Assembly: GCF_020510625.1 (NCBI RefSeq)
Contig: NZ_CP075191.1
Span: forward strand, 2,084,001 to 2,148,000
Origin: Ferribacterium limneticum
GTDB taxonomy: Bacteria; Pseudomonadota; Gammaproteobacteria; Burkholderiales; Rhodocyclaceae
DNA length: 64,000 nt
Direction: 5' to 3'
A program made the position numbers and the translations under genes. Below the pieces are notes generated by a model, which did not search any database, was not told where the DNA came from, and saw only the letters and a program-made list of their open reading frames with translations. Of the stretch, positions 1 through 64,000 are shown in pieces; within the stretch, counting starts at the first letter, position 1; each line of letters opens with the position of its first letter.

Positions 1-485
1 TTAACTGTAACCAGTCGCTTGCGCGGGGTCATGATCAGCTTGACCGGCTGGTCCAGATTGGTTTCAAAACGCAGGTCGCGGTTGGTCACGATACCAACCA
101 CCTTGCCGCTCTTGTCGATCACCGGCAGACCGGAAATGCGGTGCTGGCGCGTGATTTCGATCACATCGCGCACGGTCATCAGGGGCGAAACGGTGATCGG
201 ATCGCGCAGGATGCCCGACTCGAAGCGCTTGACCTTGGCCACTTCGGCAGCTTGTGCCTTGGCGGTCAGGTTCTTGTGGATGATGCCGATTCCACCTTCC
301 TGAGCCAGCGCGATCGCCAGGCGACCTTCCGTTACAGTATCCATGGCAGCGGAAAGCAACGGCAGGTTCAGGGTGATGTTGCGTGTAAGCCGGGTGGCCA
401 GGCTTACGTCACGCGGGAGAATCTGGGAATGTGCGGGGACGAGCAGAACGTCGTCGAAAGTCAGGGCTTTTTGCAGCAGTCGCAT
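1..485 (-). CDS. guaB: IMP dehydrogenase, N-terminal part (cut by window edge)
   Basis: GuaB oxidises IMP to XMP with NAD+, the first committed step of GMP synthesis, in the cytosol. Translating leftward from the ATG at 483-485 gives [20 protein letters not shown], the typical GuaB start. It is followed by the N-terminal barrel strands ([29 protein letters not shown]). The first CBS domain then begins ([37 protein letters not shown]). Only about 161 residues are present; the catalytic Cys loop lies outside the window. It diverges from the DUF4124 gene across 63 bp that must hold both promoters. Confidence 0.96.
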
Positions 486-548
486 GGCCTTTAGCCTTTA
501 ATCCAAGGTCACAAAATCGTATTATACAGAAAAGCCAAGGAAACCCAG

Positions 549-1049
549 ATGACCACGAAATCCTCTCTCGTTTTTGCCCTTGTTTTCACTTCCGGCACCT
601 TCAGTGCAGCAATCCATGCCGAGACCTTTCAATGGAAGGACAGCAACGGCCAGACTGTGGTTTCCGATGTACCTCCGCCTGCCTCGGCCAAGAGTCGACG
701 TTCGATAGGCGGCCAGCAACCGACAGTCATTTCGGAAAAGCCGGCAGACAAACCGGCAGAAGGCGCCAAATCCAGCGACGCTCCGAAGAGCACTGCCGAC
801 AAGGATCTGGATTTCAAGAAACGCCAGCAGGAGGCCAAGGAAAAGGCTGAAAAGCAGGCCAAGGAACAGGCAGCAGAGAATGACAAGCGCGAGAATTGCG
901 CGCGCGCCCAGCGTAATCTGGCCGCGCTGGAGGCACAGCAGCCAATGGCAACTTTCGATGAAAAGGGTGAGCGCAAGCTAATGGATAACACTCAGCGCGA
1001 ACAGGAAATCGAGCGCTCGCGCAGGGTTCTGGCTGAGTCCTGCAAATAG
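549..1049 (+). CDS. DUF4124 domain-containing exported protein
   Basis: A 166-aa secreted protein of unknown function. Residues 1-24 form a signal peptide ending near IHA-ETFQW. The next stretch (ETFQWKDSNGQTVVSDVPPP) is the DUF4124 signature, a short domain common at the N-terminus of betaproteobacterial periplasmic proteins. Residues 70-115 are a charged, low-complexity Lys/Glu/Ala segment likely to be helical or coiled coil. Cys residues near 116 and 165 could form a disulfide. The ATG is the first one after the divergent guaB promoter region. The gene converges on rnfH with only 13 bp between the stops. Confidence 0.85.
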   Translation: MTTKSSLVFALVFTSGTFSAAIHAETFQWKDSNGQTVVSDVPPPASAKSRRSIGGQQPTVISEKPADKPAEGAKSSDAPKSTADKDLDFKKRQQEAKEKAEKQAKEQAAENDKRENCARAQRNLAALEAQQPMATFDEKGERKLMDNTQREQEIERSRRVLAESCK

Positions 1050-1062
1050 GCGAATACCCAGA

Positions 1063-1389
1063 TTACCCTTCAGAGGCGTCGGCATCCCCCGCGCCTTTTT
1101 TCATGACCTTACCTTCGGCTGCACGTTGCTTGCGAACCTCTTTCGGATCGGCAATCAGCGGCCGGTAAATTTCGACGCGATCCTTGTCACGCAATATCGA
1201 ATCAACTTTGGACAGTTTGTTCCAGATACCGAATTTGTTCTTCTTGAGATCAATCTCCGGGTACTTCCCCAGCAAACCGGAGGCCTCGATTGCTTGTTGC
1301 AGTGAAGCCCCCTCTGGCAATTTGACGCGAACGAGCTCCTGCTTGTTGAGCAAGGCGTAACAAACTTCAACATTCAGCATTTCAGCCAT
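1063..1389 (-). CDS. rnfH: RnfH family Ub-fold protein
   Basis: A 108-aa protein of the RnfH family (ubiquitin-like beta-grasp fold), found next to ratA/smpB in many proteobacteria; its biochemical role is unsettled. Diagnostic pieces are [23 protein letters not shown] near the N-terminus, [34 protein letters not shown] in the middle, and a basic tail ([17 protein letters not shown]). The start at 1387-1389 overlaps the end of ratA by 8 bp, so the two are probably translationally coupled. An in-frame ATG three codons later is possible. Confidence 0.9.
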
Positions 1390-1825
1390 GGCTGACTCCA
1401 TAGACCTGTGCAGCACGACGCACAAAGGCGTCGACAAACGTGTTCGCGATATGACTAAAAACAGGGCCGATCACTTTTTCGAACAGCTTGCTGGAAAACT
1501 CGTAATGCAACTGGAACTCGATCTTGCAGGCATTCTCGGCCAGGACCTTGAAATGCCACGCGCCTTCCAGGCGACGAAAAGGCCCGTCAACCAGCCGGAT
1601 TTTCATCAAACGCGGGAATTCCTTGTCATTCTCCGTCGTAAAACAGGATTTGACTGAATGGTAGTTGATGTGGAGGGTCGCGACGGTTTTCAACGCATCG
1701 CGAAATTTCACCTCGGTATGACTGCACCAGGGCAGAAATGCCGGGTAATCCTCGCAGCGATCCACCAGTTCGAACATGCGTTCGGCGGATTGCTCGATCA
1801 AGACTGTCTTTTCAACCAGAGCCAT
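1382..1825 (-). CDS. ratA: RatA/Coq10-like START-domain protein
   Basis: A 147-aa protein of the polyketide cyclase/START superfamily, known as RatA (reported to block 70S ribosome association) or Coq10-like quinone-binding protein. Supporting sequence: [39 protein letters not shown] at the start (the YPxFLPWC motif is characteristic) and the C-terminal amphipathic helix [21 protein letters not shown]. It diverges from smpB with 59 bp between starts, the usual smpB/ratA arrangement. A TAGAAT hexamer at 1852-1857 in that gap could be the -10 box for smpB. Confidence 0.92.
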
Positions 1826-1884
1826 GCGGCGGCAGCATTCCTGTATCCTGTAGAATTCGCGATTTTAATGGATCACCCGGCAGC

Positions 1885-2334
1885 ATGAGCATTACCGTCA
1901 ACAAAAAAGCCTTTCACGACTACTTCGTCGAAGAAAAGTACGAGGCAGGCATTTCCCTCCAGGGTTGGGAGGTCAAAGCCATTCGCGCCGGGCGGATGAA
2001 CATCAAGGAATCCTACGTCATCATCAAGGGTGGCGAGCTTTACCTGATCGGCATGCATATCTCGCCGCTGGCAACCGCCTCGACCCACGTCAGCCACGAT
2101 CCGACGCGCACGCGCAAGCTGTTGTTGCACGCCAAGGAAATCAGCAAGCTGATCGGCAAGGTTGAGCGGGCTGGATACGCCTTGATACCACTGGATCTGC
2201 ATTTCGTGCGCGGCCGGATAAAACTTGAGATTGGCTTGGCCAAGGGCAAGAAACAGCATGACAAACGCGCCGACGAGCTGGACAAGGATTCGAAACGCGA
2301 AGCTCAGCGTGCCATGAAAGAGCGCGTGAGATAA
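1885..2334 (+). CDS. smpB: SsrA-binding protein SmpB
   Basis: SmpB binds tmRNA and brings it to stalled ribosomes for trans-translation. The 149-aa product has normal family length. It carries [40 protein letters not shown] at the N-terminus, the [23 protein letters not shown] core and the C-terminal basic helix [31 protein letters not shown], which inserts in the decoding centre. ATG 1885 is chosen because family members begin this close to VNKKA; the reading frame extends upstream without similarity. The ssrA RNA gene is not within the downstream sequence. Confidence 0.96.
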
Positions 2335-2441
2335 CTCACCCCGGCCAGAACGATTGTGTGGCAATCTTTGAACCCCAATCAAAGACAGCGTAATAGGCAA
2401 ATCAATATGATCAATTACGTTGACACTTTCCTGTTCCCCGC

Positions 2442-3077
2442 ATGAAAAAAACTCGCATCATTCTCGCTGACGACCAGCTACTGATCAGGGCAGGAATTCG
2501 GGCGATTCTCGAAACCTTGCCCGGTTACGAGATTGAGGAAGAATGCGCCGACGGGCATGAGGCCATCTCTGCGATACAGCGTATCCAACCCGATGTCGTC
2601 CTGCTCGACATTGCAATGCCGGGCCCTTCGGGCATCGAAGTGGCGCGTACGATTCGCCAGTTCGACCCAAACACCAAGATTCTGGTGCTATCCAGTATTG
2701 ATCGCCAGGAAATCGTTGAACAAGCGTTAGCCGCTGGCGTCAATGGCTACCTGCTAAAAGATTTTGTGCTCGCCGAACTGCTGCAAGCACTTGAATCCGT
2801 TTTGCGGGGAGAGCTTTTTCTCTCACCAAAGATTCGGGAAATGCCACGATCTTCAAGGGCGGAAGGAACATCCGGGGGTAGCGCACAGTTGACCGTTCGA
2901 CAAATGGAAATTCTCCGTCTCGTCGCATCGGGAAGAACCACCAAGGAAATCGCCAGAGATTTGGGAATCAGCCCCAAAACGGTAGAGTTTCATCGCGGCA
3001 GACTGATGGAACGCATCGGCGCCCACGACGTCACCGGATTGACCCGGTTTGCGTTACAAACAGGCGTCGTCTGTTGA
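2442..3077 (+). CDS. LuxR/NarL-family response regulator
   Basis: A 211-aa two-component response regulator. An N-terminal receiver domain (residues about 4-120) has the acidic pair ADD near residue 10, the phosphoacceptor Asp56 in VVLLDIAMPGPSG and the conserved Lys in GYLLKDF. A C-terminal LuxR-type HTH (about 146-205) carries LTVRQMEILRLVASGRTTKEIARDLGISPKTVEFHRGRLMERIG. No sensor kinase is adjacent. The neighbouring gene, convergent and 15 bp away, encodes a single Hpt domain, so the pair may belong to a phosphorelay. The target genes are not evident. Confidence 0.93.
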   Translation: MKKTRIILADDQLLIRAGIRAILETLPGYEIEEECADGHEAISAIQRIQPDVVLLDIAMPGPSGIEVARTIRQFDPNTKILVLSSIDRQEIVEQALAAGVNGYLLKDFVLAELLQALESVLRGELFLSPKIREMPRSSRAEGTSGGSAQLTVRQMEILRLVASGRTTKEIARDLGISPKTVEFHRGRLMERIGAHDVTGLTRFALQTGVVC

Positions 3078-3092
3078 ATTTCGGCTTTTGGC

Positions 3093-3485
3093 TTACAAGC
3101 CCTTTTGTTCCAGATAGGAAGTCAGTTCACCGGCCATGCACAGCATGCACCGACTCAGGGCAGTGGCCATAGAATCCCAGTTGGCGTCGCTTTCCATCCT
3201 CTGCCCCTCACCCTGTAATGCCTTTTCAAACTCCCTGGCCAGCTCAACGCATTGATGACCAGAGAACAAGACACAACTACTGCGAATATCGTGCAGAGCA
3301 TCCTGGAGCGCGGGCACATCCCCTGCCCTGAGAGCGTCTTGCATCCGCCGTATCAAGATCAGATGATTGTCCAGAAAAAGTTTGATCAAACGTTCAGCCG
3401 TCGCCTGATTGCGGCCAAGATTGACGATCAGATACTCAAGGTTGCAGAGGCTATCGCCCTGCAAATTACTGCTTTTCTCCGACAT
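3093..3485 (-). CDS. Stand-alone Hpt (histidine phosphotransfer) protein
   Basis: A 130-aa all-helical protein with the Hpt motif ALHDIRSSCVLFSGHQC. His65 is the predicted phosphoacceptor and the HDxRSSC...G spacing matches the HPT helix. No kinase or receiver domain is fused. It would shuttle phosphoryl groups between a hybrid kinase and a response regulator; the LuxR-type regulator convergent to it is the obvious but unproven partner. A hybrid kinase without its own Hpt domain lies at 26324-29041 and is another candidate partner. Confidence 0.85.
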   Translation of the reverse strand: MSEKSSNLQGDSLCNLEYLIVNLGRNQATAERLIKLFLDNHLILIRRMQDALRAGDVPALQDALHDIRSSCVLFSGHQCVELAREFEKALQGEGQRMESDANWDSMATALSRCMLCMAGELTSYLEQKGL

Positions 3486-3630
3486 TACCGGGTATCCAAA
3501 CTTTTTCGTATTGTTTGGTCATAGCTTAGAACCTATGCAACAAGGCCGTGAACTCGGCATTACCCTAGGGAGAGCGCAATATTTCAGCAACTGTCACTAT
3601 TCATAAGAAATACGCAGCCCGAAAAATGAA

Positions 3631-3660
3631 AAAGCCCGCAAAGCAAAGCTTTCGGGCTTT
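3631..3660 (-). terminator. Intrinsic terminator after tRNA-Asp
   Basis: Arms AAAGCCCG (3631-3638) and CGGGCTTT (3653-3660) pair, with an inner AAAG/CTTT extension. On the minus strand the stem is followed by TTTTTCATTTTTC. It lies 11 bp beyond the 3' end of the leftward tRNA-Asp gene, so it should end that transcript. On the plus strand the U-run is weak. Confidence 0.8.
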
Positions 3661-3671
3661 AACAATAATTC

Positions 3672-3748
3672 TGGCGGAGTGGACGGGACTCGAACCCGCG
3701 ACCCCCGGCGTGACAGGCCGGTATTCTAACCAACTGAACTACCACTCC
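3672..3748 (-). tRNA. tRNA-Asp (anticodon GTC)
   Basis: Read on the minus strand the 77-nt cloverleaf starts GGAGTGGTAGTTCAGTTGG and ends with CCACTCC, discriminator G and an encoded CCA (3672-3674). The acceptor stem GGAGTGG/CCACTCC pairs fully. The anticodon loop CCTGTCACG gives GTC (complement at 3712-3714), and the T arm contains GGGTTCGAGTCCC. Layout and sequence match bacterial tRNA-Asp. A terminator follows. Confidence 0.97.
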
Positions 3749-3867
3749 GCATTGGTCTGCCCTGAATCTTGGGCAGCAAAGAACGGCGCGAATAATAGCA
3801 TGGCCCAATAACTCCAGGTGGGGCGCAGCGACTACAATTTCGCTTTTACCAACCTGAAGCAGATGCG

Positions 3868-5481
3868 ATGAGCGATACCGGCACACTTAATCTCGCCTGG
3901 TCACAAGCCATGGTGGCCGGTTTCATCGCGGCAGGCGTTTCCGATGCGGTAATTTCACCGGGATCGCGCTCCACACCGCTGGCGCTTGCCATGCTCCGCC
4001 AGCCCAGGTTGAGGTGCCACGTCGCAATCGATGAGCGCAGTGCGGCTTTTTTTGGTCTGGGTCTCGCCAAGGCGAGCCAACGTCCCTGCCTGCTGCTGGC
4101 CACTTCGGGTACTGCGCCGGCCAACTGGCTTCCCGCCGTCGTCGAGGCAAGCTACGCCGGGGTGCCACTGATCATGATTTCAGCCGATCGCCCCCCCGAA
4201 CTCCAGGGTTGCGGCGCCAACCAGACCATCAACCAAGCGGGGCTGTTTGGTTCGCATGTTCGTGCCAGCCATGTGTTGGGCGTGCCGGAATCGGGTTTTG
4301 ACCCAGGCTACCTGTATTGTCTCGCTGCCCAGGTCTGCGAACAGGCAAGTTGGCCGCACCCGGGTCCAGTCCATGTCAATCAGCCGTTCCGCGAGCCGCT
4401 GCTGCCATCGGAGCCGCAACTTTCCGAGGAAATGCCGGAAACGATACGCATCGCACACCCGGCACTTCCGCCGGATCTGAATGACATACGCGAACTGGTT
4501 GGCCGAATTTCCGGCCAACCGGGCATCATCGTTTGTGGCGAGATGCCACCCCGGAACGGACAAAGTGAAGCCATTGCCGCACTGGCAGCACGGCTGGACT
4601 GCCCGATTTTTGCCGAACCGCTTTCCGGCCTGCGTTTTGGGCCGCATGACCGGTCACACCTCCTTGTCCGTTACAACGACTGGCTGAGCCAAGTCGATCC
4701 TGTGGCTCAATACCAGCCAAGATGGGTGATCCGCTTTGGTGCCTATCCGGTCACCCGGAACCTGCAGAATCTCGTCGCCGGAACCAGCGAGACACACGCG
4801 CTGGTCGATCCATGGCCGCGCTGGATCGATCCATCCCGAAGACTGACCCACCTTCTGCGCGCTGAACCTGCCGCCGTCTGCCAGGCACTGCTCGATCAAC
4901 TCCCTGCCCCGGCTGCCGAAACATGGCTTTCCACCTTCAACAAATCTGAAGCCGATAGCGAAACGCGTGAAGAAAACAATCACATTCACGCCTTGCTCGC
5001 AGAACTGCCAAACGATACCGATTTATTCGTCGGCAATTCGCTGGCCATTCGCCAACTGGATACCCACTCCGGCTGTTCGGACAAGCCCCTTCGTTTTCAC
5101 GCCAACCGCGGCGCCAGTGGCATTGATGGCAATATTTCCACTGCTGCCGGCATTGCGGCCAATCAGGGGCGAGCCGTCGCACTGATCGGCGACCTGACCT
5201 GCCAGCACGACATCGGCGGCCTGGCCCTGACCCACGGGCTGAACATCGTGATCGTTGTAGTGAACAATGGCGGCGGCGGCATTTTCGATCACCTGCCCCA
5301 ACGCAATCTGCCTGAGTTCGTCCAGGGCTGGCGCACGCCACAAAATATTAATTTTGAGTCCGCCTCTAGCACCTTTGGGCTCGGCTACGCACTTGCCGAT
5401 TCTGATGAAGCGCTGCGGCAGGCACTGCGCAACGCACTGACAGCCGGCGGCCCGCATCTGATCGAACTCAGGCAATGCTGA
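3868..5481 (+). CDS. menD: MenD: SEPHCHC synthase (menaquinone pathway)
   Basis: MenD is a thiamine-diphosphate enzyme that joins 2-oxoglutarate to isochorismate, giving 2-succinyl-5-enolpyruvyl-6-hydroxy-3-cyclohexene-1-carboxylate. The 537-aa product has the family layout: VISPGSRSTPLALAM (substrate-binding loop), HVAIDERSAAFFGLGLAKAS (activating Glu), LATSGTAPANWLPAVVEA, then the C-terminal ThDP domain HANRGASGIDGNISTAAGIA, ALIGDLTCQHDIGGL and VVNNGGGGIFDHLP. These are MenD-specific forms of the ThDP motif. No other men gene is in the window; tRNA-Asp lies upstream and queF follows 43 bp later. Confidence 0.94.
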   Translation: MSDTGTLNLAWSQAMVAGFIAAGVSDAVISPGSRSTPLALAMLRQPRLRCHVAIDERSAAFFGLGLAKASQRPCLLLATSGTAPANWLPAVVEASYAGVPLIMISADRPPELQGCGANQTINQAGLFGSHVRASHVLGVPESGFDPGYLYCLAAQVCEQASWPHPGPVHVNQPFREPLLPSEPQLSEEMPETIRIAHPALPPDLNDIRELVGRISGQPGIIVCGEMPPRNGQSEAIAALAARLDCPIFAEPLSGLRFGPHDRSHLLVRYNDWLSQVDPVAQYQPRWVIRFGAYPVTRNLQNLVAGTSETHALVDPWPRWIDPSRRLTHLLRAEPAAVCQALLDQLPAPAAETWLSTFNKSEADSETREENNHIHALLAELPNDTDLFVGNSLAIRQLDTHSGCSDKPLRFHANRGASGIDGNISTAAGIAANQGRAVALIGDLTCQHDIGGLALTHGLNIVIVVVNNGGGGIFDHLPQRNLPEFVQGWRTPQNINFESASSTFGLGYALADSDEALRQALRNALTAGGPHLIELRQC

Positions 5482-5524
5482 TGCCGCCGGATCGAAACCA
5501 GCCTTGCAGGTAAAATTCGCCTCC

Positions 5525-6376
5525 ATGACATTGCCCACAACACCCACTGCCGACCCAAGTCACGCCTCCCCGCTGGGCAAGGCGACGGAATACCAGAGCC
5601 ACTATGCGCCGGAACTGCTCTATCCGATCCCGCGCCAGCTCAAGCGGAGCGAACTCGGTCTCACCGACGCCGCGCTGCCCTTCGTTGGCGAAGATCTGTG
5701 GAATGCCTACGAATTGTCCTGGCTGAATACCAAAGGCAAGCCGGTCGTGGCCATCGGCACTTTCCGGGTACCTGCTGACAGCCCCAACCTGATCGAATCC
5801 AAATCGTTCAAGCTCTATCTGAATTCCTTCAATCAGAGCTCTTTCGACAGCATTGAAACGGTCGGAATGACGATGGCTCGCGACCTCTCGGCTGCCGCCG
5901 GCGGAGCGGTTGAGGTCGTACTGGAGTCTTTATCGGCATCGCCCCAGGCATCGATCGGAATCCCCAACGGCACCCTGCTCGATGAACTCGATATCACCTG
6001 CGACCGCTACCAGCCGGCCCCTGAACTGTTGACCACCTTGCCCGGCCAAATCATCGAAGAAACGCTCTATTCCCACCTGCTGAAATCCAACTGTCTGGTC
6101 ACCGGGCAACCGGACTGGGCGATGCTTGTCATCCGCTATCGTGGCAGCCCGATCGACCGCGCTGGCCTGTTGCGCTACATCGTGTCCTTCCGCAACCACA
6201 ACGAATTTCACGAGCAATGCGTCGAGCGGATATTCACTGACATCAAACAGCACTGCCAGCCTGAAGCGCTGGCCGTTCATGCGCGCTACACGCGACGCGG
6301 CGGCCTCGACATCAACCCTTTCCGCAGCACCGGCGACTACGCCCCCCCCGACAACACGCGCGAAATTCGCCAGTAA
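5525..6376 (+). CDS. queF: 7-cyano-7-deazaguanine reductase QueF (long, E. coli type)
   Basis: QueF reduces preQ0 to preQ1 with NADPH in queuosine biosynthesis. The 283-aa product is the bimodular, E. coli-like form. Visible motifs are ESKSFKLYLNSFN (NADPH-binding QueF motif), the catalytic Cys190 in SNCLVTGQPDWAML, the substrate Glu in HNEFHEQCVERIFTDI and YTRRGGLDINPFRS near the C-terminus. ATG 5525 is chosen by family length and because it puts the nucleophile at residue 190, as in E. coli. A TTG seven codons upstream is unlikely. I saw no preQ1 riboswitch in the 43-bp leader. Confidence 0.95.
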   Translation: MTLPTTPTADPSHASPLGKATEYQSHYAPELLYPIPRQLKRSELGLTDAALPFVGEDLWNAYELSWLNTKGKPVVAIGTFRVPADSPNLIESKSFKLYLNSFNQSSFDSIETVGMTMARDLSAAAGGAVEVVLESLSASPQASIGIPNGTLLDELDITCDRYQPAPELLTTLPGQIIEETLYSHLLKSNCLVTGQPDWAMLVIRYRGSPIDRAGLLRYIVSFRNHNEFHEQCVERIFTDIKQHCQPEALAVHARYTRRGGLDINPFRSTGDYAPPDNTREIRQ

Positions 6377-6397
6377 CCAAGAACAACCTACAAATAC

Positions 6398-8980
6398 ATG
6401 GTTAAAGACACCGGTCCCGATCTCTCCAAGCACACCCCGATGATGCGCCAGTATCTCGGGCTGAAAGCCAGCCATCCGAATACCCTGCTCTTTTACCGGA
6501 TGGGCGATTTCTACGAGTTGTTCTACGAAGATGCAGAAAAGGCGGCACGCCTGCTCGACATCACACTGACGACACGTGGGCAGTCGGCCGGCGTGCCGAT
6601 CAAGATGTGCGGCATCCCCTTCCATTCGCTGGAACCCTACCTGGCAAGACTGGTCAAGCTCGGCGAATCGGCGGTGATCTGCGAGCAGATCGGCGATCCG
6701 GCAACCAGCAAAGGGCCGGTCGAACGTGCCGTGGCACGCATCGTCACGCCGGGCACGCTGACCGATGCGGCACTGATCGACGACAAGCAGGATCTATGGC
6801 TGCTGGCTGTAACGACGACCCGCAACACCGCTGGCCTGGCCCGCCTCAATCTCGCCAGTGGCGAGTTCATCCTTCTTGAAGTGCCGGCCGACCAGATTCC
6901 GACAACGCTGGAGCGTATCCGCCCGGCCGAAATCCTCTACCCCGAAAGCTGGACGCCGAATTTCGGGATTGATGTTGCGCGTACCCGCCAGCCCGACTGG
7001 TATTTCGAATTCGACTCGGCCCGCCGCCTGCTTTGTGACCAGTTCGAAGTTGCCTCGCTGGCCGGCTTTGGTGCCGAAGGCCTGAAGCCTGCCGTCGCCG
7101 CGGCCGGTGCCCTGTTGCAGTACGCGCAGGCGACCCAATCGGGCAAATTGCCACATCTGCGCGGCCTGACCGTCGAAATCGAGGGTGCATATCTCGGCCT
7201 CGACCTGGCCACCCGGCGCAATCTGGAACTGACCGAAACACTGCGCGGCCAGCCGTCGCCGACGCTCTTTTCGCTGCTCGACAACTGTGTGACCAGCATG
7301 GGTTCGCGCCTGCTCTGCCACACATTGCACCATCCGCTGCGCGAGCGCTACATTCCCGCCGCCCGCCACGGCGCCGTCGAAGCGCTCCTCGAAGACTACG
7401 GTCGCTTGGCCGGCGAGGCCAGAAAAACCCTGCGCGGTATCGCCGACATCGAGCGTATCGCCGGCCGCATCGCGCTACGAAACGCCCGGCCACGCGACCT
7501 GGCCAGCCTGCGTGAATCGCTGGCCCGGCTTGACGGCCTGCGCGCGCCGCTGGCCGATAGCCCGGCACCGCTGATCACCCAGCTCTTCGGCGAACTGGCT
7601 ACGCCCTACCCGGCACTTGAATTACTGGTCCGCGCCGTCGCCGCCGAACCGGGCGCCCAGGTGCGCGACGGCGGCGTCATTGCGCCAGGCTACGACGCCG
7701 ATCTCGACGAACTGCGCTCGCTGAACGACAACTGCGGCGCCTTCCTGGTCGACATGGAAGCCCGCGAGCGCGAGCGCAGCGGCATCGCCAGCCTCAAGGT
7801 CGAATACAACAAGGTGCATGGCTTTTACATCGAGGTCACGCACGCCAATGTCGACAAGATTCCCGACGACTACCGCCGTCGCCAGACGCTGAAGAATGCC
7901 GAGCGCTATATCACGCCGGAACTGAAGGCCTTCGAGGACAAGGCGCTGTCCGCCCAGGAACGTTCGCTGGCCCGCGAGAAGCTGCTCTACGAAGCCATTC
8001 TCGACGCGCTGCTCCCGGTCGTCCCGACCCTGCAGACGATCGCCCGGGCCATCGCCCAACTCGACCTGCTGGCCGGCTTCGCCGAGTCGGCGCTGAAGCG
8101 CAACTGGTGCAAGCCGGAATTCGCGGCCGAAACGCAGTTGACCGTCACCGGCGGCCGCCACCCGGTGGTTGAAGGCGAGTTGACCAACAACGCCGAGACC
8201 TTCATCGCCAACGACTGCCTGCTGGCCGACAACCGGCGCCTGCTGCTGATCACCGGCCCGAACATGGGCGGCAAATCGACCTACATGCGCCAGGTTGCGC
8301 TGATCGCGCTGCTCGCCCACATCGGCTGCTACGTGCCGGCCGACAGCTGCGTGCTCGGCCCACTCGACCGCATCTTCACCCGCATCGGCGCTTCCGACGA
8401 CCTGGCTTCCGGCCGTTCGACCTTCATGGTCGAGATGACCGAGGCGGCGGCCATCCTGCACCATGCGACAAACCAGAGTCTGGTACTGATGGACGAGATC
8501 GGCCGCGGCACCTCAACCTTCGACGGCATGGCGCTGGCCTTCGCCATCCTCCGTCACCTGATCGACAAGAACCGCAGCCTGACACTGTTCGCCACCCACT
8601 ATTTCGAGATGACCCGCCTGTCGCATGAATACAGCGAACTGGCCAACGTCCACCTCGGCGCTGTCGAACACAACGACCGCATCGTCTTCATGCACGCTGT
8701 CGAAGAGGGTCCGGCCAACCAGAGCTACGGCATCCAGGTAGCGGCGCTGGCAGGGATTCCGTCGGCGGTCGTCCGCGCAGCAAGAAAACAGCTGCGTGAA
8801 TTCGAACAGCGTGCCACGGTCGATCCGCTGCAACCTGACCTGTTCGCACAAGGGGAACCGGAACCAGCCGAGCCAGCACCGCATCCCGCCATCGAACAGC
8901 TGGCTGCTATCGACCCGGACAGTCTGACGCCGCGTGAGGCGCTCGACGCCCTCTATGCGCTGAAAGGCCTGCTGCGGTGA
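6398..8980 (+). CDS. mutS: DNA mismatch repair protein MutS
   Basis: MutS recognises mispairs and small loops and recruits MutL in an ATP-dependent manner. The 860-aa product has the mismatch-reading Phe-x-Glu in [13 protein letters not shown] near residue 30, the connector and lever domains, the clamp segment ([17 protein letters not shown]) and the C-terminal ABC-type ATPase. The latter shows Walker [14 protein letters not shown] (about 622), signature [14 protein letters not shown], Walker [17 protein letters not shown] and the ATHYFEM switch His. It begins 21 bp after queF and its stop overlaps the next gene by 4 bp (ATGA). No damage is seen. Confidence 0.97.
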
Positions 8981-9969
8981 AACCTTGCCGGCCCATTGCT
9001 GCAACCACGGGAGCAACAGCTGCCCCCAGGGTCAATTTCAATTTCGGCAAAAAAATCGGCCTGACCGCAGCATTCCTCCTCTGGGCCACGCTGGCCGCTG
9101 CCGAAACCTGGCGTTTCGCGCTCATCGGCGACACGCCCTATTCTGATCACGAACGCATCGAGCTGCCGAAGATGCTGGACGCCATCGCCGACAGCCACGT
9201 CGAGTTCGTCGCCCATATCGGCGATATCAAACATGGCAGCGCACGCTGCGACGATGCGCTGTTCGAGGATCGCCGACGGATTTTCGACGCCAGCCGGGTT
9301 CCTTTTGTTTTCGTCCCGGGCGACAACGAGTGGACCGATTGCGACCGCCTGTCGAATGGCGCCTATTCGCCTCTTGAACGGCTGAACAAACTGCGCAGCC
9401 TGTTCTGGCAAGACAGCCTCTCACTCGGCCAGAAGAAGCTGGCGCTCGAACGCCAGCCGGGGAATTATCCGGAGCACGCCCGCTTTCGTATTGGCCCCGT
9501 CCTGTTCGTCACCCTCAACCTGCCCGGTGGCAACAACAATTGGGGAATGACACGGGAAGCGTCGGCGGAGTTTCGGGCGCGAAATCCGGTCGTCATTGCA
9601 TGGCTGAAGGAGAACTTCGCGCTGGCCCGTCGTGAGTCGCTACCGGGCATCGCTTTCCTTTTCCAGGCCAACCCTGGCTTCAAGCACTTTTCCCAAGGTC
9701 TGCCGCATGACGGATTCCAAGAACTCCTGACCGTGCTGCGCGACGAAACGGCCCGCTTCCCGGGAGCTGTCATCGCGGTTCATGGCGACACCCATCTCAG
9801 TCGCATCGACCAGCCCCTGCGCGACGAATCCGGCCGGGTTCTGTCCAACTTCACCCGCGTCGAAACCTTCGGCTACCCCTTCATGGGCTGGACCCGCGGC
9901 ATCATCGACACCGCCAACCCCCAGCTATTCCGCTTCGAAACCCATCCGTGGCCAGCCGGAAAACCATAA
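8977..9969 (+). CDS. Exported calcineurin-like metallophosphoesterase
   Basis: A 330-aa protein with the calcineurin-like metallophosphatase core: [35 protein letters not shown] and [12 protein letters not shown] supply the usual Asp, Asn and His metal ligands. A hydrophobic stretch ([17 protein letters not shown], about residues 29-46) looks like a signal peptide, so the true start may be an internal codon nearer to it; the annotated ATG overlaps the mutS stop. The substrate is unknown. The stop codon lies just before the broken slyD terminator and the IS4 insertion. Confidence 0.85.
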
Positions 9970-9988
9970 AAAATGCCCGCCGAAGCGG
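9968..9988 (-). terminator. slyD intrinsic terminator, left part, split by IS4
   Basis: Removing the IS and one target copy joins 9968-9988 to 11424 onward. This restores a perfect 9-bp stem AATGCCCGC / GCGGGCATT with loop CGAA, followed on the minus strand by a run of T. That is the terminator of the leftward slyD gene. The 12-bp sequence CCGCCGAAGCGG at 9977-9988 is repeated at 11412-11423 as the target-site duplication. The left part now keeps the U-tract side while the right arm GCGGGCATT (11420-11428) stays with slyD. Confidence 0.85.
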
Positions 9989-10001
9989 TAATGCCGTTCA
10001 G

Positions 10002-11324
10002 TTAAGGCTTTTTTTTCAGATATTTGACGGCATAACGCTTGGGCAGGGCTTTAACAACACGGGGGCATTGACGCCCCCGTCGCTTTTCCACGATGGCGAA
10101 TTGAAGCTGGATGCGCAAGCGCAACAAATGGGAGGGCAGTCTGCCCGGCGCCATCCCGGCCGCCCAGATCATTTCATTCTGCAAGATGTGCAGAGCCCGC
10201 AGGAAACTGAGGTCAGTCGGCTCGACCTTGGCTTGAATGGCGGCCTTGGCCATTTCCAGGCGGACCAGATTGTAGGCAATCAAGGCCCCCCAGATTTCCT
10301 GATTGATCCCCGTGGGTTGCTGACTGCGCAACGTCAGGGCCGTGCCGAGCATGGATTGCTTGAGTTCGCGATAGCTGGTTTCGATTTCCCAGCGACGGCG
10401 ATAGCACTCGGCCAAATCCTCGGCCTTGAAGCGGCGACGATCCAGCAGTGAGGTCAGCAGCACCCGTTCCTTCCCGTTGGCCGCCACCATCCGGACAGCG
10501 CGGGCCGTCCAGTATTCGGGCAGCGAGGGCGCTTTGGCGCGGGCTTGCGGCGAAACGCGCATACGCACGAGGCCATCTTGCTCGGTACCGGAGAGTCGTT
10601 CCCATTTTGTATTGGATTTGGCGGGAATCAGGTAGTGCCGCTCTTCTCCTCTCAAGCTCAGACCCAAGAGGATTTCCGCACAGAGAAAGCCACGATCAAA
10701 GACGGTCAGCGAATGCTCGGCGATACGCTCGACCAGCGTCTTGGCGTACAACATCTCGTTCTGGCCGTACTGGCCGAAGGCCATGTCGGCCACCAGATGC
10801 GAGGGAATCGCCGTGACGCTGACGGCCCGGACCTGCGGGTAACTCGCCACCTTGCCGCTGGCGTATGTCTGAGCACCAAAATGGGCCCGGTTCTCGGCGC
10901 TATCGGGCGTGCGAAAGGTGGTGCCATCCATGGCCCACAGGGAGAGTCCCTTCCAGGTATGGCGCTCGGCATCTTGCGCGCACCAGGCGCTTGCCGTCTG
11001 GCTGAAGAGAGTTTCAAGCGGATCGCTCCCCAGGCGTTGCCTGGCTTGCGTGACGGCACTCTTGCTGATGACCGGGGTCGCTGTGGACGGCAATGCCAGG
11101 TCCAGTGTCGCCAGCACTTCGGGCACGGATTGGTGCCGGTACAACGCCAGCGCAATAACCAACCACACCACTTGTTCGGCCGGTAATCGCCGTCGTCTGA
11201 TACTGGCCGTACCGGTCGCCCTGAGCGCCTGCTCAATCCACGCCAGCGGCAGATGCTCGGCCAATCGGTCAAGACCGATTGCGGGTAGAACATCCGTTGT
11301 CGCGTGAAGTTGGCTCGAGAACAT
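10002..11324 (-). CDS. IS4-family DDE transposase
   Basis: A 440-aa cut-and-paste transposase. The catalytic triad is visible: first Asp in LSLWAMDGTTFRTP, second Asp in LTVFDRGFLCAEIL, and Glu in the IS4 signature YRRRWEIETSYRELKQSMLG (Y-x2-R-x3-E-x6-K). The protein ends in a basic tail and its TAA stop (10002-10004) lies inside the left inverted repeat. It starts at ATG 11322-11324. The short leader contains a 7-bp inverted repeat CTATTGT-TT-ACAATAG (11349-11364) that could be an operator. The frame is intact, so the element may be active. Confidence 0.95.
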   Translation of the reverse strand: MFSSQLHATTDVLPAIGLDRLAEHLPLAWIEQALRATGTASIRRRRLPAEQVVWLVIALALYRHQSVPEVLATLDLALPSTATPVISKSAVTQARQRLGSDPLETLFSQTASAWCAQDAERHTWKGLSLWAMDGTTFRTPDSAENRAHFGAQTYASGKVASYPQVRAVSVTAIPSHLVADMAFGQYGQNEMLYAKTLVERIAEHSLTVFDRGFLCAEILLGLSLRGEERHYLIPAKSNTKWERLSGTEQDGLVRMRVSPQARAKAPSLPEYWTARAVRMVAANGKERVLLTSLLDRRRFKAEDLAECYRRRWEIETSYRELKQSMLGTALTLRSQQPTGINQEIWGALIAYNLVRLEMAKAAIQAKVEPTDLSFLRALHILQNEMIWAAGMAPGRLPSHLLRLRIQLQFAIVEKRRGRQCPRVVKALPKRYAVKYLKKKP

Positions 11325-11370
11325 CGAACCAGAAGTTAACAGCGTTTACTATTGTTTACAATAGCTTGCA

Positions 11371-11410
11371 AAAAAATAAAAATGCCGTTCAGTCTTAACT
11401 GAACGGCATT
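11371..11410 (-). terminator. Terminator built into the right end of the IS4 element
   Basis: AATGCCGTTCAG (11381-11392) and CTGAACGGCATT (11399-11410) form a perfect 12-bp stem with a 6-nt loop. On the minus strand it is followed by TTTATTTTTT (11380-11371). It would stop transcription entering from slyD before it reaches the transposase gene, and it replaces the slyD terminator that the insertion broke. One arm is the inverted repeat itself. Confidence 0.8.
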
Positions 11411-11452
11411 ACCGCCGAAGCGGGCATTCCGGATCGTTCGGACAGCTTGAAA

Positions 11453-11953
11453 TCAGTGGCAGGTCTCTTCGTCATCATCCGGATGATGGACGTGACCATG
11501 CTCAACTTCCTCTTCGCTGGCCGGGCGAATCGAGGTCACCGTGCAGGTGAAGACCAGCGCCATGCCGGCCAGCGGATGATTGCCGTCAAGGACGACCTTA
11601 TCGTCGGCGATATCAGTCACGCGGTAGATCACGAAGTCATCTTCGCCGCCATCTTCCGGGCCGCCTTCGAACTGCATGCCAACCTGCAACTCTTTCGGGA
11701 AATCCTTGCGCGGTTCGATCTGGACCATCTCGGCATCGTAGTCACCAAAGGCCTCATCCGGCTGCAGCTTGACCTGAATCGATTCGCCAACCTTCTTGCC
11801 TTGCATGGCTTCCTCGATCTTCGGGAAGATGTCCTCGTAACCGCCATGCAGGTAAATCAACGGCTCACGGCCTTCATCGACCACTTCGCCATCCGGGTCG
11901 GTGACATGGTAGTCGAGGGTAACGACGGTATTCTTGGCAACTTGCGTGTTCAT
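11453..11953 (-). CDS. slyD: FKBP-type peptidyl-prolyl isomerase SlyD
   Basis: A 166-aa SlyD-type prolyl isomerase and chaperone. The FKBP core begins AKNTVVTLDYHVTDPDGEVVDEG with PLIYLHGGYEDIFPKIEEAMQGKKVGE. It is interrupted by the insert-in-flap domain (PDEAFGDYDAEMVQIEPRKDFP to VTDIADDKVVLDGNHPLAGMALVF). The C-terminus is a short His/acid/Cys metal-binding tail (HGHVHHPDDDEETCH), the nickel-handling feature of SlyD, shorter than in E. coli. The start overlaps the stop of the peroxiredoxin gene by 4 bp, so the two are co-translated. Confidence 0.95.
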   Translation of the reverse strand: MNTQVAKNTVVTLDYHVTDPDGEVVDEGREPLIYLHGGYEDIFPKIEEAMQGKKVGESIQVKLQPDEAFGDYDAEMVQIEPRKDFPKELQVGMQFEGGPEDGGEDDFVIYRVTDIADDKVVLDGNHPLAGMALVFTCTVTSIRPASEEEVEHGHVHHPDDDEETCH

Positions 11954-12423
11954 GAATTCAGTTCCTTGATCAGGCGCAGCACTTCCAGTGCGTGGCCCTT
12001 GTAATTGACGTTATAGAGCGCATGGCGAATGGTGCCGCTGCGATCAATGATAAAAGTGGAGCGTGACACACCAAATTTCCGGTGGCCATCGACTTCCTTG
12101 GCTTGCCAGACACCGTACTGCTTGCAGACAGTTCCTTCTGCATCCGACAGCAACTCGATTCCGATGCCTTCCTTATCGCGAAATTCTGCGTGCTTCAGAC
12201 AGTCATCGCGGCTGATGCCGAGTAATACGCAATCCTGTCGGAGAAACTCATCTTCATGATCAGAAAAATCAGTAACCTCCTTGGTGCAACAGGGGGTGCC
12301 ATCTTTCGGATAGAAGAAAAGAACGATGTGTTTCTTCCCTTGAAACTTCGCCAGGTCGACAGTCTCCATATCGGCATCCGGCAGTGAAAACGTTGGGGCT
12401 TTTTCGCCAACCTTGAGCAGCAT
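11950..12423 (-). CDS. bcp: Bcp/PrxQ-type thiol peroxidase
   Basis: A 157-aa peroxiredoxin that would reduce peroxides in the cytosol. The active-site segment is FYPKDGTPCCTKEVTDF: the peroxidatic Cys is Cys46, and the usual Gly before it is replaced by Cys45. The residue five positions on, where atypical 2-Cys members keep the resolving Cys, is Thr51. Other cysteines are at 65, 75 and 100 (EGTVCKQYGVW, the position of E. coli Bcp Cys99). A strong ribosome-binding site (AAGGAG) precedes the ATG. It is transcribed with slyD. Confidence 0.93.
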   Translation of the reverse strand: MLLKVGEKAPTFSLPDADMETVDLAKFQGKKHIVLFFYPKDGTPCCTKEVTDFSDHEDEFLRQDCVLLGISRDDCLKHAEFRDKEGIGIELLSDAEGTVCKQYGVWQAKEVDGHRKFGVSRSTFIIDRSGTIRHALYNVNYKGHALEVLRLIKELNS

Positions 12424-12519
12424 GGTGTTCTCCTTGAACGCTCTGCACGGGGGACTGCTGAGAACGATTCTAGCGGAGGGATATACCGGTGACTACGGCG
12501 GTTAACGCGTTTTCGTGAA

Positions 12520-12804
12520 TTATTTTCCGGAAACTTTTTCAGGAATCTGTACGAAGATTTCGTCCTGCCTGACCATGCCCAACTCGAAACGGGCGCGTTC
12601 CTCAATGGCGTCATAACCTTGCTTCAGGTCGCGGACTTCGGCATCGAGGCCCGCGTTCCTGATTTCCAGCTTCTTGGTCACTTCCTTCTGCTGCTGCAAT
12701 TGACGGTCGTACTCCCAAACCTTCAGCCAGCCCCCCTTACCCACCCAGAGCGGATACTGGAGGAGGCCGATGGTTGCGAGCAGGCCGACCGTCAGCCAAC
12801 GCAT
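12520..12804 (-). CDS. ftsB: Cell division protein FtsB
   Basis: FtsB is a small bitopic protein that joins FtsL and FtsQ in the divisome. The 94-aa product has an N-terminal membrane helix ([19 protein letters not shown], about 4-22), a periplasmic coiled coil ([35 protein letters not shown]) and the FtsB C-terminal signature [21 protein letters not shown]. It lies 6 bp downstream of eno, the classic proteobacterial eno-ftsB arrangement. Confidence 0.95.
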
Positions 12805-12810
12805 GCGTGA

Positions 12811-14103
<1,293 letters not shown>

Positions 14104-14156
14104 TTATTATCAGAAGGTTAAATAGACAACTTAAATTAAATTATTAACACTAAAAC

Positions 14157-16696
<2,540 letters not shown>

Positions 16697-16788
16697 TCAA
16701 CTGGCCAAGCAAAATGACTAGAACCCGGCCAACGGCAAAAAGCGACCATTTGATAGAATCTCTTGCAAATCAATCACCAGAAACCCCC

Positions 16789-17733
16789 TTGAAGCGCGTT
16801 CTCGTCGTCAATTTTTCGCAAACCGGCCAGCTATCGGACATCACCGCGCAGTTGATCGGCCCGCTGCGCGATGCCGGCAATGAGGTTCATCTGGAAACGC
16901 TGCAGCCAGAGAATCCATTTCCTTTTCCGTGGCCGATCATCGATTTTGTCGATGCCATGCCCGAGTGCGTGCAACTTGATGCGCCGCCCCTGAAAGCGCT
17001 GGGCATCCCGCCCGCAACCGACTTCGATCTGGTGATCCTGAGCTATCAGGTCTGGTTCCTTTCCCCCGGTCTGCCGATGACGGCTTTCCTGAAAAGCCAG
17101 GAAGGCCAACGGCTGCTCAATGGCAAGCCGGTCGTCACCCTCGTCGCCTGTCGCAATATGTGGCTGTCGGCCCAGGAAACGATGCAGCGATTGATCGTCG
17201 AGGCCGGTGGCCAGTTGCGCGACCATATTGCCTTCACCGACCGCGGCCATCCGCTGGCCACTTTCATTACCACACCGCGCTGGGTTCTGACCGGCAAACG
17301 AGATCGCTTTCTTGGCATGCCCCCGGCCGGCGTCGCACCTGAAGAAATCGACGCAGCCAGCCGTTTCGGCCGAGCGCTGGCCGATGCGCTGAGCAAGGGT
17401 GAAGAAACAACCGGCCGGGCGATGCTGACCGGGCTACGTGCTGTCACCGTCAACCCTAGGCTGGCCATCAGCGAACGGGCTGGGCGACGGGCGTTTGGCG
17501 TCTGGTCAAAACTGATCCGTGCCTTCGGCAAACGCGGGCAATGGCAACGCCGCCCGGCCCTGCTCGTCTTTTCGATTTACCTAATTACCATGGTATTGAC
17601 GGTCGTTCCGACAAGCCTATTGTTACAATGGTTATTTTCCCCCCTGCTCAAACCGCGACTCGATCGGCTGCGCGCCCAACTAGAACAACCCAGCGGTTCC
17701 CAGGAATTCAACTTGCAAAAATATGACCAGTAG
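16789..17733 (+). CDS. DarA-type dialkylresorcinol protein (aromatase/condensing enzyme family)
   Basis: A flavodoxin-like protein resembling DarA of dialkylresorcinol clusters, where DarA works with the KAS DarB to build the resorcinol ring. Seen: N-terminal LKRVLVVNFSQTGQLSDITAQL (flavodoxin phosphate-loop-like), FDLVILSYQVWFLSPGLPMTAFL, LVACRNMWLSAQETM, FTDRGHPLATFITTPRW and a C-terminal hydrophobic hairpin (LLVFSIYLITMVLTVVPTSLLLQWLFSPLL). I chose TTG 16789 because family members begin at MKRVLV and a TAGAAT -10-like box lies at 16754-16759; ATG 16714 is the alternative. It overlaps the KAS III gene by 11 bp and is first in the operon. Confidence 0.75.
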   Translation: MKRVLVVNFSQTGQLSDITAQLIGPLRDAGNEVHLETLQPENPFPFPWPIIDFVDAMPECVQLDAPPLKALGIPPATDFDLVILSYQVWFLSPGLPMTAFLKSQEGQRLLNGKPVVTLVACRNMWLSAQETMQRLIVEAGGQLRDHIAFTDRGHPLATFITTPRWVLTGKRDRFLGMPPAGVAPEEIDAASRFGRALADALSKGEETTGRAMLTGLRAVTVNPRLAISERAGRRAFGVWSKLIRAFGKRGQWQRRPALLVFSIYLITMVLTVVPTSLLLQWLFSPLLKPRLDRLRAQLEQPSGSQEFNLQKYDQ

Positions 17734-18874
17734 CGGTAGCGCCTACATCACGAGTACCTCAGCCTTCCTGCCCAACGCCCCGGTCGCCAACGACGACATC
17801 GAAAAGGTGCTTGGCATGATCGCCGGCAAGCCTTCGCGCGCCCGCCGCATTGTGCTGCGCAATAACGGCATTCGAACCCGCCATTACGCGATCGACCCGG
17901 CGAGCGGCGAATTTACGCACTCCAATGCCCAACTGACGGCCGAAGCGATCCGCGGCCTTGATCTTGCCGGGGTCGATGTCCTCGCTTGCGGCACCTCCTG
18001 TCCTGACCAGCTGATGCCCAGCCACGGCGTGATGGTCCATGGCGAATTGGGCATTCCTCCCTGCGAGGTAGTATCGACAGCGGGCATATGCGCCGCCGGG
18101 GTCAGCGCCCTGAAATACGCCTACATGGCAGTGTTAACGGGGCAGGCCCGCAATGCGCTGGCCACGGGCTCCGAGCGGGCTTCCGGAGGCCTGCTGGCCC
18201 GCAATTACGACCTGGAATCGACACATCGCGTCGCAGAACTGGAAGAGAATCCGGAAATCGCCTTCGAAAAGGATTTTCTGCGCTGGATGCTCTCCGACGG
18301 CGCTGGCGCTTTTCTTGTGCAGAACGCACCGCGCCAGCAAGGTTTGTCACTGCGTATCGACTGGATCGACATCCAGTCACAGGCCGGCAGCATGCCGGTT
18401 TGCATGTATGCAGGCGGAGACAAGGCCGCCGACGGCACCCTGAAAGGCTGGCAGGAATATGCCGCCAGCCAATGGGGGGAACGCTCGATTTTTGCTGTCA
18501 AACAGGACGTCCGCCTGCTCAATGAATCAATCGTGGAGCAGACCTTTGGCAAGCCACTGAGCAAAGCCAGACGCAACCACGACCTCGCAGCCGACGAAAT
18601 CGACTGGTTCCTGCCCCACATGTCCTCAGAGTATTTTCGACAACCGTTGGCCGATTTCATGGCCGCAGCGGATTTCTGCTTGCCGCCGGAAAAATGGTTC
18701 ACCAATCTGCAGACCAAGGGCAATACCGGCTCGGCATCGATCTTCATCATGCTTGACGAACTGTTCCGCAGCGCTCGCCTCAAAGTCGGGGACCGCTTGC
18801 TCTGTTTCGTCCCGGAAAGCGGCCGCTTCACCGGCTCGCTGATGCATCTGACCGCCGTTGATCATGCTGGATAG
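17723..18874 (+). CDS. DarB-like beta-ketoacyl-ACP synthase III
   Basis: A 383-aa KAS III-fold ketosynthase. The catalytic triad is complete: Cys123 in EVVSTAGICAAGVSALKYA, His299 in DWFLPHMSSEYF and Asn334 in TKGNTGSASIFIML. As DarB-type enzymes do, it probably condenses two acyl thioesters, with DarA closing and aromatising the ring; this is inference from the family and the neighbour. The N-terminal part (RRIVLRNNGIRTRHYAID) is typical of the subfamily. It overlaps the gene upstream by 11 bp and the gene downstream by 11 bp, indicating translational coupling. Confidence 0.85.
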   Translation: MTSSGSAYITSTSAFLPNAPVANDDIEKVLGMIAGKPSRARRIVLRNNGIRTRHYAIDPASGEFTHSNAQLTAEAIRGLDLAGVDVLACGTSCPDQLMPSHGVMVHGELGIPPCEVVSTAGICAAGVSALKYAYMAVLTGQARNALATGSERASGGLLARNYDLESTHRVAELEENPEIAFEKDFLRWMLSDGAGAFLVQNAPRQQGLSLRIDWIDIQSQAGSMPVCMYAGGDKAADGTLKGWQEYAASQWGERSIFAVKQDVRLLNESIVEQTFGKPLSKARRNHDLAADEIDWFLPHMSSEYFRQPLADFMAAADFCLPPEKWFTNLQTKGNTGSASIFIMLDELFRSARLKVGDRLLCFVPESGRFTGSLMHLTAVDHAG

Positions 18875-19259
18875 CGAAGTCCCGCAGGAAGGCAACAGCA
18901 CACTGGGCGGACACCGCAAGGCGCTTTACGCTCGCGGCGACGACGGCAAGCTGCACATCGTCCAGTCAGCCGGCTGGGAGGTTGAGGAAATTGTCACCCG
19001 CCAGGCCATTGACGACCTGCTGCGGCTGACCGAAGACGCCCGCCAGCGCGTGCTTTCCGGCCAGACTTCGCCGCTCGAATACCACATGTACCGGGTACGG
19101 ATGGATGTCCCGCTGCTCTCGCAGGCCAGCGGTGTCTGGCAATGGCGCATTCGCCGGCATTTTCGGCCGGCCATTTTCGCCAGCCTGTCGCCCGCCCTGC
19201 TCGCCCGCTACGCCAACGCCATGGGCCTCACCGTCGAACAGCTGAAAAAGGCCGACTGA
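18864..19259 (+). CDS. Unrecognised 131-aa protein of the ketosynthase operon
   Basis: No domain recognised. The protein is soluble, without signal peptide or membrane helix. An N-terminal beta-rich piece (ALYARGDDGKLHIVQSAGWEVEEIVT) leads into helices (RQAIDDLLRLTEDARQRVLSGQTSPLEYHMYRVRMDVPLLSQASGVWQWRIRRHF) and a C-terminal helical tail (LSPALLARYANAMGLTVEQLKKAD). ATG 18864 overlaps the KAS III gene by 11 bp and the stop overlaps the next start as TGATG, so it is surely expressed with them. It could be an accessory or adaptor protein; no function is assigned. Confidence 0.75.
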   Translation: MLDSEVPQEGNSTLGGHRKALYARGDDGKLHIVQSAGWEVEEIVTRQAIDDLLRLTEDARQRVLSGQTSPLEYHMYRVRMDVPLLSQASGVWQWRIRRHFRPAIFASLSPALLARYANAMGLTVEQLKKAD

Positions 19260-20251
19260 TGGACTTCCAGCACAGCCAGGCCTCCCACTGCGAAAGCGGC
19301 GTCATGTCTTCGATGCTGCGCCATCACGGGCTGCCGCTCTCCGAGCCGATGACCTTCGGCCTGTCATCCGCCCTCTCCTTCGCCTACCTGCCGATCATCA
19401 AGATCAACGGGCTGCCGCTGGTCGCTTACCGCATGCCGCCCAAGGCCATCATCAAGGGCCTGCAGAAGCCGCTCGGCCTGAAGATGCGTTTCGAGACTTT
19501 CCGCAATCCGGACGCCGGTGTTGCCCGTCTCAACGAACTGCTGGCTGATGGAAAGATCGTCGGCCTGCAAACCTCGGTCTTCTGGCTGCCCTACCTGCCG
19601 GAAGACCTGCGTTTCCATTTCAACGCCCATAACGTGCTGGCTTTCGGGCGTGACCAAGCCTCCGGCGATTACCTGCTGTCCGACCCAGTGGCCGAAACCA
19701 CGGTCACCTGTCCCGCCCCCGACCTGCAGCGGGCGCGCTTCGCCAAGGGGGCGCTGGCGCCGAAAGGCCTGCTCTACTACCCGGTCGGCCAGCCGCAGAT
19801 GCCGGACTGGCATAAGGTTCTGCCTGCCGCCATCAAGAAGACAACGCGCATCATGCTCGACGCCCCGCTGCCGATCATCGGTGTGCGCGGCATTCGCCAT
19901 CTGGCCAAGGCCATCGAAAGGCTCGACGCCAGCGGCGACCCGGCACGCACCAAGATGTTCATCGGCCAGGTGGTGCGCATGCAGGAAGAAATCGGTACCG
20001 GCGGCGGCGGTTTTCGTTTCATCTACGCCTCGTTCCTGCAGGAAGCGGCCGAACTGCTGGCACGTCCGACGCTCAACGAGCTCTCCGAAACCCTGATCGA
20101 CATTGGCGACGAATGGCGTGAATTCGCGCTGGCCACTGCCCGCCAGATCCGCGACCGCGACCCGCTCGCCCCCGTGGCCCTGGCCGACAAGCTCCGCCAG
20201 ATCGCCGACCGCGAACAGGGCTTCTTCCGCGACCTGCGCCGCGCCGTCTGA
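19259..20251 (+). CDS. BtrH-family (papain/C39-like) putative acyltransferase
   Basis: A 330-aa protein with the BtrH N-terminal domain signature: QASHCESGVMSSMLRHHGLPLSEPMTFGLSSALSFAYLP (Cys in HCESG, likely nucleophile), KIVGLQTSVFWLPYLP and FNAHNVLAFGRDQASGDYLLSDP (His of AHNVLAFG). In butirosin synthesis BtrH moves an acyl group from an acyl carrier protein to an amine. By analogy this one may unload a chain from the carrier protein encoded three genes downstream. The C-terminal half is helical. The start overlaps the previous stop (TGATG), and its last base is the first base of the next ATG. Confidence 0.8.
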   Translation: MDFQHSQASHCESGVMSSMLRHHGLPLSEPMTFGLSSALSFAYLPIIKINGLPLVAYRMPPKAIIKGLQKPLGLKMRFETFRNPDAGVARLNELLADGKIVGLQTSVFWLPYLPEDLRFHFNAHNVLAFGRDQASGDYLLSDPVAETTVTCPAPDLQRARFAKGALAPKGLLYYPVGQPQMPDWHKVLPAAIKKTTRIMLDAPLPIIGVRGIRHLAKAIERLDASGDPARTKMFIGQVVRMQEEIGTGGGGFRFIYASFLQEAAELLARPTLNELSETLIDIGDEWREFALATARQIRDRDPLAPVALADKLRQIADREQGFFRDLRRAV

Positions 20252-21162
20252 TGCTGCACATCGAGGGCGTCTCGTTCCGCTACCGTGAGGCGACGAGCCC
20301 GGCGCTGGCTGACCTGACGTTGGACATCCCGGCTGGCGCTGTCTATGGCCTGCTCGGCCCTAACGGTGCCGGTAAAACGACACTGATTTCGCTGCTGGCC
20401 GGGCTGCTGAAAACCGCCACCGGAAACATCTTGCTGCATGGCCAGCCCTTGGCCGATGCCCGGGCTGCCAATCCCCGCGCCATTGCCCTGGTGCCGCAGG
20501 ATTATGCTTTCTACCCGATGCTCACCGTGGCCGAAAACCTGCGCTTCTTCGGCGGCGTACTCGGTCTGACCGGCGCCGACCTGAAGGCGCAGACAGATGC
20601 CGCCATCGTCTTCGCCCGTCTCGAACAGGTTACCGCCAAGCGGGCCGAACAGCTTTCCGGCGGCCTGCGCCGGCGCCTGAATCTGGCCATCGGACTGCTC
20701 GGCCAGCCGCAACTGTTGCTGCTGGATGAACCGACCGTCGGCGTCGACCCGCAATCGCGCCACTTCCTGCTCGACGCCATCGCGGCCCTGCCGGCGGCCG
20801 GCACGACAGTGATCTACACCAGCCACTACATGGAAGAAGTCGAGGCCATCTGCCAGCGCATTGCCATCATCGACCAGGGCCGACTGCTGGCTGAAGGTTC
20901 TCTGGCCGACATCTTGCACAGCCCTGAGCCGCAAGTCGAACTCCAGCTCGACCTGCCGTTGCCCGAGGACATTGCAGAACGCTATACCGCCTGCCCGCTC
21001 GGCCATCTGCAATACCGGCTGGACCTGGCATCGACCACCTCCTTGCCCCGCCTGCTCGACGAACTGGCGGCAGCGGGCTGCACCGTCCGCCACCTGAATC
21101 TCGGCCAGCATGACCTGGAGCAGTTTTTCATGCGCCTGACCAAGCGCTCGCTGCGGGACTGA
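20251..21162 (+). CDS. ABC-2 exporter ATP-binding protein
   Basis: A 303-aa ABC ATPase of the drug/polyketide exporter type. Walker A GPNGAGKTTLISLLAG (about residue 36), Q-loop VPQDYAFYPMLTVAEN, signature LSGGLRRRLNLAIGLLGQP, Walker B LLLLDEPTVGVDPQSR, and H-loop YTSHYMEEVEAI are all present. The C-terminal about 80 residues (from SPEPQVELQLDLPLP) form the extension common in ABC-2 exporters. It shares the A of its ATG with the last base of the previous stop and is followed 3 bp later by its permease. It probably exports the operon's product. Confidence 0.92.
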   Translation: MLHIEGVSFRYREATSPALADLTLDIPAGAVYGLLGPNGAGKTTLISLLAGLLKTATGNILLHGQPLADARAANPRAIALVPQDYAFYPMLTVAENLRFFGGVLGLTGADLKAQTDAAIVFARLEQVTAKRAEQLSGGLRRRLNLAIGLLGQPQLLLLDEPTVGVDPQSRHFLLDAIAALPAAGTTVIYTSHYMEEVEAICQRIAIIDQGRLLAEGSLADILHSPEPQVELQLDLPLPEDIAERYTACPLGHLQYRLDLASTTSLPRLLDELAAAGCTVRHLNLGQHDLEQFFMRLTKRSLRD

Positions 21163-21165
21163 GCC

Positions 21166-22398
21166 ATGTCGCCCCGCCTGCTTGCTCTCTGGCTCAAGGA
21201 ATCGATCGCCCTGCTGCGCGACCGGCATGGCTTGCTTGCCCTGTTCATCATGCCGACCATTTTCATCCTGGTCATGACCATGGCACTGCGCGATGCTTTT
21301 TCGCCGGGCGTCAGCATCGACGCCGCCTATGTCGTCGTCGATCTCGACCACAGTCCGCATTCCAAGGCACTGATCAAGCGCCTCGACAAGAGCGTTTCCT
21401 TCAAGCGCCTGCCGGCTGCCGATGATGCCGAAAAGGCCCGCCAGGGCATCCTCGATGGCCATCAGGTACTGGTGCTGGTGCTCCCCAAGGGCTTTGGCGA
21501 ACGCCTGCTGGCGCCGGCCGGCGCTGACGGCCAGCCGACCGAAGCACTGCAACTGCTGCTCGATCCGGCGCTCAGCCCGGCCCTGCAACTCGCCTTCCGC
21601 AACCAGGTGATGGCGGCGCTGGGCGCGGTGCGGGCCGACGAACTGACGCGCAGTGCCGGCAAGCTGTTCGGCCTGCCGGTTGCCCCCGGCGCCAGTGCCG
21701 AACGCGAGTGGCCGGACGAAATCCACAGCATCGCCGTGCGCAACGACCGCAGCATCCGGCCGCCCTCTTCGGTGCAACAGAACGTCCCGGCCTGGCTGAT
21801 CTTTGCGATGTTCTTCGTCGTCATTCCGGTTTCGTCGATTTTCATCATCGAACGCCAGCAGGGCACGCTACAGCGCCTGCGCGCCATGGGCCTGCCTTTC
21901 CATCTGATCCTCGCCGGCAAGCTGCTGCCCTTCTTCATCGTCAATCAATTGCAGGCCGTGCTGATGGTGCTGGTTGGCATTTACCTCGTCCCGTTGTTCG
22001 GCAGCGAAGCGCTGGAACTGCCGGGCAGCCTGCCGCTGCTGTTCAATCTGTGGGCTGTCGCCGCCGCCGTCAGCCTGGCCGCCGTCTCGCTCGCCCTGCT
22101 CGTTGCCAGCCTGGCCCGAACCTCAGAACAGGCCACGGTCATCGGCGGTGTCGGCAATATCCTGATGGGCGCCATCGGCGGCATCATGGTCCCCAAATTC
22201 GTGATGCCGGCCGCCATGCAAAAGCTCGCCACCCTGTCGCCAATGGCCTGGGGTCTCGAAGGCTTCCACACCGTGATGCTGCGCCACGGCAGCTTTACCG
22301 ACATCCTGCCCAGCCTGGCCCAGTTGCTCGCCTTTGCCGCTGCGGCGCTGACCGTTGCCGTCTGGCTCAATCACCGCTCACTCGCTGCCCAATCATGA
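21166..22398 (+). CDS. ABC-2 type exporter permease
   Basis: A 410-aa inner-membrane permease of the ABC-2/DrrB-YhhJ type. It has one N-terminal membrane helix (LLALFIMPTIFILVMTMALRD), a large periplasmic domain (about residues 45-205), and five C-terminal helices (LIFAMFFVVIPVSSIFIIE, ILAGKLLPFFIVNQLQAVLMVLVGIYLVPLF, SLPLLFNLWAVAAAVSLAAVSLALLVASLA, AIGGIMVPKFVMPAAM, LAQLLAFAAAALTVAVWL). The layout matches exporters with an extended first extracellular loop. Its stop overlaps the carrier protein start (ATGA). Confidence 0.9.
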   Translation: MSPRLLALWLKESIALLRDRHGLLALFIMPTIFILVMTMALRDAFSPGVSIDAAYVVVDLDHSPHSKALIKRLDKSVSFKRLPAADDAEKARQGILDGHQVLVLVLPKGFGERLLAPAGADGQPTEALQLLLDPALSPALQLAFRNQVMAALGAVRADELTRSAGKLFGLPVAPGASAEREWPDEIHSIAVRNDRSIRPPSSVQQNVPAWLIFAMFFVVIPVSSIFIIERQQGTLQRLRAMGLPFHLILAGKLLPFFIVNQLQAVLMVLVGIYLVPLFGSEALELPGSLPLLFNLWAVAAAVSLAAVSLALLVASLARTSEQATVIGGVGNILMGAIGGIMVPKFVMPAAMQKLATLSPMAWGLEGFHTVMLRHGSFTDILPSLAQLLAFAAAALTVAVWLNHRSLAAQS

Positions 22399-22664
22399 CC
22401 GCTGAACTCCGCCTCGAACTCAAGGCCCTGATCATCGAAGCCTGTGACAAGGACTGCGCTCCGGCCAGCATTACCGACGACGAAATCCTGTTCGGCCCGG
22501 AAGCCCCGCTGCAACTCGATTCGCTCGACGCCCTGCAGGTCTCGATGGCGATCAAGAAGAAATATGGCCTGCGCCTGCCGGACAGCAAGGAAACCCGCCG
22601 CATCCTGTCCAGCGTAGGCAACCTGGCCGAGCACCTCGAAAGCTGGCTCGCCAGCCGCGCATGA
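22395..22664 (+). CDS. Acyl carrier protein (phosphopantetheine carrier)
   Basis: An 89-aa carrier protein: four-helix ACP fold with the attachment Ser43 in LQLDSLDALQVSMAI. The DSL motif is intact. The flanks IEACDKDCAPASITDDEILFGPEAP and GLRLPDSKETRRILSSVGNLAEHL fit ACP helices I and III-IV. It would carry the growing or finished acyl chain for the ketosynthases and the BtrH-like protein. The start is fixed by the ATGA overlap with the permease; the stop overlaps the next ketosynthase start. No phosphopantetheinyl transferase gene is nearby, so a host enzyme must load it. Confidence 0.9.
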   Translation: MTAELRLELKALIIEACDKDCAPASITDDEILFGPEAPLQLDSLDALQVSMAIKKKYGLRLPDSKETRRILSSVGNLAEHLESWLASRA

Positions 22665-23740
22665 AACGACCGGTTTATATCGCCGACTGCGGGCTGATCT
22701 GCGCCCGCGGCGAAACGGCAACGGCTGTGGCTGAAGCCCTGTGGCGCGGCGAATCCGGCTCCGAGAAGCGCTGCCTGGGCGAACGCGAATTCCCCTATTT
22801 CGCTCTGCCGATGAGTGAAGACAGCTGGCTGCAGCGGGCCGAACGAGCCATTCGCTTGGTGACTGGCCAACTGGCGTCGCTCCCTCCGACCACCCCGCTG
22901 TTCATCGCCTCATCCTCTTTCCAGATCGGCCATTTCGAGCAGCAAGGGGCGCCGTTCGACCTGCCGCTGGCGACCGCTTCGTTGAGCCGCCAAATTGCCC
23001 GCTGGATGGACCTTTCCGGCCCATGCTACAGCTTCTCGAATGCCTGCATCTCAGGCTTCTCGGCCATCGACGCGGCCGGTACCTTGATCGCCGCCGGCCA
23101 GATCGATGAAGCGGTCGTCCTCGGATTCGAGCTGGCCAACGTTGCCACGCTGGCCGGCTTTGCCTCAATGGAACTGCTGTCGCGCACAAGCTGCCGCCCC
23201 TTCGATGCCCGGCGTGACGGCCTGGTCCTTGGCGAAGCCGTCGCCGCCGTTCGCCTGAGCGCCAAACCCGCTCCGTGGAGAATCGCCGGGCTACGCACCG
23301 GCCTGGACGGCTACTCGACGACCGGCCCCGACCCGGATGGCGGCCCCATCGCCAAGACGGCTATCGCCAGCCTGAAAGCAGCCAATGTCGGCCCGGCCGA
23401 AATTGATCTGGTCAAATTGCAGGCTGCCGGCTCGCCCGGCACCGACCTCGCCGAAGCCAACGCGCTGCACAAGGTTTTCGGCACCGAGATGCCGCCGCTG
23501 CTCTCGCTAAAACCAGCCCTTGGCCACACGCTCGGCGCCAGCGGCATCGCTGAACTGGCGGCCCTGCTGGCCTGCCTCGACGCAGGAACCATCCCGGCGA
23601 CGGCAGGTTTCACCGAAGCCGACCCCGAACTCGGCCTGGCGCCGATCACTCACCGCAGCAATGACCCGGTTCGCCGGGCCATGCTTAACCTGATCGGCTT
23701 CGGCGGCGGGCTGGCCACGATGATCGTGGAGCGCACCTGA
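22661..23740 (+). CDS. Beta-ketoacyl synthase (KAS I/II fold) lacking one catalytic His
   Basis: A 359-aa thiolase-fold ketosynthase. The nucleophile Cys129 (YSFSNACISGFSAID) and the second His (His289, KPALGHTLGASG) are present. The segment that normally reads HGTxTxxxD reads AAGSPGTD (residues 255-261), so the first His of the Cys-His-His triad is missing. RPFDARRDGLVLGEAVAAVRL is a typical KAS motif. In KAS enzymes both His residues help decarboxylate malonyl-ACP, so this protein may transfer or condense acyl groups differently. It overlaps the carrier protein start/stop and the following gene (TGATG). Confidence 0.85.
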   Translation: MKRPVYIADCGLICARGETATAVAEALWRGESGSEKRCLGEREFPYFALPMSEDSWLQRAERAIRLVTGQLASLPPTTPLFIASSSFQIGHFEQQGAPFDLPLATASLSRQIARWMDLSGPCYSFSNACISGFSAIDAAGTLIAAGQIDEAVVLGFELANVATLAGFASMELLSRTSCRPFDARRDGLVLGEAVAAVRLSAKPAPWRIAGLRTGLDGYSTTGPDPDGGPIAKTAIASLKAANVGPAEIDLVKLQAAGSPGTDLAEANALHKVFGTEMPPLLSLKPALGHTLGASGIAELAALLACLDAGTIPATAGFTEADPELGLAPITHRSNDPVRRAMLNLIGFGGGLATMIVERT

Positions 23741-24414
23741 TGATTTACCTTCACGCCGCGCTCAGCCAGCAGTTTGCCCCGGCCAACCTGCCGGGTGCAG
23801 TCCGTGCCACGCTCGGCAAACCGCTGCGCCGCGCCGCCGGCTTGACCCAGTTGGCCTTGGTTGGCGCTTTCGCCTGCTTGCCGGAAGAGCGCCGCCACCT
23901 GCCGACCGCCCTGCTCTGGCAATCAACCAGCGGCCCGCGGCTCGAAACGATCACCCTGCTAGAGGAAATCTGCGACGGCGCCGCCGAGCCGATGCCCTAC
24001 GACTTTCTCGCCACCCAGCCAGCCATCGCCGCTGCCCAGATCCAGCCCATGTTGCCTGGGCTGCAATCCGCCATGCACATTCCGCTCGACAGCGAGAACA
24101 GCACCAACTGGTCGCTGCTGCTCAATCTGGCGATCGAATGGCTGAACGAGGGCCGCTACGCCCAGGTTCTCTGCGCCCAACTCGACCATTGGGCCGAGCG
24201 CTCGAGCGGCCACTGGCTTTGTGTCGGCACCGAACCTCTTGAAAACTCGCTCACCAGCCTCCAAATAGTCACGGAACCATCGCCTGATGCCCATGCCGAC
24301 ACGTCGGATTTTCCGGCGCGACTGTCCGACTGGCTGAATCACGGCGACACCGCCACCCTTTCCCTGCATTCCACCGCCGCCCCACAGCTGGCGGTAGAAT
24401 TCGCCCGACTCTAA
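23740..24414 (+). CDS. Ketosynthase-like protein without catalytic residues
   Basis: A 224-aa protein resembling the beta-ketoacyl synthase N-terminal-like family that accompanies ketosynthases in aryl-polyene and related clusters. The N-terminus (GAVRATLGKPLRRAAGLTQLALVGAFACL) and TALLWQSTSGPRLETITLLEEICDG match the thiolase half-fold edge; SLLLNLAIEWLNEGRYAQVLCAQLDHWAE follows. I see no ketosynthase active-site Cys, and the HGT/GH His motifs are absent. It probably pairs with the ketosynthase just upstream, in the manner of a chain-length factor; this is inference. It is the last gene of the operon. Confidence 0.7.
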   Translation: MIYLHAALSQQFAPANLPGAVRATLGKPLRRAAGLTQLALVGAFACLPEERRHLPTALLWQSTSGPRLETITLLEEICDGAAEPMPYDFLATQPAIAAAQIQPMLPGLQSAMHIPLDSENSTNWSLLLNLAIEWLNEGRYAQVLCAQLDHWAERSSGHWLCVGTEPLENSLTSLQIVTEPSPDAHADTSDFPARLSDWLNHGDTATLSLHSTAAPQLAVEFARL

Positions 24415-24432
24415 TTTCCACAGGCCCCCACC

Positions 24433-25290
24433 ATGTCCGAATTTGCCTTTGACGTAACCCTCGAAGAATTTGAATCCAAGGTGCTCCTGCCCGCCCAGGA
24501 AGTGCCGGTGGTCGTCGACTTCTGGGCACCGTGGTGCGAACCCTGCAAGGTGCTGAAGCCCATGCTGGAAAAGCTGGCCGAGGAATACAAGGGCCGCTTC
24601 CTGCTCGCCATGGTCAATGCCGACGAGTTCCCGGAACTGTCCCAGCACTTCGGCGTGCGCAGCATTCCCTCGGTCAAGGTGCTGTTCCAGGGCCAGCTGG
24701 TCGATGAATTCAATGGCGCCCTGCCGGAAAGCCAGGTTCGCGAATTCCTCGACCGCATCGCCCTGCCGGCCGGCCCGGGGGGCAACCTGCGCGAAGAAGC
24801 AGCGGCGCTGATCGTTGAAGGCAAGCTGGACGAAGCGCTGGCCAAACTGGTCGAGGCCAGCCAGGCCAATCCGCAGGATCAGGCCGTCCAGCTCGACGCC
24901 GTTGATGTGCTGTTGCAACTCGGCCGCACTGACGAAGCCAAGCAACTGCTGGCCGGTGAATACGCCAACGAACCCGACCGTGCCAATGCCCTGCGTGCCC
25001 GCCTGGCCCTGGCCGATGGCGCCGCCGACACCGCAGAAATTGAAGCCCGGCTTGCCGCCAACCCGGCCGACCACGGCGCCCGCCTTGAACTCTCCCGTGC
25101 CTACGCCGCCCAAAGCCGTTTCCGCGAAGCAATGGAAGCCGCGCTCGAAGTCGTCGTCCGCGACCGTGCCTTCGACGAAGGTGCCGGCCGCAAGGCACTA
25201 CTCCAACTGTTCGAAGCGCTCCGCGGCAGCGAGCAGTACGACGACCTGATCCGCGAGTTCCGCCGCAAGATGTCCGCCGCGCTGAACTAA
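24433..25290 (+). CDS. cnoX: CnoX/YbbN thioredoxin-TPR co-chaperone
   Basis: A 285-aa protein with an N-terminal thioredoxin domain (VVVDFWAPWCEPCKVLKPML, FGVRSIPSVKVLFQGQLVDEF) and a C-terminal TPR-like region (from about residue 115: LIVEGKLDEALAKLVEASQANPQDQAVQLDAVDVLLQLG and later repeats). This is the layout of YbbN/CnoX, which hands clients to GroEL and DnaK. The active site is WCEPC, so unlike E. coli CnoX (SxxC) it keeps both cysteines and may be redox active. It is 18 bp after the ketosynthase operon but looks like housekeeping. Confidence 0.93.
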   Translation: MSEFAFDVTLEEFESKVLLPAQEVPVVVDFWAPWCEPCKVLKPMLEKLAEEYKGRFLLAMVNADEFPELSQHFGVRSIPSVKVLFQGQLVDEFNGALPESQVREFLDRIALPAGPGGNLREEAAALIVEGKLDEALAKLVEASQANPQDQAVQLDAVDVLLQLGRTDEAKQLLAGEYANEPDRANALRARLALADGAADTAEIEARLAANPADHGARLELSRAYAAQSRFREAMEAALEVVVRDRAFDEGAGRKALLQLFEALRGSEQYDDLIREFRRKMSAALN

Positions 25291-25312
25291 GCCGGCTCCG
25301 AAAGCATCGGCC

Positions 25313-26215
25313 GTGCGCCTGTTCTACACCGATGTTTTCGTGCTTCCCCTGCCAGCCGGGCACCGCTTTCCGATGGAAAAGTATTCCCGGCTGCGCCAGG
25401 CCCTGCTCGCCAACGGCGAGTTCAGCGAAACCGATTTCCACTTGCCCCACGCCGCGACCGACGAAGAGCTGGGCCGCGCCCATGATCCCGATTACATCCA
25501 GGCCATTGCCACGGGGCAACTTTCCGAAAAAGCCCAGAAAGCCATCGGCTTTCCATGGAGCGAAGGCATGGTCGAACGTTCGCGCCGTTCGGCCGGGGCG
25601 ACCATCTGCGCCTGCCGAGCGGCGTTGGAAGACAGTGTTTCGGCCAACCTGGCCGGCGGCACCCACCACGCCTTTCGTGACCGGGGCGAGGGTTTCTGCA
25701 TCTTCAACGATGCCGCCGTCGCGGCCCGTGCCATGCAAACCGAAGGCCGTGCCAAGCAGGTATTGATCGTCGATTGCGACGTCCATCAGGGTAACGGCAC
25801 CGCCAGCATCCTGCGCGGCGACGACAGCATCTTTACCTTCTCCATCCACGGTGCGCGCAATTTCCCGTTCGACAAGGAACAGAGCGATCTCGACATCGAG
25901 CTGCCCGATGGCTGCACCGATGCGGCCTATCTCACGCGCCTCGCCGAAGGCCTGGACACCGCTTTCGACATCTCCCGCCCTGACCTCGTCATCTACCTGG
26001 CCGGCGCCGACCCCTACAAGGATGACCGTCTGGGGCGCCTTAGTCTGAGTTGCGAAGGATTGGCCGAAAGGGATCGGCTGGTCTTTACCAAATCCCGGGC
26101 GCACGGAACCCCCGTTGCCATTGCGATGGCAGGTGGATATGCCCGCCAGATCGACGATACGGTCAGAATTCACAGCGCGACGATTCACCTCGCCAAAGCG
26201 CTTCTGGGCAGTTAG
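25313..26215 (+). CDS. Histone deacetylase-fold (AcuC/HDAC superfamily) amidohydrolase
   Basis: A 300-aa zinc hydrolase of the class II-like HDAC/acetylpolyamine amidohydrolase superfamily. Active-site signatures are visible: LAGGTHHAFRDRGEGFCIFNDAAVAA (tandem His pair and the Asp/Asn segment), VLIVDCDVHQGNGTASIL (zinc ligands D-x-H), IYLAGADPYKDDRLG (third zinc Asp) and a Gly-rich VAIAMAGGYAR. The substrate is unknown: acetyl-lysine, acetylpolyamine or other acylamide. It starts with GTG at 25313, 22 bp downstream of cnoX, and could be cotranscribed with it. Confidence 0.92.
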   Translation: MRLFYTDVFVLPLPAGHRFPMEKYSRLRQALLANGEFSETDFHLPHAATDEELGRAHDPDYIQAIATGQLSEKAQKAIGFPWSEGMVERSRRSAGATICACRAALEDSVSANLAGGTHHAFRDRGEGFCIFNDAAVAARAMQTEGRAKQVLIVDCDVHQGNGTASILRGDDSIFTFSIHGARNFPFDKEQSDLDIELPDGCTDAAYLTRLAEGLDTAFDISRPDLVIYLAGADPYKDDRLGRLSLSCEGLAERDRLVFTKSRAHGTPVAIAMAGGYARQIDDTVRIHSATIHLAKALLGS

Positions 26216-26323
26216 AGTAACGAACAGGCACGGCCCGGCCGGGGCCGGAAAGTGAGGCCAGCGTCCAATGCAGGCTGAGCCATTCAAACGTATTGCGATA
26301 GCCGCAGGAGAGATTTAAAAAAG

Positions 26324-29041
26324 ATGTTCGGCCTGTTCAATTGGCGCTCGCTTCAGACCCGCATCGCGGTCGGTACATTGTTTGTGGTGCTGGGCATACT
26401 CTGGACGACGGTCATCGCGCTGAGCCAGCTCCTGAACCGAGACATGGAAAAAACCATTTCGGCACAGCAGTTTTCAACGGTTTCACTGATTGCCAGCGAA
26501 ATCGACCGTTCCATCCTTGAACGATTGAGCATTGCCGAATCCGTTGCCAGCAGCCTCACCGCCGACATCCTTCGCTCGCCCGCTGCCACCCAGCGCCTCC
26601 TTGAAGAACGCAAGATTCCGGAACGCTTTTTCAACCGGGGCATTATCGTCACCGACAGCCAGGGGACGGCGATTGCCGACAGCCCTGCCGAACATGGACG
26701 GACTGGCACCAACTACGCCGAGTTCGACTTCATCGCCAAAGTTCTGAGTACGGGCGTTCGACAGATTTCCGATCCGGTTTTCAGTCCCAATGGCGGCATG
26801 CCGGTATTCACCATGGTTGTTCCCATCCTGAATGCTGACCATAAAACCATCGGCCTGGTTATCGGCGTAACCAACCTTGCCCTACCCAATTTCCTCGACG
26901 AAATTGGTTCAGCCAAATACGGCAACACCGGAGACTTTCTGGTTACCGCCCCGGCCAAGCGACTTTTCGTCGCCTCCTCGGACAAGCGACGCGTCATGAA
27001 AGCCGGCCCACCGCCCGGCATCAATCCGGTGTACGACCGCTACATCGGTGGCTATGAGGGCTCGGGGGTGGCCAAGAGTTCCCGTGGCGTGGTCGAGCTG
27101 TCGTCAAACAAGAAAATCGCCAGCACAGGCTGGCTGATGCAAGCCGTGCTGCCGGTCGACGAAGCTTTTGCGCCCATCCACGCCATGGAGCGCCACCTGA
27201 TCGTTGTTTCCCTGCTTCTGACGCTGGTCGCCACGTTCGCCAGCTGGTGGTGGCTGCGCCTGCAACTTCGACCGCTCTCGGAAACGGCCACCCAATTGCG
27301 CCAGATGCGCGATGGCGAGATCCCGAGACAGGCGCTGCCAGTCGTTCGCCAGGATGAAATCGGCCTGCTGACCGAAGCCCTGAACGGTTTGCAGGCCGTC
27401 ATCATCAACGAAGAAGCAAAGGCGGCTGAGCACGCAGCCAACGACCGCCTGCGGCGCATCGTTTCCTACGTACCGGGCATCGTCTTTCAATATCGTCTCT
27501 TTCCGGACGGTCATAGCGCCTTTCCCTTTGCCAGCGAAGGCATTCGGAAAATCTATGGTTTGGCCCCCGAGGAAGTTGAGACTCACGTCCGCCCACTGCG
27601 CGACATGATGCACCCGGATGACGTGGAACATTTCCAGGCCACCATGCACGAGTCGGCGAAAACCCTTGCCCCATGGCATGTCGACTACCGCATCTGCGTG
27701 CCGGACAAGGGCACCAGATGGTTGATGATCAACGCCCAGCCAGAGCGCGATAGCGATGGCAGCACGCTTTGGCATGGCTTCATTGCCGACATCTCGGAAA
27801 TGAAAGCGATGTCAGCCGAGTTGGAGCACTATCGCGATCACCTCGAACAACTGGTCGAACTGCGGACCGCCGACCTCGAAGCCGCACGGGCCGAGGCCGT
27901 CCGCCTGGCCATGGCGAAAAGCGAATTCCTCGCCAAGATGAGCCATGAAATCCGCACGCCCTTGCACGGCGTTCTCGGCATGGCCCACATCGGCAGCCGC
28001 AACACGGCCGAAGGCAGCAAGGCCCGCGATGCCTTCGCCAAGATCACCCACTCGGGCAACCTCCTGCTTGGCATCATCAACGACATCCTCGATTTTTCGA
28101 AGATGGAAGCCGGCATGCTCAAGATCGAATCAACCGATGTGGATCTTGTATCTATCCTCAACGAGTCGATCGAACTGATGCAGGACCGTGCCAATGCGAA
28201 AAAACTGGCCCTGCAACTCCGCGTGGCGGAAAACCTGCCAGCCCATTGCCGAAGCGATTCCCTGCGCCTGCGCCAAATTCTCCTGAACCTGCTCTCCAAT
28301 GCAGTCAAATTCACGAGCAGCGGCTCAGTCACACTCGATGCCTCGCTTGACGGCGAGCAACTCGTCTTCAAGGTAAGCGATACCGGCATCGGCATCACCC
28401 GTGAACAATCCGCCAAGATTTTCAATCCCTTTGAGCAAGGCGATAACTCGACCACCCGCCGCTTTGGCGGCACCGGCCTCGGGCTGGCCATTACCTCGCA
28501 TCTGGTCAAGCTGATGGATGGCAGCATCCAGCTCGACAGCACCCCGGATAGCGGCAGTTGCTTCGAAGTTCGCCTGCCCTACCTTCCGGTCGTTTCCGCC
28601 CACACAGCAAGCACACCCGTGATCACGGTGGCGACGGCGCCCAAGCCGCTATCGGGCATGCGCCTGCTGGTGGCCGAAGATGTCGACGTCAATCAGGAAA
28701 TCATGGAAGCCATCCTGCGCGATGACGGCGCCGACGTGGTCATCGCCGGCAACGGCCAGGAAGCCGTGGAACTGATTCGGCAGAAAGGCGCGGCAGCGTT
28801 CGATCTGGTGCTGATGGACATCCAGATGCCGGTGATGAACGGCCACGATGCCGCCCGTGAAATCCTGCGCATCGCACCGGATTTACCTATCGTCGGGCAA
28901 ACCGCCCACGCCCTGAGCGACGAGAGGGAAGCCTGCTTTGCCTCCGGCATGGTCGCCCACATCGCCAAGCCCATCGACCCGGACAAGCTGCTCGCCACCA
29001 TTCTCAAACACGTCCGCCCCAAGCCCGAACCCCGGCAATAA
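26324..29041 (+). CDS. Hybrid sensor histidine kinase (dCache-HAMP-PAS-HisKA-HATPase-REC)
   Basis: A 905-aa inner-membrane hybrid kinase. Order: membrane helix (about 12-34), periplasmic double-Cache sensor region (about 35-285), second membrane helix (LIVVSLLLTLVATFASWWWL), HAMP linker (LSETATQLRQMRDGEIP), PAS domain with PAC motif (VPGIVFQYRLFPDG to WHGFIADISEMK) and a coiled coil. Then come HisKA with phosphoacceptor His541 (KMSHEIRTPLHG), HATPase (NLLSNAVKFT, DTGIGI, RFGGTGLGLAIT) and a receiver domain with Asp832 (LVLMDIQMPVMNG). There is no Hpt domain, so a separate Hpt protein is needed; one lies at 3093-3485. The ligand is unknown. Confidence 0.93.
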   Translation: MFGLFNWRSLQTRIAVGTLFVVLGILWTTVIALSQLLNRDMEKTISAQQFSTVSLIASEIDRSILERLSIAESVASSLTADILRSPAATQRLLEERKIPERFFNRGIIVTDSQGTAIADSPAEHGRTGTNYAEFDFIAKVLSTGVRQISDPVFSPNGGMPVFTMVVPILNADHKTIGLVIGVTNLALPNFLDEIGSAKYGNTGDFLVTAPAKRLFVASSDKRRVMKAGPPPGINPVYDRYIGGYEGSGVAKSSRGVVELSSNKKIASTGWLMQAVLPVDEAFAPIHAMERHLIVVSLLLTLVATFASWWWLRLQLRPLSETATQLRQMRDGEIPRQALPVVRQDEIGLLTEALNGLQAVIINEEAKAAEHAANDRLRRIVSYVPGIVFQYRLFPDGHSAFPFASEGIRKIYGLAPEEVETHVRPLRDMMHPDDVEHFQATMHESAKTLAPWHVDYRICVPDKGTRWLMINAQPERDSDGSTLWHGFIADISEMKAMSAELEHYRDHLEQLVELRTADLEAARAEAVRLAMAKSEFLAKMSHEIRTPLHGVLGMAHIGSRNTAEGSKARDAFAKITHSGNLLLGIINDILDFSKMEAGMLKIESTDVDLVSILNESIELMQDRANAKKLALQLRVAENLPAHCRSDSLRLRQILLNLLSNAVKFTSSGSVTLDASLDGEQLVFKVSDTGIGITREQSAKIFNPFEQGDNSTTRRFGGTGLGLAITSHLVKLMDGSIQLDSTPDSGSCFEVRLPYLPVVSAHTASTPVITVATAPKPLSGMRLLVAEDVDVNQEIMEAILRDDGADVVIAGNGQEAVELIRQKGAAAFDLVLMDIQMPVMNGHDAAREILRIAPDLPIVGQTAHALSDEREACFASGMVAHIAKPIDPDKLLATILKHVRPKPEPRQ

Positions 29042-29056
29042 ACTCGCCCATTCACC

Positions 29057-30553
29057 ATGACGCCATCGAGCCTCTACCTCAGCACCACGCTTCGCCGCAT
29101 TGAAACCCGCTACGCCAGCCAGCCGCTGATGCAGCGTGCCGGTGCAGCGGCGGCCGAATGGGCGGCAACGCTGGCCGACGAGCAGAACCATCCGATTCTT
29201 GTCCTGGCCGGCCCCGGCAACAATGGCGGCGATGCCTTCGAAATGGCGCGCCTGCTGCGGGAACGCTTCTTCGATGTCTGCGTCGTGTTTGCCGCACCCC
29301 CGGACAAACTCCCGACCGACGCCGCTGCGGCCTACCAGCGCTACGTTGCCGCCGGAGGCATGACAACCGATGCCATCCCGGAAGAAACCCGCTGGTCGCT
29401 GATCGTCGATGGCCTGTTCGGCATCGGCCTGGCCCGTGCCCCGGAAGGCCGCTACGCACAATGGATCACTGCTGCCAACCAGATGGCGGAACGCGACGAT
29501 TGTCCGCTACTGGCGCTCGACTGCCCGTCCGGCCTCAATGCTGATACCGGCACCGCCCTGGCGCCGATCATCCGTGCCACCCAGACGATCACCTTCATCG
29601 CCGCCAAACCTGGGCTATTCACCGCCGACGGGCTGGATCACTGCGGAGAAATCCGTGTCGCCAAGCTTAATCTCGAACCGACCGGCGAAATCCCGCCGGA
29701 TGGACAGCTGCTCAGCCTGGCCGATTTCGCCTCACGCCTCAAACCCCGCCGCAACAACACGCACAAAGGCAGCTTCGGTAGTGCCGGCATCCTCGGAGGT
29801 GCCAAATCCATGGTCGGCGCCGCCTTCCTGGCCGGCCGGGCGGCGCTCAAGCTGGGCGCCGGGCGCGTCTATCTCGGCATGCTGGACCCGGAGGCCCCGT
29901 CAGTCGACCTGCTGCAGCCCGAATTGATGATGCGCCGAGCCGACACACTGCTGCAAACCGACCTCCAGGCGCTGGCCTGCGGCCCCGGCCTCGGTCGCTC
30001 GGCCGAAGCGCTGCGCCTGCTTGAACAATCGCTGAAGGCCCCCGTCCAGATCGTGCTCGATGCCGATGCGCTGAATCTGCTGGCCGAAGACGGTCGCCTC
30101 GAAGGCAACCTCTACAACCGCGTCGGACCCGCCATCCTGACGCCTCATCCGGCCGAAGCAGCCCGCCTGCTCGGCTGTTCGGTCCGCGACATCCAGAACG
30201 ACCGGATCAAGGCTGCCCGCGAGCTGGCCGAGCGCTATCGCAGCCATATCGCCCTCAAGGGCTGCGGCACTGTCATTGCGACCATCGATGGCCGCTGGTG
30301 GATCAATCCCACCGGCAACCCCGGCATGGCTACAGCCGGCATGGGCGATGTGCTGAGCGGCCTGATCGTCGCCCTGCTGGCCCAGAATTGGCCGCCTGAA
30401 ATGGCCCTGCTGGCCGCCGTCCACCTGCATGGCGCGACGGCGGATCGCCTGGTGGCCAGCGGTATCGGCCCGATCGGCCTGACCGCCGGCGAAATCATCG
30501 ATACCTCGCGAGATATTTTCAACGAGTGGGTGAGCAATAACGCCAGACTGTAA
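29057..30553 (+). CDS. nnr: Bifunctional NAD(P)H-hydrate epimerase/dehydratase
   Basis: Nnr repairs hydrated NAD(P)H. The N-terminal YjeF_N epimerase domain (about 1-215) has PILVLAGPGNNGGDAFEMARLL and LALDCPSGLNADTG. The C-terminal ADP-dependent dehydratase domain (about 225-490) has NTHKGSFGSAGILGGAKSMVGAAFLAGRAAL, CGPGLGRS, AILTPHPAEAARLLG and NPTGNPGMATAGMGDVLSGLI. Length (498 aa) fits the fused form. It is 15 bp after the kinase gene and followed by nadC, so the pair nnr-nadC groups nicotinamide-cofactor functions. Confidence 0.95.
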   Translation: MTPSSLYLSTTLRRIETRYASQPLMQRAGAAAAEWAATLADEQNHPILVLAGPGNNGGDAFEMARLLRERFFDVCVVFAAPPDKLPTDAAAAYQRYVAAGGMTTDAIPEETRWSLIVDGLFGIGLARAPEGRYAQWITAANQMAERDDCPLLALDCPSGLNADTGTALAPIIRATQTITFIAAKPGLFTADGLDHCGEIRVAKLNLEPTGEIPPDGQLLSLADFASRLKPRRNNTHKGSFGSAGILGGAKSMVGAAFLAGRAALKLGAGRVYLGMLDPEAPSVDLLQPELMMRRADTLLQTDLQALACGPGLGRSAEALRLLEQSLKAPVQIVLDADALNLLAEDGRLEGNLYNRVGPAILTPHPAEAARLLGCSVRDIQNDRIKAARELAERYRSHIALKGCGTVIATIDGRWWINPTGNPGMATAGMGDVLSGLIVALLAQNWPPEMALLAAVHLHGATADRLVASGIGPIGLTAGEIIDTSRDIFNEWVSNNARL

Positions 30554-30586
30554 AATGCCCACCTCAAACGCTGCCTGAAAACTGAA

Positions 30587-31450
30587 ATGACCATCGAATT
30601 CGACTACCCGCTCGCCGCCGAGATCTCCCGCAACGTGGATGCCGCCCTGACCGAAGACGTCGGCGCCGGCGACCTGACCGCCAGCCTTGTTCCCGGCGAC
30701 CGCCAGGTCAAGGCCACCGTCATCTCCCGTGAAGCCGGCGTCCTGTGCGGTACCGCCTGGTTTGCTGAATGCGTCGCACGCCTCGACCCGAATGCCCGCA
30801 TCACCTGGCATGGCGCCGATGGCGACCGGATCGTCGCCAACCAGCTGCTCTGCGAAATCGACGGTAACGGCCGCGCCCTGCTCACCGCCGAGCGCAGCGC
30901 CCTGAATTTCCTGCAACTGCTCTCCGCCGTGGCCAGCAAGGCACGCATTTACGCCGATACCATCGCCGGCACCAAGGCGCAGGTGGTCGATACCCGCAAA
31001 ACCCTGCCCGGCCTGCGCATCGCGCAGAAATACGCGGTCCGGGCCGGTGGCGGCGGCAACCACCGTCTCGCCCTGTGGGATGCCATCCTGATCAAGGAAA
31101 ACCACATCCATGCAGCCGGCGGCATCACTCAGGCGATGGCAGCCGCCAAGCAGGTGGCCGAACAGGCCAAGAATCGCTGCAAGTTCATCCAGATCGAAGT
31201 CGAAAGCATCGACGAACTGAATCAGGCCCTGAATGCCGGGGCAAGAATGGTCCTGCTCGACAATTTCAGCCTCGACATGATGCGTGAAGCCGCCCAAATC
31301 AATGCCGGGCGCGCCATTCTGGAGGCCTCGGGCAACGTCACGCTGGAAACCATACGCGGGATTGCTGAAACCGGTGTCGATAGAATTTCGGTTGGGGCAC
31401 TGACCAAGGATGTGAAAGCGCTCGACCTGTCAATGCGCTTCGTTGGCTAG
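30587..31450 (+). CDS. nadC: Nicotinate-nucleotide pyrophosphorylase (carboxylating)
   Basis: NadC turns quinolinate and PRPP into nicotinate mononucleotide, CO2 and PPi in de novo NAD synthesis. The 287-aa product shows AALTEDVGAGDLTASLVPG at the start, the ERSALNFLQLLSAVAS helix and the PRPP/quinolinate-binding segment DTRKTLPGLRIAQKYAVRAGGGGNHRLALWDAILIKENHI. Further on are IEVESIDELNQALNAGARMVLLDNF and the C-terminal EASGNVTLETIRGIAETGVDRISVGALT. All substrate-binding Arg, Lys and His residues are present. It lies 33 bp downstream of nnr. Confidence 0.96.
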   Translation: MTIEFDYPLAAEISRNVDAALTEDVGAGDLTASLVPGDRQVKATVISREAGVLCGTAWFAECVARLDPNARITWHGADGDRIVANQLLCEIDGNGRALLTAERSALNFLQLLSAVASKARIYADTIAGTKAQVVDTRKTLPGLRIAQKYAVRAGGGGNHRLALWDAILIKENHIHAAGGITQAMAAAKQVAEQAKNRCKFIQIEVESIDELNQALNAGARMVLLDNFSLDMMREAAQINAGRAILEASGNVTLETIRGIAETGVDRISVGALTKDVKALDLSMRFVG

Positions 31451-31520
31451 GCTTTTTGGCTGTTTGTCTTCATAATCGCCCACAGATAGGCCAAAAACAA
31501 AAAACAAGGGGAATCCAAAA

Positions 31521-31658
31521 ATGCTGTTTGTGCTGTTCTACATCGTCGCCATCACAATACTGGTACTGCACTTCACGGGCTTCCTGGCCCGACGCAATCT
31601 CGAATGGCTTGTTCTGGTGCTGGCTGTCGCGGTTTTTCCCGCCGTTATCTACCTGTAG
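31521..31658 (+). CDS. Small hydrophobic membrane protein (45 aa)
   Basis: ATG 31521 to TAG 31656-31658 encodes a 45-residue protein with two hydrophobic stretches (MLFVLFYIVAITILVLHF and EWLVLVLAVAVFPAVIYL) joined by a short charged turn TGFLARRNL. This gives a two-helix hairpin with the positive charges between the helices. A clear ribosome-binding site (AAGGGG at about 31506-31511) precedes the ATG. The gene lies 70 bp after nadC and its end overlaps the convergent methyltransferase gene by 14 bp. No family was recognised; coding status rests on the RBS and membrane pattern. Confidence 0.6.
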   Translation: MLFVLFYIVAITILVLHFTGFLARRNLEWLVLVLAVAVFPAVIYL

Positions 31659-32274
31659 GCTTGCGCGCCACCAGGTCGATCAGGGCCGATCGACCGGCGT
31701 GGGCGGTTCCCTCTTCGATCGTATCCTCATGCTCGCGGAGCAGAACAATGTCCCAGTCGGCAAACAGTTCGCGCAGCATGGCCTCGGTATAAAGGTTTTC
31801 AACCGCTGACGGGCCGCCCGTCCGGTGCTCCAGCTGTTTCGGCGTATAGCCCTGCAACAGCAGCAATCCACCCGGTTTCACCGCCAGCTTCATCCCCGCC
31901 AGTTGCCGCGGACGCTCGGCCGGTGTCGCAAACTGGATGAAGATGCCAAGCACGGCATCGTAGGCCGCCTCAGGCCAATCCCAATTCAGGATATCCACCT
32001 GAACAAAATCGACCGCCACACGCCGCACTCGCGCCAGCTTGGCGGCCTTTTCCAGCGCGACAGGAGAGATTTCAGTCGCCGTCACCCGGCAACCCTGTTC
32101 GGCCAACCAGACGGCGTTACGTCCCTCGCCGTCGGCCACCGACAGCACATTCATCCCCGCCCCGAAGCGCTCCGCCTGCGCGGCAAGGAACTTGTTCGGC
32201 GCCGTGCCGAACAAGTATTCGTCACCCGCATCACGATAGCGGGCCGACCAATGCGCTTCGTGATCGAAACTCAC
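31645..32274 (-). CDS. Class I SAM-dependent methyltransferase
   Basis: A 209-aa TehB-like/class I methyltransferase. The N-terminus HWSARYRDAGDEYLFGTAPNKFL is typical of the family that includes tellurite and thiopurine methyltransferases. Motif I is VLSVADGEGRNAVWLAEQG (SAM binding), followed by VTATEISPVALEKAAKLA, FVQVDILNWDWPEAAYDAVLGIFIQFA and the post-core LKPGG-like segment MKLAVKPGGLLLLQGYTPKQL. The substrate is unknown. The start overlaps the thrC stop by 4 bp, so it is the last gene of the leftward thrC transcript. Confidence 0.9.
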   Translation of the reverse strand: MSFDHEAHWSARYRDAGDEYLFGTAPNKFLAAQAERFGAGMNVLSVADGEGRNAVWLAEQGCRVTATEISPVALEKAAKLARVRRVAVDFVQVDILNWDWPEAAYDAVLGIFIQFATPAERPRQLAGMKLAVKPGGLLLLQGYTPKQLEHRTGGPSAVENLYTEAMLRELFADWDIVLLREHEDTIEEGTAHAGRSALIDLVARKPTGR

Positions 32275-33698
32275 ACGCGCTCGACGATGAACTGCTTGAT
32301 TGCAGCCACGTCTGGCGCCATGACCACGACGCGCTGCGGCAGATTCTCGATACCCGCCAGATCAGCCGGACGAACCGGCTCGGTACCCAGTGCCTCGCGA
32401 ATCGTTTCTTCGAATTTGGCCGGCTGAGCGGTTTCCAGCACGATCATCGGCACATTCGGCAGACGCTGCTCCTGCGCCACCTTCAGACCATCGGCGGTAT
32501 GGGTGTCGAGCATCACGTTGTAGCGCCCCTGGGCAAAACGGATGGTATTGATGCGGTCGATGTGCGTGCTCTTGCCGGAAACGAAACCGAATTTCGGCAG
32601 GTTCTTCCAGTAATCCGTGGCCGACAGGTCGAAAGCCTCACCCTTGTCCACCTTGGCCCACAATTCCTTGACGACCGCCGGGTCACGTCCGACCAGGTCG
32701 AAGACAAAACGCTCGAAATTGGAGGCCTTGGAAATATCCATCGACGGGCTGGAGGTAATGCTGGTTTGGGCTGCCGTGCGCGGACGATAGACACCGGTAC
32801 GGAAGAACTCGTCGAGCACATCGTTTTCATTGGTTGCCAGCACCAGACGCGCAATCGGCAAGCCCATCTGGCGGGCAATGTGGCCAGCACAGATGTTGCC
32901 GAAATTACCCGACGGCACGGCAAAAGCGACCTGCTCGTCATTCGACTGGGTGGCCAGGAAGTAACCCTGGAAGTAATAAACGATCTGCGCGGCAACGCGT
33001 GCCCAGTTGATCGAGTTGACCGCACCGATCTTGTACTTGGCCTTGAATTCGGCATCGTTGGAAACGGCCTTGACGATGTCCTGAGCATCGTCAAACAACC
33101 CGGTGACAGCGATGTTAAAGATATTGGCGTCCTGCAGCGAATACATCTGGGCGCGCTGGAAGGCACTCATCTTGCCGTCCGGCGACAGCATGAAAACCTT
33201 GACGTTGTGCTTGCCGCGCATGGCGTATTCGGCTGCTGAACCGGTATCTCCCGAGGTGGCGCCGAGGATATTGATCGCCTCGCCACGCTTGTCCAGCACA
33301 TACTCGAACAGGTTGCCAAGCAGTTGCATGGCCATATCCTTGAAGGCCAGCGTCGGGCCATTGGACAGTTCCTGCGTGTAGAGACCGTCTTCCAGCTTGG
33401 TCAGCGGGGTGATCTGTGCAGGATCGCCCCCATTGCGGGTATGGCAATAGACCGCGGCGGTGTAGGTCTTGGCGACCAGCGCCTTCAGGTCGGCCGCCGG
33501 AATGTCGGTGATGAACTTGGAAAGAATTTCGTAGGCCAGATCGGCATACGAGAGCTGACGCCAGGCATCCAGTTCGGCGCGGCTGATCTGCGGGTAGCTT
33601 TCCGGCAGATAGAGTCCGCCATCCGGGGCCAGGCCGCCGAGAAGGATGTCGCAGAAGGACTGGGGAACGGCGTGACCGCGGGTCGAGAGATAGCGCAT
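32271..33698 (-). CDS. thrC: Threonine synthase
   Basis: ThrC converts O-phosphohomoserine to threonine using PLP. The 475-aa protein has the N-terminal MRYLSTRGHAVPQSFCDILLGGLAPDGGLYLPESYP, the PLP-Lys motif NGPTLAFKDMAMQLLGNL, LGATSGDTGSAAEYAM, FMLSPDGKMSAFQRAQMYSL and VAFAVPSGNFGNICAGHIARQMGLP. Length fits the long (class 2) subfamily. It lies about 2.8 kb from hom on the same strand, separated by four unrelated genes, although the two enzymes act one kinase step apart. Confidence 0.97.
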   Translation of the reverse strand: MRYLSTRGHAVPQSFCDILLGGLAPDGGLYLPESYPQISRAELDAWRQLSYADLAYEILSKFITDIPAADLKALVAKTYTAAVYCHTRNGGDPAQITPLTKLEDGLYTQELSNGPTLAFKDMAMQLLGNLFEYVLDKRGEAINILGATSGDTGSAAEYAMRGKHNVKVFMLSPDGKMSAFQRAQMYSLQDANIFNIAVTGLFDDAQDIVKAVSNDAEFKAKYKIGAVNSINWARVAAQIVYYFQGYFLATQSNDEQVAFAVPSGNFGNICAGHIARQMGLPIARLVLATNENDVLDEFFRTGVYRPRTAAQTSITSSPSMDISKASNFERFVFDLVGRDPAVVKELWAKVDKGEAFDLSATDYWKNLPKFGFVSGKSTHIDRINTIRFAQGRYNVMLDTHTADGLKVAQEQRLPNVPMIVLETAQPAKFEETIREALGTEPVRPADLAGIENLPQRVVVMAPDVAAIKQFIVERV

Positions 33699-33730
33699 GG
33701 CGAAAACCTGAAAAGCGAAAAACAGCGATT

Positions 33731-34855
33731 TTACCGCGTCGAGCGATTCATGCGCGCGGCTTGGAGGAGCGCAATGATAAAGAGAGCCAACCCAAAGGCG
33801 ACAAAAGCCCCGCCTAGCTGTTCATGGCCGGAGAGCAAAGCCATCGCCGAAGCCAGGAATGACAAGCCACGCCAGCCGCCGCTTGCCGCCAGTTTCTGGC
33901 GCATGAGGATGCGTGCCGGAATCGTCGGCCCCGGCCAGCGCCATACCGGCAACAATTGACTGAGCGCACCTGTGACCAAGGGCAGCAAAAACCCTGCTCC
34001 CCAGGCGAGTAAAGACGGACGCGTCGATAATAGACCGGCGCCATGTAGCAGGCCTGCGACCAATGTCATTAACAGACCGACGACGGCGGCCAGCAACGAA
34101 GCCGCGACACCGTCCCGCAGCAGGCTCCAAAGCCCGAAGCGGCGCGCCCATTGCCCGGCCAGCCCGAGCGCCGCGACGACAAGAAGCGCGGTTCCCGGCG
34201 CGGCAAACGGCCAGGCGATGACGGCACCGGTCGCTATCAACAGTGCTCCTGAAGCGACCAGCCATAGGCGCCGCTGCAACCAGCCGGCTGCTTCCGGGTC
34301 AGGTTTGCCAAGCACCGTCGGCAAAAGGACCGGCAAGGTACCCAGGGCCGACAATCCGACCAGCCCCAGCGTATTGAGATGCAGGTGAAAAACTCGCAGG
34401 CTTTGCCAATAAGTTGGCCAAAGCGGGATAAGCAGGATGGCCAGCAAGGCCAGCAGCAGACAGCCCAGCGCCGTACCGTACCAGCGCCAGCCCGGATGCG
34501 GCGAACCCAGCGTAGACCGGGCTCGAAGGGCAATCCAGTTAAGCAGAATGGCCGCCAGAACAAAATCAAGCGCCGCCGCCAGGTAAACGAGGAGATAGGG
34601 CAACCAGCCCTGCATCCCGCCAACCGCCACCAAACCAGTGGCTTGGGCCACCATCGGCAAGCGCGCCAGGCGCTGACCGGGATCACCGGTACGCGTCAGC
34701 ACCGGTACAAAATGCATCATCGCCGCAAAAATCAGCGGCACGATGCCGACGGCAAACGCCAGATGCGCCACCGCCAATGGCGAACCCCACCCGCCCAACG
34801 CCAGCATGGCGCTGGCGATCAATGAAAGCAGACTGAGGCTCGCTGTGGGTATCAC
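33731..34855 (-). CDS. Polytopic membrane protein, possibly NnrS-like
   Basis: A 374-aa protein with about ten to twelve predicted membrane helices and few charges. Paired His residues in membrane context (FAAMMHFVPVLTRTG and SLRVFHLHLNTLGLVGLSALG) recall haem/copper-binding NnrS and cbb3-subunit-I-like proteins, but I cannot assign it firmly. It starts with GTG directly at the stop of the DUF2249 gene, so the two form an operon. DUF2249 proteins and NnrS often occur together with denitrification or NO-response genes, and an FNR-like site precedes the operon, which supports a role in low-oxygen or nitrogen-oxide metabolism. Confidence 0.65.
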   Translation of the reverse strand: MIPTASLSLLSLIASAMLALGGWGSPLAVAHLAFAVGIVPLIFAAMMHFVPVLTRTGDPGQRLARLPMVAQATGLVAVGGMQGWLPYLLVYLAAALDFVLAAILLNWIALRARSTLGSPHPGWRWYGTALGCLLLALLAILLIPLWPTYWQSLRVFHLHLNTLGLVGLSALGTLPVLLPTVLGKPDPEAAGWLQRRLWLVASGALLIATGAVIAWPFAAPGTALLVVAALGLAGQWARRFGLWSLLRDGVAASLLAAVVGLLMTLVAGLLHGAGLLSTRPSLLAWGAGFLLPLVTGALSQLLPVWRWPGPTIPARILMRQKLAASGGWRGLSFLASAMALLSGHEQLGGAFVAFGLALFIIALLQAARMNRSTR

Positions 34856-35131
34856 TCAGCCGACGACGGTAAAGTCGATCACGATGGCACCTGGCTCACG
34901 CTGCTTGTATTCGATGCTCAGGTGGGCGCCATAGCGATTCTGCAACTGGGCCAACAGCGGCAGGGGGTCATGATCATTGCAGAAGCGCATGGTTTCGCCA
35001 GGCATCAGCGAATCGAGCGCACCGAAGATGGCAGCATGGCGGAAGCGCTTGGCGATACCGCGAGCATCGAAGGGATAGAGGGCTTCGGCGGTCGGGCGGT
35101 CGCAGGAATGAACGGGTTGAATAGTTTGCAT
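34856..35131 (-). CDS. DUF2249 domain protein
   Basis: A 91-aa protein matching DUF2249 (TusA/SirA-like fold). The signature is DARGIAKRFRHAAIFGALDSLMPGETMRFCNDHDPLPLLAQLQNRYG followed by LSIEYKQREPGAIVIDFTVV; the PGE and NDHDPxPL segments are diagnostic. The function is unknown; family members cluster with denitrification, hemerythrin and NO-related genes. An AGGAGC ribosome-binding site sits just upstream of the ATG. It is the first gene of a two-gene operon with the polytopic membrane protein. Confidence 0.85.
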   Translation of the reverse strand: MQTIQPVHSCDRPTAEALYPFDARGIAKRFRHAAIFGALDSLMPGETMRFCNDHDPLPLLAQLQNRYGAHLSIEYKQREPGAIVIDFTVVG

Positions 35132-35167
35132 GTTAGCTCCTAAAAATGGCTTGCCGGGATGGCAATC

Positions 35168-35216
35168 GGTAGCGATTCTGCCGGTGTGCCTACCCTATTT
35201 CCTTGATCAGGATTGG
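35168..35216 (-). promoter_or_regulatory. FNR/CRP-family-type promoter of the DUF2249 operon
   Basis: TTGAT-CAGG-ATTGG (35203-35216) matches seven of ten positions of the FNR/DNR box TTGAT-N4-ATCAA. On the minus strand a CAGAAT -10 box lies at 35180-35175, which predicts a start near 35168 and puts the box centre at about -41.5. That is the class II activator position. The 5' leader is then about 37 nt with a good Shine-Dalgarno site. Assignment is by eye. Confidence 0.5.
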
Positions 35217-35262
35217 AATAACCTCATCCTCATCAGGCCATCTGCAAAAAGCAATACGCCCG

Positions 35263-36339
35263 TCACTTTTCCTTTCCGGACTGGCGCGCCTGATCCAGTG
35301 CTTTCCTGATCTTTACCTTATCCCTGGTCCGCAATCCCTCGACCATCGCCCGCGACGCATCGCGCCGCTGTTCGGCATAGTGCTTCAAATGTTCAACCGT
35401 TTGAGCGGACGGCAAGTTCTCATCCAATGGCAAGGCCGAGAGCTCCTCAAAGCTTTGGTCGTATCGGTCGGCCACCATGCGCTCAATGGCATCAGCCATT
35501 ACGTCCGCAGATACGCCCAGTTTCCCGCCTTGCGACATGAGACTCTCCCAACTCCGCGCGATTGACGCATCCTCCTGGAGAAACTCGACGACCTCCCCGC
35601 GAATCAGCTTTTCCTCACTCCAGCGATAGGCTGGCTTCGGAATCTGGCTCACCATGACCGCGACAAGAAAGAGCAAAAACAGCCCGGATACCCATCTGCC
35701 GAGTTGCGGCCCGGCCTCTACCGAAGGATCTGGCCGGATCAGCAGCGCACCCATCAGAACACCGGCAATCCATCCACCAATGTGTGCGGCGTTGTCGATA
35801 CCGGGAACCAGCAACCCGAAAACGACGGTCGCAACGGAGAAACCAATCGCTGCCCAGAATAACCAGCGGAACTCACCGGGATGAATCCTCGAACGCTCCA
35901 GCCACAGATAACTGAGTAACGCTCCGTAGATGCCGAAAATGGCGCCTGATGCGCCACCCGATACCGCGGCCCCGGCATTTGCCACCAGCGACAGCAGATT
36001 TCCGGCCAGACCGGCAACCAGATAGATGACAGCGAATCGCAAGGTACCGTACATGCGTTCCACCCACTGGCCAACATCCCACAGAGCCCCCATATTCAGG
36101 AGCAGATGCAGCACACCGAAATGCAGAAAGAGCGCACTGCCGAGTCGCCACCATTCACCATCCTGGGTCGCTGGCCCGAAATTGGCGCCCCAAGCCAACT
36201 GGATAGTATTTTGCGCATGCCACAGGCTCGCGCCGTTGAACAGCATTGCAATAAAAATCAGGACATTAGCCGCGATCAGTAGCGGCGTCAGGCGCAATTG
36301 CGGCATATCAAGGCGAAGCTGATCGTGAAGTGAGGGCAT
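35263..36339 (-). CDS. Rhomboid-family intramembrane serine protease
   Basis: A 358-aa rhomboid-like protein. Six or seven membrane helices fill residues about 15-235, with the L1 motif EWWRLGSALFLHFGVLHLLLNMGALWDVGQWVE, the catalytic Ser in SGGASGAIFGIYGALLSYLW and the catalytic His in IDNAAHIGGWIAGVLMG, so the dyad is intact. A C-terminal cytoplasmic helical domain of about 120 residues follows. ATG 36337-36339 is preferred over an upstream GTG because an AGGGA ribosome-binding site precedes it. The substrate is unknown. It is isolated from hom by a terminator. Confidence 0.92.
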   Translation of the reverse strand: MPSLHDQLRLDMPQLRLTPLLIAANVLIFIAMLFNGASLWHAQNTIQLAWGANFGPATQDGEWWRLGSALFLHFGVLHLLLNMGALWDVGQWVERMYGTLRFAVIYLVAGLAGNLLSLVANAGAAVSGGASGAIFGIYGALLSYLWLERSRIHPGEFRWLFWAAIGFSVATVVFGLLVPGIDNAAHIGGWIAGVLMGALLIRPDPSVEAGPQLGRWVSGLFLLFLVAVMVSQIPKPAYRWSEEKLIRGEVVEFLQEDASIARSWESLMSQGGKLGVSADVMADAIERMVADRYDQSFEELSALPLDENLPSAQTVEHLKHYAEQRRDASRAMVEGLRTRDKVKIRKALDQARQSGKEK

Positions 36340-36430
36340 GGTCCCTAGGTAAAGCAAGTCAATGAACACTCAAACATGAATTATGCGCGTCTGTTGCCCC
36401 AAGAAGCAGAGCAGCAAAGCTTGCGCCAAT

Positions 36431-36459
36431 AAAAACGGGAGCACGCAGCTCCCGTTTTT
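36431..36459. terminator. Bidirectional intrinsic terminator downstream of hom
   Basis: AAAAACGGGAGC (36431-36442) pairs perfectly with GCTCCCGTTTTT (36448-36459) around a 5-nt loop; both strands give a U-run. It lies 20 bp past the hom stop, ending the leftward alaA-hom transcript and separating it from the rhomboid gene, which needs its own promoter in the next 90 bp. Confidence 0.88.
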
Positions 36460-36479
36460 ATGCATCAGGCAAACCAGGA

Positions 36480-37790
36480 TTACTGCAGCTCTTCCAAGCG
36501 AATGCGCTTGACCTTGCCCTTCTGGGCAGACAGGCCTTCGATCTTGGCGATGGCCGCGTCGGCGGCACTTTCCTTGCAGACATGGGTCAGGATGATGATA
36601 TCGGTCTCGCCTTCGCCCTCTTCCGGCTCACGCTGCAGCATGGCATCGATAGAGATGGCCTGGTCAGCGAGGATGCGAGTGATGTCGGCCAAGACGCCCG
36701 GCTTGTCTTCAACACGCAGACGCAGGTAGTAACCGGTCTCGACTTCGCTCATCGGCAGGATCGGCAGGCTGGACATGGCATCCGGCTGGAAAGCCAGGTG
36801 CGGCACGCGATGGGCTGCATCGGCGGTAGCCAGGCGGGTGACATCGACCAGGTCGGCGATCACGGCCGAGGCAGTCGGCTCGGCACCGGCGCCCTTGCCG
36901 TAGTACAAGGTGGTGCCAACGGCATCGCCCTTGACCATGACAGCGTTCATCGCGCCTTCAACGTTGGCCAGCAGGCGCTTGGCCGGAATCAGGGTCGGAT
37001 GGACGCGCAATTCGATACCGTTCTCGCGGCGCTTGGCGATGCCCAACAGTTTGATGCGATAACCGAGTTGCTCGGCATACTTGATATCGGAAGCTTCGAG
37101 CTTGGTGATGCCTTCGATGTAAGCCTTGTCGAACTGGACCGGAATACCGTAGGCAATAGAGGCAATCAGCGTTGCCTTGTGCGCGGCGTCGACGCCTTCG
37201 ATGTCGAAGGTTGGATCAGCTTCGGCGTAACCCAGACGCTGGGCTTCCTTGAGTACGTCGTCAAACGACAGGCCCTTGTCGCGCATTTCGGACAGGATGA
37301 AGTTGGTTGTGCCGTTGATGATGCCGGCCGCCCATTCGATCCGGTTGGCGGTCAGGCCTTCACGCAGTGCCTTGATAATGGGGATGCCACCGGCCACAGC
37401 GGCCTCGAAAGCCACCATGACGCCCTTTTGCTGGGCAGCGGTAAAAATTTCGGTGCCATGCACAGCGAGCAGTGCCTTGTTGGCGGTCACCACATGCTTG
37501 CCGTTGGCGATGGACTGCATGACCACGTCCTTGGCCACACCGTAGCCACCGATCAGTTCGACGATGATATCGATCTCGGGATCATTGACCAGTGAGAAGG
37601 CATCGTCGGTGACACGGGCAGCGCCGCCAGTGATCTGCTTGGCGAGTTCAACATTCTTGTCGGCCACGGCCGTAATGCGAATCGGACGACCGGCACGACG
37701 GGTAATTTCTTCCTCGTTGCGCTTGAGAACGGTCCAGGTGCCACCGCCGACGGTGCCGATGCCGATAAGGCCAACATTGATGGGTTTCAT
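36480..37790 (-). CDS. hom: Homoserine dehydrogenase
   Basis: Hom reduces aspartate semialdehyde to homoserine, at the branch to threonine and methionine. The 436-aa product has the Rossmann motif VGLIGIGTVGGGTW, IVELIGGYGVAKDVVM, VVTANKALLAVHG, the catalytic-region FEAAVAGGIPIIKALREGLTANRIEWAAGIINGTTNFIL, LGYAEADPTFDIEGVDAAHK and a C-terminal ACT domain (VETGYYLRLRVEDKPGVLADITRILADQAISIDAML), which usually binds a regulatory amino acid. It lies 2 bp downstream of the aminotransferase gene. Confidence 0.97.
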   Translation of the reverse strand: MKPINVGLIGIGTVGGGTWTVLKRNEEEITRRAGRPIRITAVADKNVELAKQITGGAARVTDDAFSLVNDPEIDIIVELIGGYGVAKDVVMQSIANGKHVVTANKALLAVHGTEIFTAAQQKGVMVAFEAAVAGGIPIIKALREGLTANRIEWAAGIINGTTNFILSEMRDKGLSFDDVLKEAQRLGYAEADPTFDIEGVDAAHKATLIASIAYGIPVQFDKAYIEGITKLEASDIKYAEQLGYRIKLLGIAKRRENGIELRVHPTLIPAKRLLANVEGAMNAVMVKGDAVGTTLYYGKGAGAEPTASAVIADLVDVTRLATADAAHRVPHLAFQPDAMSSLPILPMSEVETGYYLRLRVEDKPGVLADITRILADQAISIDAMLQREPEEGEGETDIIILTHVCKESAADAAIAKIEGLSAQKGKVKRIRLEELQ

Positions 37791-37792
37791 GT

Positions 37793-39037
37793 TCAGTCTT
37801 TAATGAGTTGGTTGGTGTTGTGACGCTTGCGATAATTTTCGAGGAAACGGGCAATACGAGCGATCGCCTCCCGCAGATCATCCTCGTGCGGCAGGAAAAC
37901 AAGGCGGAAGTGGTCCGGGTGCGGCCAGTTGAAGCCTGTACCCTGAACGAGCAGCACTTTTTCTTCCTGCAGCAGCTCGGAAATGAATTGCTGGTCGTTC
38001 TTGATCGGATAAACCTTGGGATCCAGCTTCGGGAACATGTACAGCGCCGCCTTCGGTTTGACGCATGAAACCCCGGGAATGGCGGTGATCAGCTCATGCG
38101 CGATGTCGCGCTGACGACGCAAGCGGCCGCCTTCCTTGATCAGGTCATCAATGCTCTGGTAACCGCCCAAAGCCGTCTGGATGCCGTGCTGCCCCGGCGC
38201 ATTGGCGCACAAGCGCATCGAGGCCAGCATGTCGAGGCCTTCGATGTAGTCCTTGGCATGACGCTTGTCGCCTGAAACCACCATCCAGCCGGCGCGATAG
38301 CCGCAGGAACGGTAATTCTTCGAGAGACCGTTAAAGGTGATCATCAGCACGTCCTCGGCCAGCGAGGCAATCGACGTGTGCTTCACATCGTCATACAACA
38401 CCTTGTCGTACACCTCGTCGGCGTAGATGGTCAGATGATGTTGGCGGGCGATGTCGATGATCTCGCAGAGCAGATCATCCGGATACAGTGCGCCGGTCGG
38501 ATTGTTCGGATTGATCAGCACGATCGCCTTGGTGTGGGCGTTGATTTTGCTGCGGATATCGTCCAGATCGGGCAACCAGCCCTTGTTCTCGTCGCACAGA
38601 TAATGCTTCGGCGTCCCACCAGATAGGCTGATCGCCGCCGTCCACAACGGGTAATCCGGGGCCGGCACCAACACCTCGTCACCGGCATCGAGCAAGGCAT
38701 TCATCGCCATGACGATCAGCTCGGAGACACCATTGCCAACGTAGATATCCTCCAGCGTCACGCCCTTGATACCCTTTTGCTGGGTGTAGTGCATGATCGC
38801 CTTGCGTGCCGCGAAAATACCCTTTGAATCCGTATAGCCCGCGGCATTCGGCAGATTGCGGATCATGTCCTGCTGGATTTCCTCGGGCGAATCAAAACCG
38901 AACGCGGCCAGGTTGCCGATGTTCAGCTTGATAATCTTATGACCCTCTTCCTCCATCTGCTTGGCCTTCTGCAGAACAGGGCCGCGAATGTCGTAGCAGA
39001 CGTTGGCGAGTTTGGCGGATTTCTTGACGTGTTTCAT
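37793..39037 (-). CDS. alaA: AlaA-type glutamate-pyruvate aminotransferase
   Basis: A 414-aa class I PLP aminotransferase of the AlaA/YfbQ type (alanine from pyruvate). Visible are KLNIGNLAAFGFDSPEEI, YTDSKGIFAARKAIMHY, GNGVSELIVMAMNALLDAGDEVLVPAPDYPLW, INPNNPTGALYP, YADEVYDKVLYDD and the PLP-Lys motif TFNGLSKNYRSCGYRAGWMV. ATG 39035-39037 is chosen because MKHVKKSAKLANVCYDIRGP is the usual start; upstream codons lack similarity. It forms an operon with hom and diverges from the Mth938-type gene. Confidence 0.93.
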   Translation of the reverse strand: MKHVKKSAKLANVCYDIRGPVLQKAKQMEEEGHKIIKLNIGNLAAFGFDSPEEIQQDMIRNLPNAAGYTDSKGIFAARKAIMHYTQQKGIKGVTLEDIYVGNGVSELIVMAMNALLDAGDEVLVPAPDYPLWTAAISLSGGTPKHYLCDENKGWLPDLDDIRSKINAHTKAIVLINPNNPTGALYPDDLLCEIIDIARQHHLTIYADEVYDKVLYDDVKHTSIASLAEDVLMITFNGLSKNYRSCGYRAGWMVVSGDKRHAKDYIEGLDMLASMRLCANAPGQHGIQTALGGYQSIDDLIKEGGRLRRQRDIAHELITAIPGVSCVKPKAALYMFPKLDPKVYPIKNDQQFISELLQEEKVLLVQGTGFNWPHPDHFRLVFLPHEDDLREAIARIARFLENYRKRHNTNQLIKD

Positions 39038-39057
39038 GCGAATCTTCCGGCGTGGCG

Positions 39058-39085
39058 TTTGGCCCACAAGGGCCAAAGGTATAAT
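39058..39085 (+). promoter_or_regulatory. Perfect palindrome overlapping a promoter between alaA and the Mth938-type gene
   Basis: TTTGGCCC (39058-39065), ACAA, GGGCCAAA (39070-39077) is a perfect 8-bp inverted repeat. It is followed two bases later by a consensus TATAAT (39080-39085). The palindrome occupies the spacer/-35 area of this rightward promoter and lies just upstream of alaA, so it could be an operator for either gene. No regulator was identified. Confidence 0.5.
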
Positions 39086-39142
39086 CCTACTTTATCGAAT
39101 GGTGCACCGCAATTTCGGCGGGCTTTTTGGAACAAACGCGCA

Positions 39143-39514
39143 GTGAAACTTCACATTCCCAATACCGCTGGTCTCAACCTTTTTACCGCTTACGGCGAGG
39201 ACTACATTGCGGTTAATCAGGAAAAATACAGTACCAATCTGATCCTGCTGCCAGAGTCGATCATTCCGGAATGGACTGCAGCGAAAGTTGACTCACTGAC
39301 CGAAGCAGACATGCAACGCCTGCTTGAGCTGGGCACCGAAATCATCCTGCTCGGCACTGGCAACCGACTGCGCTTCCCTCCAGGCGCCCTGCTCCGTCCC
39401 TTCGCCGCTGCCGGGATTGGGCTGGATGTCATGGACCTGCAAGCCGCCTGTCGCACCTACAACATTCTTGCCGCCGAGGGCCGCAAAGTAGCTGCAGCCC
39501 TCCTTTTCGACTGA
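39143..39514 (+). CDS. Mth938/DUF498-domain protein
   Basis: A 123-aa protein of the Mth938-like (DUF498) family, a small alpha/beta fold found in bacteria, archaea and, as NDUFAF3, in mitochondrial complex I assembly. Seen: ITAYG-like FTAYGEDYIAVNQEKYSTNLILLPESIIPEW, LLELGTEIILLGTGNRLRFPPGALLRPF and GIGLDVMDLQAACRTYNILAAEGRKVAAALLF. The GTG at 39143 is chosen because MKLHIPNTAG is the natural beginning. The stop touches the convergent manC stop. Its role in bacteria is unknown. Confidence 0.88.
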   Translation: MKLHIPNTAGLNLFTAYGEDYIAVNQEKYSTNLILLPESIIPEWTAAKVDSLTEADMQRLLELGTEIILLGTGNRLRFPPGALLRPFAAAGIGLDVMDLQAACRTYNILAAEGRKVAAALLFD

Positions 39515-40954
39515 TCAGTTGCGCCCGTAGGTATCCTCGAAGCGGACGATGTCGTCCTCGCCGAGATAGCTGCCTGACTGAACCTCGATCATTTCGAGCG
39601 GCACAATCCCCGGATTTTCCAGACGGTGCTTGGTACCCAGCGGAATGTAGGTTGATTGGTTTTCGGAGACGAGAAACTCCTCGTCGCCCTTGGTCACTTT
39701 TGCCGTACCGGTAACGACAATCCAGTGCTCGGCGCGATGATGGTGCATCTGCAGTGACAATGATGCCCCGGGCTTCACACAGATCCGCTTCACCTGGAAA
39801 CGCTGGCCAGAATCAACGCCGTCATACCAACCCCACGGCCGGTGAATTTTGCGATGCCACTGCGCCACCGAGCGCTTGTCTGCCTTGAGGCGATCAACGA
39901 TCTTTTTGACATCCTGCGTTGCATCATGGTGCGCCACCAGCACGGCATCGTTGGTTTCAACCACCACCAGATCACTGAGGCCAATACAGGTTACCAGCCG
40001 ACTTTCGGAAAACGCCAAGGTATTCTGGCAAGACTCGAGCATCACATCGCCCCGCACAGCATTCCCAGCCTCGCACTTGGGCAACACCTTCCACAGCGCA
40101 TCCCAGGCCCCCACATCTGACCAACCAGCCGACAGCGGAATGACCGCACTTTTCGGCAAGTTTTCCTGCGCACCAGAGAGGCGCTCCATAACCGCATAGT
40201 CAATCGAATCGGACGGGCAACGCTCAAACTCGGCACGATCAACTCGCACAAAATCACCGTCCTGACTAACGCCACTCAAAGCCTTGGTACATGCAGCGAG
40301 AATGTCAGGCCGGCAAATCTCCAGCGCAGACAACCAAGTCGAGGCCCGCAGTACAAAAATGCCGCTATTCCAAAGGTAGTCGCCTGAATCAAGATAGGCT
40401 TGAGCGGTCTCACGATCTGGCTTTTCGACAAACCGGCGAAGGGAGAATGCCTCATCCTCGCTGGCAATACCGGTTCCACGCTGAATGTAGCCGTAGCCTG
40501 TTTCCGGACAATCCGGCGTAATACCAAAAGTAACAGCAAACCCTTGTTCCGCAAGTTTCACCGCATTGGCCACAGCCCCGCGGAAAACGTCCCCCTCCAG
40601 AATCACATGATCAGCTGGCATGACCACCAGCACAGGATCATCACCGTTCCGCCGAGCCAGTAAGGCAGCCAGCGTCAGCGCCGGTGCGGTATTGCGACCA
40701 AATGGCTCAAGCAATATCTGGCCACGCTTGCCCAGAACACGAAGCTGTTCGGCCACCACAAATCGATGCTCTTCGTTGCAGACCAGTAACGGTTCAGACA
40801 GCCCATCAAGCCCATCAAGACGCGCCACCGTCTCTTGCAACATGGAGTTACTGCCGACCAGCGGCAGTAACTGCTTGGGATATTTCTCGCGGGACAAGGG
40901 CCACAAACGGGTTCCAGAACCACCGGAAAGCACTACGGGTATCACTTGAGTCAT
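39515..40954 (-). CDS. manC: Mannose-1-phosphate guanylyltransferase / mannose-6-phosphate isomerase
   Basis: A 479-aa bifunctional enzyme of GDP-mannose synthesis. The N-terminal nucleotidyltransferase has VLSGGSGTRLWPLSREKYPKQLLPL and FVEKPD; the C-terminal cupin isomerase domain has HRPWGWYDGVDSGQRFQVKRICVKPGASLSLQMHHHRAEHWIVVTG (metal-binding His) and STYIPLGTKHRLENPG. GDP-mannose feeds exopolysaccharide or O-antigen, so it may serve the exosortase-linked polysaccharide cluster 13 kb to the right; this is inference. It starts 42 bp from the LolA-like gene on the same strand. Confidence 0.96.
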   Translation of the reverse strand: MTQVIPVVLSGGSGTRLWPLSREKYPKQLLPLVGSNSMLQETVARLDGLDGLSEPLLVCNEEHRFVVAEQLRVLGKRGQILLEPFGRNTAPALTLAALLARRNGDDPVLVVMPADHVILEGDVFRGAVANAVKLAEQGFAVTFGITPDCPETGYGYIQRGTGIASEDEAFSLRRFVEKPDRETAQAYLDSGDYLWNSGIFVLRASTWLSALEICRPDILAACTKALSGVSQDGDFVRVDRAEFERCPSDSIDYAVMERLSGAQENLPKSAVIPLSAGWSDVGAWDALWKVLPKCEAGNAVRGDVMLESCQNTLAFSESRLVTCIGLSDLVVVETNDAVLVAHHDATQDVKKIVDRLKADKRSVAQWHRKIHRPWGWYDGVDSGQRFQVKRICVKPGASLSLQMHHHRAEHWIVVTGTAKVTKGDEEFLVSENQSTYIPLGTKHRLENPGIVPLEMIEVQSGSYLGEDDIVRFEDTYGRN

Positions 40955-40996
40955 TTAAAAACCTTCAACCAAATCAGAAAATAACCGGACAGCATA

Positions 40997-41794
40997 CTAA
41001 TCCAGCTTCTTCAGATATTCCTTGGTAAATATCTTGTCCGGCAAATCACGTAATTTCATCTCGCTATATTCGAGCACTGATTTTTCGCCATTGCGCAGTG
41101 CATCTTCCATCACCAACCGAGTGGGACGAACACGTCCCGCCAGAGTCTGGAAATTCTCATAGGCACATTTTTTCAACAGCCGGTTGGATAGCGAATAAAA
41201 CTCCGCTTTCAATGGCCAACCAGACTTCTCGTTAACCCAATAAACGACACGCTGATAAGTCACACTGCGATCAACAGCAATCAACTCCAGCACGTGATAG
41301 CTCTCACTACCAATTTTTTCGGTGCTGATGATTTTCGGATTGTAATCACCTGAAAAATTGGCTCGAGCCAAGTCGCCGTTAGCCACCTGTCCGGTCAGGC
41401 GCTGCGCCAGGGAAATTCGCACGGGCTGCGAAACCTCCGGCATAAAAACCCACAGGTCACGCCCCTTCATCAACATGATCTGACCGCGCTCTGAAGCCGG
41501 CTCTGTCACCATCACCACCGCGTTCTCATTTCCTTTGGAGAGAACGCGATATTTGTGGAGGTCAACCTCCTTGTCCGGACGCACGCTGTTTATGACCACG
41601 TCAACCTGAAATGCCTCGGCCGGAAATCGAACTTTGTCTGCCTTTTCAACTATACTGCGCGCTAAAGCATCACTCGCCGACGTTGCTCCTGCCTCCTCTG
41701 CCTGCAAAGGAAACGATAGGACTGCCATGAAGATAGCCCCCACCAAAACCAATGCCGGATGTGTCGAAAAATGCCTTTCGATTTTCGATTGCAT
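40997..41794 (-). CDS. LolA-like outer-membrane lipoprotein-sorting protein
   Basis: A 265-aa secreted protein with an N-terminal signal peptide (ALVLVGAIFMAVLSFPLQAEEA). The body resembles the LolA-like family annotated as outer-membrane lipoprotein-sorting protein: YRVLSKGNENAVVMVTEPASERGQIMLMKGRDLWVFMPEVSQPVRISLAQRLTGQVANGDLARANFSGDYNP and VYWVNEKSGWPLKAEFYSLSNRLLKKCAYENF. ATG 41792-41794 has GGAG at the right distance; the reading frame continues upstream to a TTG. It diverges from the ABC ATPase gene and probably acts with that transporter in moving lipid or lipoprotein across the periplasm. Confidence 0.82.
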   Translation of the reverse strand: MQSKIERHFSTHPALVLVGAIFMAVLSFPLQAEEAGATSASDALARSIVEKADKVRFPAEAFQVDVVINSVRPDKEVDLHKYRVLSKGNENAVVMVTEPASERGQIMLMKGRDLWVFMPEVSQPVRISLAQRLTGQVANGDLARANFSGDYNPKIISTEKIGSESYHVLELIAVDRSVTYQRVVYWVNEKSGWPLKAEFYSLSNRLLKKCAYENFQTLAGRVRPTRLVMEDALRNGEKSVLEYSEMKLRDLPDKIFTKEYLKKLD

Positions 41795-41844
41795 GAGTAG
41801 CTCCATCCAGTTCAGAACCTTCAATTAGTTGCCCATCGAATGCC

Positions 41845-42606
41845 ATGAGCGTCGTTCGTATAGAACATGTCTACAAGGACTATCAGCTTGGCGAGCAAAC
41901 CGTCCAAGCCCTGCATGATATTACATGGTCAATTGATGCCGGGGTATTCCTGGCGATCTCAGGGCCATCGGGGAGCGGAAAAACCACGTTGCTCAACCTG
42001 ATTGGCTGCATTGACAAACCGACCAGCGGCAAAATCTTCATCAACGAAGAAGATGTATCGGAAAAATCAGCCAACGAACTGGCCGATATCCGCGCACGTT
42101 CCATCGGATTCATTTTCCAGACATTCAATCTACTCCCAGTCCTTTCAGCTGCCGAGAATGTCGAGTATCCGCTACTCCGCCGCCCGGATATCTCTGCCGA
42201 AGAACGCAAAAAACGCGTCGACTATTTTCTCGATATTGTCGGCCTTAGCAAATTTGCCGACCATCGCCCAAACCAGTTGAGTGGCGGTCAAAGGCAGCGC
42301 GTCGCCATCGCTCGAGCCCTGGCAATCAAACCAAGCATCATTCTTGCCGATGAGCCGACTGCCAATCTGGACAAGGCGACCGGTCGCGAGATTCTGCGCC
42401 TGATGAAGCAGATCAATCGCCACCTCAAAACCACCTTCATTTTCTCGACACATGACCAGAAGGTCATCGACCATGCCGACCGACTGGTTCAGGTCGAGGA
42501 TGGCTACATCACCGCCTTTGGCATACGCACCCAGGGTGAAAAAACCTGGAATATCGCCCGTGTTCGCGCCATGCCGGACGCCGAAGAAGAAGCTGACTCC
42601 GACTAA
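41845..42606 (+). CDS. LolD/MacB-type ABC transporter ATPase
   Basis: A 253-aa ATPase of the LolD/MacB/FtsE group. Walker A GPSGSGKTTLLNLIGCID, the group-typical Q-loop region IGFIFQTFNLLPVLSAAENVEYPLL, signature LSGGQRQRVAIARALAIKP, Walker B IILADEPTANLDKATG and H-loop IFSTHDQKVIDHAD are complete. Transporters of this group pair with FtsX-type permeases; the only ones nearby are at 49770-50987 and 50991-52208, now 7 kb away beyond insertion elements. It is followed 21 bp later by the DUF1302-like gene. Confidence 0.93.
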   Translation: MSVVRIEHVYKDYQLGEQTVQALHDITWSIDAGVFLAISGPSGSGKTTLLNLIGCIDKPTSGKIFINEEDVSEKSANELADIRARSIGFIFQTFNLLPVLSAAENVEYPLLRRPDISAEERKKRVDYFLDIVGLSKFADHRPNQLSGGQRQRVAIARALAIKPSIILADEPTANLDKATGREILRLMKQINRHLKTTFIFSTHDQKVIDHADRLVQVEDGYITAFGIRTQGEKTWNIARVRAMPDAEEEADSD

Positions 42607-42627
42607 CGTCCTCCGCCTGAACTTATT

Positions 42628-43989
42628 GTGATTACCCAAAAACACAAACTACTGAAACTCTCCTTGGCCATTTCGGCCTGCTTTTCGCTGACTTGCACTG
42701 CCGCTGATGATGACCTCCTTGGTCGAGACTCTCTCTTTGGCGACGACATCAAACCTGTAGCCACCAGCCCATTAGGGACAGGCGGTGGCATCAAAGGCTT
42801 TGTCCAGTTCGAGGGCGCCAGAACCACGTCATCTCCAGATCATTGGTCAAAACTTCGAACGCGCGCCGATCTCAATAGCAACGGAAAATTGGGAGAAGGC
42901 CTGAAATGGAAGCTGGGCGTTAGACTCGACTACGATTTCGTCTACGGCATCAACGACTTCTACAACAGTGCCGTCGAGCAAAACCAGCGCCTCGATGTCG
43001 CACTACGCGAAAACTACCTGGACTACAGCGTCGGCAATTGGGACTTCCGTTTTGGACGGCAGCATGTCGTCTGGGGCGAGATGGTCGGCCTTTTCTTCGC
43101 TGACGTTGTGTCCGCACGCGACCAAAGGGAATTCATCCTGCCGGAATTCGACCAGATGCGCACACCGCAGTGGGCTGCGCGCGCCGAATACTTCGTCGAT
43201 GACATGCACGCCGAATTGCTCTGGATACCTGTTGCCTCCTACGACAATATCGGCAAACCTGGAGCGGAGTACTTCCCCTACCAGCCACTCCCGCCCGGTG
43301 CCAATGTTCAATATCTTGCTGAACAGCGCCCCGACCGTAACACCAACAACATGAACTACGGCGTCCGCCTCTCAACACTCAAGAACGGCTGGGATGTCTC
43401 CGGTTTCTATTACCGTAGTTCAGACACCAACCCCACCTTCTATCGAGAGATCGTACTCGGCCCAACACCGACCTTCATCTACCAGGCCCGCCATGATCGT
43501 ATTCACCAGTTTGGCGGAACGCTCGCCAAGGACTTTGGCGATATCGTCCTAAAGGCTGAAGGCGTATACACTCGCGACCGTCAATTCGCAGTACTGAACA
43601 TGACTGACCCGGATGGTCTGGTGAAACAGAACACCCTCGACTGGGCCGTCGGACTGGATTTTACGCTTCCAGCAGAAAGTCGCCTCAACGTACAGTTCTT
43701 CCAGCGCCAACACTTTGACCATAACCCGGAAATCATTTCGGATCGCCTGGAAAACGGCTACAGCCTCTTCGCCAGCACAAAGCTCACGAATAACTGGGAA
43801 GCCCAAGCGCTGTTCATTTCCAGCCTCAACCGATCCGACTGGCTATTCCGCCCGCGCGTAACCTGGAACCTCCAGCGCAACTGGCGTCTGCTGGTCGGTG
43901 CGGACGTATTCAACGGCCCTCCTTTAGGGCTATTCGGACGCTTCGACCAACATGATCGCGTGTACTCAGAAGTTCGTTACAGCTTTTAA
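42628..43989 (+). CDS. DUF1302-like outer-membrane beta-barrel protein
   Basis: A 453-aa exported protein with a signal peptide (LSLAISACFSLTCTAADDD). Long runs of alternating polar/aromatic beta strands follow (WKLGVRLDYDFVYGINDFYNSAV, LDVALRENYLDYSVGNWDFRFGRQHVVWGE, VYTRDRQFAVL, WRLLVGADVF), ending in a C-terminal aromatic strand with terminal Phe (VYSEVRYSF), the outer-membrane insertion signal. It resembles DUF1302-type barrels, which commonly sit beside LolA-like proteins and RND/FtsX exporters. GTG at 42628 is the start. It probably forms the outer-membrane part of the transport system. Confidence 0.8.
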   Translation: MITQKHKLLKLSLAISACFSLTCTAADDDLLGRDSLFGDDIKPVATSPLGTGGGIKGFVQFEGARTTSSPDHWSKLRTRADLNSNGKLGEGLKWKLGVRLDYDFVYGINDFYNSAVEQNQRLDVALRENYLDYSVGNWDFRFGRQHVVWGEMVGLFFADVVSARDQREFILPEFDQMRTPQWAARAEYFVDDMHAELLWIPVASYDNIGKPGAEYFPYQPLPPGANVQYLAEQRPDRNTNNMNYGVRLSTLKNGWDVSGFYYRSSDTNPTFYREIVLGPTPTFIYQARHDRIHQFGGTLAKDFGDIVLKAEGVYTRDRQFAVLNMTDPDGLVKQNTLDWAVGLDFTLPAESRLNVQFFQRQHFDHNPEIISDRLENGYSLFASTKLTNNWEAQALFISSLNRSDWLFRPRVTWNLQRNWRLLVGADVFNGPPLGLFGRFDQHDRVYSEVRYSF

Positions 43990-44091
43990 TTTTTTCTTTG
44001 GCCAGATTCGCTCAGCACCACTTGAAGCCATCACGCAGAAAAACAATAAATCATTTTTCTAATATTTTAGAACCCGCCACATCAAAGAGGA

Positions 44092-44117
44092 TGGCCCGCC
44101 AAAGCGAGCCATCCTCG
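44092..44117. repeat. 26-bp palindromic repeat, copy 1 (copy 2 at 47442-47467)
   Basis: ATGGCCCGCCAAAGCG followed by a/g GCCATCCTC occurs at 44092-44117 and 47442-47467 as direct repeats with 25 of 26 bases identical. Copy 2 contains a perfect 9-bp stem ATGGCCCGC/GCGGGCCAT with loop CAAA; copy 1 has one unpaired position. Copy 2 lies downstream of the leftward PEP-CTERM gene and could act as its terminator. The repeats bracket both IS66 pieces. Confidence 0.6.
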
Positions 44118-44129
44118 GACTGCTGACGA

Positions 44130-44160
44130 ACCCCCGATTTTTCGAGGGTTTTGTTTTTTT
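44130..44160 (+). terminator. Intrinsic terminator after the DUF1302-like gene
   Basis: AACCCCCGA (44130-44138) and TCGAGGGTT (44143-44151) pair with one mismatch around a TTTT loop and are followed by TTGTTTTTT. It ends rightward transcription 140 bp past the gene and would keep the distant permease genes from being read from this promoter. Confidence 0.8.
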
Positions 44161-44246
44161 GGAAATCAGTCTGAATTCCGGATTCAAGACGAAATGAGGC
44201 GGATTGTGAAGTTTGGTAAGCGTACAGCCGCCCCGTATTGATCCGA

Positions 44247-44777
44247 TCAGCGTTTGATGAGCTCGACGTTGATCGTCTGCGCTTTCGAGGAATTAAGTAC
44301 GCGATGTAGCAGGGCGTAAGCGACTCGCCACTTCTGCCCATCTGCGTTGAGGGTGACGGTTTTGTCATTGAGGCGGACGACCTGGCCACTACGTTGCCGA
44401 TGCTCATGGTCAAGGAAACCGACGGTATCGCCGATGGCCACTTCATGGCGGCTCAGCCCTTGCTGAGGATTGTCACGGATGCGGACATCAACGCCACCCA
44501 GATTGATGGCGGTGTAGGCAATCAGCCAGTGCTCCCCGGTGTCGGTTTCACGAACCAGCACTTCCTTGGTTCGGAACTCGCGTACTTGTGCCGGGCGAAG
44601 CTTATTTGCTCGGGCATCGAAATACTCGATTTCCTGGCCAATGCGCAGTTGCGAACGAATGGCGATGATCCATTTGGGATCGGCCAGCACGCGATCAATC
44701 GCGGCACGTAGGCGATAGAGTTCGAAGCCGGAGGCCTGGTTCATGGCATCGAGCAGTGTGGCAAATTCCATGGCCAA
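44247..44777 (-). CDS. Accessory fourth protein of the IS66 element
   Basis: A 176-aa protein whose start lies inside the end of tnpC (37-bp overlap); it is the last gene before the left end of the element. No domain recognised. Seen: LLDAMNQASGFELYRLRAAIDRVLADPKWIIAIRSQLRIGQEIEYFDARANKLRPAQVREFRTKEVLVRETD, then two short beta-rich repeats (VAIGDTVGFLDHEHRQRSGQVVRLNDKTVTLNADGQKWRVAYALLHRV) that look like small SH3- or KOW-like barrels. Being inside the element, it travels with it; a DNA- or RNA-binding helper role is speculation. Confidence 0.8.
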   Translation of the reverse strand: MAMEFATLLDAMNQASGFELYRLRAAIDRVLADPKWIIAIRSQLRIGQEIEYFDARANKLRPAQVREFRTKEVLVRETDTGEHWLIAYTAINLGGVDVRIRDNPQQGLSRHEVAIGDTVGFLDHEHRQRSGQVVRLNDKTVTLNADGQKWRVAYALLHRVLNSSKAQTINVELIKR

Positions 44778-46345
44778 TGGACCTCCGTCGGCTTGAGCGG
44801 CAAGAGTTCATCGATCCGGCTGTAAGGCCAGACAGGGAGCTTTTCCAGAACATCCTTGAGCCAGGCATAGGGTTCAAGGCCATTCAACTTGGCGGTCGCC
44901 AGCAGGCTTTGAATGGCCGCAGCCCGACATCCTGCCCGTTCCGAGCCGGTAAAGAGCCAATTGCGGCGCCCGAGCGTAATCGGCCGAATCGCGTTCTCGA
45001 CCGGATTGTTGTCGATCGGGTTATCACCTCGCGACACATAGCGCAGGATGGCCGGCCAGCGCTTGAGCGTATAGTCGACTGCTCGCGCCAATCCGCTGCC
45101 ATTCGCCGTTCTGAGCCGCTCGACTTTCAGCCACTCATGGAGTGACTGGAGGCGCGGCAGCGCCTCGCGTTGGCGTAACACCAAACGATCTGCCGCTTCT
45201 ACCCCTGCCACCTCAGCTTCCAGCGCATACAACTCGCCGATGCGACGCAGCGCTTCTTCCGCTACCGGATGGCCGCCCGGCAGCGCATGCAAGTCGAAGA
45301 ACTTGCGACGGCAGTGTGCCAGGCAGGCGAGTTCGGTCACGCCTTGCTGAAACAGGGCTTTGTATCCCCCGTAATCATCGACCATCAGGTCGCCACGCCA
45401 TTCCGCCAGGAAATCGCGCGCATGCTGACCGCTACGACTGGTCTGGTAATCGAAGACGACGATGGGCGGCCTGCGCTCCAGGTCGTTGCTGCGGTAGGCC
45501 CACATGTAGGCCCGTTTTGTCTTGCCCTTGCCGGGATCGAGCTGCTGAACCGGCGTTTCGTCGGCATGCAGGACCTTGCCCTGCTTTAGTAATTCGCTCA
45601 GTCGATCAACCAGCGGCTGCAGGGCAACGCCCAATTGCCCAACCCATTGCGCTAGGGTCGAACGGGCAATCCCGACACCGTGTCGTTCGCTGATCTTCTC
45701 AATCCGGTACAACGGCAGATGATCCAGATATTTCTGGATCAGTACCCAGGCATGCAGCCCCGGCGCCGCCAGGCCACCGTCGATCAGCGCCGGCGCAACG
45801 GGAGCTGCGGTGATCGTTTCACAGGTGCGGCATGCATACTGCGGCCGAATGTGGCGATGCACGAAGAAACGTGCCGGTTCGACATCCAGTTGCTCGCTGA
45901 CATCCTCACCAATCTTGATCAGGCCGGCACCGCATTGCCCACAGGTGCAGGATGCGGGTTCATGACGGTGCTCGATGCGCGGCAATTCTGGCGGAATCGC
46001 CTTACGCCCGGTCGGCTTCGGACGCGACTTCTCGATGGCGCCTTGAAGCTGTGCGAGTTCGGCCGAAATGGCGGCCTGATCTTCGTTGCAGGATTCGAGA
46101 AACAAATCCTGCTGCGCAACCGACAGGGATTCGCTCTTGGCGCCAAACTTGACTCGTCTGTAGTACGCCAGTTCCAGCGTCAGTTTCTGAATCTTCAGAT
46201 CGCGCTGCTTAATTTCTCCGGCTTGTTCCTGACGTTGCTTCTCACTGGCGGCCAACTCGGTTTGCAGGGCTGCAAACTGTGCTTCAGCCCACTCTGGCAG
46301 CACCCGTGCCGCCGCAAATTGAAGGGTTTCGGCACCAGAGTTCAT
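44741..46345 (-). CDS. tnpC: IS66 transposase TnpC
   Basis: A 534-aa IS66 transposase. It has the N-terminal coiled coil (AQFAALQTELAASEKQRQEQAGEIKQRDLKIQKL) with LAYYRRVKFGAKSESLS, the zinc-binding CTCGQCGAGL and YACRTCE, and IRPQYACRTCETITAAP. The DDE core carries VLHADETPVQQL (first Asp), LMVDDYGGYKALF (second) and the Glu region in NNPVENAIRPITLGRRNWLFTGSERAG. The C-terminal SLLATAKLNGLEPYAWLKDVLEKLP is standard. ATG 46343-46345 fits the family start. The frame is intact. Confidence 0.95.
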   Translation of the reverse strand: MNSGAETLQFAAARVLPEWAEAQFAALQTELAASEKQRQEQAGEIKQRDLKIQKLTLELAYYRRVKFGAKSESLSVAQQDLFLESCNEDQAAISAELAQLQGAIEKSRPKPTGRKAIPPELPRIEHRHEPASCTCGQCGAGLIKIGEDVSEQLDVEPARFFVHRHIRPQYACRTCETITAAPVAPALIDGGLAAPGLHAWVLIQKYLDHLPLYRIEKISERHGVGIARSTLAQWVGQLGVALQPLVDRLSELLKQGKVLHADETPVQQLDPGKGKTKRAYMWAYRSNDLERRPPIVVFDYQTSRSGQHARDFLAEWRGDLMVDDYGGYKALFQQGVTELACLAHCRRKFFDLHALPGGHPVAEEALRRIGELYALEAEVAGVEAADRLVLRQREALPRLQSLHEWLKVERLRTANGSGLARAVDYTLKRWPAILRYVSRGDNPIDNNPVENAIRPITLGRRNWLFTGSERAGCRAAAIQSLLATAKLNGLEPYAWLKDVLEKLPVWPYSRIDELLPLKPTEVHWPWNLPHCSMP

Positions 46346-46405
46346 GCCCCGGATTATACCATCGACAACGCCGAAAACCCTTGCCAACACAGGGTTTATG
46401 CCCGA

Positions 46406-46744
46406 TCAGACGCGCCATTCCGCAGGCGCCTTGGCGTGCAGTCGGCGCCAATCAATTCCCTTGGTCAGCCACTGCCACTCGGTGGCGCTCAACGTGCACG
46501 TCGTACTGCCCGGTTTGGGCCAGGAGAACCGCCCCTGATGCAATCGCCGGACACACAGCCAGACGCCGGTGCCATCCCAAACCACCAACTTGACCCGGTT
46601 GCCCTGGAGATTGCAGAACGCGTATGCCGTACCGTCGCAGGGTGAACAACCCAGTAATTGCTGAATCCGCAGTGACAGTCCGTCAATGCCCATTCTCATA
46701 TCAACCGGCTCGACCGCCAGCCAAACCTGTTCCGGCATAATCAT
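46406..46744 (-). CDS. tnpB: IS66 accessory protein TnpB
   Basis: A 112-aa IS66 Orf2 protein, the most conserved accessory gene of the family. Signature: VWLAVEPVDMRMGIDGLSLRIQQLLGCSPCDGTAYAFCNLQGNRVKLVVWDGTGVWLCVRRLHQGRFSWP. It is required for transposition in studied IS66 members. The start overlaps the tnpA stop by 4 bp (ATGA), so translation is coupled. tnpC follows about 60 bp later. Confidence 0.95.
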   Translation of the reverse strand: MIMPEQVWLAVEPVDMRMGIDGLSLRIQQLLGCSPCDGTAYAFCNLQGNRVKLVVWDGTGVWLCVRRLHQGRFSWPKPGSTTCTLSATEWQWLTKGIDWRRLHAKAPAEWRV

Positions 46745-47136
46745 CGCAACAGGTCTCGTAGCCAGTCAGCGCAGGATGTCGATTGCGATACCGGCCAGGT
46801 AATCGAGATCAACATCTGGCTGCGATGGATTTCGATCTTGATCTCACCTGAGGGAGCTGTCTCCGGCATCGCGACCGTGATCGGCACCAAGCCAGGCGTG
46901 GTCGGTTCGGCGATTTCCAATGGATGTTGATCCGGCAATATGCCAGTGCCAGCCGCCTCTTCTTGGCGCTCGGTAACCCAGCGCCGGAGCAGGTTGGCAT
47001 TCAGGCCGTTGGCCAAGGCGACCGACGCCATGGATATCCCGGGCTGCAGACAGGCCTCAATCGCCTGCTGCTTGAACTCTTCCGTATAACGCCGCCTGCT
47101 CCGGCGCATCGGTGCTTTGATTAGCTTCGTGTGCAT
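46741..47136 (-). CDS. tnpA: IS66 accessory protein TnpA (HTH)
   Basis: A 131-aa protein with an N-terminal helix-turn-helix related to IS3 OrfA (RRRYTEEFKQQAIEACLQPGISMASVALANGLNANLLRRWV), typical of IS66 TnpA. The C-terminal half (PLEIAEPTTPGLVPITVAMPETAPSGEIKIEIHRSQMLISITWP) is also characteristic. It is the first gene of the element, 77 bp inside the right end, and overlaps tnpB. Confidence 0.93.
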   Translation of the reverse strand: MHTKLIKAPMRRSRRRYTEEFKQQAIEACLQPGISMASVALANGLNANLLRRWVTERQEEAAGTGILPDQHPLEIAEPTTPGLVPITVAMPETAPSGEIKIEIHRSQMLISITWPVSQSTSCADWLRDLLR

Positions 47137-47224
47137 GTGTCCACCTAATTTACGTGGACACGAGCATCCTATCCCCCAGGGGCTTCAGCAATGTGGTGCC
47201 GTTGAACGCTTACGAAGTTTGCCT

Positions 47225-47441
47225 GTAAGCGCCCGGTAAACACACCTTGAATTTCAGACTGAGGTTTCCGTCAGCTAGCGATGCGGTAGTAATGCGCTGA
47301 TCCGACTGTTGGGCTGAGTCGGCAAGCGAGACAGGGCGTCTTTCAGGCAAAGGAAGGGATCGTGGCCATTGTGTTTGGCCGACTGAATCAGGCTCGAGAT
47401 GGCGGCCGCCCATTTGCCGGCGCGCAGGCTGCCGGCGTGAA
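47225..47441 (-). pseudogene. Relic of a second IS66 element (tnpC 3' end plus terminal repeat)
   Basis: On the minus strand, AGSLRAGKWAAAISSLIQSAKHNGHDPFLCLKDALSRLPTQPNSRISALLPHR then stop (47275-47277) is the C-terminus of an IS66 TnpC. It is followed, as in real elements, by a short spacer and a terminal sequence ending GGGCGCTTAC (complement GTAAGCGCCC at 47225). Everything upstream of the SLRAGK segment is gone; the break is at about 47430-47441, next to the 26-bp palindrome. The sequence differs from the intact IS66 beside it, so it is an older, different element. Confidence 0.82.
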
Positions 47442-47516
47442 ATGGCCCGCCAAAGCGGGCCATCCTCAATCTGAACCTTAAACTGTGGTCCGTCGATACT
47501 GCTACTACAAAACTAA

Positions 47517-48506
47517 TTAAGCTTGCTTACGACGACGACCAACAAATCCAAGTCCTGTGACTGCCAGACCCAGCAGGGCCAAAGAACCAGGTTCGGGAAC
47601 ACTGAACGTCGCGCTACCATCGAGAGAAGTTTGGCGAATCAGCGGATTTTTGCAATCTGCAGCAAGCGCGTCGCTGAATCCGCAGACCAACTGCGCAGGA
47701 TCGGGTACTGCAGGGTCGACGTTGGTATCAAGACGGAATTGAACCACCGGTGCAGTAGTATTCGTCTTCCAGAGATCGTAGAAGCTCTTTCCACTCGGAA
47801 CATCATTGAAGAAATTCTGAATGACAGTATCGCCCGCCGTGTCATCCACTGCGCCCACACCATCGAAGTCAAAGCTCACGCTACCATTAAGCACAAGTTC
47901 GGCAATTGTTAATGACGAATTTGTAATATTGATACGCAACACTTGCTTTGAAGTGGTACCGTTAGTGTAAAAGATATCGAAATAGCCACTGGTGTAATCC
48001 ACGCCCGAACCAGTAGTTGTTCCCTTGATCTCATATTGGTATGTCAATCCCCAAGTCGTGCCATTGGCAGTTGGAATACCGTAAGGCGTGAACACACCAT
48101 CGGCAAAGCCTTCACCATCCCCTGAACCACCTTGAGCGTTCAGGGCATCAATATTGATGCCTGCGGGAATGGGAGGTGCGAAGAACTCGCCGTTGGGGGT
48201 AAGATTGCCATTATCGACAGACGTACCTAGGATGTTCGTGTGTGCACCGGCTGAAAATCCGTACGAAGTCATGACAGATAGAATATTCGTATCGACCACC
48301 GCCGTGCCAGCCACCGCTGGATTACCCAGGTAGATGGAAGTGGCATAGGTTCCAGTAAAGCCAAGTTCGTTGAGGCTGGCGGTAACGGTATTCCCATCAG
48401 GCGTAAAGCCACCATCGAATCCAGGATTCAGAGTAAACGGAGCAGCGTAGGCCGTTGAAGAAACCAGCCCAGCCAAGGCGGTTGCCAGTAGAGTTTTACG
48501 GATCAT
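47517..48506 (-). CDS. PEP-CTERM sorting domain protein (exosortase substrate)
   Basis: A 329-aa secreted protein: signal peptide MIRKTLLATALAGLVSSTAYA, then a beta-rich, Asn/Thr/Gly-rich, Lys-poor body with likely extracellular character. The C-terminal PEP-CTERM tail reads VPEPGSLALLGLAVTGLGF plus the basic end GRRRKQA. Exosortase A is expected to cut near the PEP motif and anchor or release the protein together with the exopolysaccharide; the exosortase gene is at 63453. An AGGAG ribosome-binding site and a sigma-54-type promoter lie upstream. Flanked on one side by IS66 pieces and on the other by an IS5 element. Confidence 0.93.
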   Translation of the reverse strand: MIRKTLLATALAGLVSSTAYAAPFTLNPGFDGGFTPDGNTVTASLNELGFTGTYATSIYLGNPAVAGTAVVDTNILSVMTSYGFSAGAHTNILGTSVDNGNLTPNGEFFAPPIPAGINIDALNAQGGSGDGEGFADGVFTPYGIPTANGTTWGLTYQYEIKGTTTGSGVDYTSGYFDIFYTNGTTSKQVLRINITNSSLTIAELVLNGSVSFDFDGVGAVDDTAGDTVIQNFFNDVPSGKSFYDLWKTNTTAPVVQFRLDTNVDPAVPDPAQLVCGFSDALAADCKNPLIRQTSLDGSATFSVPEPGSLALLGLAVTGLGFVGRRRKQA

Positions 48507-48557
48507 TTTCTTCTCCTGATCAGTTATAGAAAGAGGCTGGGCCTCGGTGGTAAGACA

Positions 48558-48575
48558 TAAGCACCTTCCATGCCA
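48558..48575 (-). promoter_or_regulatory. Sigma-54 (RpoN)-type promoter of the PEP-CTERM gene
   Basis: On the minus strand TGGCATGGAAGGTGCTTA has GG and GC separated by exactly 10 bases and agrees with the RpoN consensus TGGCACG-N4-TTGCW at all but two positions. Transcription would start near 48550, giving a leader of about 44 nt with the AGGAG site. PEP-CTERM genes in exosortase-A bacteria are known to be under RpoN-dependent control. By-eye assignment. Confidence 0.6.
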
Positions 48576-48702
48576 CAGTCACAACAGGAACACAAATATT
48601 CAATATTAATCATCGGGTTAGAAAAAAAACACATGTTCAGAAGATGCATCGTAAGGCGCCACTTAATCTGGCCTGTAAAATTTCTCGACACCGGGATCCT
48701 AG

Positions 48703-49538
48703 GGGCTGTTAACAATTGGGTTTTTGGCGATCATGCCAGCCAGATATAGGCGGAAGCGAGGTTGAGCATGGACATGAAGTTCTGCGCTAGCTTCTCGTAG
48801 CGTGTGGCGATGCGCCTGAACTGCTTGAGTCGGCAGAAAAAGCGTTCGACGAGGTTGCGGTCTTTGTAAAGGTGACGATCATAGGCACGCTGAGTCAGGC
48901 GATTACCGCGTGGCGGAATCACCGCCTGTGCGCCCTGCGCTTCAATGGTGTCGACGAATGCGTTGGCATCGTAGCCCTTGTCGGCGATGACGCTCTGCGC
49001 CTCAATCCCCTCGATGAGAGCGGCTGCTTCGGTAATGTCGGCGATTTGCCCAGCGGTCAGGCGCAAACGCAAGGGATTACCCAGGGCCTCAACCGCCGCA
49101 TGAATTTTGGTACTCAGTCCGCCCCGGCTACGCCCGATGGCTTGATCGCCCGCTTTTTTTGGGCGCCAGTCGCGTGTTGGTGGGCTCGCACGATGGTCGC
49201 GTCGACAAACAACTGCTCCAGATCGGCGTCGCTCTTGAGTGCTTCGGCCATCCGCGCCCAAACCCCTTTCTTGCTCCAGCGGGAAAAGCGCATGTACGTC
49301 GTGTGCCAAGCTCCGAAGTGCGTGGGCAGGTCGCGCCACGGCGAGCCCGTGCGGGCGATCCATAGCACCGCTTCGACAAAGAGTCGGTTGTCGCGCCCAG
49401 TTACCCCGCGCTCGTTGGCTCTGCCTGAGCACAGGGCTTCGATTCGCCGCCATTGGTCGTCTCGCAACATCTTCCGGTCCATCCTCGCAGACTCCAAAAA
49501 GCGAGAATGTACATAGTTTCGTCATTTGTGAACAGCCC
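48703..49538 (-). mobile_element. IS5-family (IS427-like) insertion sequence, 836 bp
   Basis: The ends begin GGGCTGTTAACAA (48703) and, on the other strand, GGGCTGTTCACAA (49538), an inverted repeat with one mismatch over 13 bases. CTAG flanks both sides (48699-48702 and 49539-49542), fitting the short CTAG/TA targets of this group. Inside are two overlapping frames joined by a slippery A7. The element sits about 197 bp upstream of the PEP-CTERM start and outside its promoter. Confidence 0.93.
48731..49482 (-). CDS. IS5-family transposase made by programmed -1 frameshift (OrfAB)
   Basis: OrfA (49482 to a stop at 49114) begins MDRKMLRDDQWRRIEALCSG and carries the first DDE Asp (LEQLFVDATIVRAHQHATGA). 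OrfB, in the -1 frame down to 48731, carries GGLSTKIHAAVEALGNPL, the second Asp (VIADKGYDANAFV) and Glu (DRNLVERFFCRLKQFRRIATRYEK). At 49154-49160 the minus strand reads CAA-AAA-AAG, a canonical A_AAA_AAG slippery heptamer exactly where the frames join. A -1 slip gives about 250 aa. This is normal expression for the group, not damage. Confidence 0.93.
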
Positions 49539-49715
49539 CTAGGCACTTTTGCATACCTCCTCGATTCGAGTGACTGACAGCCCACCAAGCTGACTACGAC
49601 CCCACAAATGGAAAATGCCGCTCAACTGACCAAACAGCATTATGCTTAAGAGCGCTCTTTTCTATTTTCAGAATTACAATTACTCTGCGCTTGGGAATGT
49701 AACCCCGCATCCTGC

Positions 49716-49731
49716 AGGCACGCCAATCGCA
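49716..49731 (+). promoter_or_regulatory. Possible sigma-54-type promoter upstream of the FtsX-type permeases
   Basis: AGGCACGCCAATCGCA has GG (49717-49718) and GC (49729-49730) with a 10-base gap and differs from TGGCACG-N4-TTGCW at two positions. A start near 49742 would precede the ATG at 49770. The rest of 49543-49769 shows no gene. A competing sigma-70-like pair (TTGGCT, 16 bp, TATGAT ending at 49774) overlaps the start codon and is less plausible. Confidence 0.4.
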
Positions 49732-49769
49732 ATCACCAAAGAGAATTTGGCTTGACCCATTGCTCCGGT

Positions 49770-50987
49770 ATGATTTCTGTAGCCTTGGCTTTTTTTTCCA
49801 TTGCCAGGCAACCCCGAAGATCGCTGATGGCCATACTTGCCGTCGCATTCGGCATTTCAGCTTTACTCTTGGCCAGTGGTTTCATCGAGTGGAATCTGCG
49901 CTATGGCCGAGAATCAACGATTCATTCAGAACTTGGTCACATTCGAATTTTCAAACCAGGTTACTTGTACGCCGGTTCGGCGGACCCATTCGGCTACCTG
50001 CTGGATACCGATACTGCCCAAGAGAAGAGCGTATCTAGTTTCCCTCACATCGAACTGATCACTCCTCGCTTATCTTTCAATGGATTAGCTAGTTTTGGCG
50101 AGTCAACCCTATCCTTCATTGGCGAAGGGGTAGACCCGATCAACGAGGAACGCCTGAGCAAATCTTTGACGATCACATCGGGCAAATCACTTTCACCAGA
50201 ATACCCAAAGGGAATTATTGTCGGTCAAGGGTTGGCTGAGAATTTGGGCGTAAAACCAGGTGACTCGATTGTATTGATGGTCAATAGTGCAACCGGCGGT
50301 GTCAATGCCATCGAGGTCACAGTCCTCGGACTTTTTGCGACAATCACTAAAGCCTACGATGACGCAGCCCTCCGCGTCCCGATTTCACTTGCTAGGCAAC
50401 TGATGAGGGTCAAGGGATCACACTCCTATGCCATTCTGCTCGACAAAACAGAAAACACTTCAAGCAGTCTGGATGGTCTAAAAACCAGCTTTGGCGAAAA
50501 GGGACTTGAGTTCGTCCCGTGGTATGAGATGGCGGACTTCTACAATAAGACCGCCGAGCTTTTCTCGCGGCAAGTGAATGTTGTTCGCTTGATCATCGCT
50601 GTCATCATCGTACTCAGCATATCGAATACGCTAATGATGAACGTTATGGAACGAACGGGTGAGATAGGGACGATCATGGCGATCGGGGTCAAGCGCAAAG
50701 AGGTGCTGATTCAATTTCTAGCCGAGGGGTTGATTCTGGGTATGGCCGGCGGAGCGCTAGGACTTATATTAGCCTATACCCTCGGAGTACTCATATCAGC
50801 AATCGGGGTACCGATGCCTGCACCACCAGGAATGTCATTTGGCTATACCGCCGAAATCCTTATCAACTGGCGGATGGCTTTTGAAGCCTATTTTCTGGCC
50901 ATCATGACAACACTGGTGGCTAGCGTAATTCCGGCCATCAAGGCTTCACGGATGGAGATCGTCAATGCATTGCGACACAATCGCTGA
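49770..50987 (+). CDS. FtsX/MacB-type ABC transporter permease (first of two)
   Basis: A 405-aa inner-membrane permease with the MacB/LolCE layout. There is one N-terminal helix after the coupling segment LAFFSIARQPRRSLMAILAVAFGISALLLASGF, then a large periplasmic domain (about 45-270). Three C-terminal helices follow (VNVVRLIIAVIIVLSISNTLMMNVMERTGEIGTIMAIGVKR, LIQFLAEGLILGMAGGALGLILAYTLGVLIS, FEAYFLAIMTTLVASVIPAIKASRMEIVNALRHNR). The family-typical ERTGEIGTIMAIG loop is intact. ATG 49770 keeps the whole amphipathic lead; TTG 49752 is the alternative. Its ATPase is likely the one at 41845. Confidence 0.88.
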   Translation: MISVALAFFSIARQPRRSLMAILAVAFGISALLLASGFIEWNLRYGRESTIHSELGHIRIFKPGYLYAGSADPFGYLLDTDTAQEKSVSSFPHIELITPRLSFNGLASFGESTLSFIGEGVDPINEERLSKSLTITSGKSLSPEYPKGIIVGQGLAENLGVKPGDSIVLMVNSATGGVNAIEVTVLGLFATITKAYDDAALRVPISLARQLMRVKGSHSYAILLDKTENTSSSLDGLKTSFGEKGLEFVPWYEMADFYNKTAELFSRQVNVVRLIIAVIIVLSISNTLMMNVMERTGEIGTIMAIGVKRKEVLIQFLAEGLILGMAGGALGLILAYTLGVLISAIGVPMPAPPGMSFGYTAEILINWRMAFEAYFLAIMTTLVASVIPAIKASRMEIVNALRHNR

Positions 50988-50990
50988 ACC

Positions 50991-52208
50991 ATGATGCTCA
51001 AACTTGCATTTCGCAACATCTTCCGACAGCACGTTCGTACCGCAATCACACTGGCAGCCATTATCTTTGGCGTTGTCGGCCTGATTCTGGGCGGCGGCTT
51101 CGTTCGCGATATTTTTTTCCAGCTCGGTGAAGCCTTGATCCATTCGCAATCCGGCCATCTGCAAGTCGTCAAACCTGGGTATTTCACTTACGGATCAAGG
51201 TCTCCAGAGAAATTCTTGATTACTGATGCCCAGCCATTGAAACGTGAACTAGCAAAGATTCCTGAAATACAAGAGGTACTCGAACGAGTCAGCTTTACGG
51301 GGCTGCTGAATAATGGAAAAACGGATTGGCCAATCGTGGCTGATGGTGTTGAACCGGATGGCGAAGCACGGCTAGGCAGTTTCATGCAGATCGTCGAAGG
51401 CCGCCAGCTTACTCAGAAAGACAATTTTGGCGTGACGATTGGGCAAGGCGTTGCCAAGGCGCTTAATCTCAAGCCTGGCGACCGAGTTTCTCTGCTTGTC
51501 AACACGCCAGAAGGTGCCTTGAACACGATGGAGTTGGAGATCGTCGGTATCTTTCAGAGTTTCTCGAAAGATTACGATGCTCGCTTCATTCGCCTCCCCT
51601 TACCTGCAGCTCATGAGTTGTTAGGCTCGCAGGGCATCAACAGCTTGGTTATCTCATTAAAACAGACCGCTGACACAGAGACCGTGTCAGCAAAACTGAA
51701 GGCCATGCTCAAACCAGAGCAATACGAAAGCCGGACATGGGTTCAGCTCAATGATTTCTACGAAAAGACAGTCGCACTCTACGAGCAGCAATTTGGTTTC
51801 CTGCAACTGATCATTTTGATCATGGTTCTATTGAGCGTGGCCAATAGTGTCAGCATGAGCATCTTCGAGCGCACAGGTGAGTTTGGAACAATAATGGCCA
51901 CAGGCAGCCGCCCGATAGATGTCATTAAAATGTTGATTACTGAAAGTGCGTTGCTTGGATTGATTGGCTCAAGCCTGGGAGTATCTATTGGCATTGCCGC
52001 TGCGCTGCTGATATCAAGTATCGGGATACCCATGCCCCCCCCCCCCAACGCCAACCTCGGTTATCTGGCGACAATTCAACTCTCTGTGATCGATATTTTT
52101 ATCTCGTTCATGATTGGTTTTGCGGCGACCACGCTTGCCTGCCTTTGGCCGGGAATACGGGTGACCAGGTTGCCAGTCATCGACGCGTTGCGCCAGAATC
52201 AGATCTGA
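50991..52208 (+). CDS. FtsX/MacB-type ABC transporter permease (second of two)
   Basis: A 405-aa permease similar in layout to the one 3 bp upstream: LAFRNIFRQHVRTAITLAAIIFGVVGLILGGGFV at the start, a periplasmic MacB-like domain, then FLQLIILIMVLLSVANSVSMSIFERTGEFGTIMATGSRP and two further helices ending IRVTRLPVIDALRQNQI. Two different permeases would form a LolCE-like heterodimer. The transporter may move lipids or lipoproteins outward with the LolA-like protein and the DUF1302-like barrel. A run of nine C residues (52038-52046, coding PPPP) is a potential slippage site. Confidence 0.9.
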   Translation: MMLKLAFRNIFRQHVRTAITLAAIIFGVVGLILGGGFVRDIFFQLGEALIHSQSGHLQVVKPGYFTYGSRSPEKFLITDAQPLKRELAKIPEIQEVLERVSFTGLLNNGKTDWPIVADGVEPDGEARLGSFMQIVEGRQLTQKDNFGVTIGQGVAKALNLKPGDRVSLLVNTPEGALNTMELEIVGIFQSFSKDYDARFIRLPLPAAHELLGSQGINSLVISLKQTADTETVSAKLKAMLKPEQYESRTWVQLNDFYEKTVALYEQQFGFLQLIILIMVLLSVANSVSMSIFERTGEFGTIMATGSRPIDVIKMLITESALLGLIGSSLGVSIGIAAALLISSIGIPMPPPPNANLGYLATIQLSVIDIFISFMIGFAATTLACLWPGIRVTRLPVIDALRQNQI

Positions 52209-52267
52209 GTACCGACGGGTCTCTGTTGTGCATCCAGAGATAAAACGCCAATACACCGGGAGCAATA

Positions 52268-53140
52268 ATGCGCACATTTGACTACAACACCGCATTTTCT
52301 CGAAATATCGGCTGGGTTACCGAAGCCGAGCAGGAACGGCTAAGAAATTGCCGTGTCGCCATTGGCGGTCTAGGCGGAGTTGGAGGGGTACACTTGCTAA
52401 CTCTCGCCCGCCTGGGAATTGGAAAATTCAACGTAGCTGATTTTGATAAATTTGATCTCGTCAATTTCAACCGCCAGGTCGGAGCAACAATGAGTTCGCT
52501 TGACCGCCCAAAGATCGAAGTCCTTGAAGAAATGGCACGGGATATCAATCCGGAACTGGATATCCATCTCTTTCCTGAGGGCCTCTCCAGCGAGAATCTC
52601 GATAAATTTCTGGAGGGAGTGGATGTATATGTCGACGGCCTGGATTTTTTTGTATTCGACATAAGACGAAAGACCTTCGCCGCCTGCCGAGCCAAGGGAA
52701 TTCCAGTCGTAACAGCAGCCCCATTAGGCTTAGGGACAGCGGTTCTTGTCTTTAGCCCGAGCGGCATGTCTTGTGAAGACTATTTCGGTTTCGAAGGCTG
52801 CGACGAGCTTGAAATGGCAATCCGCTTCCTCGTCGGCCTCTCGCCCGCAGTATTACAGCGTGGTTACGTTGCAGACATGAGTCGCATCAGCCTGCCCGAA
52901 CGGCGCGGACCATCGTCCATTGCATCATGCCAGTTATGTGCCGGTGTTGCTGCCGTGGAAACGCTAAAGCTTCTGCTGGGTCGGGGTGAAATTCAGTACG
53001 CCCCTAGGGGTAGCCAGTTCGATGCCTACCGCATGAAATATGTTCGCACCTGGCGCCCGGGCGGACACCGAAATCCATTACAACGGTTGATGCGCTTTCT
53101 TTTGAGACAACAGCTAAGAAAAGCAAGCAATTCCGCTTGA
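52268..53140 (+). CDS. ThiF/MoeB/E1-like adenylyltransferase
   Basis: A 290-aa E1-like protein. The adenylation domain shows RLRNCRVAIGGLGGVGGVHLLTLARLGIGKFNVADFDKFDLVNFNRQVGAT (nucleotide-binding Gly-rich loop, Asp and the catalytic Arg) and LDRPKIEVLEEMARDINPELDIHLF. The Cys-rich region (SCQLCAGVAAVETLKLLLG) has only one CxxC pair. There is no rhodanese domain and no ubiquitin-like partner nearby. The basic C-terminus (RNPLQRLMRFLLRQQLRK) is unusual and could be membrane- or nucleic-acid-binding. Such proteins activate carboxyl groups; the substrate here is unknown. It lies 60 bp after the permease. Confidence 0.88.
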   Translation: MRTFDYNTAFSRNIGWVTEAEQERLRNCRVAIGGLGGVGGVHLLTLARLGIGKFNVADFDKFDLVNFNRQVGATMSSLDRPKIEVLEEMARDINPELDIHLFPEGLSSENLDKFLEGVDVYVDGLDFFVFDIRRKTFAACRAKGIPVVTAAPLGLGTAVLVFSPSGMSCEDYFGFEGCDELEMAIRFLVGLSPAVLQRGYVADMSRISLPERRGPSSIASCQLCAGVAAVETLKLLLGRGEIQYAPRGSQFDAYRMKYVRTWRPGGHRNPLQRLMRFLLRQQLRKASNSA

Positions 53141-53303
53141 AAAATTGGTCGGCACGAATACCCCCCGAGAACGTCCTTTTCCGTGAAATAGTTCCACATC
53201 GCTTTCCTTGAAAGCACAGTATCCTCGGGGTGTTTTCCGTTATCATAATGCTCTAACCATTTACCGGCCGCTGCCTCCTGTGGCCAGATCGAGGGAAAAG
53301 AGG

Positions 53304-53933
53304 ATGACCATGTTTCGTTCGACCATCAGATCTATCAAATATTGGCTGCCAGTGAGTTTGGCGGGCCTCTTGTTGGCCACCGGCTGTGCCGGCAACCGCC
53401 CTGCTGCTCCGGCAGCAGCAGCTTCTGCAGAATATAGCTACAAGATAGGCCCGGGAGACAACCTGAACATTGTCGTCTGGCGCAACCCGGAACTGTCAAT
53501 GACCGTTCCTGTTCGACCAGACGGCAAGATTTCCTCTCCGCTAATCGATGATCTGAACGCCATGGGCAAGGACTCAACCGCCTTGGCACGCGATATTGAA
53601 AAAGAACTGGGGAAATACATTCGTGACCCGGTCGTAACAGTCATCGTAACGGGCTTTGTCGGCCCATACAGTGAGCAAATTCGAGTCATTGGTGCAGCTA
53701 CAAAACCACAAATTCTTGCCTATAAGCAAAAAATGACTCTACTTGACGTCATGATTGCAGTAGGTGGAATTACTGATTTTGCCGATGGCAATAGTGCCAC
53801 GATCCTGCGCACCTCTGAGAACAACGTGCAATACAGTGTCCGCATCAAGGATCTAGTAAAACGTGGCGATGTTTCAGCTAATGTTGAGATGAAACCCGGT
53901 GATGTATTGATCATCCCACAGAGCTGGTTCTGA
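53304..53933 (+). CDS. Polysaccharide export lipoprotein (Wza-like, exosortase-A system)
   Basis: A 209-aa outer-membrane polysaccharide export protein. Lipoprotein signal peptide with lipobox LLLATGC. The Poly_export domain follows (YKIGPGDNLNIVVWRNPELSMTVPVRPDGKISSPLIDDLNAMGKDSTALARDIEKELGKYI), then an SLBB-type domain (IRVIGAATKPQILAYKQKMTLLDVMIAVGGITDFADGNSATILR). The C-terminus KPGDVLIIPQSWF matches the PEP-CTERM-associated subgroup. ATG 53304 follows an AAAGAGG site. It is the first gene of the cluster and forms the export channel with the chain-length protein. Confidence 0.92.
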   Translation: MTMFRSTIRSIKYWLPVSLAGLLLATGCAGNRPAAPAAAASAEYSYKIGPGDNLNIVVWRNPELSMTVPVRPDGKISSPLIDDLNAMGKDSTALARDIEKELGKYIRDPVVTVIVTGFVGPYSEQIRVIGAATKPQILAYKQKMTLLDVMIAVGGITDFADGNSATILRTSENNVQYSVRIKDLVKRGDVSANVEMKPGDVLIIPQSWF

Positions 53934-53955
53934 TCTTAAGTTGTCACCCAATATC

Positions 53956-53983
53956 AACCGCTCGGCCATTTGGCCGAGCGGTT
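53956..53983 (+). promoter_or_regulatory. Strong hairpin between the export and chain-length genes
   Basis: AACCGCTCGGCC (53956-53967) pairs perfectly with GGCCGAGCGGTT (53972-53983) around ATTT. There is no U-run (GTCTGTCTGG follows), so it is not a clean terminator. It could be an attenuating or mRNA-stabilising element that sets the ratio between the first gene and the rest of the cluster. Confidence 0.5.
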
Positions 53984-54001
53984 GTCTGTCTGGATTCCTA
54001 A

Positions 54002-55561
54002 ATGGAAGAAATTCTTCGTCAGGCTCTGTCAATTCTCCGAGCAACATGGAAATACCGTCGCCTTGGCATGCTCGTCGCTTGGGTGGTCGGAGCTATTGCT
54101 GCCGGCATCGTAGTCAGGATGCCAGATCGCTATGAAGCATCAGCCCGCATATTTGTGGATACACAATCCATTCTTAAGCCGTTGATGTCAGGACTGACTG
54201 TTCAGCCGAACGTAGAACAGCAGGTAATGATGCTCAGTCGAACGCTGATTAGCCGACCCAATGTCGAAAAATTGATTCGAATGGCTGATCTCGATCTGAA
54301 AATTCAGGGAAAGCGAGAACAGGAAGCTCTGATTGACGAGTTAATGCGGACTCTGGCAATTCAAAGCCTGGGCCGCGACAACCTCTACACCATCGCCTAC
54401 CGTGATACCGACCCAGCCAAAGCGCAACGGGTAGTTCAGGCCCTGGTATCGATTTTTGTCGAGTCCAGCCTCGGTGACAAGCGCCAGGACAGTGACTCGG
54501 CCCTCAAGTTTATTGATGAACAAATTCGAAACTACGAGAAAAAGCTTGAAGATGCGGAAAATCGCCTGAAGGATTTCAAACTTCGTAACGTTGAGTTGAA
54601 TACCGGAGAAGGCAGAAGCGGCATTGATAAACTATCCGAACTCACCAATGTATTGAATAGCTCCAAGCTTGCACTTCGCGAAGCGGAAAATTCACGTGAC
54701 GCACTACGTCGGCAAATCATCGGTGAAGAGCCAGTGCTGCTACCTGAATCATCAAGCAGCGACTCAGGCATTTCATTGCCCGAAATTGATGGCCGACTGG
54801 ATGTACAAAAGCGCAATCTTGATAATTTACTGCAACGCTATACCGACCAGCATCCCGATGTCATCGGCGCACGTCGTCTAATCAAGGATATTGAAGAACA
54901 GAAGCGGCAGGAATTATTGGCACGCAAGAAATTCGCAGCAGCCAATCCGGGAGCATCGGTCAGCAACAATCCGGTGTACCAACAACTAAAGGTTTCGCTA
55001 GCTGAATCTGAAGCGAATGTTGCCTCTCTGCGCGCCCGTGTCAGCGAGTATGAAACACGTTACAAACGTACAACAGACATGCTCAAGTCGCAGCCGCAAC
55101 TTGAAGCGGAATATACCCAACTCAATCGTGACTACGATATCCACAAGAAAAACTATGAACAGTTGGTTACTCGTCGAGAGGCTGCCGAACTGTCCGGCGA
55201 CCTTGAATCAGCGGGTTCCGGTGCTGACTTCCGGCTGATAGACCCACCGCGGGCCTCATCAAAGCCTGTTGCTCCGAACCGGCTTTTGCTTCTTCCAGGC
55301 GGTCTTGTTCTGGCTTTAGCTGCAGGTTTGTTCGTAGCCTTCGCTGCCAGTCAGGTACGCCCGGTATTCTTCGATGGCAAGACCCTCCGAGAGGCAACTG
55401 GTCTGCCGTTACTTGGGACGGTTTCCCTGCTACCAAACCCTGCTCGAAAACAAAAGGAACGAGCCAGTCTGAAGAGATTTCTTATCGCCACGATTGGTCT
55501 TGTTTTCGCGTATGGCTTAGGCATCGCTGCGCTCTTTCTACTCACCCAACGTGCAGCCTGA
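54002..55561 (+). CDS. Chain-length determinant protein (TIGR03007 type, Wzz/GumC-like)
   Basis: A 519-aa polysaccharide co-polymerase of the exosortase-A system. One membrane helix near the N-terminus (LGMLVAWVVGAIAAGIVVRM) leads into a long periplasmic coiled-coil region (about 150-390, e.g. FIDEQIRNYEKKLEDAENRLKDFKLRNVEL). Then a Pro-rich DPPRASSKPVAPNRLLLLPGGLVLALAAGLFVAF helix and a last helix (FLIATIGLVFAYGLGIAALFLL) follow. It controls chain length and connects the export channel to the kinase encoded next, 10 bp downstream. Confidence 0.92.
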   Translation: MEEILRQALSILRATWKYRRLGMLVAWVVGAIAAGIVVRMPDRYEASARIFVDTQSILKPLMSGLTVQPNVEQQVMMLSRTLISRPNVEKLIRMADLDLKIQGKREQEALIDELMRTLAIQSLGRDNLYTIAYRDTDPAKAQRVVQALVSIFVESSLGDKRQDSDSALKFIDEQIRNYEKKLEDAENRLKDFKLRNVELNTGEGRSGIDKLSELTNVLNSSKLALREAENSRDALRRQIIGEEPVLLPESSSSDSGISLPEIDGRLDVQKRNLDNLLQRYTDQHPDVIGARRLIKDIEEQKRQELLARKKFAAANPGASVSNNPVYQQLKVSLAESEANVASLRARVSEYETRYKRTTDMLKSQPQLEAEYTQLNRDYDIHKKNYEQLVTRREAAELSGDLESAGSGADFRLIDPPRASSKPVAPNRLLLLPGGLVLALAAGLFVAFAASQVRPVFFDGKTLREATGLPLLGTVSLLPNPARKQKERASLKRFLIATIGLVFAYGLGIAALFLLTQRAA

Positions 55562-55570
55562 GGAATTCTG

Positions 55571-56536
55571 ATGAGTCTGATAGAACAAGCAGCCAAACGC
55601 CTGGAGCAACTACGCCAAGCTGGGGTTGAACTGCCCAATAGCGAGCCGGAAGGTCAACAACCCCCGCGCACCGTCCACAAACCTGAGCCAGCCTCGCCGG
55701 CAACTGCACAGGCACCAAGTTTGGCTCCAGCGACCCAGGCTGATTCCAGCACCCACAGTCCAGAGCACCCCTCGTCTGCTTCAGCCAAACGTATCGAGTT
55801 GAATCTGGAAGCCATCTCTGCATCTGGTTTGCTGGTCCCGAACGCAGCACGTAGTGAATTGGCGGATGAGTATCGTGTAATCAAACGGCCACTGATCGCA
55901 AATGCGATGGGACGTAACAGCACTACGATCGACTACGGCAATTTGATCATGGTGACAAGCGCGCTACCTGGCGAAGGAAAAAGCTTCTCCGCCATTAACC
56001 TCGCGATCAGTATTGCCATGGAACTCGACAATACAGTGATGCTGGTCGATGCCGATGTTGCCCGTCCATCAATACTCAACATGCTTGGGCTTGCCCCTGC
56101 CCCTGGCCTGCTGGATGTCGTCGACCGCGGCTCGGTGGATATCTCCGGGGTGCTATTACGTACCAACATTGACAAACTATCGATTCTGCCGAGTGGGACA
56201 CAACATCCAAGAGCCACTGAGTTGCTTGCCAGCGACGCAATGATCAAGCTCCTTGATGACATGTCCAGGCGCTACAGCGACCGGATCATCATATTTGACT
56301 CCCCTCCCCTATTGCTTACGACTGAGGCACGGGCATTGGCAACTCACATGGGGCAGATTGTCATTGTGGTCAATGCAGAGAACACGACTCAAGCAGCAGT
56401 GAAGGAAGCCGTTGCTACTATCGAAGCTTGTCCAGTCAAGATGATGCTACTCAATCAGGCACGGCAAGCAGGATCGGGCACATACGGGTATGGATATGGC
56501 TATGGGTACGGAAACAGGTACGGAAATGAGACATAA
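55571..56536 (+). CDS. Bacterial tyrosine (BY) kinase of the exosortase-A system
   Basis: A 321-aa cytoplasmic P-loop kinase (TIGR03018 type). N-terminal 100 residues are Pro/Ala/Ser-rich. The kinase core has Walker A in TSALPGEGKSFSAINLAISI, Walker A' in VMLVDADVARPSIL and Walker B in DRIIIFDSPPLLLTTEARAL. The C-terminal tail TYGYGYGYGYGNRYGNE holds six tyrosines, the usual autophosphorylation cluster. It would activate or regulate the chain-length protein encoded upstream. The repeated Tyr codons form a short tandem DNA repeat. Its end overlaps the next gene by 11 bp. Confidence 0.93.
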   Translation: MSLIEQAAKRLEQLRQAGVELPNSEPEGQQPPRTVHKPEPASPATAQAPSLAPATQADSSTHSPEHPSSASAKRIELNLEAISASGLLVPNAARSELADEYRVIKRPLIANAMGRNSTTIDYGNLIMVTSALPGEGKSFSAINLAISIAMELDNTVMLVDADVARPSILNMLGLAPAPGLLDVVDRGSVDISGVLLRTNIDKLSILPSGTQHPRATELLASDAMIKLLDDMSRRYSDRIIIFDSPPLLLTTEARALATHMGQIVIVVNAENTTQAAVKEAVATIEACPVKMMLLNQARQAGSGTYGYGYGYGYGNRYGNET

Positions 56537-58091
56537 GCTCTTCAGAATCTGTCGCCTCTCTAGCTTGATGCTGCTTGCAATGGGCAATGCACTGGCACAA
56601 CAAACTGCCATTGCTCCAAACCAGACATCAGAGCAGGACAAGTTACAAACAACACAGAATCCAGCCTGGATCATCAAGCCCCGCATTTCGCTGACTGAAA
56701 CCTGGACTGATAACGCCAACCTCAATCAAGGTACTAATTCGAAGCAAAGTGACTTGATCACCGAAGTCGCGCCAGGCATTCAAGTCCAAGCCAGAACTGC
56801 CCGCTTGAAAGGTTACCTTGACTATTCTCTGCGCGGCCAACAATACGCACAAAACACCAATTCAGCACGCACTCAAAACTCGTTGAATGCATTTGGAACG
56901 CTGGAAGCCATCGACAACTGGCTATTCCTTGACTTCAGTGGGGTAATTGCCCAGCAATCAGTCTCAGCATTTGGAACACAATCGACATCCAACACTGCAG
57001 TCAATAGCAATAGCACCGAAACCTCTACCTATCGACTATCTCCCTATGTTCGCGGCCAGTTTGGTGGTTTCACCGAATATCTGCTGCGCTATAACGCATC
57101 AACCACGCGATCCGATGCCAGTGCCGCCTCCGGGATCGATATTTCCCAACTGAGTGGCCAGTTAAAAGGCAGTACGCCGTTTCAACGCTTGAAATGGACG
57201 ATAGACGGCAATCAACAAACGACTGACTACAGCACCGGACGTACCACTGAAGCTGAAATTTACCGGGGCATGTTGACCTACTCGTTATTCCCGCAGTTTC
57301 GGGTATCCGCCAGCGGGGGCTGGGAGTCAAATAATTACGCATCTGCTGTACAAGAATCGCGCAGTACCCATGGATATGGTTTTGACTGGAATCCTACGGA
57401 GCGAACACAGTTTTCCGTCTTCAAGGAACGACGTTTCTTTGGTGACGGCCACAATATTTCGTTTAGCCACCGATTCCCGATGAGCAGTATCCAGTACACC
57501 AATAACCGTGACGTATCGGCACTGCCAGATCAGTTTGGATATGTTGGCAGAGGAAGGTTATACGACTTCTATTCCCAATTTGTCAGCACCATTGCCGATC
57601 CAACACAACGCGCCAACATGCTAAACGCATTGATTGCTGCCAATCCTTTTAACATCCCTGGAGCTAGCAGTTTTGTGTCCTCTCAAGCCAGCGTTCAGCG
57701 TCGACAGCAGCTTTCTTACGTAATTTATGGGGCCCGAAACTCATTAACCCTCATGGCCAACCGCAGTGAAAGCCAGTCATTACTCGCTACAAGCGTTGGC
57801 AATGATGATTTCTCCAAGAGCACCATAATTCGCCAAAGCGGACTCAGCGTGAATTTTGCCCACCGACTGAGCGAGATTTCCAATCTGAATTTGTTGTTAT
57901 CGCGGCAAGAAAGCACTGGCGGTACTGGCAGTTCATTGAAGGCGACAACCACAATGTATCAAGTGAATGTCTCGACAAAACTCGGTGCAAAAACCACAGG
58001 TTCCCTGAGCGTTCGTCGCTCGGAATTCGACAATTCGACAACCCCCTACACCGAGAATGCACTTATCGGTGTAGTTACTTACGTTTATTAA
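56526..58091 (+). CDS. PEP-CTERM-associated outer-membrane protein (TIGR03016 type)
   Basis: A 521-aa exported protein. Signal peptide LFRICRLSSLMLLAMGNALAQ, then a short linker and long beta-barrel-like sequence starting WIIKPRISLTETWTDNANLNQGTNSKQSDLITEVAPGIQVQA, the diagnostic start of this family. Repeated amphipathic strands run to the terminal GVVTYVY. ATG 56526 (MRHKLFRIC) is preferred over the upstream in-frame ATGs because it begins right before the signal peptide. Its role in the exosortase-A system is unknown; it may form an outer-membrane export pore. Confidence 0.9.
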   Translation: MRHKLFRICRLSSLMLLAMGNALAQQTAIAPNQTSEQDKLQTTQNPAWIIKPRISLTETWTDNANLNQGTNSKQSDLITEVAPGIQVQARTARLKGYLDYSLRGQQYAQNTNSARTQNSLNAFGTLEAIDNWLFLDFSGVIAQQSVSAFGTQSTSNTAVNSNSTETSTYRLSPYVRGQFGGFTEYLLRYNASTTRSDASAASGIDISQLSGQLKGSTPFQRLKWTIDGNQQTTDYSTGRTTEAEIYRGMLTYSLFPQFRVSASGGWESNNYASAVQESRSTHGYGFDWNPTERTQFSVFKERRFFGDGHNISFSHRFPMSSIQYTNNRDVSALPDQFGYVGRGRLYDFYSQFVSTIADPTQRANMLNALIAANPFNIPGASSFVSSQASVQRRQQLSYVIYGARNSLTLMANRSESQSLLATSVGNDDFSKSTIIRQSGLSVNFAHRLSEISNLNLLLSRQESTGGTGSSLKATTTMYQVNVSTKLGAKTTGSLSVRRSEFDNSTTPYTENALIGVVTYVY

Positions 58092-58095
58092 GCGC

Positions 58096-59190
58096 ATGTA
58101 CGAAGCGTTTTATGGCTTGAGCAGCAAGCCTTTCCAACTGAATCCAGACCCCTCCTTCTACTTCGGTAGCAAGCAGCATCGGCGCGCCGCGGCCTATCTT
58201 GAATATGGCCTGCACCAAAATGAGGGATTCATTGTCATCACCGGTGAAGTAGGCGCGGGAAAGACGACCATTGTCCGCGGCATGCTTGACAGCCTTGACC
58301 AGGACAAGGTGATTGCCGCCCATCTGGTCAGCACCCAGCTTGATGCCGACGATACGCTTCGCCTCGTTGGCGCCGCCTTCGGCTTGCGCACCAAGGATGT
58401 ATCGAAGGCTGACGTCCTGATGACCCTGGAGGCCTTCCTGATCAGCATGACCGGCAAGGGCAAGCGCTGCCTACTGGTTGTGGATGAGGCACAGAACCTG
58501 ACCCAGCGCGCGGTCGAAGAACTGCGCATGCTGTCGAATTTCCAATTTGGCAATCACGCGCTTCTGCAAAGTTTTCTCGTCGGCCAACCTGAATTTCGCC
58601 ATATTTTGCAGAGTCCGAATCTGATGCAATTCCGACAACGCGTCATTGCCGCCTGCCATATCGGACCACTCGATGTCGATGAAACAAAGTCTTACATCGA
58701 CCATCGTCTTAAGTGCGCCGGCGCCAACGAGAGCATCGTAATTTCTCCAGATGCACATGAGGCTATCTTCAAGGCCAGTAGTGGCATTCCAAGACGCATC
58801 AATTCAGTCTGCGACCGATTGTTGCTTTTTGGTTTCCTGAGCAACAAGAAAGAATTCAAGGCGGAAGATGTCGAGGAGGTCGCCAGGGAAATCTACGAAG
58901 AAACAATGGGAGGTTCCACATTTGTTTCCATTCCTAACGGATTGGGAGATGTTGGAAACAACCAGTTTTCTTCTCAATTTGCCTCGGCCGATGGTTCCAT
59001 TAGCGATCCTGGGCAATTCCTCGCATCGCTGAACGTTCAGCAGTTTGGCGATCGCTTGGCGCGCCTTGAGAGTGGCTTGATGCAACTTGAAAAAATCAAC
59101 AGCGCTACCCTTTCGCTACTCCAGCAAGTTATTGGCACTCGCCCCCAAACACCGACAGACATGGCCGAAAAAGAGAAAACAAATGCCTGA
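58096..59190 (+). CDS. XrtA-associated AAA ATPase (TIGR03015, ExeA-like)
   Basis: A 364-aa ATPase of the GspA/ExeA group: MYEAFYGLSSKPFQLNPDPSFYF start, Walker A TGEVGAGKTTIVRGML, Walker B CLLVVDEAQNLTQRAVEEL, sensor FLVGQPEFRHIL and Arg-finger area RQRVIAACHIGPLDVDETKSYIDHRL. The C-terminal about 90 residues are a linker and a coiled segment. In exosortase-A loci it may power or organise envelope assembly. It begins 4 bp after the OMP gene and overlaps wecB by 8 bp. Confidence 0.92.
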   Translation: MYEAFYGLSSKPFQLNPDPSFYFGSKQHRRAAAYLEYGLHQNEGFIVITGEVGAGKTTIVRGMLDSLDQDKVIAAHLVSTQLDADDTLRLVGAAFGLRTKDVSKADVLMTLEAFLISMTGKGKRCLLVVDEAQNLTQRAVEELRMLSNFQFGNHALLQSFLVGQPEFRHILQSPNLMQFRQRVIAACHIGPLDVDETKSYIDHRLKCAGANESIVISPDAHEAIFKASSGIPRRINSVCDRLLLFGFLSNKKEFKAEDVEEVAREIYEETMGGSTFVSIPNGLGDVGNNQFSSQFASADGSISDPGQFLASLNVQQFGDRLARLESGLMQLEKINSATLSLLQQVIGTRPQTPTDMAEKEKTNA

Positions 59191-60355
59191 TATTTGGCCA
59201 GCAGACTTGGGACCAGTCATTTGCGTCGTCGGCGCCCGCCCGAATTTCATGAAGATGGCGCCGATTCTTCGGGCCTTCTCCAATAATCAACCGGCCATTC
59301 CAACGTTGTTAGTTCATACCGGGCAACACTATGACCGGGATATGAACGACAAGTTATTTGAGGATCTGCAACTCCCTCATCCGGATATAAACCTTGAAGT
59401 TGGCTCCGGTACCCATGCGGTTCAAACTGCAGAAGTGATGCGCCGTTTCGAACCGGTGCTGGATGAAAAGAAACCTTCGTGCGTTCTGGTCGTTGGTGAT
59501 GTCAATTCAACGCTCGCCTGCACCCTTGTTGCGGTGAAAAAAGGGATTCCGGTGGTACATGTAGAAGCCGGACTGCGTAGCTATGACCGCGCAATGCCCG
59601 AAGAAATCAATCGCATCCTGACCGATCAGATTGCCGACATTCTCTACACTACCGAACGTAGCGCAACGGCCAACCTGACTCGCGAAGGTATCTCGGAAGA
59701 ACGTATTCGTTTTGTCGGCAATGTCATGATCGACTCTCTTCTGAGCAATCGCGAAAAGGCGCGCGATCCTCAAGAAACCCTTCGCACCTGCGGTGCCGAT
59801 CCTCAAGCAATCGCCAGCACGCAAGGTTTTGGTGTGGTAACGATGCACCGGCCATCAAACGTTGACCATCCGGAAGTGCTGCGCTCCCTGCTTGGGGTAT
59901 TAAAGGAAATATCCGAATCGCTACCGTTGGTTTTCGCGCTTCATCCGCGAACCAAAGGAAATATCGAGCGTTTCGGGTTAAGTGACCTAATTGACACGCC
60001 GCGCATGATCATGCTGCCCCCACAGGGCTATCTTGAAATACTTGGCCTGATGGCAAATGCGCGGATTGTACTGACCGACTCCGGCGGCTTGCAGGAAGAA
60101 ACCACTGCGCTTGGCGTGCCCTGTCTCACCATGCGCGAAAACACTGAACGCCCCATTACGGTCGATCAAGGAACCAACACCATGGTTGGCCGGGACATCG
60201 AAGCAATTCGCTCGCACACTCGTGAGACATTGGCGGGTCACGGCAAATCAGGCCGTGTCCCGGAATTGTGGGATGGTCTTGCTGCCGAGCGCATTGCCGC
60301 CGATCTCGGCGGATGGCTCATCGCTCGTCATCAATCCAAGCAGTCAATTCAGTGA
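59183..60355 (+). CDS. wecB: UDP-N-acetylglucosamine 2-epimerase (non-hydrolysing)
   Basis: A 390-aa enzyme that makes UDP-ManNAc from UDP-GlcNAc for the polysaccharide. Key pieces: VVGARPNFMKMAPIL, LLVHTGQHYDRDMNDKLFEDL, VLVVGDVNSTLACTLVAVKKGIPVVHVEAGLRSYDRAMPEEINRILTDQIAD, FVGNVMIDSLL, VTMHRPSNVD, LVFALHPRTKGN and LTDSGGLQEETTALGVPCLTMRENTERP. The active-site His and Glu residues are present. The ATG at 59183 overlaps the ATPase gene end by 8 bp. Confidence 0.94.
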   Translation: MPDIWPADLGPVICVVGARPNFMKMAPILRAFSNNQPAIPTLLVHTGQHYDRDMNDKLFEDLQLPHPDINLEVGSGTHAVQTAEVMRRFEPVLDEKKPSCVLVVGDVNSTLACTLVAVKKGIPVVHVEAGLRSYDRAMPEEINRILTDQIADILYTTERSATANLTREGISEERIRFVGNVMIDSLLSNREKARDPQETLRTCGADPQAIASTQGFGVVTMHRPSNVDHPEVLRSLLGVLKEISESLPLVFALHPRTKGNIERFGLSDLIDTPRMIMLPPQGYLEILGLMANARIVLTDSGGLQEETTALGVPCLTMRENTERPITVDQGTNTMVGRDIEAIRSHTRETLAGHGKSGRVPELWDGLAAERIAADLGGWLIARHQSKQSIQ

Positions 60356-60357
60356 CA

Positions 60358-61197
60358 ATGGCAGTCAACGTCGTCCGCAATGCTTTTACCATTGACGTTG
60401 AAGACTATTTTCAGGTTTCAGCATTCGCTCCGCACATTCCTCGTAGCGAATGGCCAGACCGTGAATGTCGTGTTGAGCGAAACGTCGACTGCATCCTGGC
60501 GATGCTTGATGAGCATGATACCAAGGCGACTTTCTTTACCCTTGGCTGGGTAGCCGAGCGCTATCCGAATCTCGTCCGGAGCATCGTTGACAACGGGCAC
60601 GAAGTTGCCAGCCACGGCTATGGCCATGAACGTGCCAGTGACCAGACGCCAGAAAATTTCTTCTCTGACATCAATCTGGCCAAGTTGCTGCTCGAAGACA
60701 TCACGGGGGTAAAAGTCAGCGGCTACCGCGCTCCCAGCTTTTCCATCGGGGAAAAGAACCTGTGGGCATTCGAGTGCCTTGAGCGAGCCGGTTACCGTTA
60801 CAGCTCCAGCGTCTATCCCATTCGCCATGACCATTACGGCATGCCAGATGCTCCAAGGCATGCGCATCAGATAGGCCAATTGCTAGAAATACCGCCAACT
60901 ACGTTACGCCTTCTGAGCCGAAACTGGCCAGCAAGCGGTGGCGGCTACTTTCGTCTGATGCCCTACAAACTCTCGTCCTGGATGATTCGTCGCGTCAATG
61001 AAATCGACCAATTGCCGGCGGTGTTTTACTTTCATCCTTGGGAGGTCGACCCGGGGCAGCCACGCATTGCTGGCATCAGCGCCAAAACACGCTTCCGTCA
61101 CTACCTGAATCTTCATCGCATGGAACTCCGTCTGCGTTGCCTCCTCAAGGACTTCTCGTGGGGCCGTATGGACGAGCTTTTTCTCGAAAAACCCTAA
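60358..61197 (+). CDS. XrtA-system polysaccharide deacetylase (NodB-like)
   Basis: A 279-aa carbohydrate esterase-4 deacetylase (TIGR03006 type). The NodB motifs are FTIDVEDYFQVSAF (catalytic Asp), DEHDTKATFFTLGWVAERYPN, VASHGYGHERASDQTP (metal His residues) and the GYRAPSFSIGEKNLWAFECLERAGYRYSSS segment with the catalytic Arg. The C-terminus VFYFHPWEVDPGQPRI gives the final catalytic His. It removes acetyl groups from the sugar chain. ATG 60358 lies 2 bp after the wecB stop. Confidence 0.93.
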   Translation: MAVNVVRNAFTIDVEDYFQVSAFAPHIPRSEWPDRECRVERNVDCILAMLDEHDTKATFFTLGWVAERYPNLVRSIVDNGHEVASHGYGHERASDQTPENFFSDINLAKLLLEDITGVKVSGYRAPSFSIGEKNLWAFECLERAGYRYSSSVYPIRHDHYGMPDAPRHAHQIGQLLEIPPTTLRLLSRNWPASGGGYFRLMPYKLSSWMIRRVNEIDQLPAVFYFHPWEVDPGQPRIAGISAKTRFRHYLNLHRMELRLRCLLKDFSWGRMDELFLEKP

Positions 61198-61200
61198 ACC

Positions 61201-62235
61201 ATGCAGATCAGGCAACTAAATCCTTCGGACAAGGAAGGCGCAGTACGCTGGGATGCTTTTGTTTATGCCTGCCCGGAAGCTACTTTTTTTCACCGTGCGG
61301 CATGGCAAGGCATTATTCGCGAGGTATTCAGACATCCCACCTGGTATCTCTATGCCGAAAAAAATGACGAAATCGTCGGTGTTCTGCCGCTGGCACAGAT
61401 CAATAGTCTTCTTTTTGGCAATTCCCTGACCTCCCTGCCCTTCGCTGTTTATGGGGGCGTTGTGGCCAGATATCCAGATGCCGTCGCCATGCTGGAGCAA
61501 GAAGCACAAAAGCTCGCCCAGGAACTCAAGGTAGACCACCTCGAATTCCGAAACATCACCCCACGCCACAGCGAATGGCCAACCCAGGATCTCTACGTGA
61601 CTTTCCGCAAAGAAATCCTGCCTGATGTCGAAGCCAATATGTTGGCCATTCCTCGCAAACAGCGTGCGATGGTCCGCAAAGGCATCAAAAACGGCTTAGT
61701 CAGCAACATTGACACTACCAGCGACAGATTTTTTGCCCTCTTTGCCGACAATGTCCACCGTCATGGCACCCCCGCCCTGCCAAAGCGCTACTTTGACTGT
61801 CTGCTCAAGGTTTTTGGAAACGATTGCGAAATTCTTACGGTGACAGGGCCAGACGGACAGATCTTAAGCAGCGTGCTTTCGTTTTATTTCCGCGATGAAG
61901 TCCTGCCTTATTACGCTGGCGATGACGAAGCGGCGCGCGACCTGGCTGCCAATGATTTCAAATACTGGGAACTGATGCGCCGTGCTTGCGAGCGTGGACT
62001 GAAGATTTTCGACTACGGGCGCAGCAAGGTGGGCACCGGCCCCTATGCATTCAAGAAAAACTGGGGCTTCGAACCACAGCCGCTGTCTTATGAGTATTGC
62101 CTGTACAAGCGCAACGATATTCCTCAGAACAACCCCAGCAATGCCAAGTACAAGTTGTTCATCGCAGCCTGGCGACGACTGCCCATCGGTCTCGCCAACC
62201 GGCTTGGCCCATACATCGTGCGCAACTTGGGCTGA
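61201..62235 (+). CDS. FemAB-family protein of the XrtA/PEP-CTERM system
   Basis: A 344-aa GNAT-like FemAB protein (TIGR03019 type). Recognisable parts: PEATFFHRAAWQGIIREVFRHPTWYLYAEKNDEIVGVLPLAQINSLLFGNSLTSLPFAVYGG, RKQRAMVRKGIKNGL, VHRHGTPALPKRYFDCLLKVFG, the acyl-CoA/aminoacyl-binding-like LPYYAGDDEAARDLAANDFKYWELMRRACERGLKIFDYGRSKVGTGPYAFKKNWGF. FemAB proteins transfer amino acids or acyl groups to peptide or sugar amines. In this locus it may modify deacetylated sugars; this is inference. Confidence 0.92.
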   Translation: MQIRQLNPSDKEGAVRWDAFVYACPEATFFHRAAWQGIIREVFRHPTWYLYAEKNDEIVGVLPLAQINSLLFGNSLTSLPFAVYGGVVARYPDAVAMLEQEAQKLAQELKVDHLEFRNITPRHSEWPTQDLYVTFRKEILPDVEANMLAIPRKQRAMVRKGIKNGLVSNIDTTSDRFFALFADNVHRHGTPALPKRYFDCLLKVFGNDCEILTVTGPDGQILSSVLSFYFRDEVLPYYAGDDEAARDLAANDFKYWELMRRACERGLKIFDYGRSKVGTGPYAFKKNWGFEPQPLSYEYCLYKRNDIPQNNPSNAKYKLFIAAWRRLPIGLANRLGPYIVRNLG

Positions 62236-62241
62236 GATCGA

Positions 62242-63462
62242 ATGGCCAATATTCTCTATCTGGTTCACCGACTGCCTTATCCTCCGAACAAGGGCGACAA
62301 GGTGCGTTCATACCATCTGCTCAAACACTTGGCCAAAGAGCACAACGTGTATCTCGGCACGTTCATTGATGATCCGGAAGATGAAGTTCACATTGAAACT
62401 GTGCGCAATCTGTGTACCGATCTGCATGTCGCTCGCCTTGAGCCGCGTTTCGCCAAAATTCGCAGCCTCAATGGTCTCCTCGCCGGAGAACCATTGACCC
62501 TTCGTTATTACCGCGATGCAGGCCTGCAGGCGTGGGTGGACAACACTTTCAAGTATCACAAGATCGATGCCGTCGTAATCTTCAGTTCGGCCATGGCGCA
62601 ATACATTGAGGATAAGCGCCGGGTTCCGGTACTGATCGATTTCGTCGACGTCGATTCGGCCAAATGGACGCAATATGCCGACAAACATCGCTGGCCCATG
62701 TCCTGGATCTATCGCCGTGAAGGCAAGTTGCTGCTTGCCTACGAACGCCTGATGGCAAACCTGGCGACCCGCTCCTTTTTTGTCACTGAGGCCGAGGTAG
62801 TGCTGTTCACGCGCTTGGCCCCGGAATGCCGGGTCCGTATCGATGCGATGTGCAATGGTGTCGATGCCGAGTTTTTCTCGCCAGATGTTGGACGAGAGAA
62901 TCCGTTTGGCGCCAACGAAACCTCCATCGTCTTTACCGGCGCAATGGACTATTGGCCGAACATCGATGCCGCCACCTGGTTCGTGAACGAAATACTGCCA
63001 AGCCTTAGGCAGCAGCGCCCTGAAATTCGCTTCTATATCGTTGGCCGTAGCCCAACGCCGGAAGTACTTGCACTGGCAGATGAACACGTCGTTGTTACCG
63101 GCACTGTGCCGGATGTTCGTCCCTATCTGCAGTACGCAGCTGTCGTCGTCGCACCGCTCCGTGTCGCCCGAGGCATTCAAAACAAGATTCTGGAAGCCAT
63201 GGCCATGGAGCGCCCCGTTATTGCCACGACGGAATGTGCCGCTGCCGTCGATGCCAAAATCGATGCAGAATTGCTCGCGGCGGCCACTGCCGGGGAGTTC
63301 ATTGCCCAAATCAACCGGCAACTGACCAACCCGGAAAACGCAACTACCATTGGTCAGGCCGCGCGTGCGCGGGTTGTTGCACGATACAGTTGGGATGCAC
63401 ACCTGAGCGGCATTGATCCCTATCTCAATTTTGCTGAACAACCAGAACCGTCATGCCCCTAG
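62242..63462 (+). CDS. GT4-type sugar transferase of the XrtA system (TIGR03087)
   Basis: A 406-aa glycosyltransferase. The N-terminus ILYLVHRLPYPPNKGDKVRSYHLLKHLAKEHNVYLGTFID is the TIGR03087 signature. The acceptor domain is followed by the nucleotide-sugar domain with IVFTGAMDYWPNIDAATWFVNEILPSL, FYIVGRSPTPEVLALADEHVVVTGTVPDVRPYL and the GT4 Glu motif RVARGIQNKILEAMAMERPVIAT. It adds a sugar during repeat-unit assembly on the cytoplasmic face. It overlaps the exosortase start by 10 bp. Confidence 0.93.
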   Translation: MANILYLVHRLPYPPNKGDKVRSYHLLKHLAKEHNVYLGTFIDDPEDEVHIETVRNLCTDLHVARLEPRFAKIRSLNGLLAGEPLTLRYYRDAGLQAWVDNTFKYHKIDAVVIFSSAMAQYIEDKRRVPVLIDFVDVDSAKWTQYADKHRWPMSWIYRREGKLLLAYERLMANLATRSFFVTEAEVVLFTRLAPECRVRIDAMCNGVDAEFFSPDVGRENPFGANETSIVFTGAMDYWPNIDAATWFVNEILPSLRQQRPEIRFYIVGRSPTPEVLALADEHVVVTGTVPDVRPYLQYAAVVVAPLRVARGIQNKILEAMAMERPVIATTECAAAVDAKIDAELLAAATAGEFIAQINRQLTNPENATTIGQAARARVVARYSWDAHLSGIDPYLNFAEQPEPSCP

Positions 63463-64000
63463 CCACCAGACTCCCCACCGCCTGGCAGCGCACATTGCCG
63501 CTACTGCTGGCACTGATCGGCTGGATTCTCTTCTGGTATTGGGAAACCTTGTCAGCGATGGTCGGTATCTGGGAACGTTCCGACACTTACGCACATGCCT
63601 TTATCGTGCCGCCGATCGCCCTCTGGCTGATCTGGCGCAAGCGTGATGAACTGCTTGCCCTCCAGCCCAATGCCTCCGGCTGGCTAGCTATCCCGCTGGC
63701 TGTGGCAACTTTCCTTTGGCTCCTGGGCCAATTGACGGCGGTCAACGCGCTGACTCAATTTGCACTGGTCGTTACGCTGATTCTCGCCATCATGTCCCTG
63801 TTGGGTCTGAAGATCAGCCGCCACATCGCCTTTCCGCTGTTCTTCCTCCTCTTCTCGGTTCCGATCGGTGATTTCATGATGCCGAAATTGATGGACTGGA
63901 CTGCTGCGTTCACGGTCACGGCGCTCCGCGCAACCGGCATTCCTGTTTACCAGGAAGGAAATCAATTCGTTATTCCATCCGGCAATTGGTCAGTAGTTGA
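63453..64000 (+). CDS. xrtA: Exosortase A, N-terminal part (cut by window edge)
   Basis: The first 182 residues of a polytopic exosortase (EpsH/XrtA), the transpeptidase-like enzyme that processes PEP-CTERM proteins. Visible: WYWETLSAMVGIWERSDTYAHAFIVPPIALWLIWRKRDEL (hallmark of the family), several membrane helices, LFFLLFSVPIGDFMMPKLMDWTAAFTVTALRATGIPVYQEG and NQFVIPSGNWSVV. The catalytic Cys follows this last motif in family members and falls just beyond the window; the Arg and His are further on. The cluster presumably continues to the right. Confidence 0.93.
   Translation, partial: MPLATRLPTAWQRTLPLLLALIGWILFWYWETLSAMVGIWERSDTYAHAFIVPPIALWLIWRKRDELLALQPNASGWLAIPLAVATFLWLLGQLTAVNALTQFALVVTLILAIMSLLGLKISRHIAFPLFFLLFSVPIGDFMMPKLMDWTAAFTVTALRATGIPVYQEGNQFVIPSGNWSVV

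Follow-up and report, generated by a model that had tools for sequence, protein, structure and literature searches.

The locus described here lies in a 64,000-nucleotide window of the Ferribacterium limneticum genome and consists of nine co-directional open reading frames (ORFs) occupying positions 16789–24414 on the plus strand. The genes are real and correctly placed, and their closest relatives are found in Dechloromonas and Azonexus genomes. Neighboring genes overlap by 11, 11, 4, 1, 4, 4, and 1 bp, except that darF (end 21162) and darI (start 21166) are separated by 3 bp. The operon is flanked upstream by pyrG on the opposite strand and by a thioredoxin-like gene 18 bp downstream. The gene names are those of the Azoarcus dar cluster (PMC3949708), in which the 131-amino acid protein is called darD (DarG in NCBIfam) and the BtrH-like protein darE (DarH in NCBIfam), while darG and darH denote a PHD/PilT pair that is absent from the Ferribacterium operon.

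Gene products of the operon

The first gene, darA (16789–17733, plus strand), encodes a flavodoxin/WrbA-fold protein of 314 amino acids, the proposed aromatase of a cyclohexanedione intermediate. Its ORF is open from 16657, and the TTG at 16789 agrees with the start and the 314-amino acid length of several orthologues. No match to it was found in Pfam or NCBIfam (the latter even at an E-value of 10) or in a sequence search of the PDB; since family models gave nothing for this gene or for the ninth, fold comparison was needed for both. The AlphaFold2 (AF2) model of DarA, built from 23 orthologues, has a pLDDT of 91.8, and its best fold matches are WrbA and FMN-binding flavodoxin-like structures, a fold that would fit an oxidative aromatase. 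GPCR entries among the fold matches (e.g., 5tgz and 6li1) were set aside; 6li1 is named as a flavodoxin fusion in the table of matches, and the remaining ones, such as 5tgz, are presumably the same sort of crystallization fusion. DarA orthologues adjoin DarB in 77 loci, the SQTGQ and CRNMW motifs are conserved over the 23 sequences, and in loci of Proteobacteria, Bacteroidota, and Streptomyces, relatives are accompanied by adjacent DarB or KAS III-like genes. The predicted identity of DarA thus rests on its position, on relatives adjoining DarB elsewhere, and on the modeled fold rather than on a family model. On a linear plasmid of Streptomyces sp. NBC_01383 (locus L095, 6565–8969), a DarA-like protein annotated as hypothetical has an ACP and a KAS III-like protein as neighbors, so that pairs resembling DarA/DarB are not confined to Gram-negatives.

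The second gene, darB (17723–18874, plus strand), encodes a KAS III-like ketosynthase (cyclase) of the StlD/DarB family, scoring 599.3 bits against NF005293 (cut-off of 450) and matching the StlD structures 5gk0 and 5gk2 with an E-value of 4e-143. Its Cys-His-Asn triad (C123, H299, and N334) is invariant in all sequences covering these positions. Against the stricter "resorcinol_DarB" exception model, NF053539, the protein reaches 499.9 bits, below the cut-off of 550, and it is therefore assigned to the StlD/DarB subfamily and not to the exception model.

The 131-amino acid product of darD (18864–19259, plus strand) scores 172.7 bits against the DarG family model NF053536 (cut-off of 70) and 122.4 bits against the flexirubin-specific DarG model NF053545, below its cut-off of 170. 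The product of darE (19256–20251, plus strand) is a BtrH-related acyltransferase composed of BtrH_N and DUF4872 domains (PF14399, 159.6 bits, and PF16169), which scores 479 bits against the DarH model NF053550 (cut-off of 300) and whose residues C12, H125, and D143 are invariant in 81 of 81 sequences. An ABC exporter is encoded by darF (20251–21162, plus strand; ATPase, PF00005), which holds the same position in relatives, and darI (21166–22398, plus strand; ABC-2 permease, PF12698, 123.6 bits). They are followed by darC (22395–22664, plus strand), an acyl carrier protein with its serine in an LDSLD motif, scoring 20.9 against PF00550 (cut-off of 20.8) and 53 bits against NF006617, below the cut-off of 70.

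The last two genes encode a ketosynthase and a partner protein. DarJ (22661–23740, plus strand) carries C129-Q254-H289 in place of the Cys-His-His triad, and its best PDB sequence matches are 6qsp_A (ApeO) and 7f28_B. DarK (23740–24414, plus strand) is a ketosynthase-like protein corresponding to the N-terminal half, of the chain-length-factor type; it had no match in Pfam or NCBIfam (even at an E-value of 10 in the latter), and its AF2 model (pLDDT 85.5) gave 7f28_C, 6qsp_B (ApeC), and 7f28_A as the best Foldseek matches, with E-values of 3e-8 to 7e-8. By sequence for DarJ and by modeled fold for DarK, the pair resembles the aryl-polyene ketosynthase/chain-length-factor pair ApeO–ApeC (6qsp; PMC8358021). 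The likeness is limited to fold and pairing, as the Cys-His-His triad of the ApeO–ApeC ketosynthase subunit is not matched by DarJ of Ferribacterium and most of its relatives, which lack the first catalytic His.

Most of what the initial annotation had read from this set has held up. The nine compact, co-directional genes are confirmed by ORF coordinates and overlaps; the ABC-2 exporter, ACP, and BtrH-family calls are borne out by Pfam and, for the last, NCBIfam; the ketosynthase with an altered triad is real; and its proposed partner has the fold of the chain-length-factor subunit ApeC. Within the DarA/DarB core, DarB stands by its family model and DarA by position, neighbors, and fold. The 131-amino acid protein, which had been called unknown, belongs instead to a named family.

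Conservation of the operon and the distant polyene genes

The neighborhood was surveyed in 80 loci with a BtrH-like protein. In 25 of them, all nine genes stand in the same order, bounded by pyrG and the thioredoxin-like gene, while most of the remaining loci are either broken by contig ends or belong to more distant genera in which the order is largely retained; in Variovorax, Azoarcus/Thauera, and Bacteroidota, the order is mostly kept and the flanks differ. Such an order is far beyond chance. Neither of the outcomes that the initial annotation had named as refuting it, namely, the lack of a conserved neighborhood in relatives or profile searches placing the first two genes outside the DarA/DarB families, was observed. 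One locus (L055, 11113–14181) has the downstream half (K, J, C, I, and F) inverted relative to A, B, D, and E, with polyene-type genes alongside.

A 2014 paper described these genes, in this order, from Azoarcus sp. BH72, whose dar cluster (azo0283–azo0293) belongs to the arcuflavin pathway and reads darA, B, D, E, F, (G, H), I, C, J, and K (PMC3949708, Table 1). The Azoarcus cluster differs in having the PHD/PilT toxin–antitoxin-like pair between the ATPase and permease genes, and two surveyed loci (L036 and L038) carry approximately 0.5 to 1 kb of extra sequence between darF and darI, at the site of that pair. The arc and dar clusters of BH72 are listed as separate gene-number blocks, the Azoarcus dar proteins make dialkylresorcinol (DAR) in Escherichia coli, and the arcuflavin hybrid pigment has been demonstrated (PMC3949708). 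According to the same paper, Dechloromonas aromatica, Variovorax paradoxus, and Sideroxydans lithotrophicus likewise have dar and polyene clusters.

As in Azoarcus BH72, the polyene genes of Ferribacterium lie elsewhere in the genome, at C1:4181718–4208247, approximately 2.1 Mb from the window. A ketosynthase at 4194646 scores 547 bits against PRK09185 (cut-off of 407), and around it (4.181–4.208 Mb) are an AMP ligase (PF00501), two dehydratases, a ketoreductase, a partner made up of a ketosynthase N-terminal domain, a second ketosynthase, two ACPs, LolA, an MMPL exporter, acyl- and glycosyltransferases, and a halogenase-like flavoprotein. An FkbO/Hyg5-type chorismatase of the same region scores 133.7 bits against PF21168, above the cut-off, and 231 bits against TIGR04444, below the cut-off of 325. 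As predicted from gene content, the 4.18–4.21 Mb set is of the arcuflavin/xanthomonadin polyene type, with a chorismatase of the XanB2/ArcB type and an AMP ligase of the ArcT type.

This distant set bears on the proposal of the initial annotation that the nine genes form a new, self-contained pathway without polyene partners. Pfam and NCBIfam searches found no ketoreductase, dehydratase, or ammonia lyase within 16789–24414, so the statement that tailoring genes are absent is correct for the operon itself. As a sign of an unusual pathway it fails, since the ketoreductase, dehydratases, and starter enzymes are encoded in the same genome and the same split is published for Azoarcus BH72; the genes seemed missing because they sit so far away. 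A self-contained pathway is consequently very improbable, and of the route that had been sketched, a DAR core, a carrier, a BtrH-type transferase, and a dedicated exporter, as deduced from the genes, are what stands.

The dar and polyene genes also go together across genomes. In a family sample of 121 genomes, 14 of which have DarH, a chorismatase is present in 11 of the 14 versus 16 of the 107 genomes without DarH (Fisher p = 2.4e-6, with relatedness ignored). Near the source organism, a polyene ketosynthase exceeds the cut-off in 16 of 16 DarH genomes examined, and its partner is present at a high score in 13 of them. DarH occurs without a chorismatase in three family genomes (G201, G253, and G257) and in G143, so these four may use a different polyene starter; all four have the polyene ketosynthase, and polyene clusters are present in G253 and G143 despite the missing chorismatase. 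In another genome (G024), the dar genes are located inside the polyene cluster. In a phylum sample of 398 genomes, both DarH and the polyene ketosynthase exceed their cut-offs in all 13 with DarB over its cut-off; because all three co-occur, the DarH–DarB link is inseparable from the DarH–polyene link in this sample. Two checked genomes with weaker DarB-like matches have neither DarH nor the polyene ketosynthase.

Proposed pathway and the ester-forming step

The gene order shared with Azoarcus BH72, the NCBIfam assignments of DarB, DarG, and DarH, the polyene set in the genome, the co-occurrence, and the folds place the locus in the arcuflavin pathway, and we give a probability of roughly 0.87 to the operon encoding the DAR half of an arcuflavin-type yellow membrane pigment. 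DarB would join two fatty-acid-derived acyl thioesters to a cyclohexanedione, which DarA, a flavoprotein by fold, would oxidize to a 2,5-dialkylresorcinol. Starting from hydroxybenzoate made by the chorismatase, the separate cluster would assemble an aryl polyene bound to a carrier protein. The two halves would then be linked as an ester, for which the BtrH-related enzyme acting from the ACP is the best candidate; most probably it would transfer the polyene as the acyl chain, with the dialkylresorcinol itself serving as acceptor. The DarJ/DarK pair would probably pass or gate the acyl chain, and DarF/DarI would move the product, their presumed cargo, toward the envelope. The most likely product is thus a predicted polyene–dialkylresorcinol ester exported to the envelope.

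An operon devoted to free dialkylresorcinols as a signal or antibiotic, comparable to those of Photorhabdus (DarABC signaling) and Pseudomonas chlororaphis, is an improbable alternative. DarA and DarB alone are enough for dialkylresorcinol formation in heterologous expression (PMC3992019), and in Photorhabdus asymbiotica, dialkylresorcinols serve as signals in their free form (PMC4414361). The operon, however, contains no LuxR-type receptor gene, DarB is accompanied by DarH and the polyene ketosynthase in all 13 DarB genomes of the phylum sample, and in Azoarcus BH72 free DAR was not detected, the DAR being built into arcuflavin (PMC3949708).

The pigment reading is also close to the flexirubin clusters of Chitinophaga pinensis and Flavobacterium johnsoniae (PMC3992019), which likewise combine DarA/DarB with an aryl-polyene ester of dialkylresorcinol and whose polyene part includes genes for LolA-like proteins and exporters, as in Ferribacterium. 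Relatives of DarG and of the BtrH-like protein are also present in loci from Bacteroidota. The flexirubin starter is supplied by a tyrosine ammonia-lyase, whereas the Ferribacterium set has a chorismatase, and the Ferribacterium proteins fall short of the flexirubin-specific models for DarG and LolA2.

For the ester step of arcuflavin and flexirubin assembly, the candidate enzymes are the BtrH-like protein and DarJ/DarK, with near-perfect genomic co-occurrence. In butirosin biosynthesis, BtrH serves as an ACP:aminoglycoside acyltransferase (PMC10318531), and it has in common with DarH a BtrH_N domain in which Cys, His, and Asp are invariant; the acceptor of DarH would differ, being most likely the phenolic resorcinol, which would give an ester and not an amide.

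The altered triad of DarJ, read from the alignment, is real and mostly, not universally, conserved: of 70 aligned sequences, 60 have Gln at the position of the first catalytic His, and His is kept in the other 10, which include the Azoarcus/Thauera-type loci L035, L036, and L038. Ferribacterium DarJ differs from the latter in having Gln254, and the separate ketosynthase pair of its own polyene cluster keeps the His at that position. Loss of this His should impair decarboxylative condensation. Ketosynthase-like proteins with such a changed triad can still move acyl chains, and the substitution suggests acyl transfer rather than condensation; DarJ/DarK would probably pass or gate an acyl chain rather than elongate it. 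In a tentative version, to which we give less than an even chance, the pair is a ketosynthase/chain-length-factor couple that has lost condensation and acts as a shuttle, moving the completed polyene off its carrier protein onto DarC, where the BtrH-like enzyme would take it up to form the phenyl ester. It is rather doubtful that DarJ/DarK forms the ester itself and the BtrH-like protein acts elsewhere, e.g., as a thioesterase or editing enzyme. The retained nucleophile Cys129 would allow acyl movement in that scheme too, but the BtrH homologue in the operon keeps its Cys-His-Asp residues and has a known acyltransferase as its namesake, and the ten His-retaining relatives imply that a non-condensing role of DarJ is not universal. 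The cispentacin pair AmcF–AmcG was also compared, since AmcF bears the name "acyltransferase subunit" in NCBIfam; it was dropped as support for a transfer role, as the pair condenses and cyclizes (PMC10698177).

The system type being known since 2014, the Ferribacterium locus is a well-conserved member of it, now placed in a published pathway with the apparent gap in its tailoring genes explained. It is ordinary apart from the unusual, putative ketosynthase pair, and the remaining interest is narrow, namely, a pair with a changed triad in this pathway.

Other features in and near the window

Just upstream of the window (C1:2049332–2078080) is a large hybrid PKS/NRPS cluster that encodes a fatty-acyl-AMP ligase, a type I PKS with aminotransferase and NRPS modules (3,823 amino acids), a further PKS (1,855 amino acids), and an NRPS with a thioester reductase (2,497 amino acids). 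Within the window, transposase genes of the IS4, IS66, and DDE_Tnp_1 types lie at 10002–11324, 44741–46390, and 48731–49588. Two adjacent ABC-permease-like genes stand beside a ThiF/MoeB-like E1 protein at 49752–53140; the second is of the FtsX/MacB type by Pfam, and the first is similar by eye. An XrtA/PEP-CTERM exopolysaccharide locus at 54002–63462 comprises genes for a chain length determinant, a tyrosine autokinase, a TIGR03016 outer-membrane protein, an ATPase, a deacetylase, FemAB, and a glycosyltransferase.
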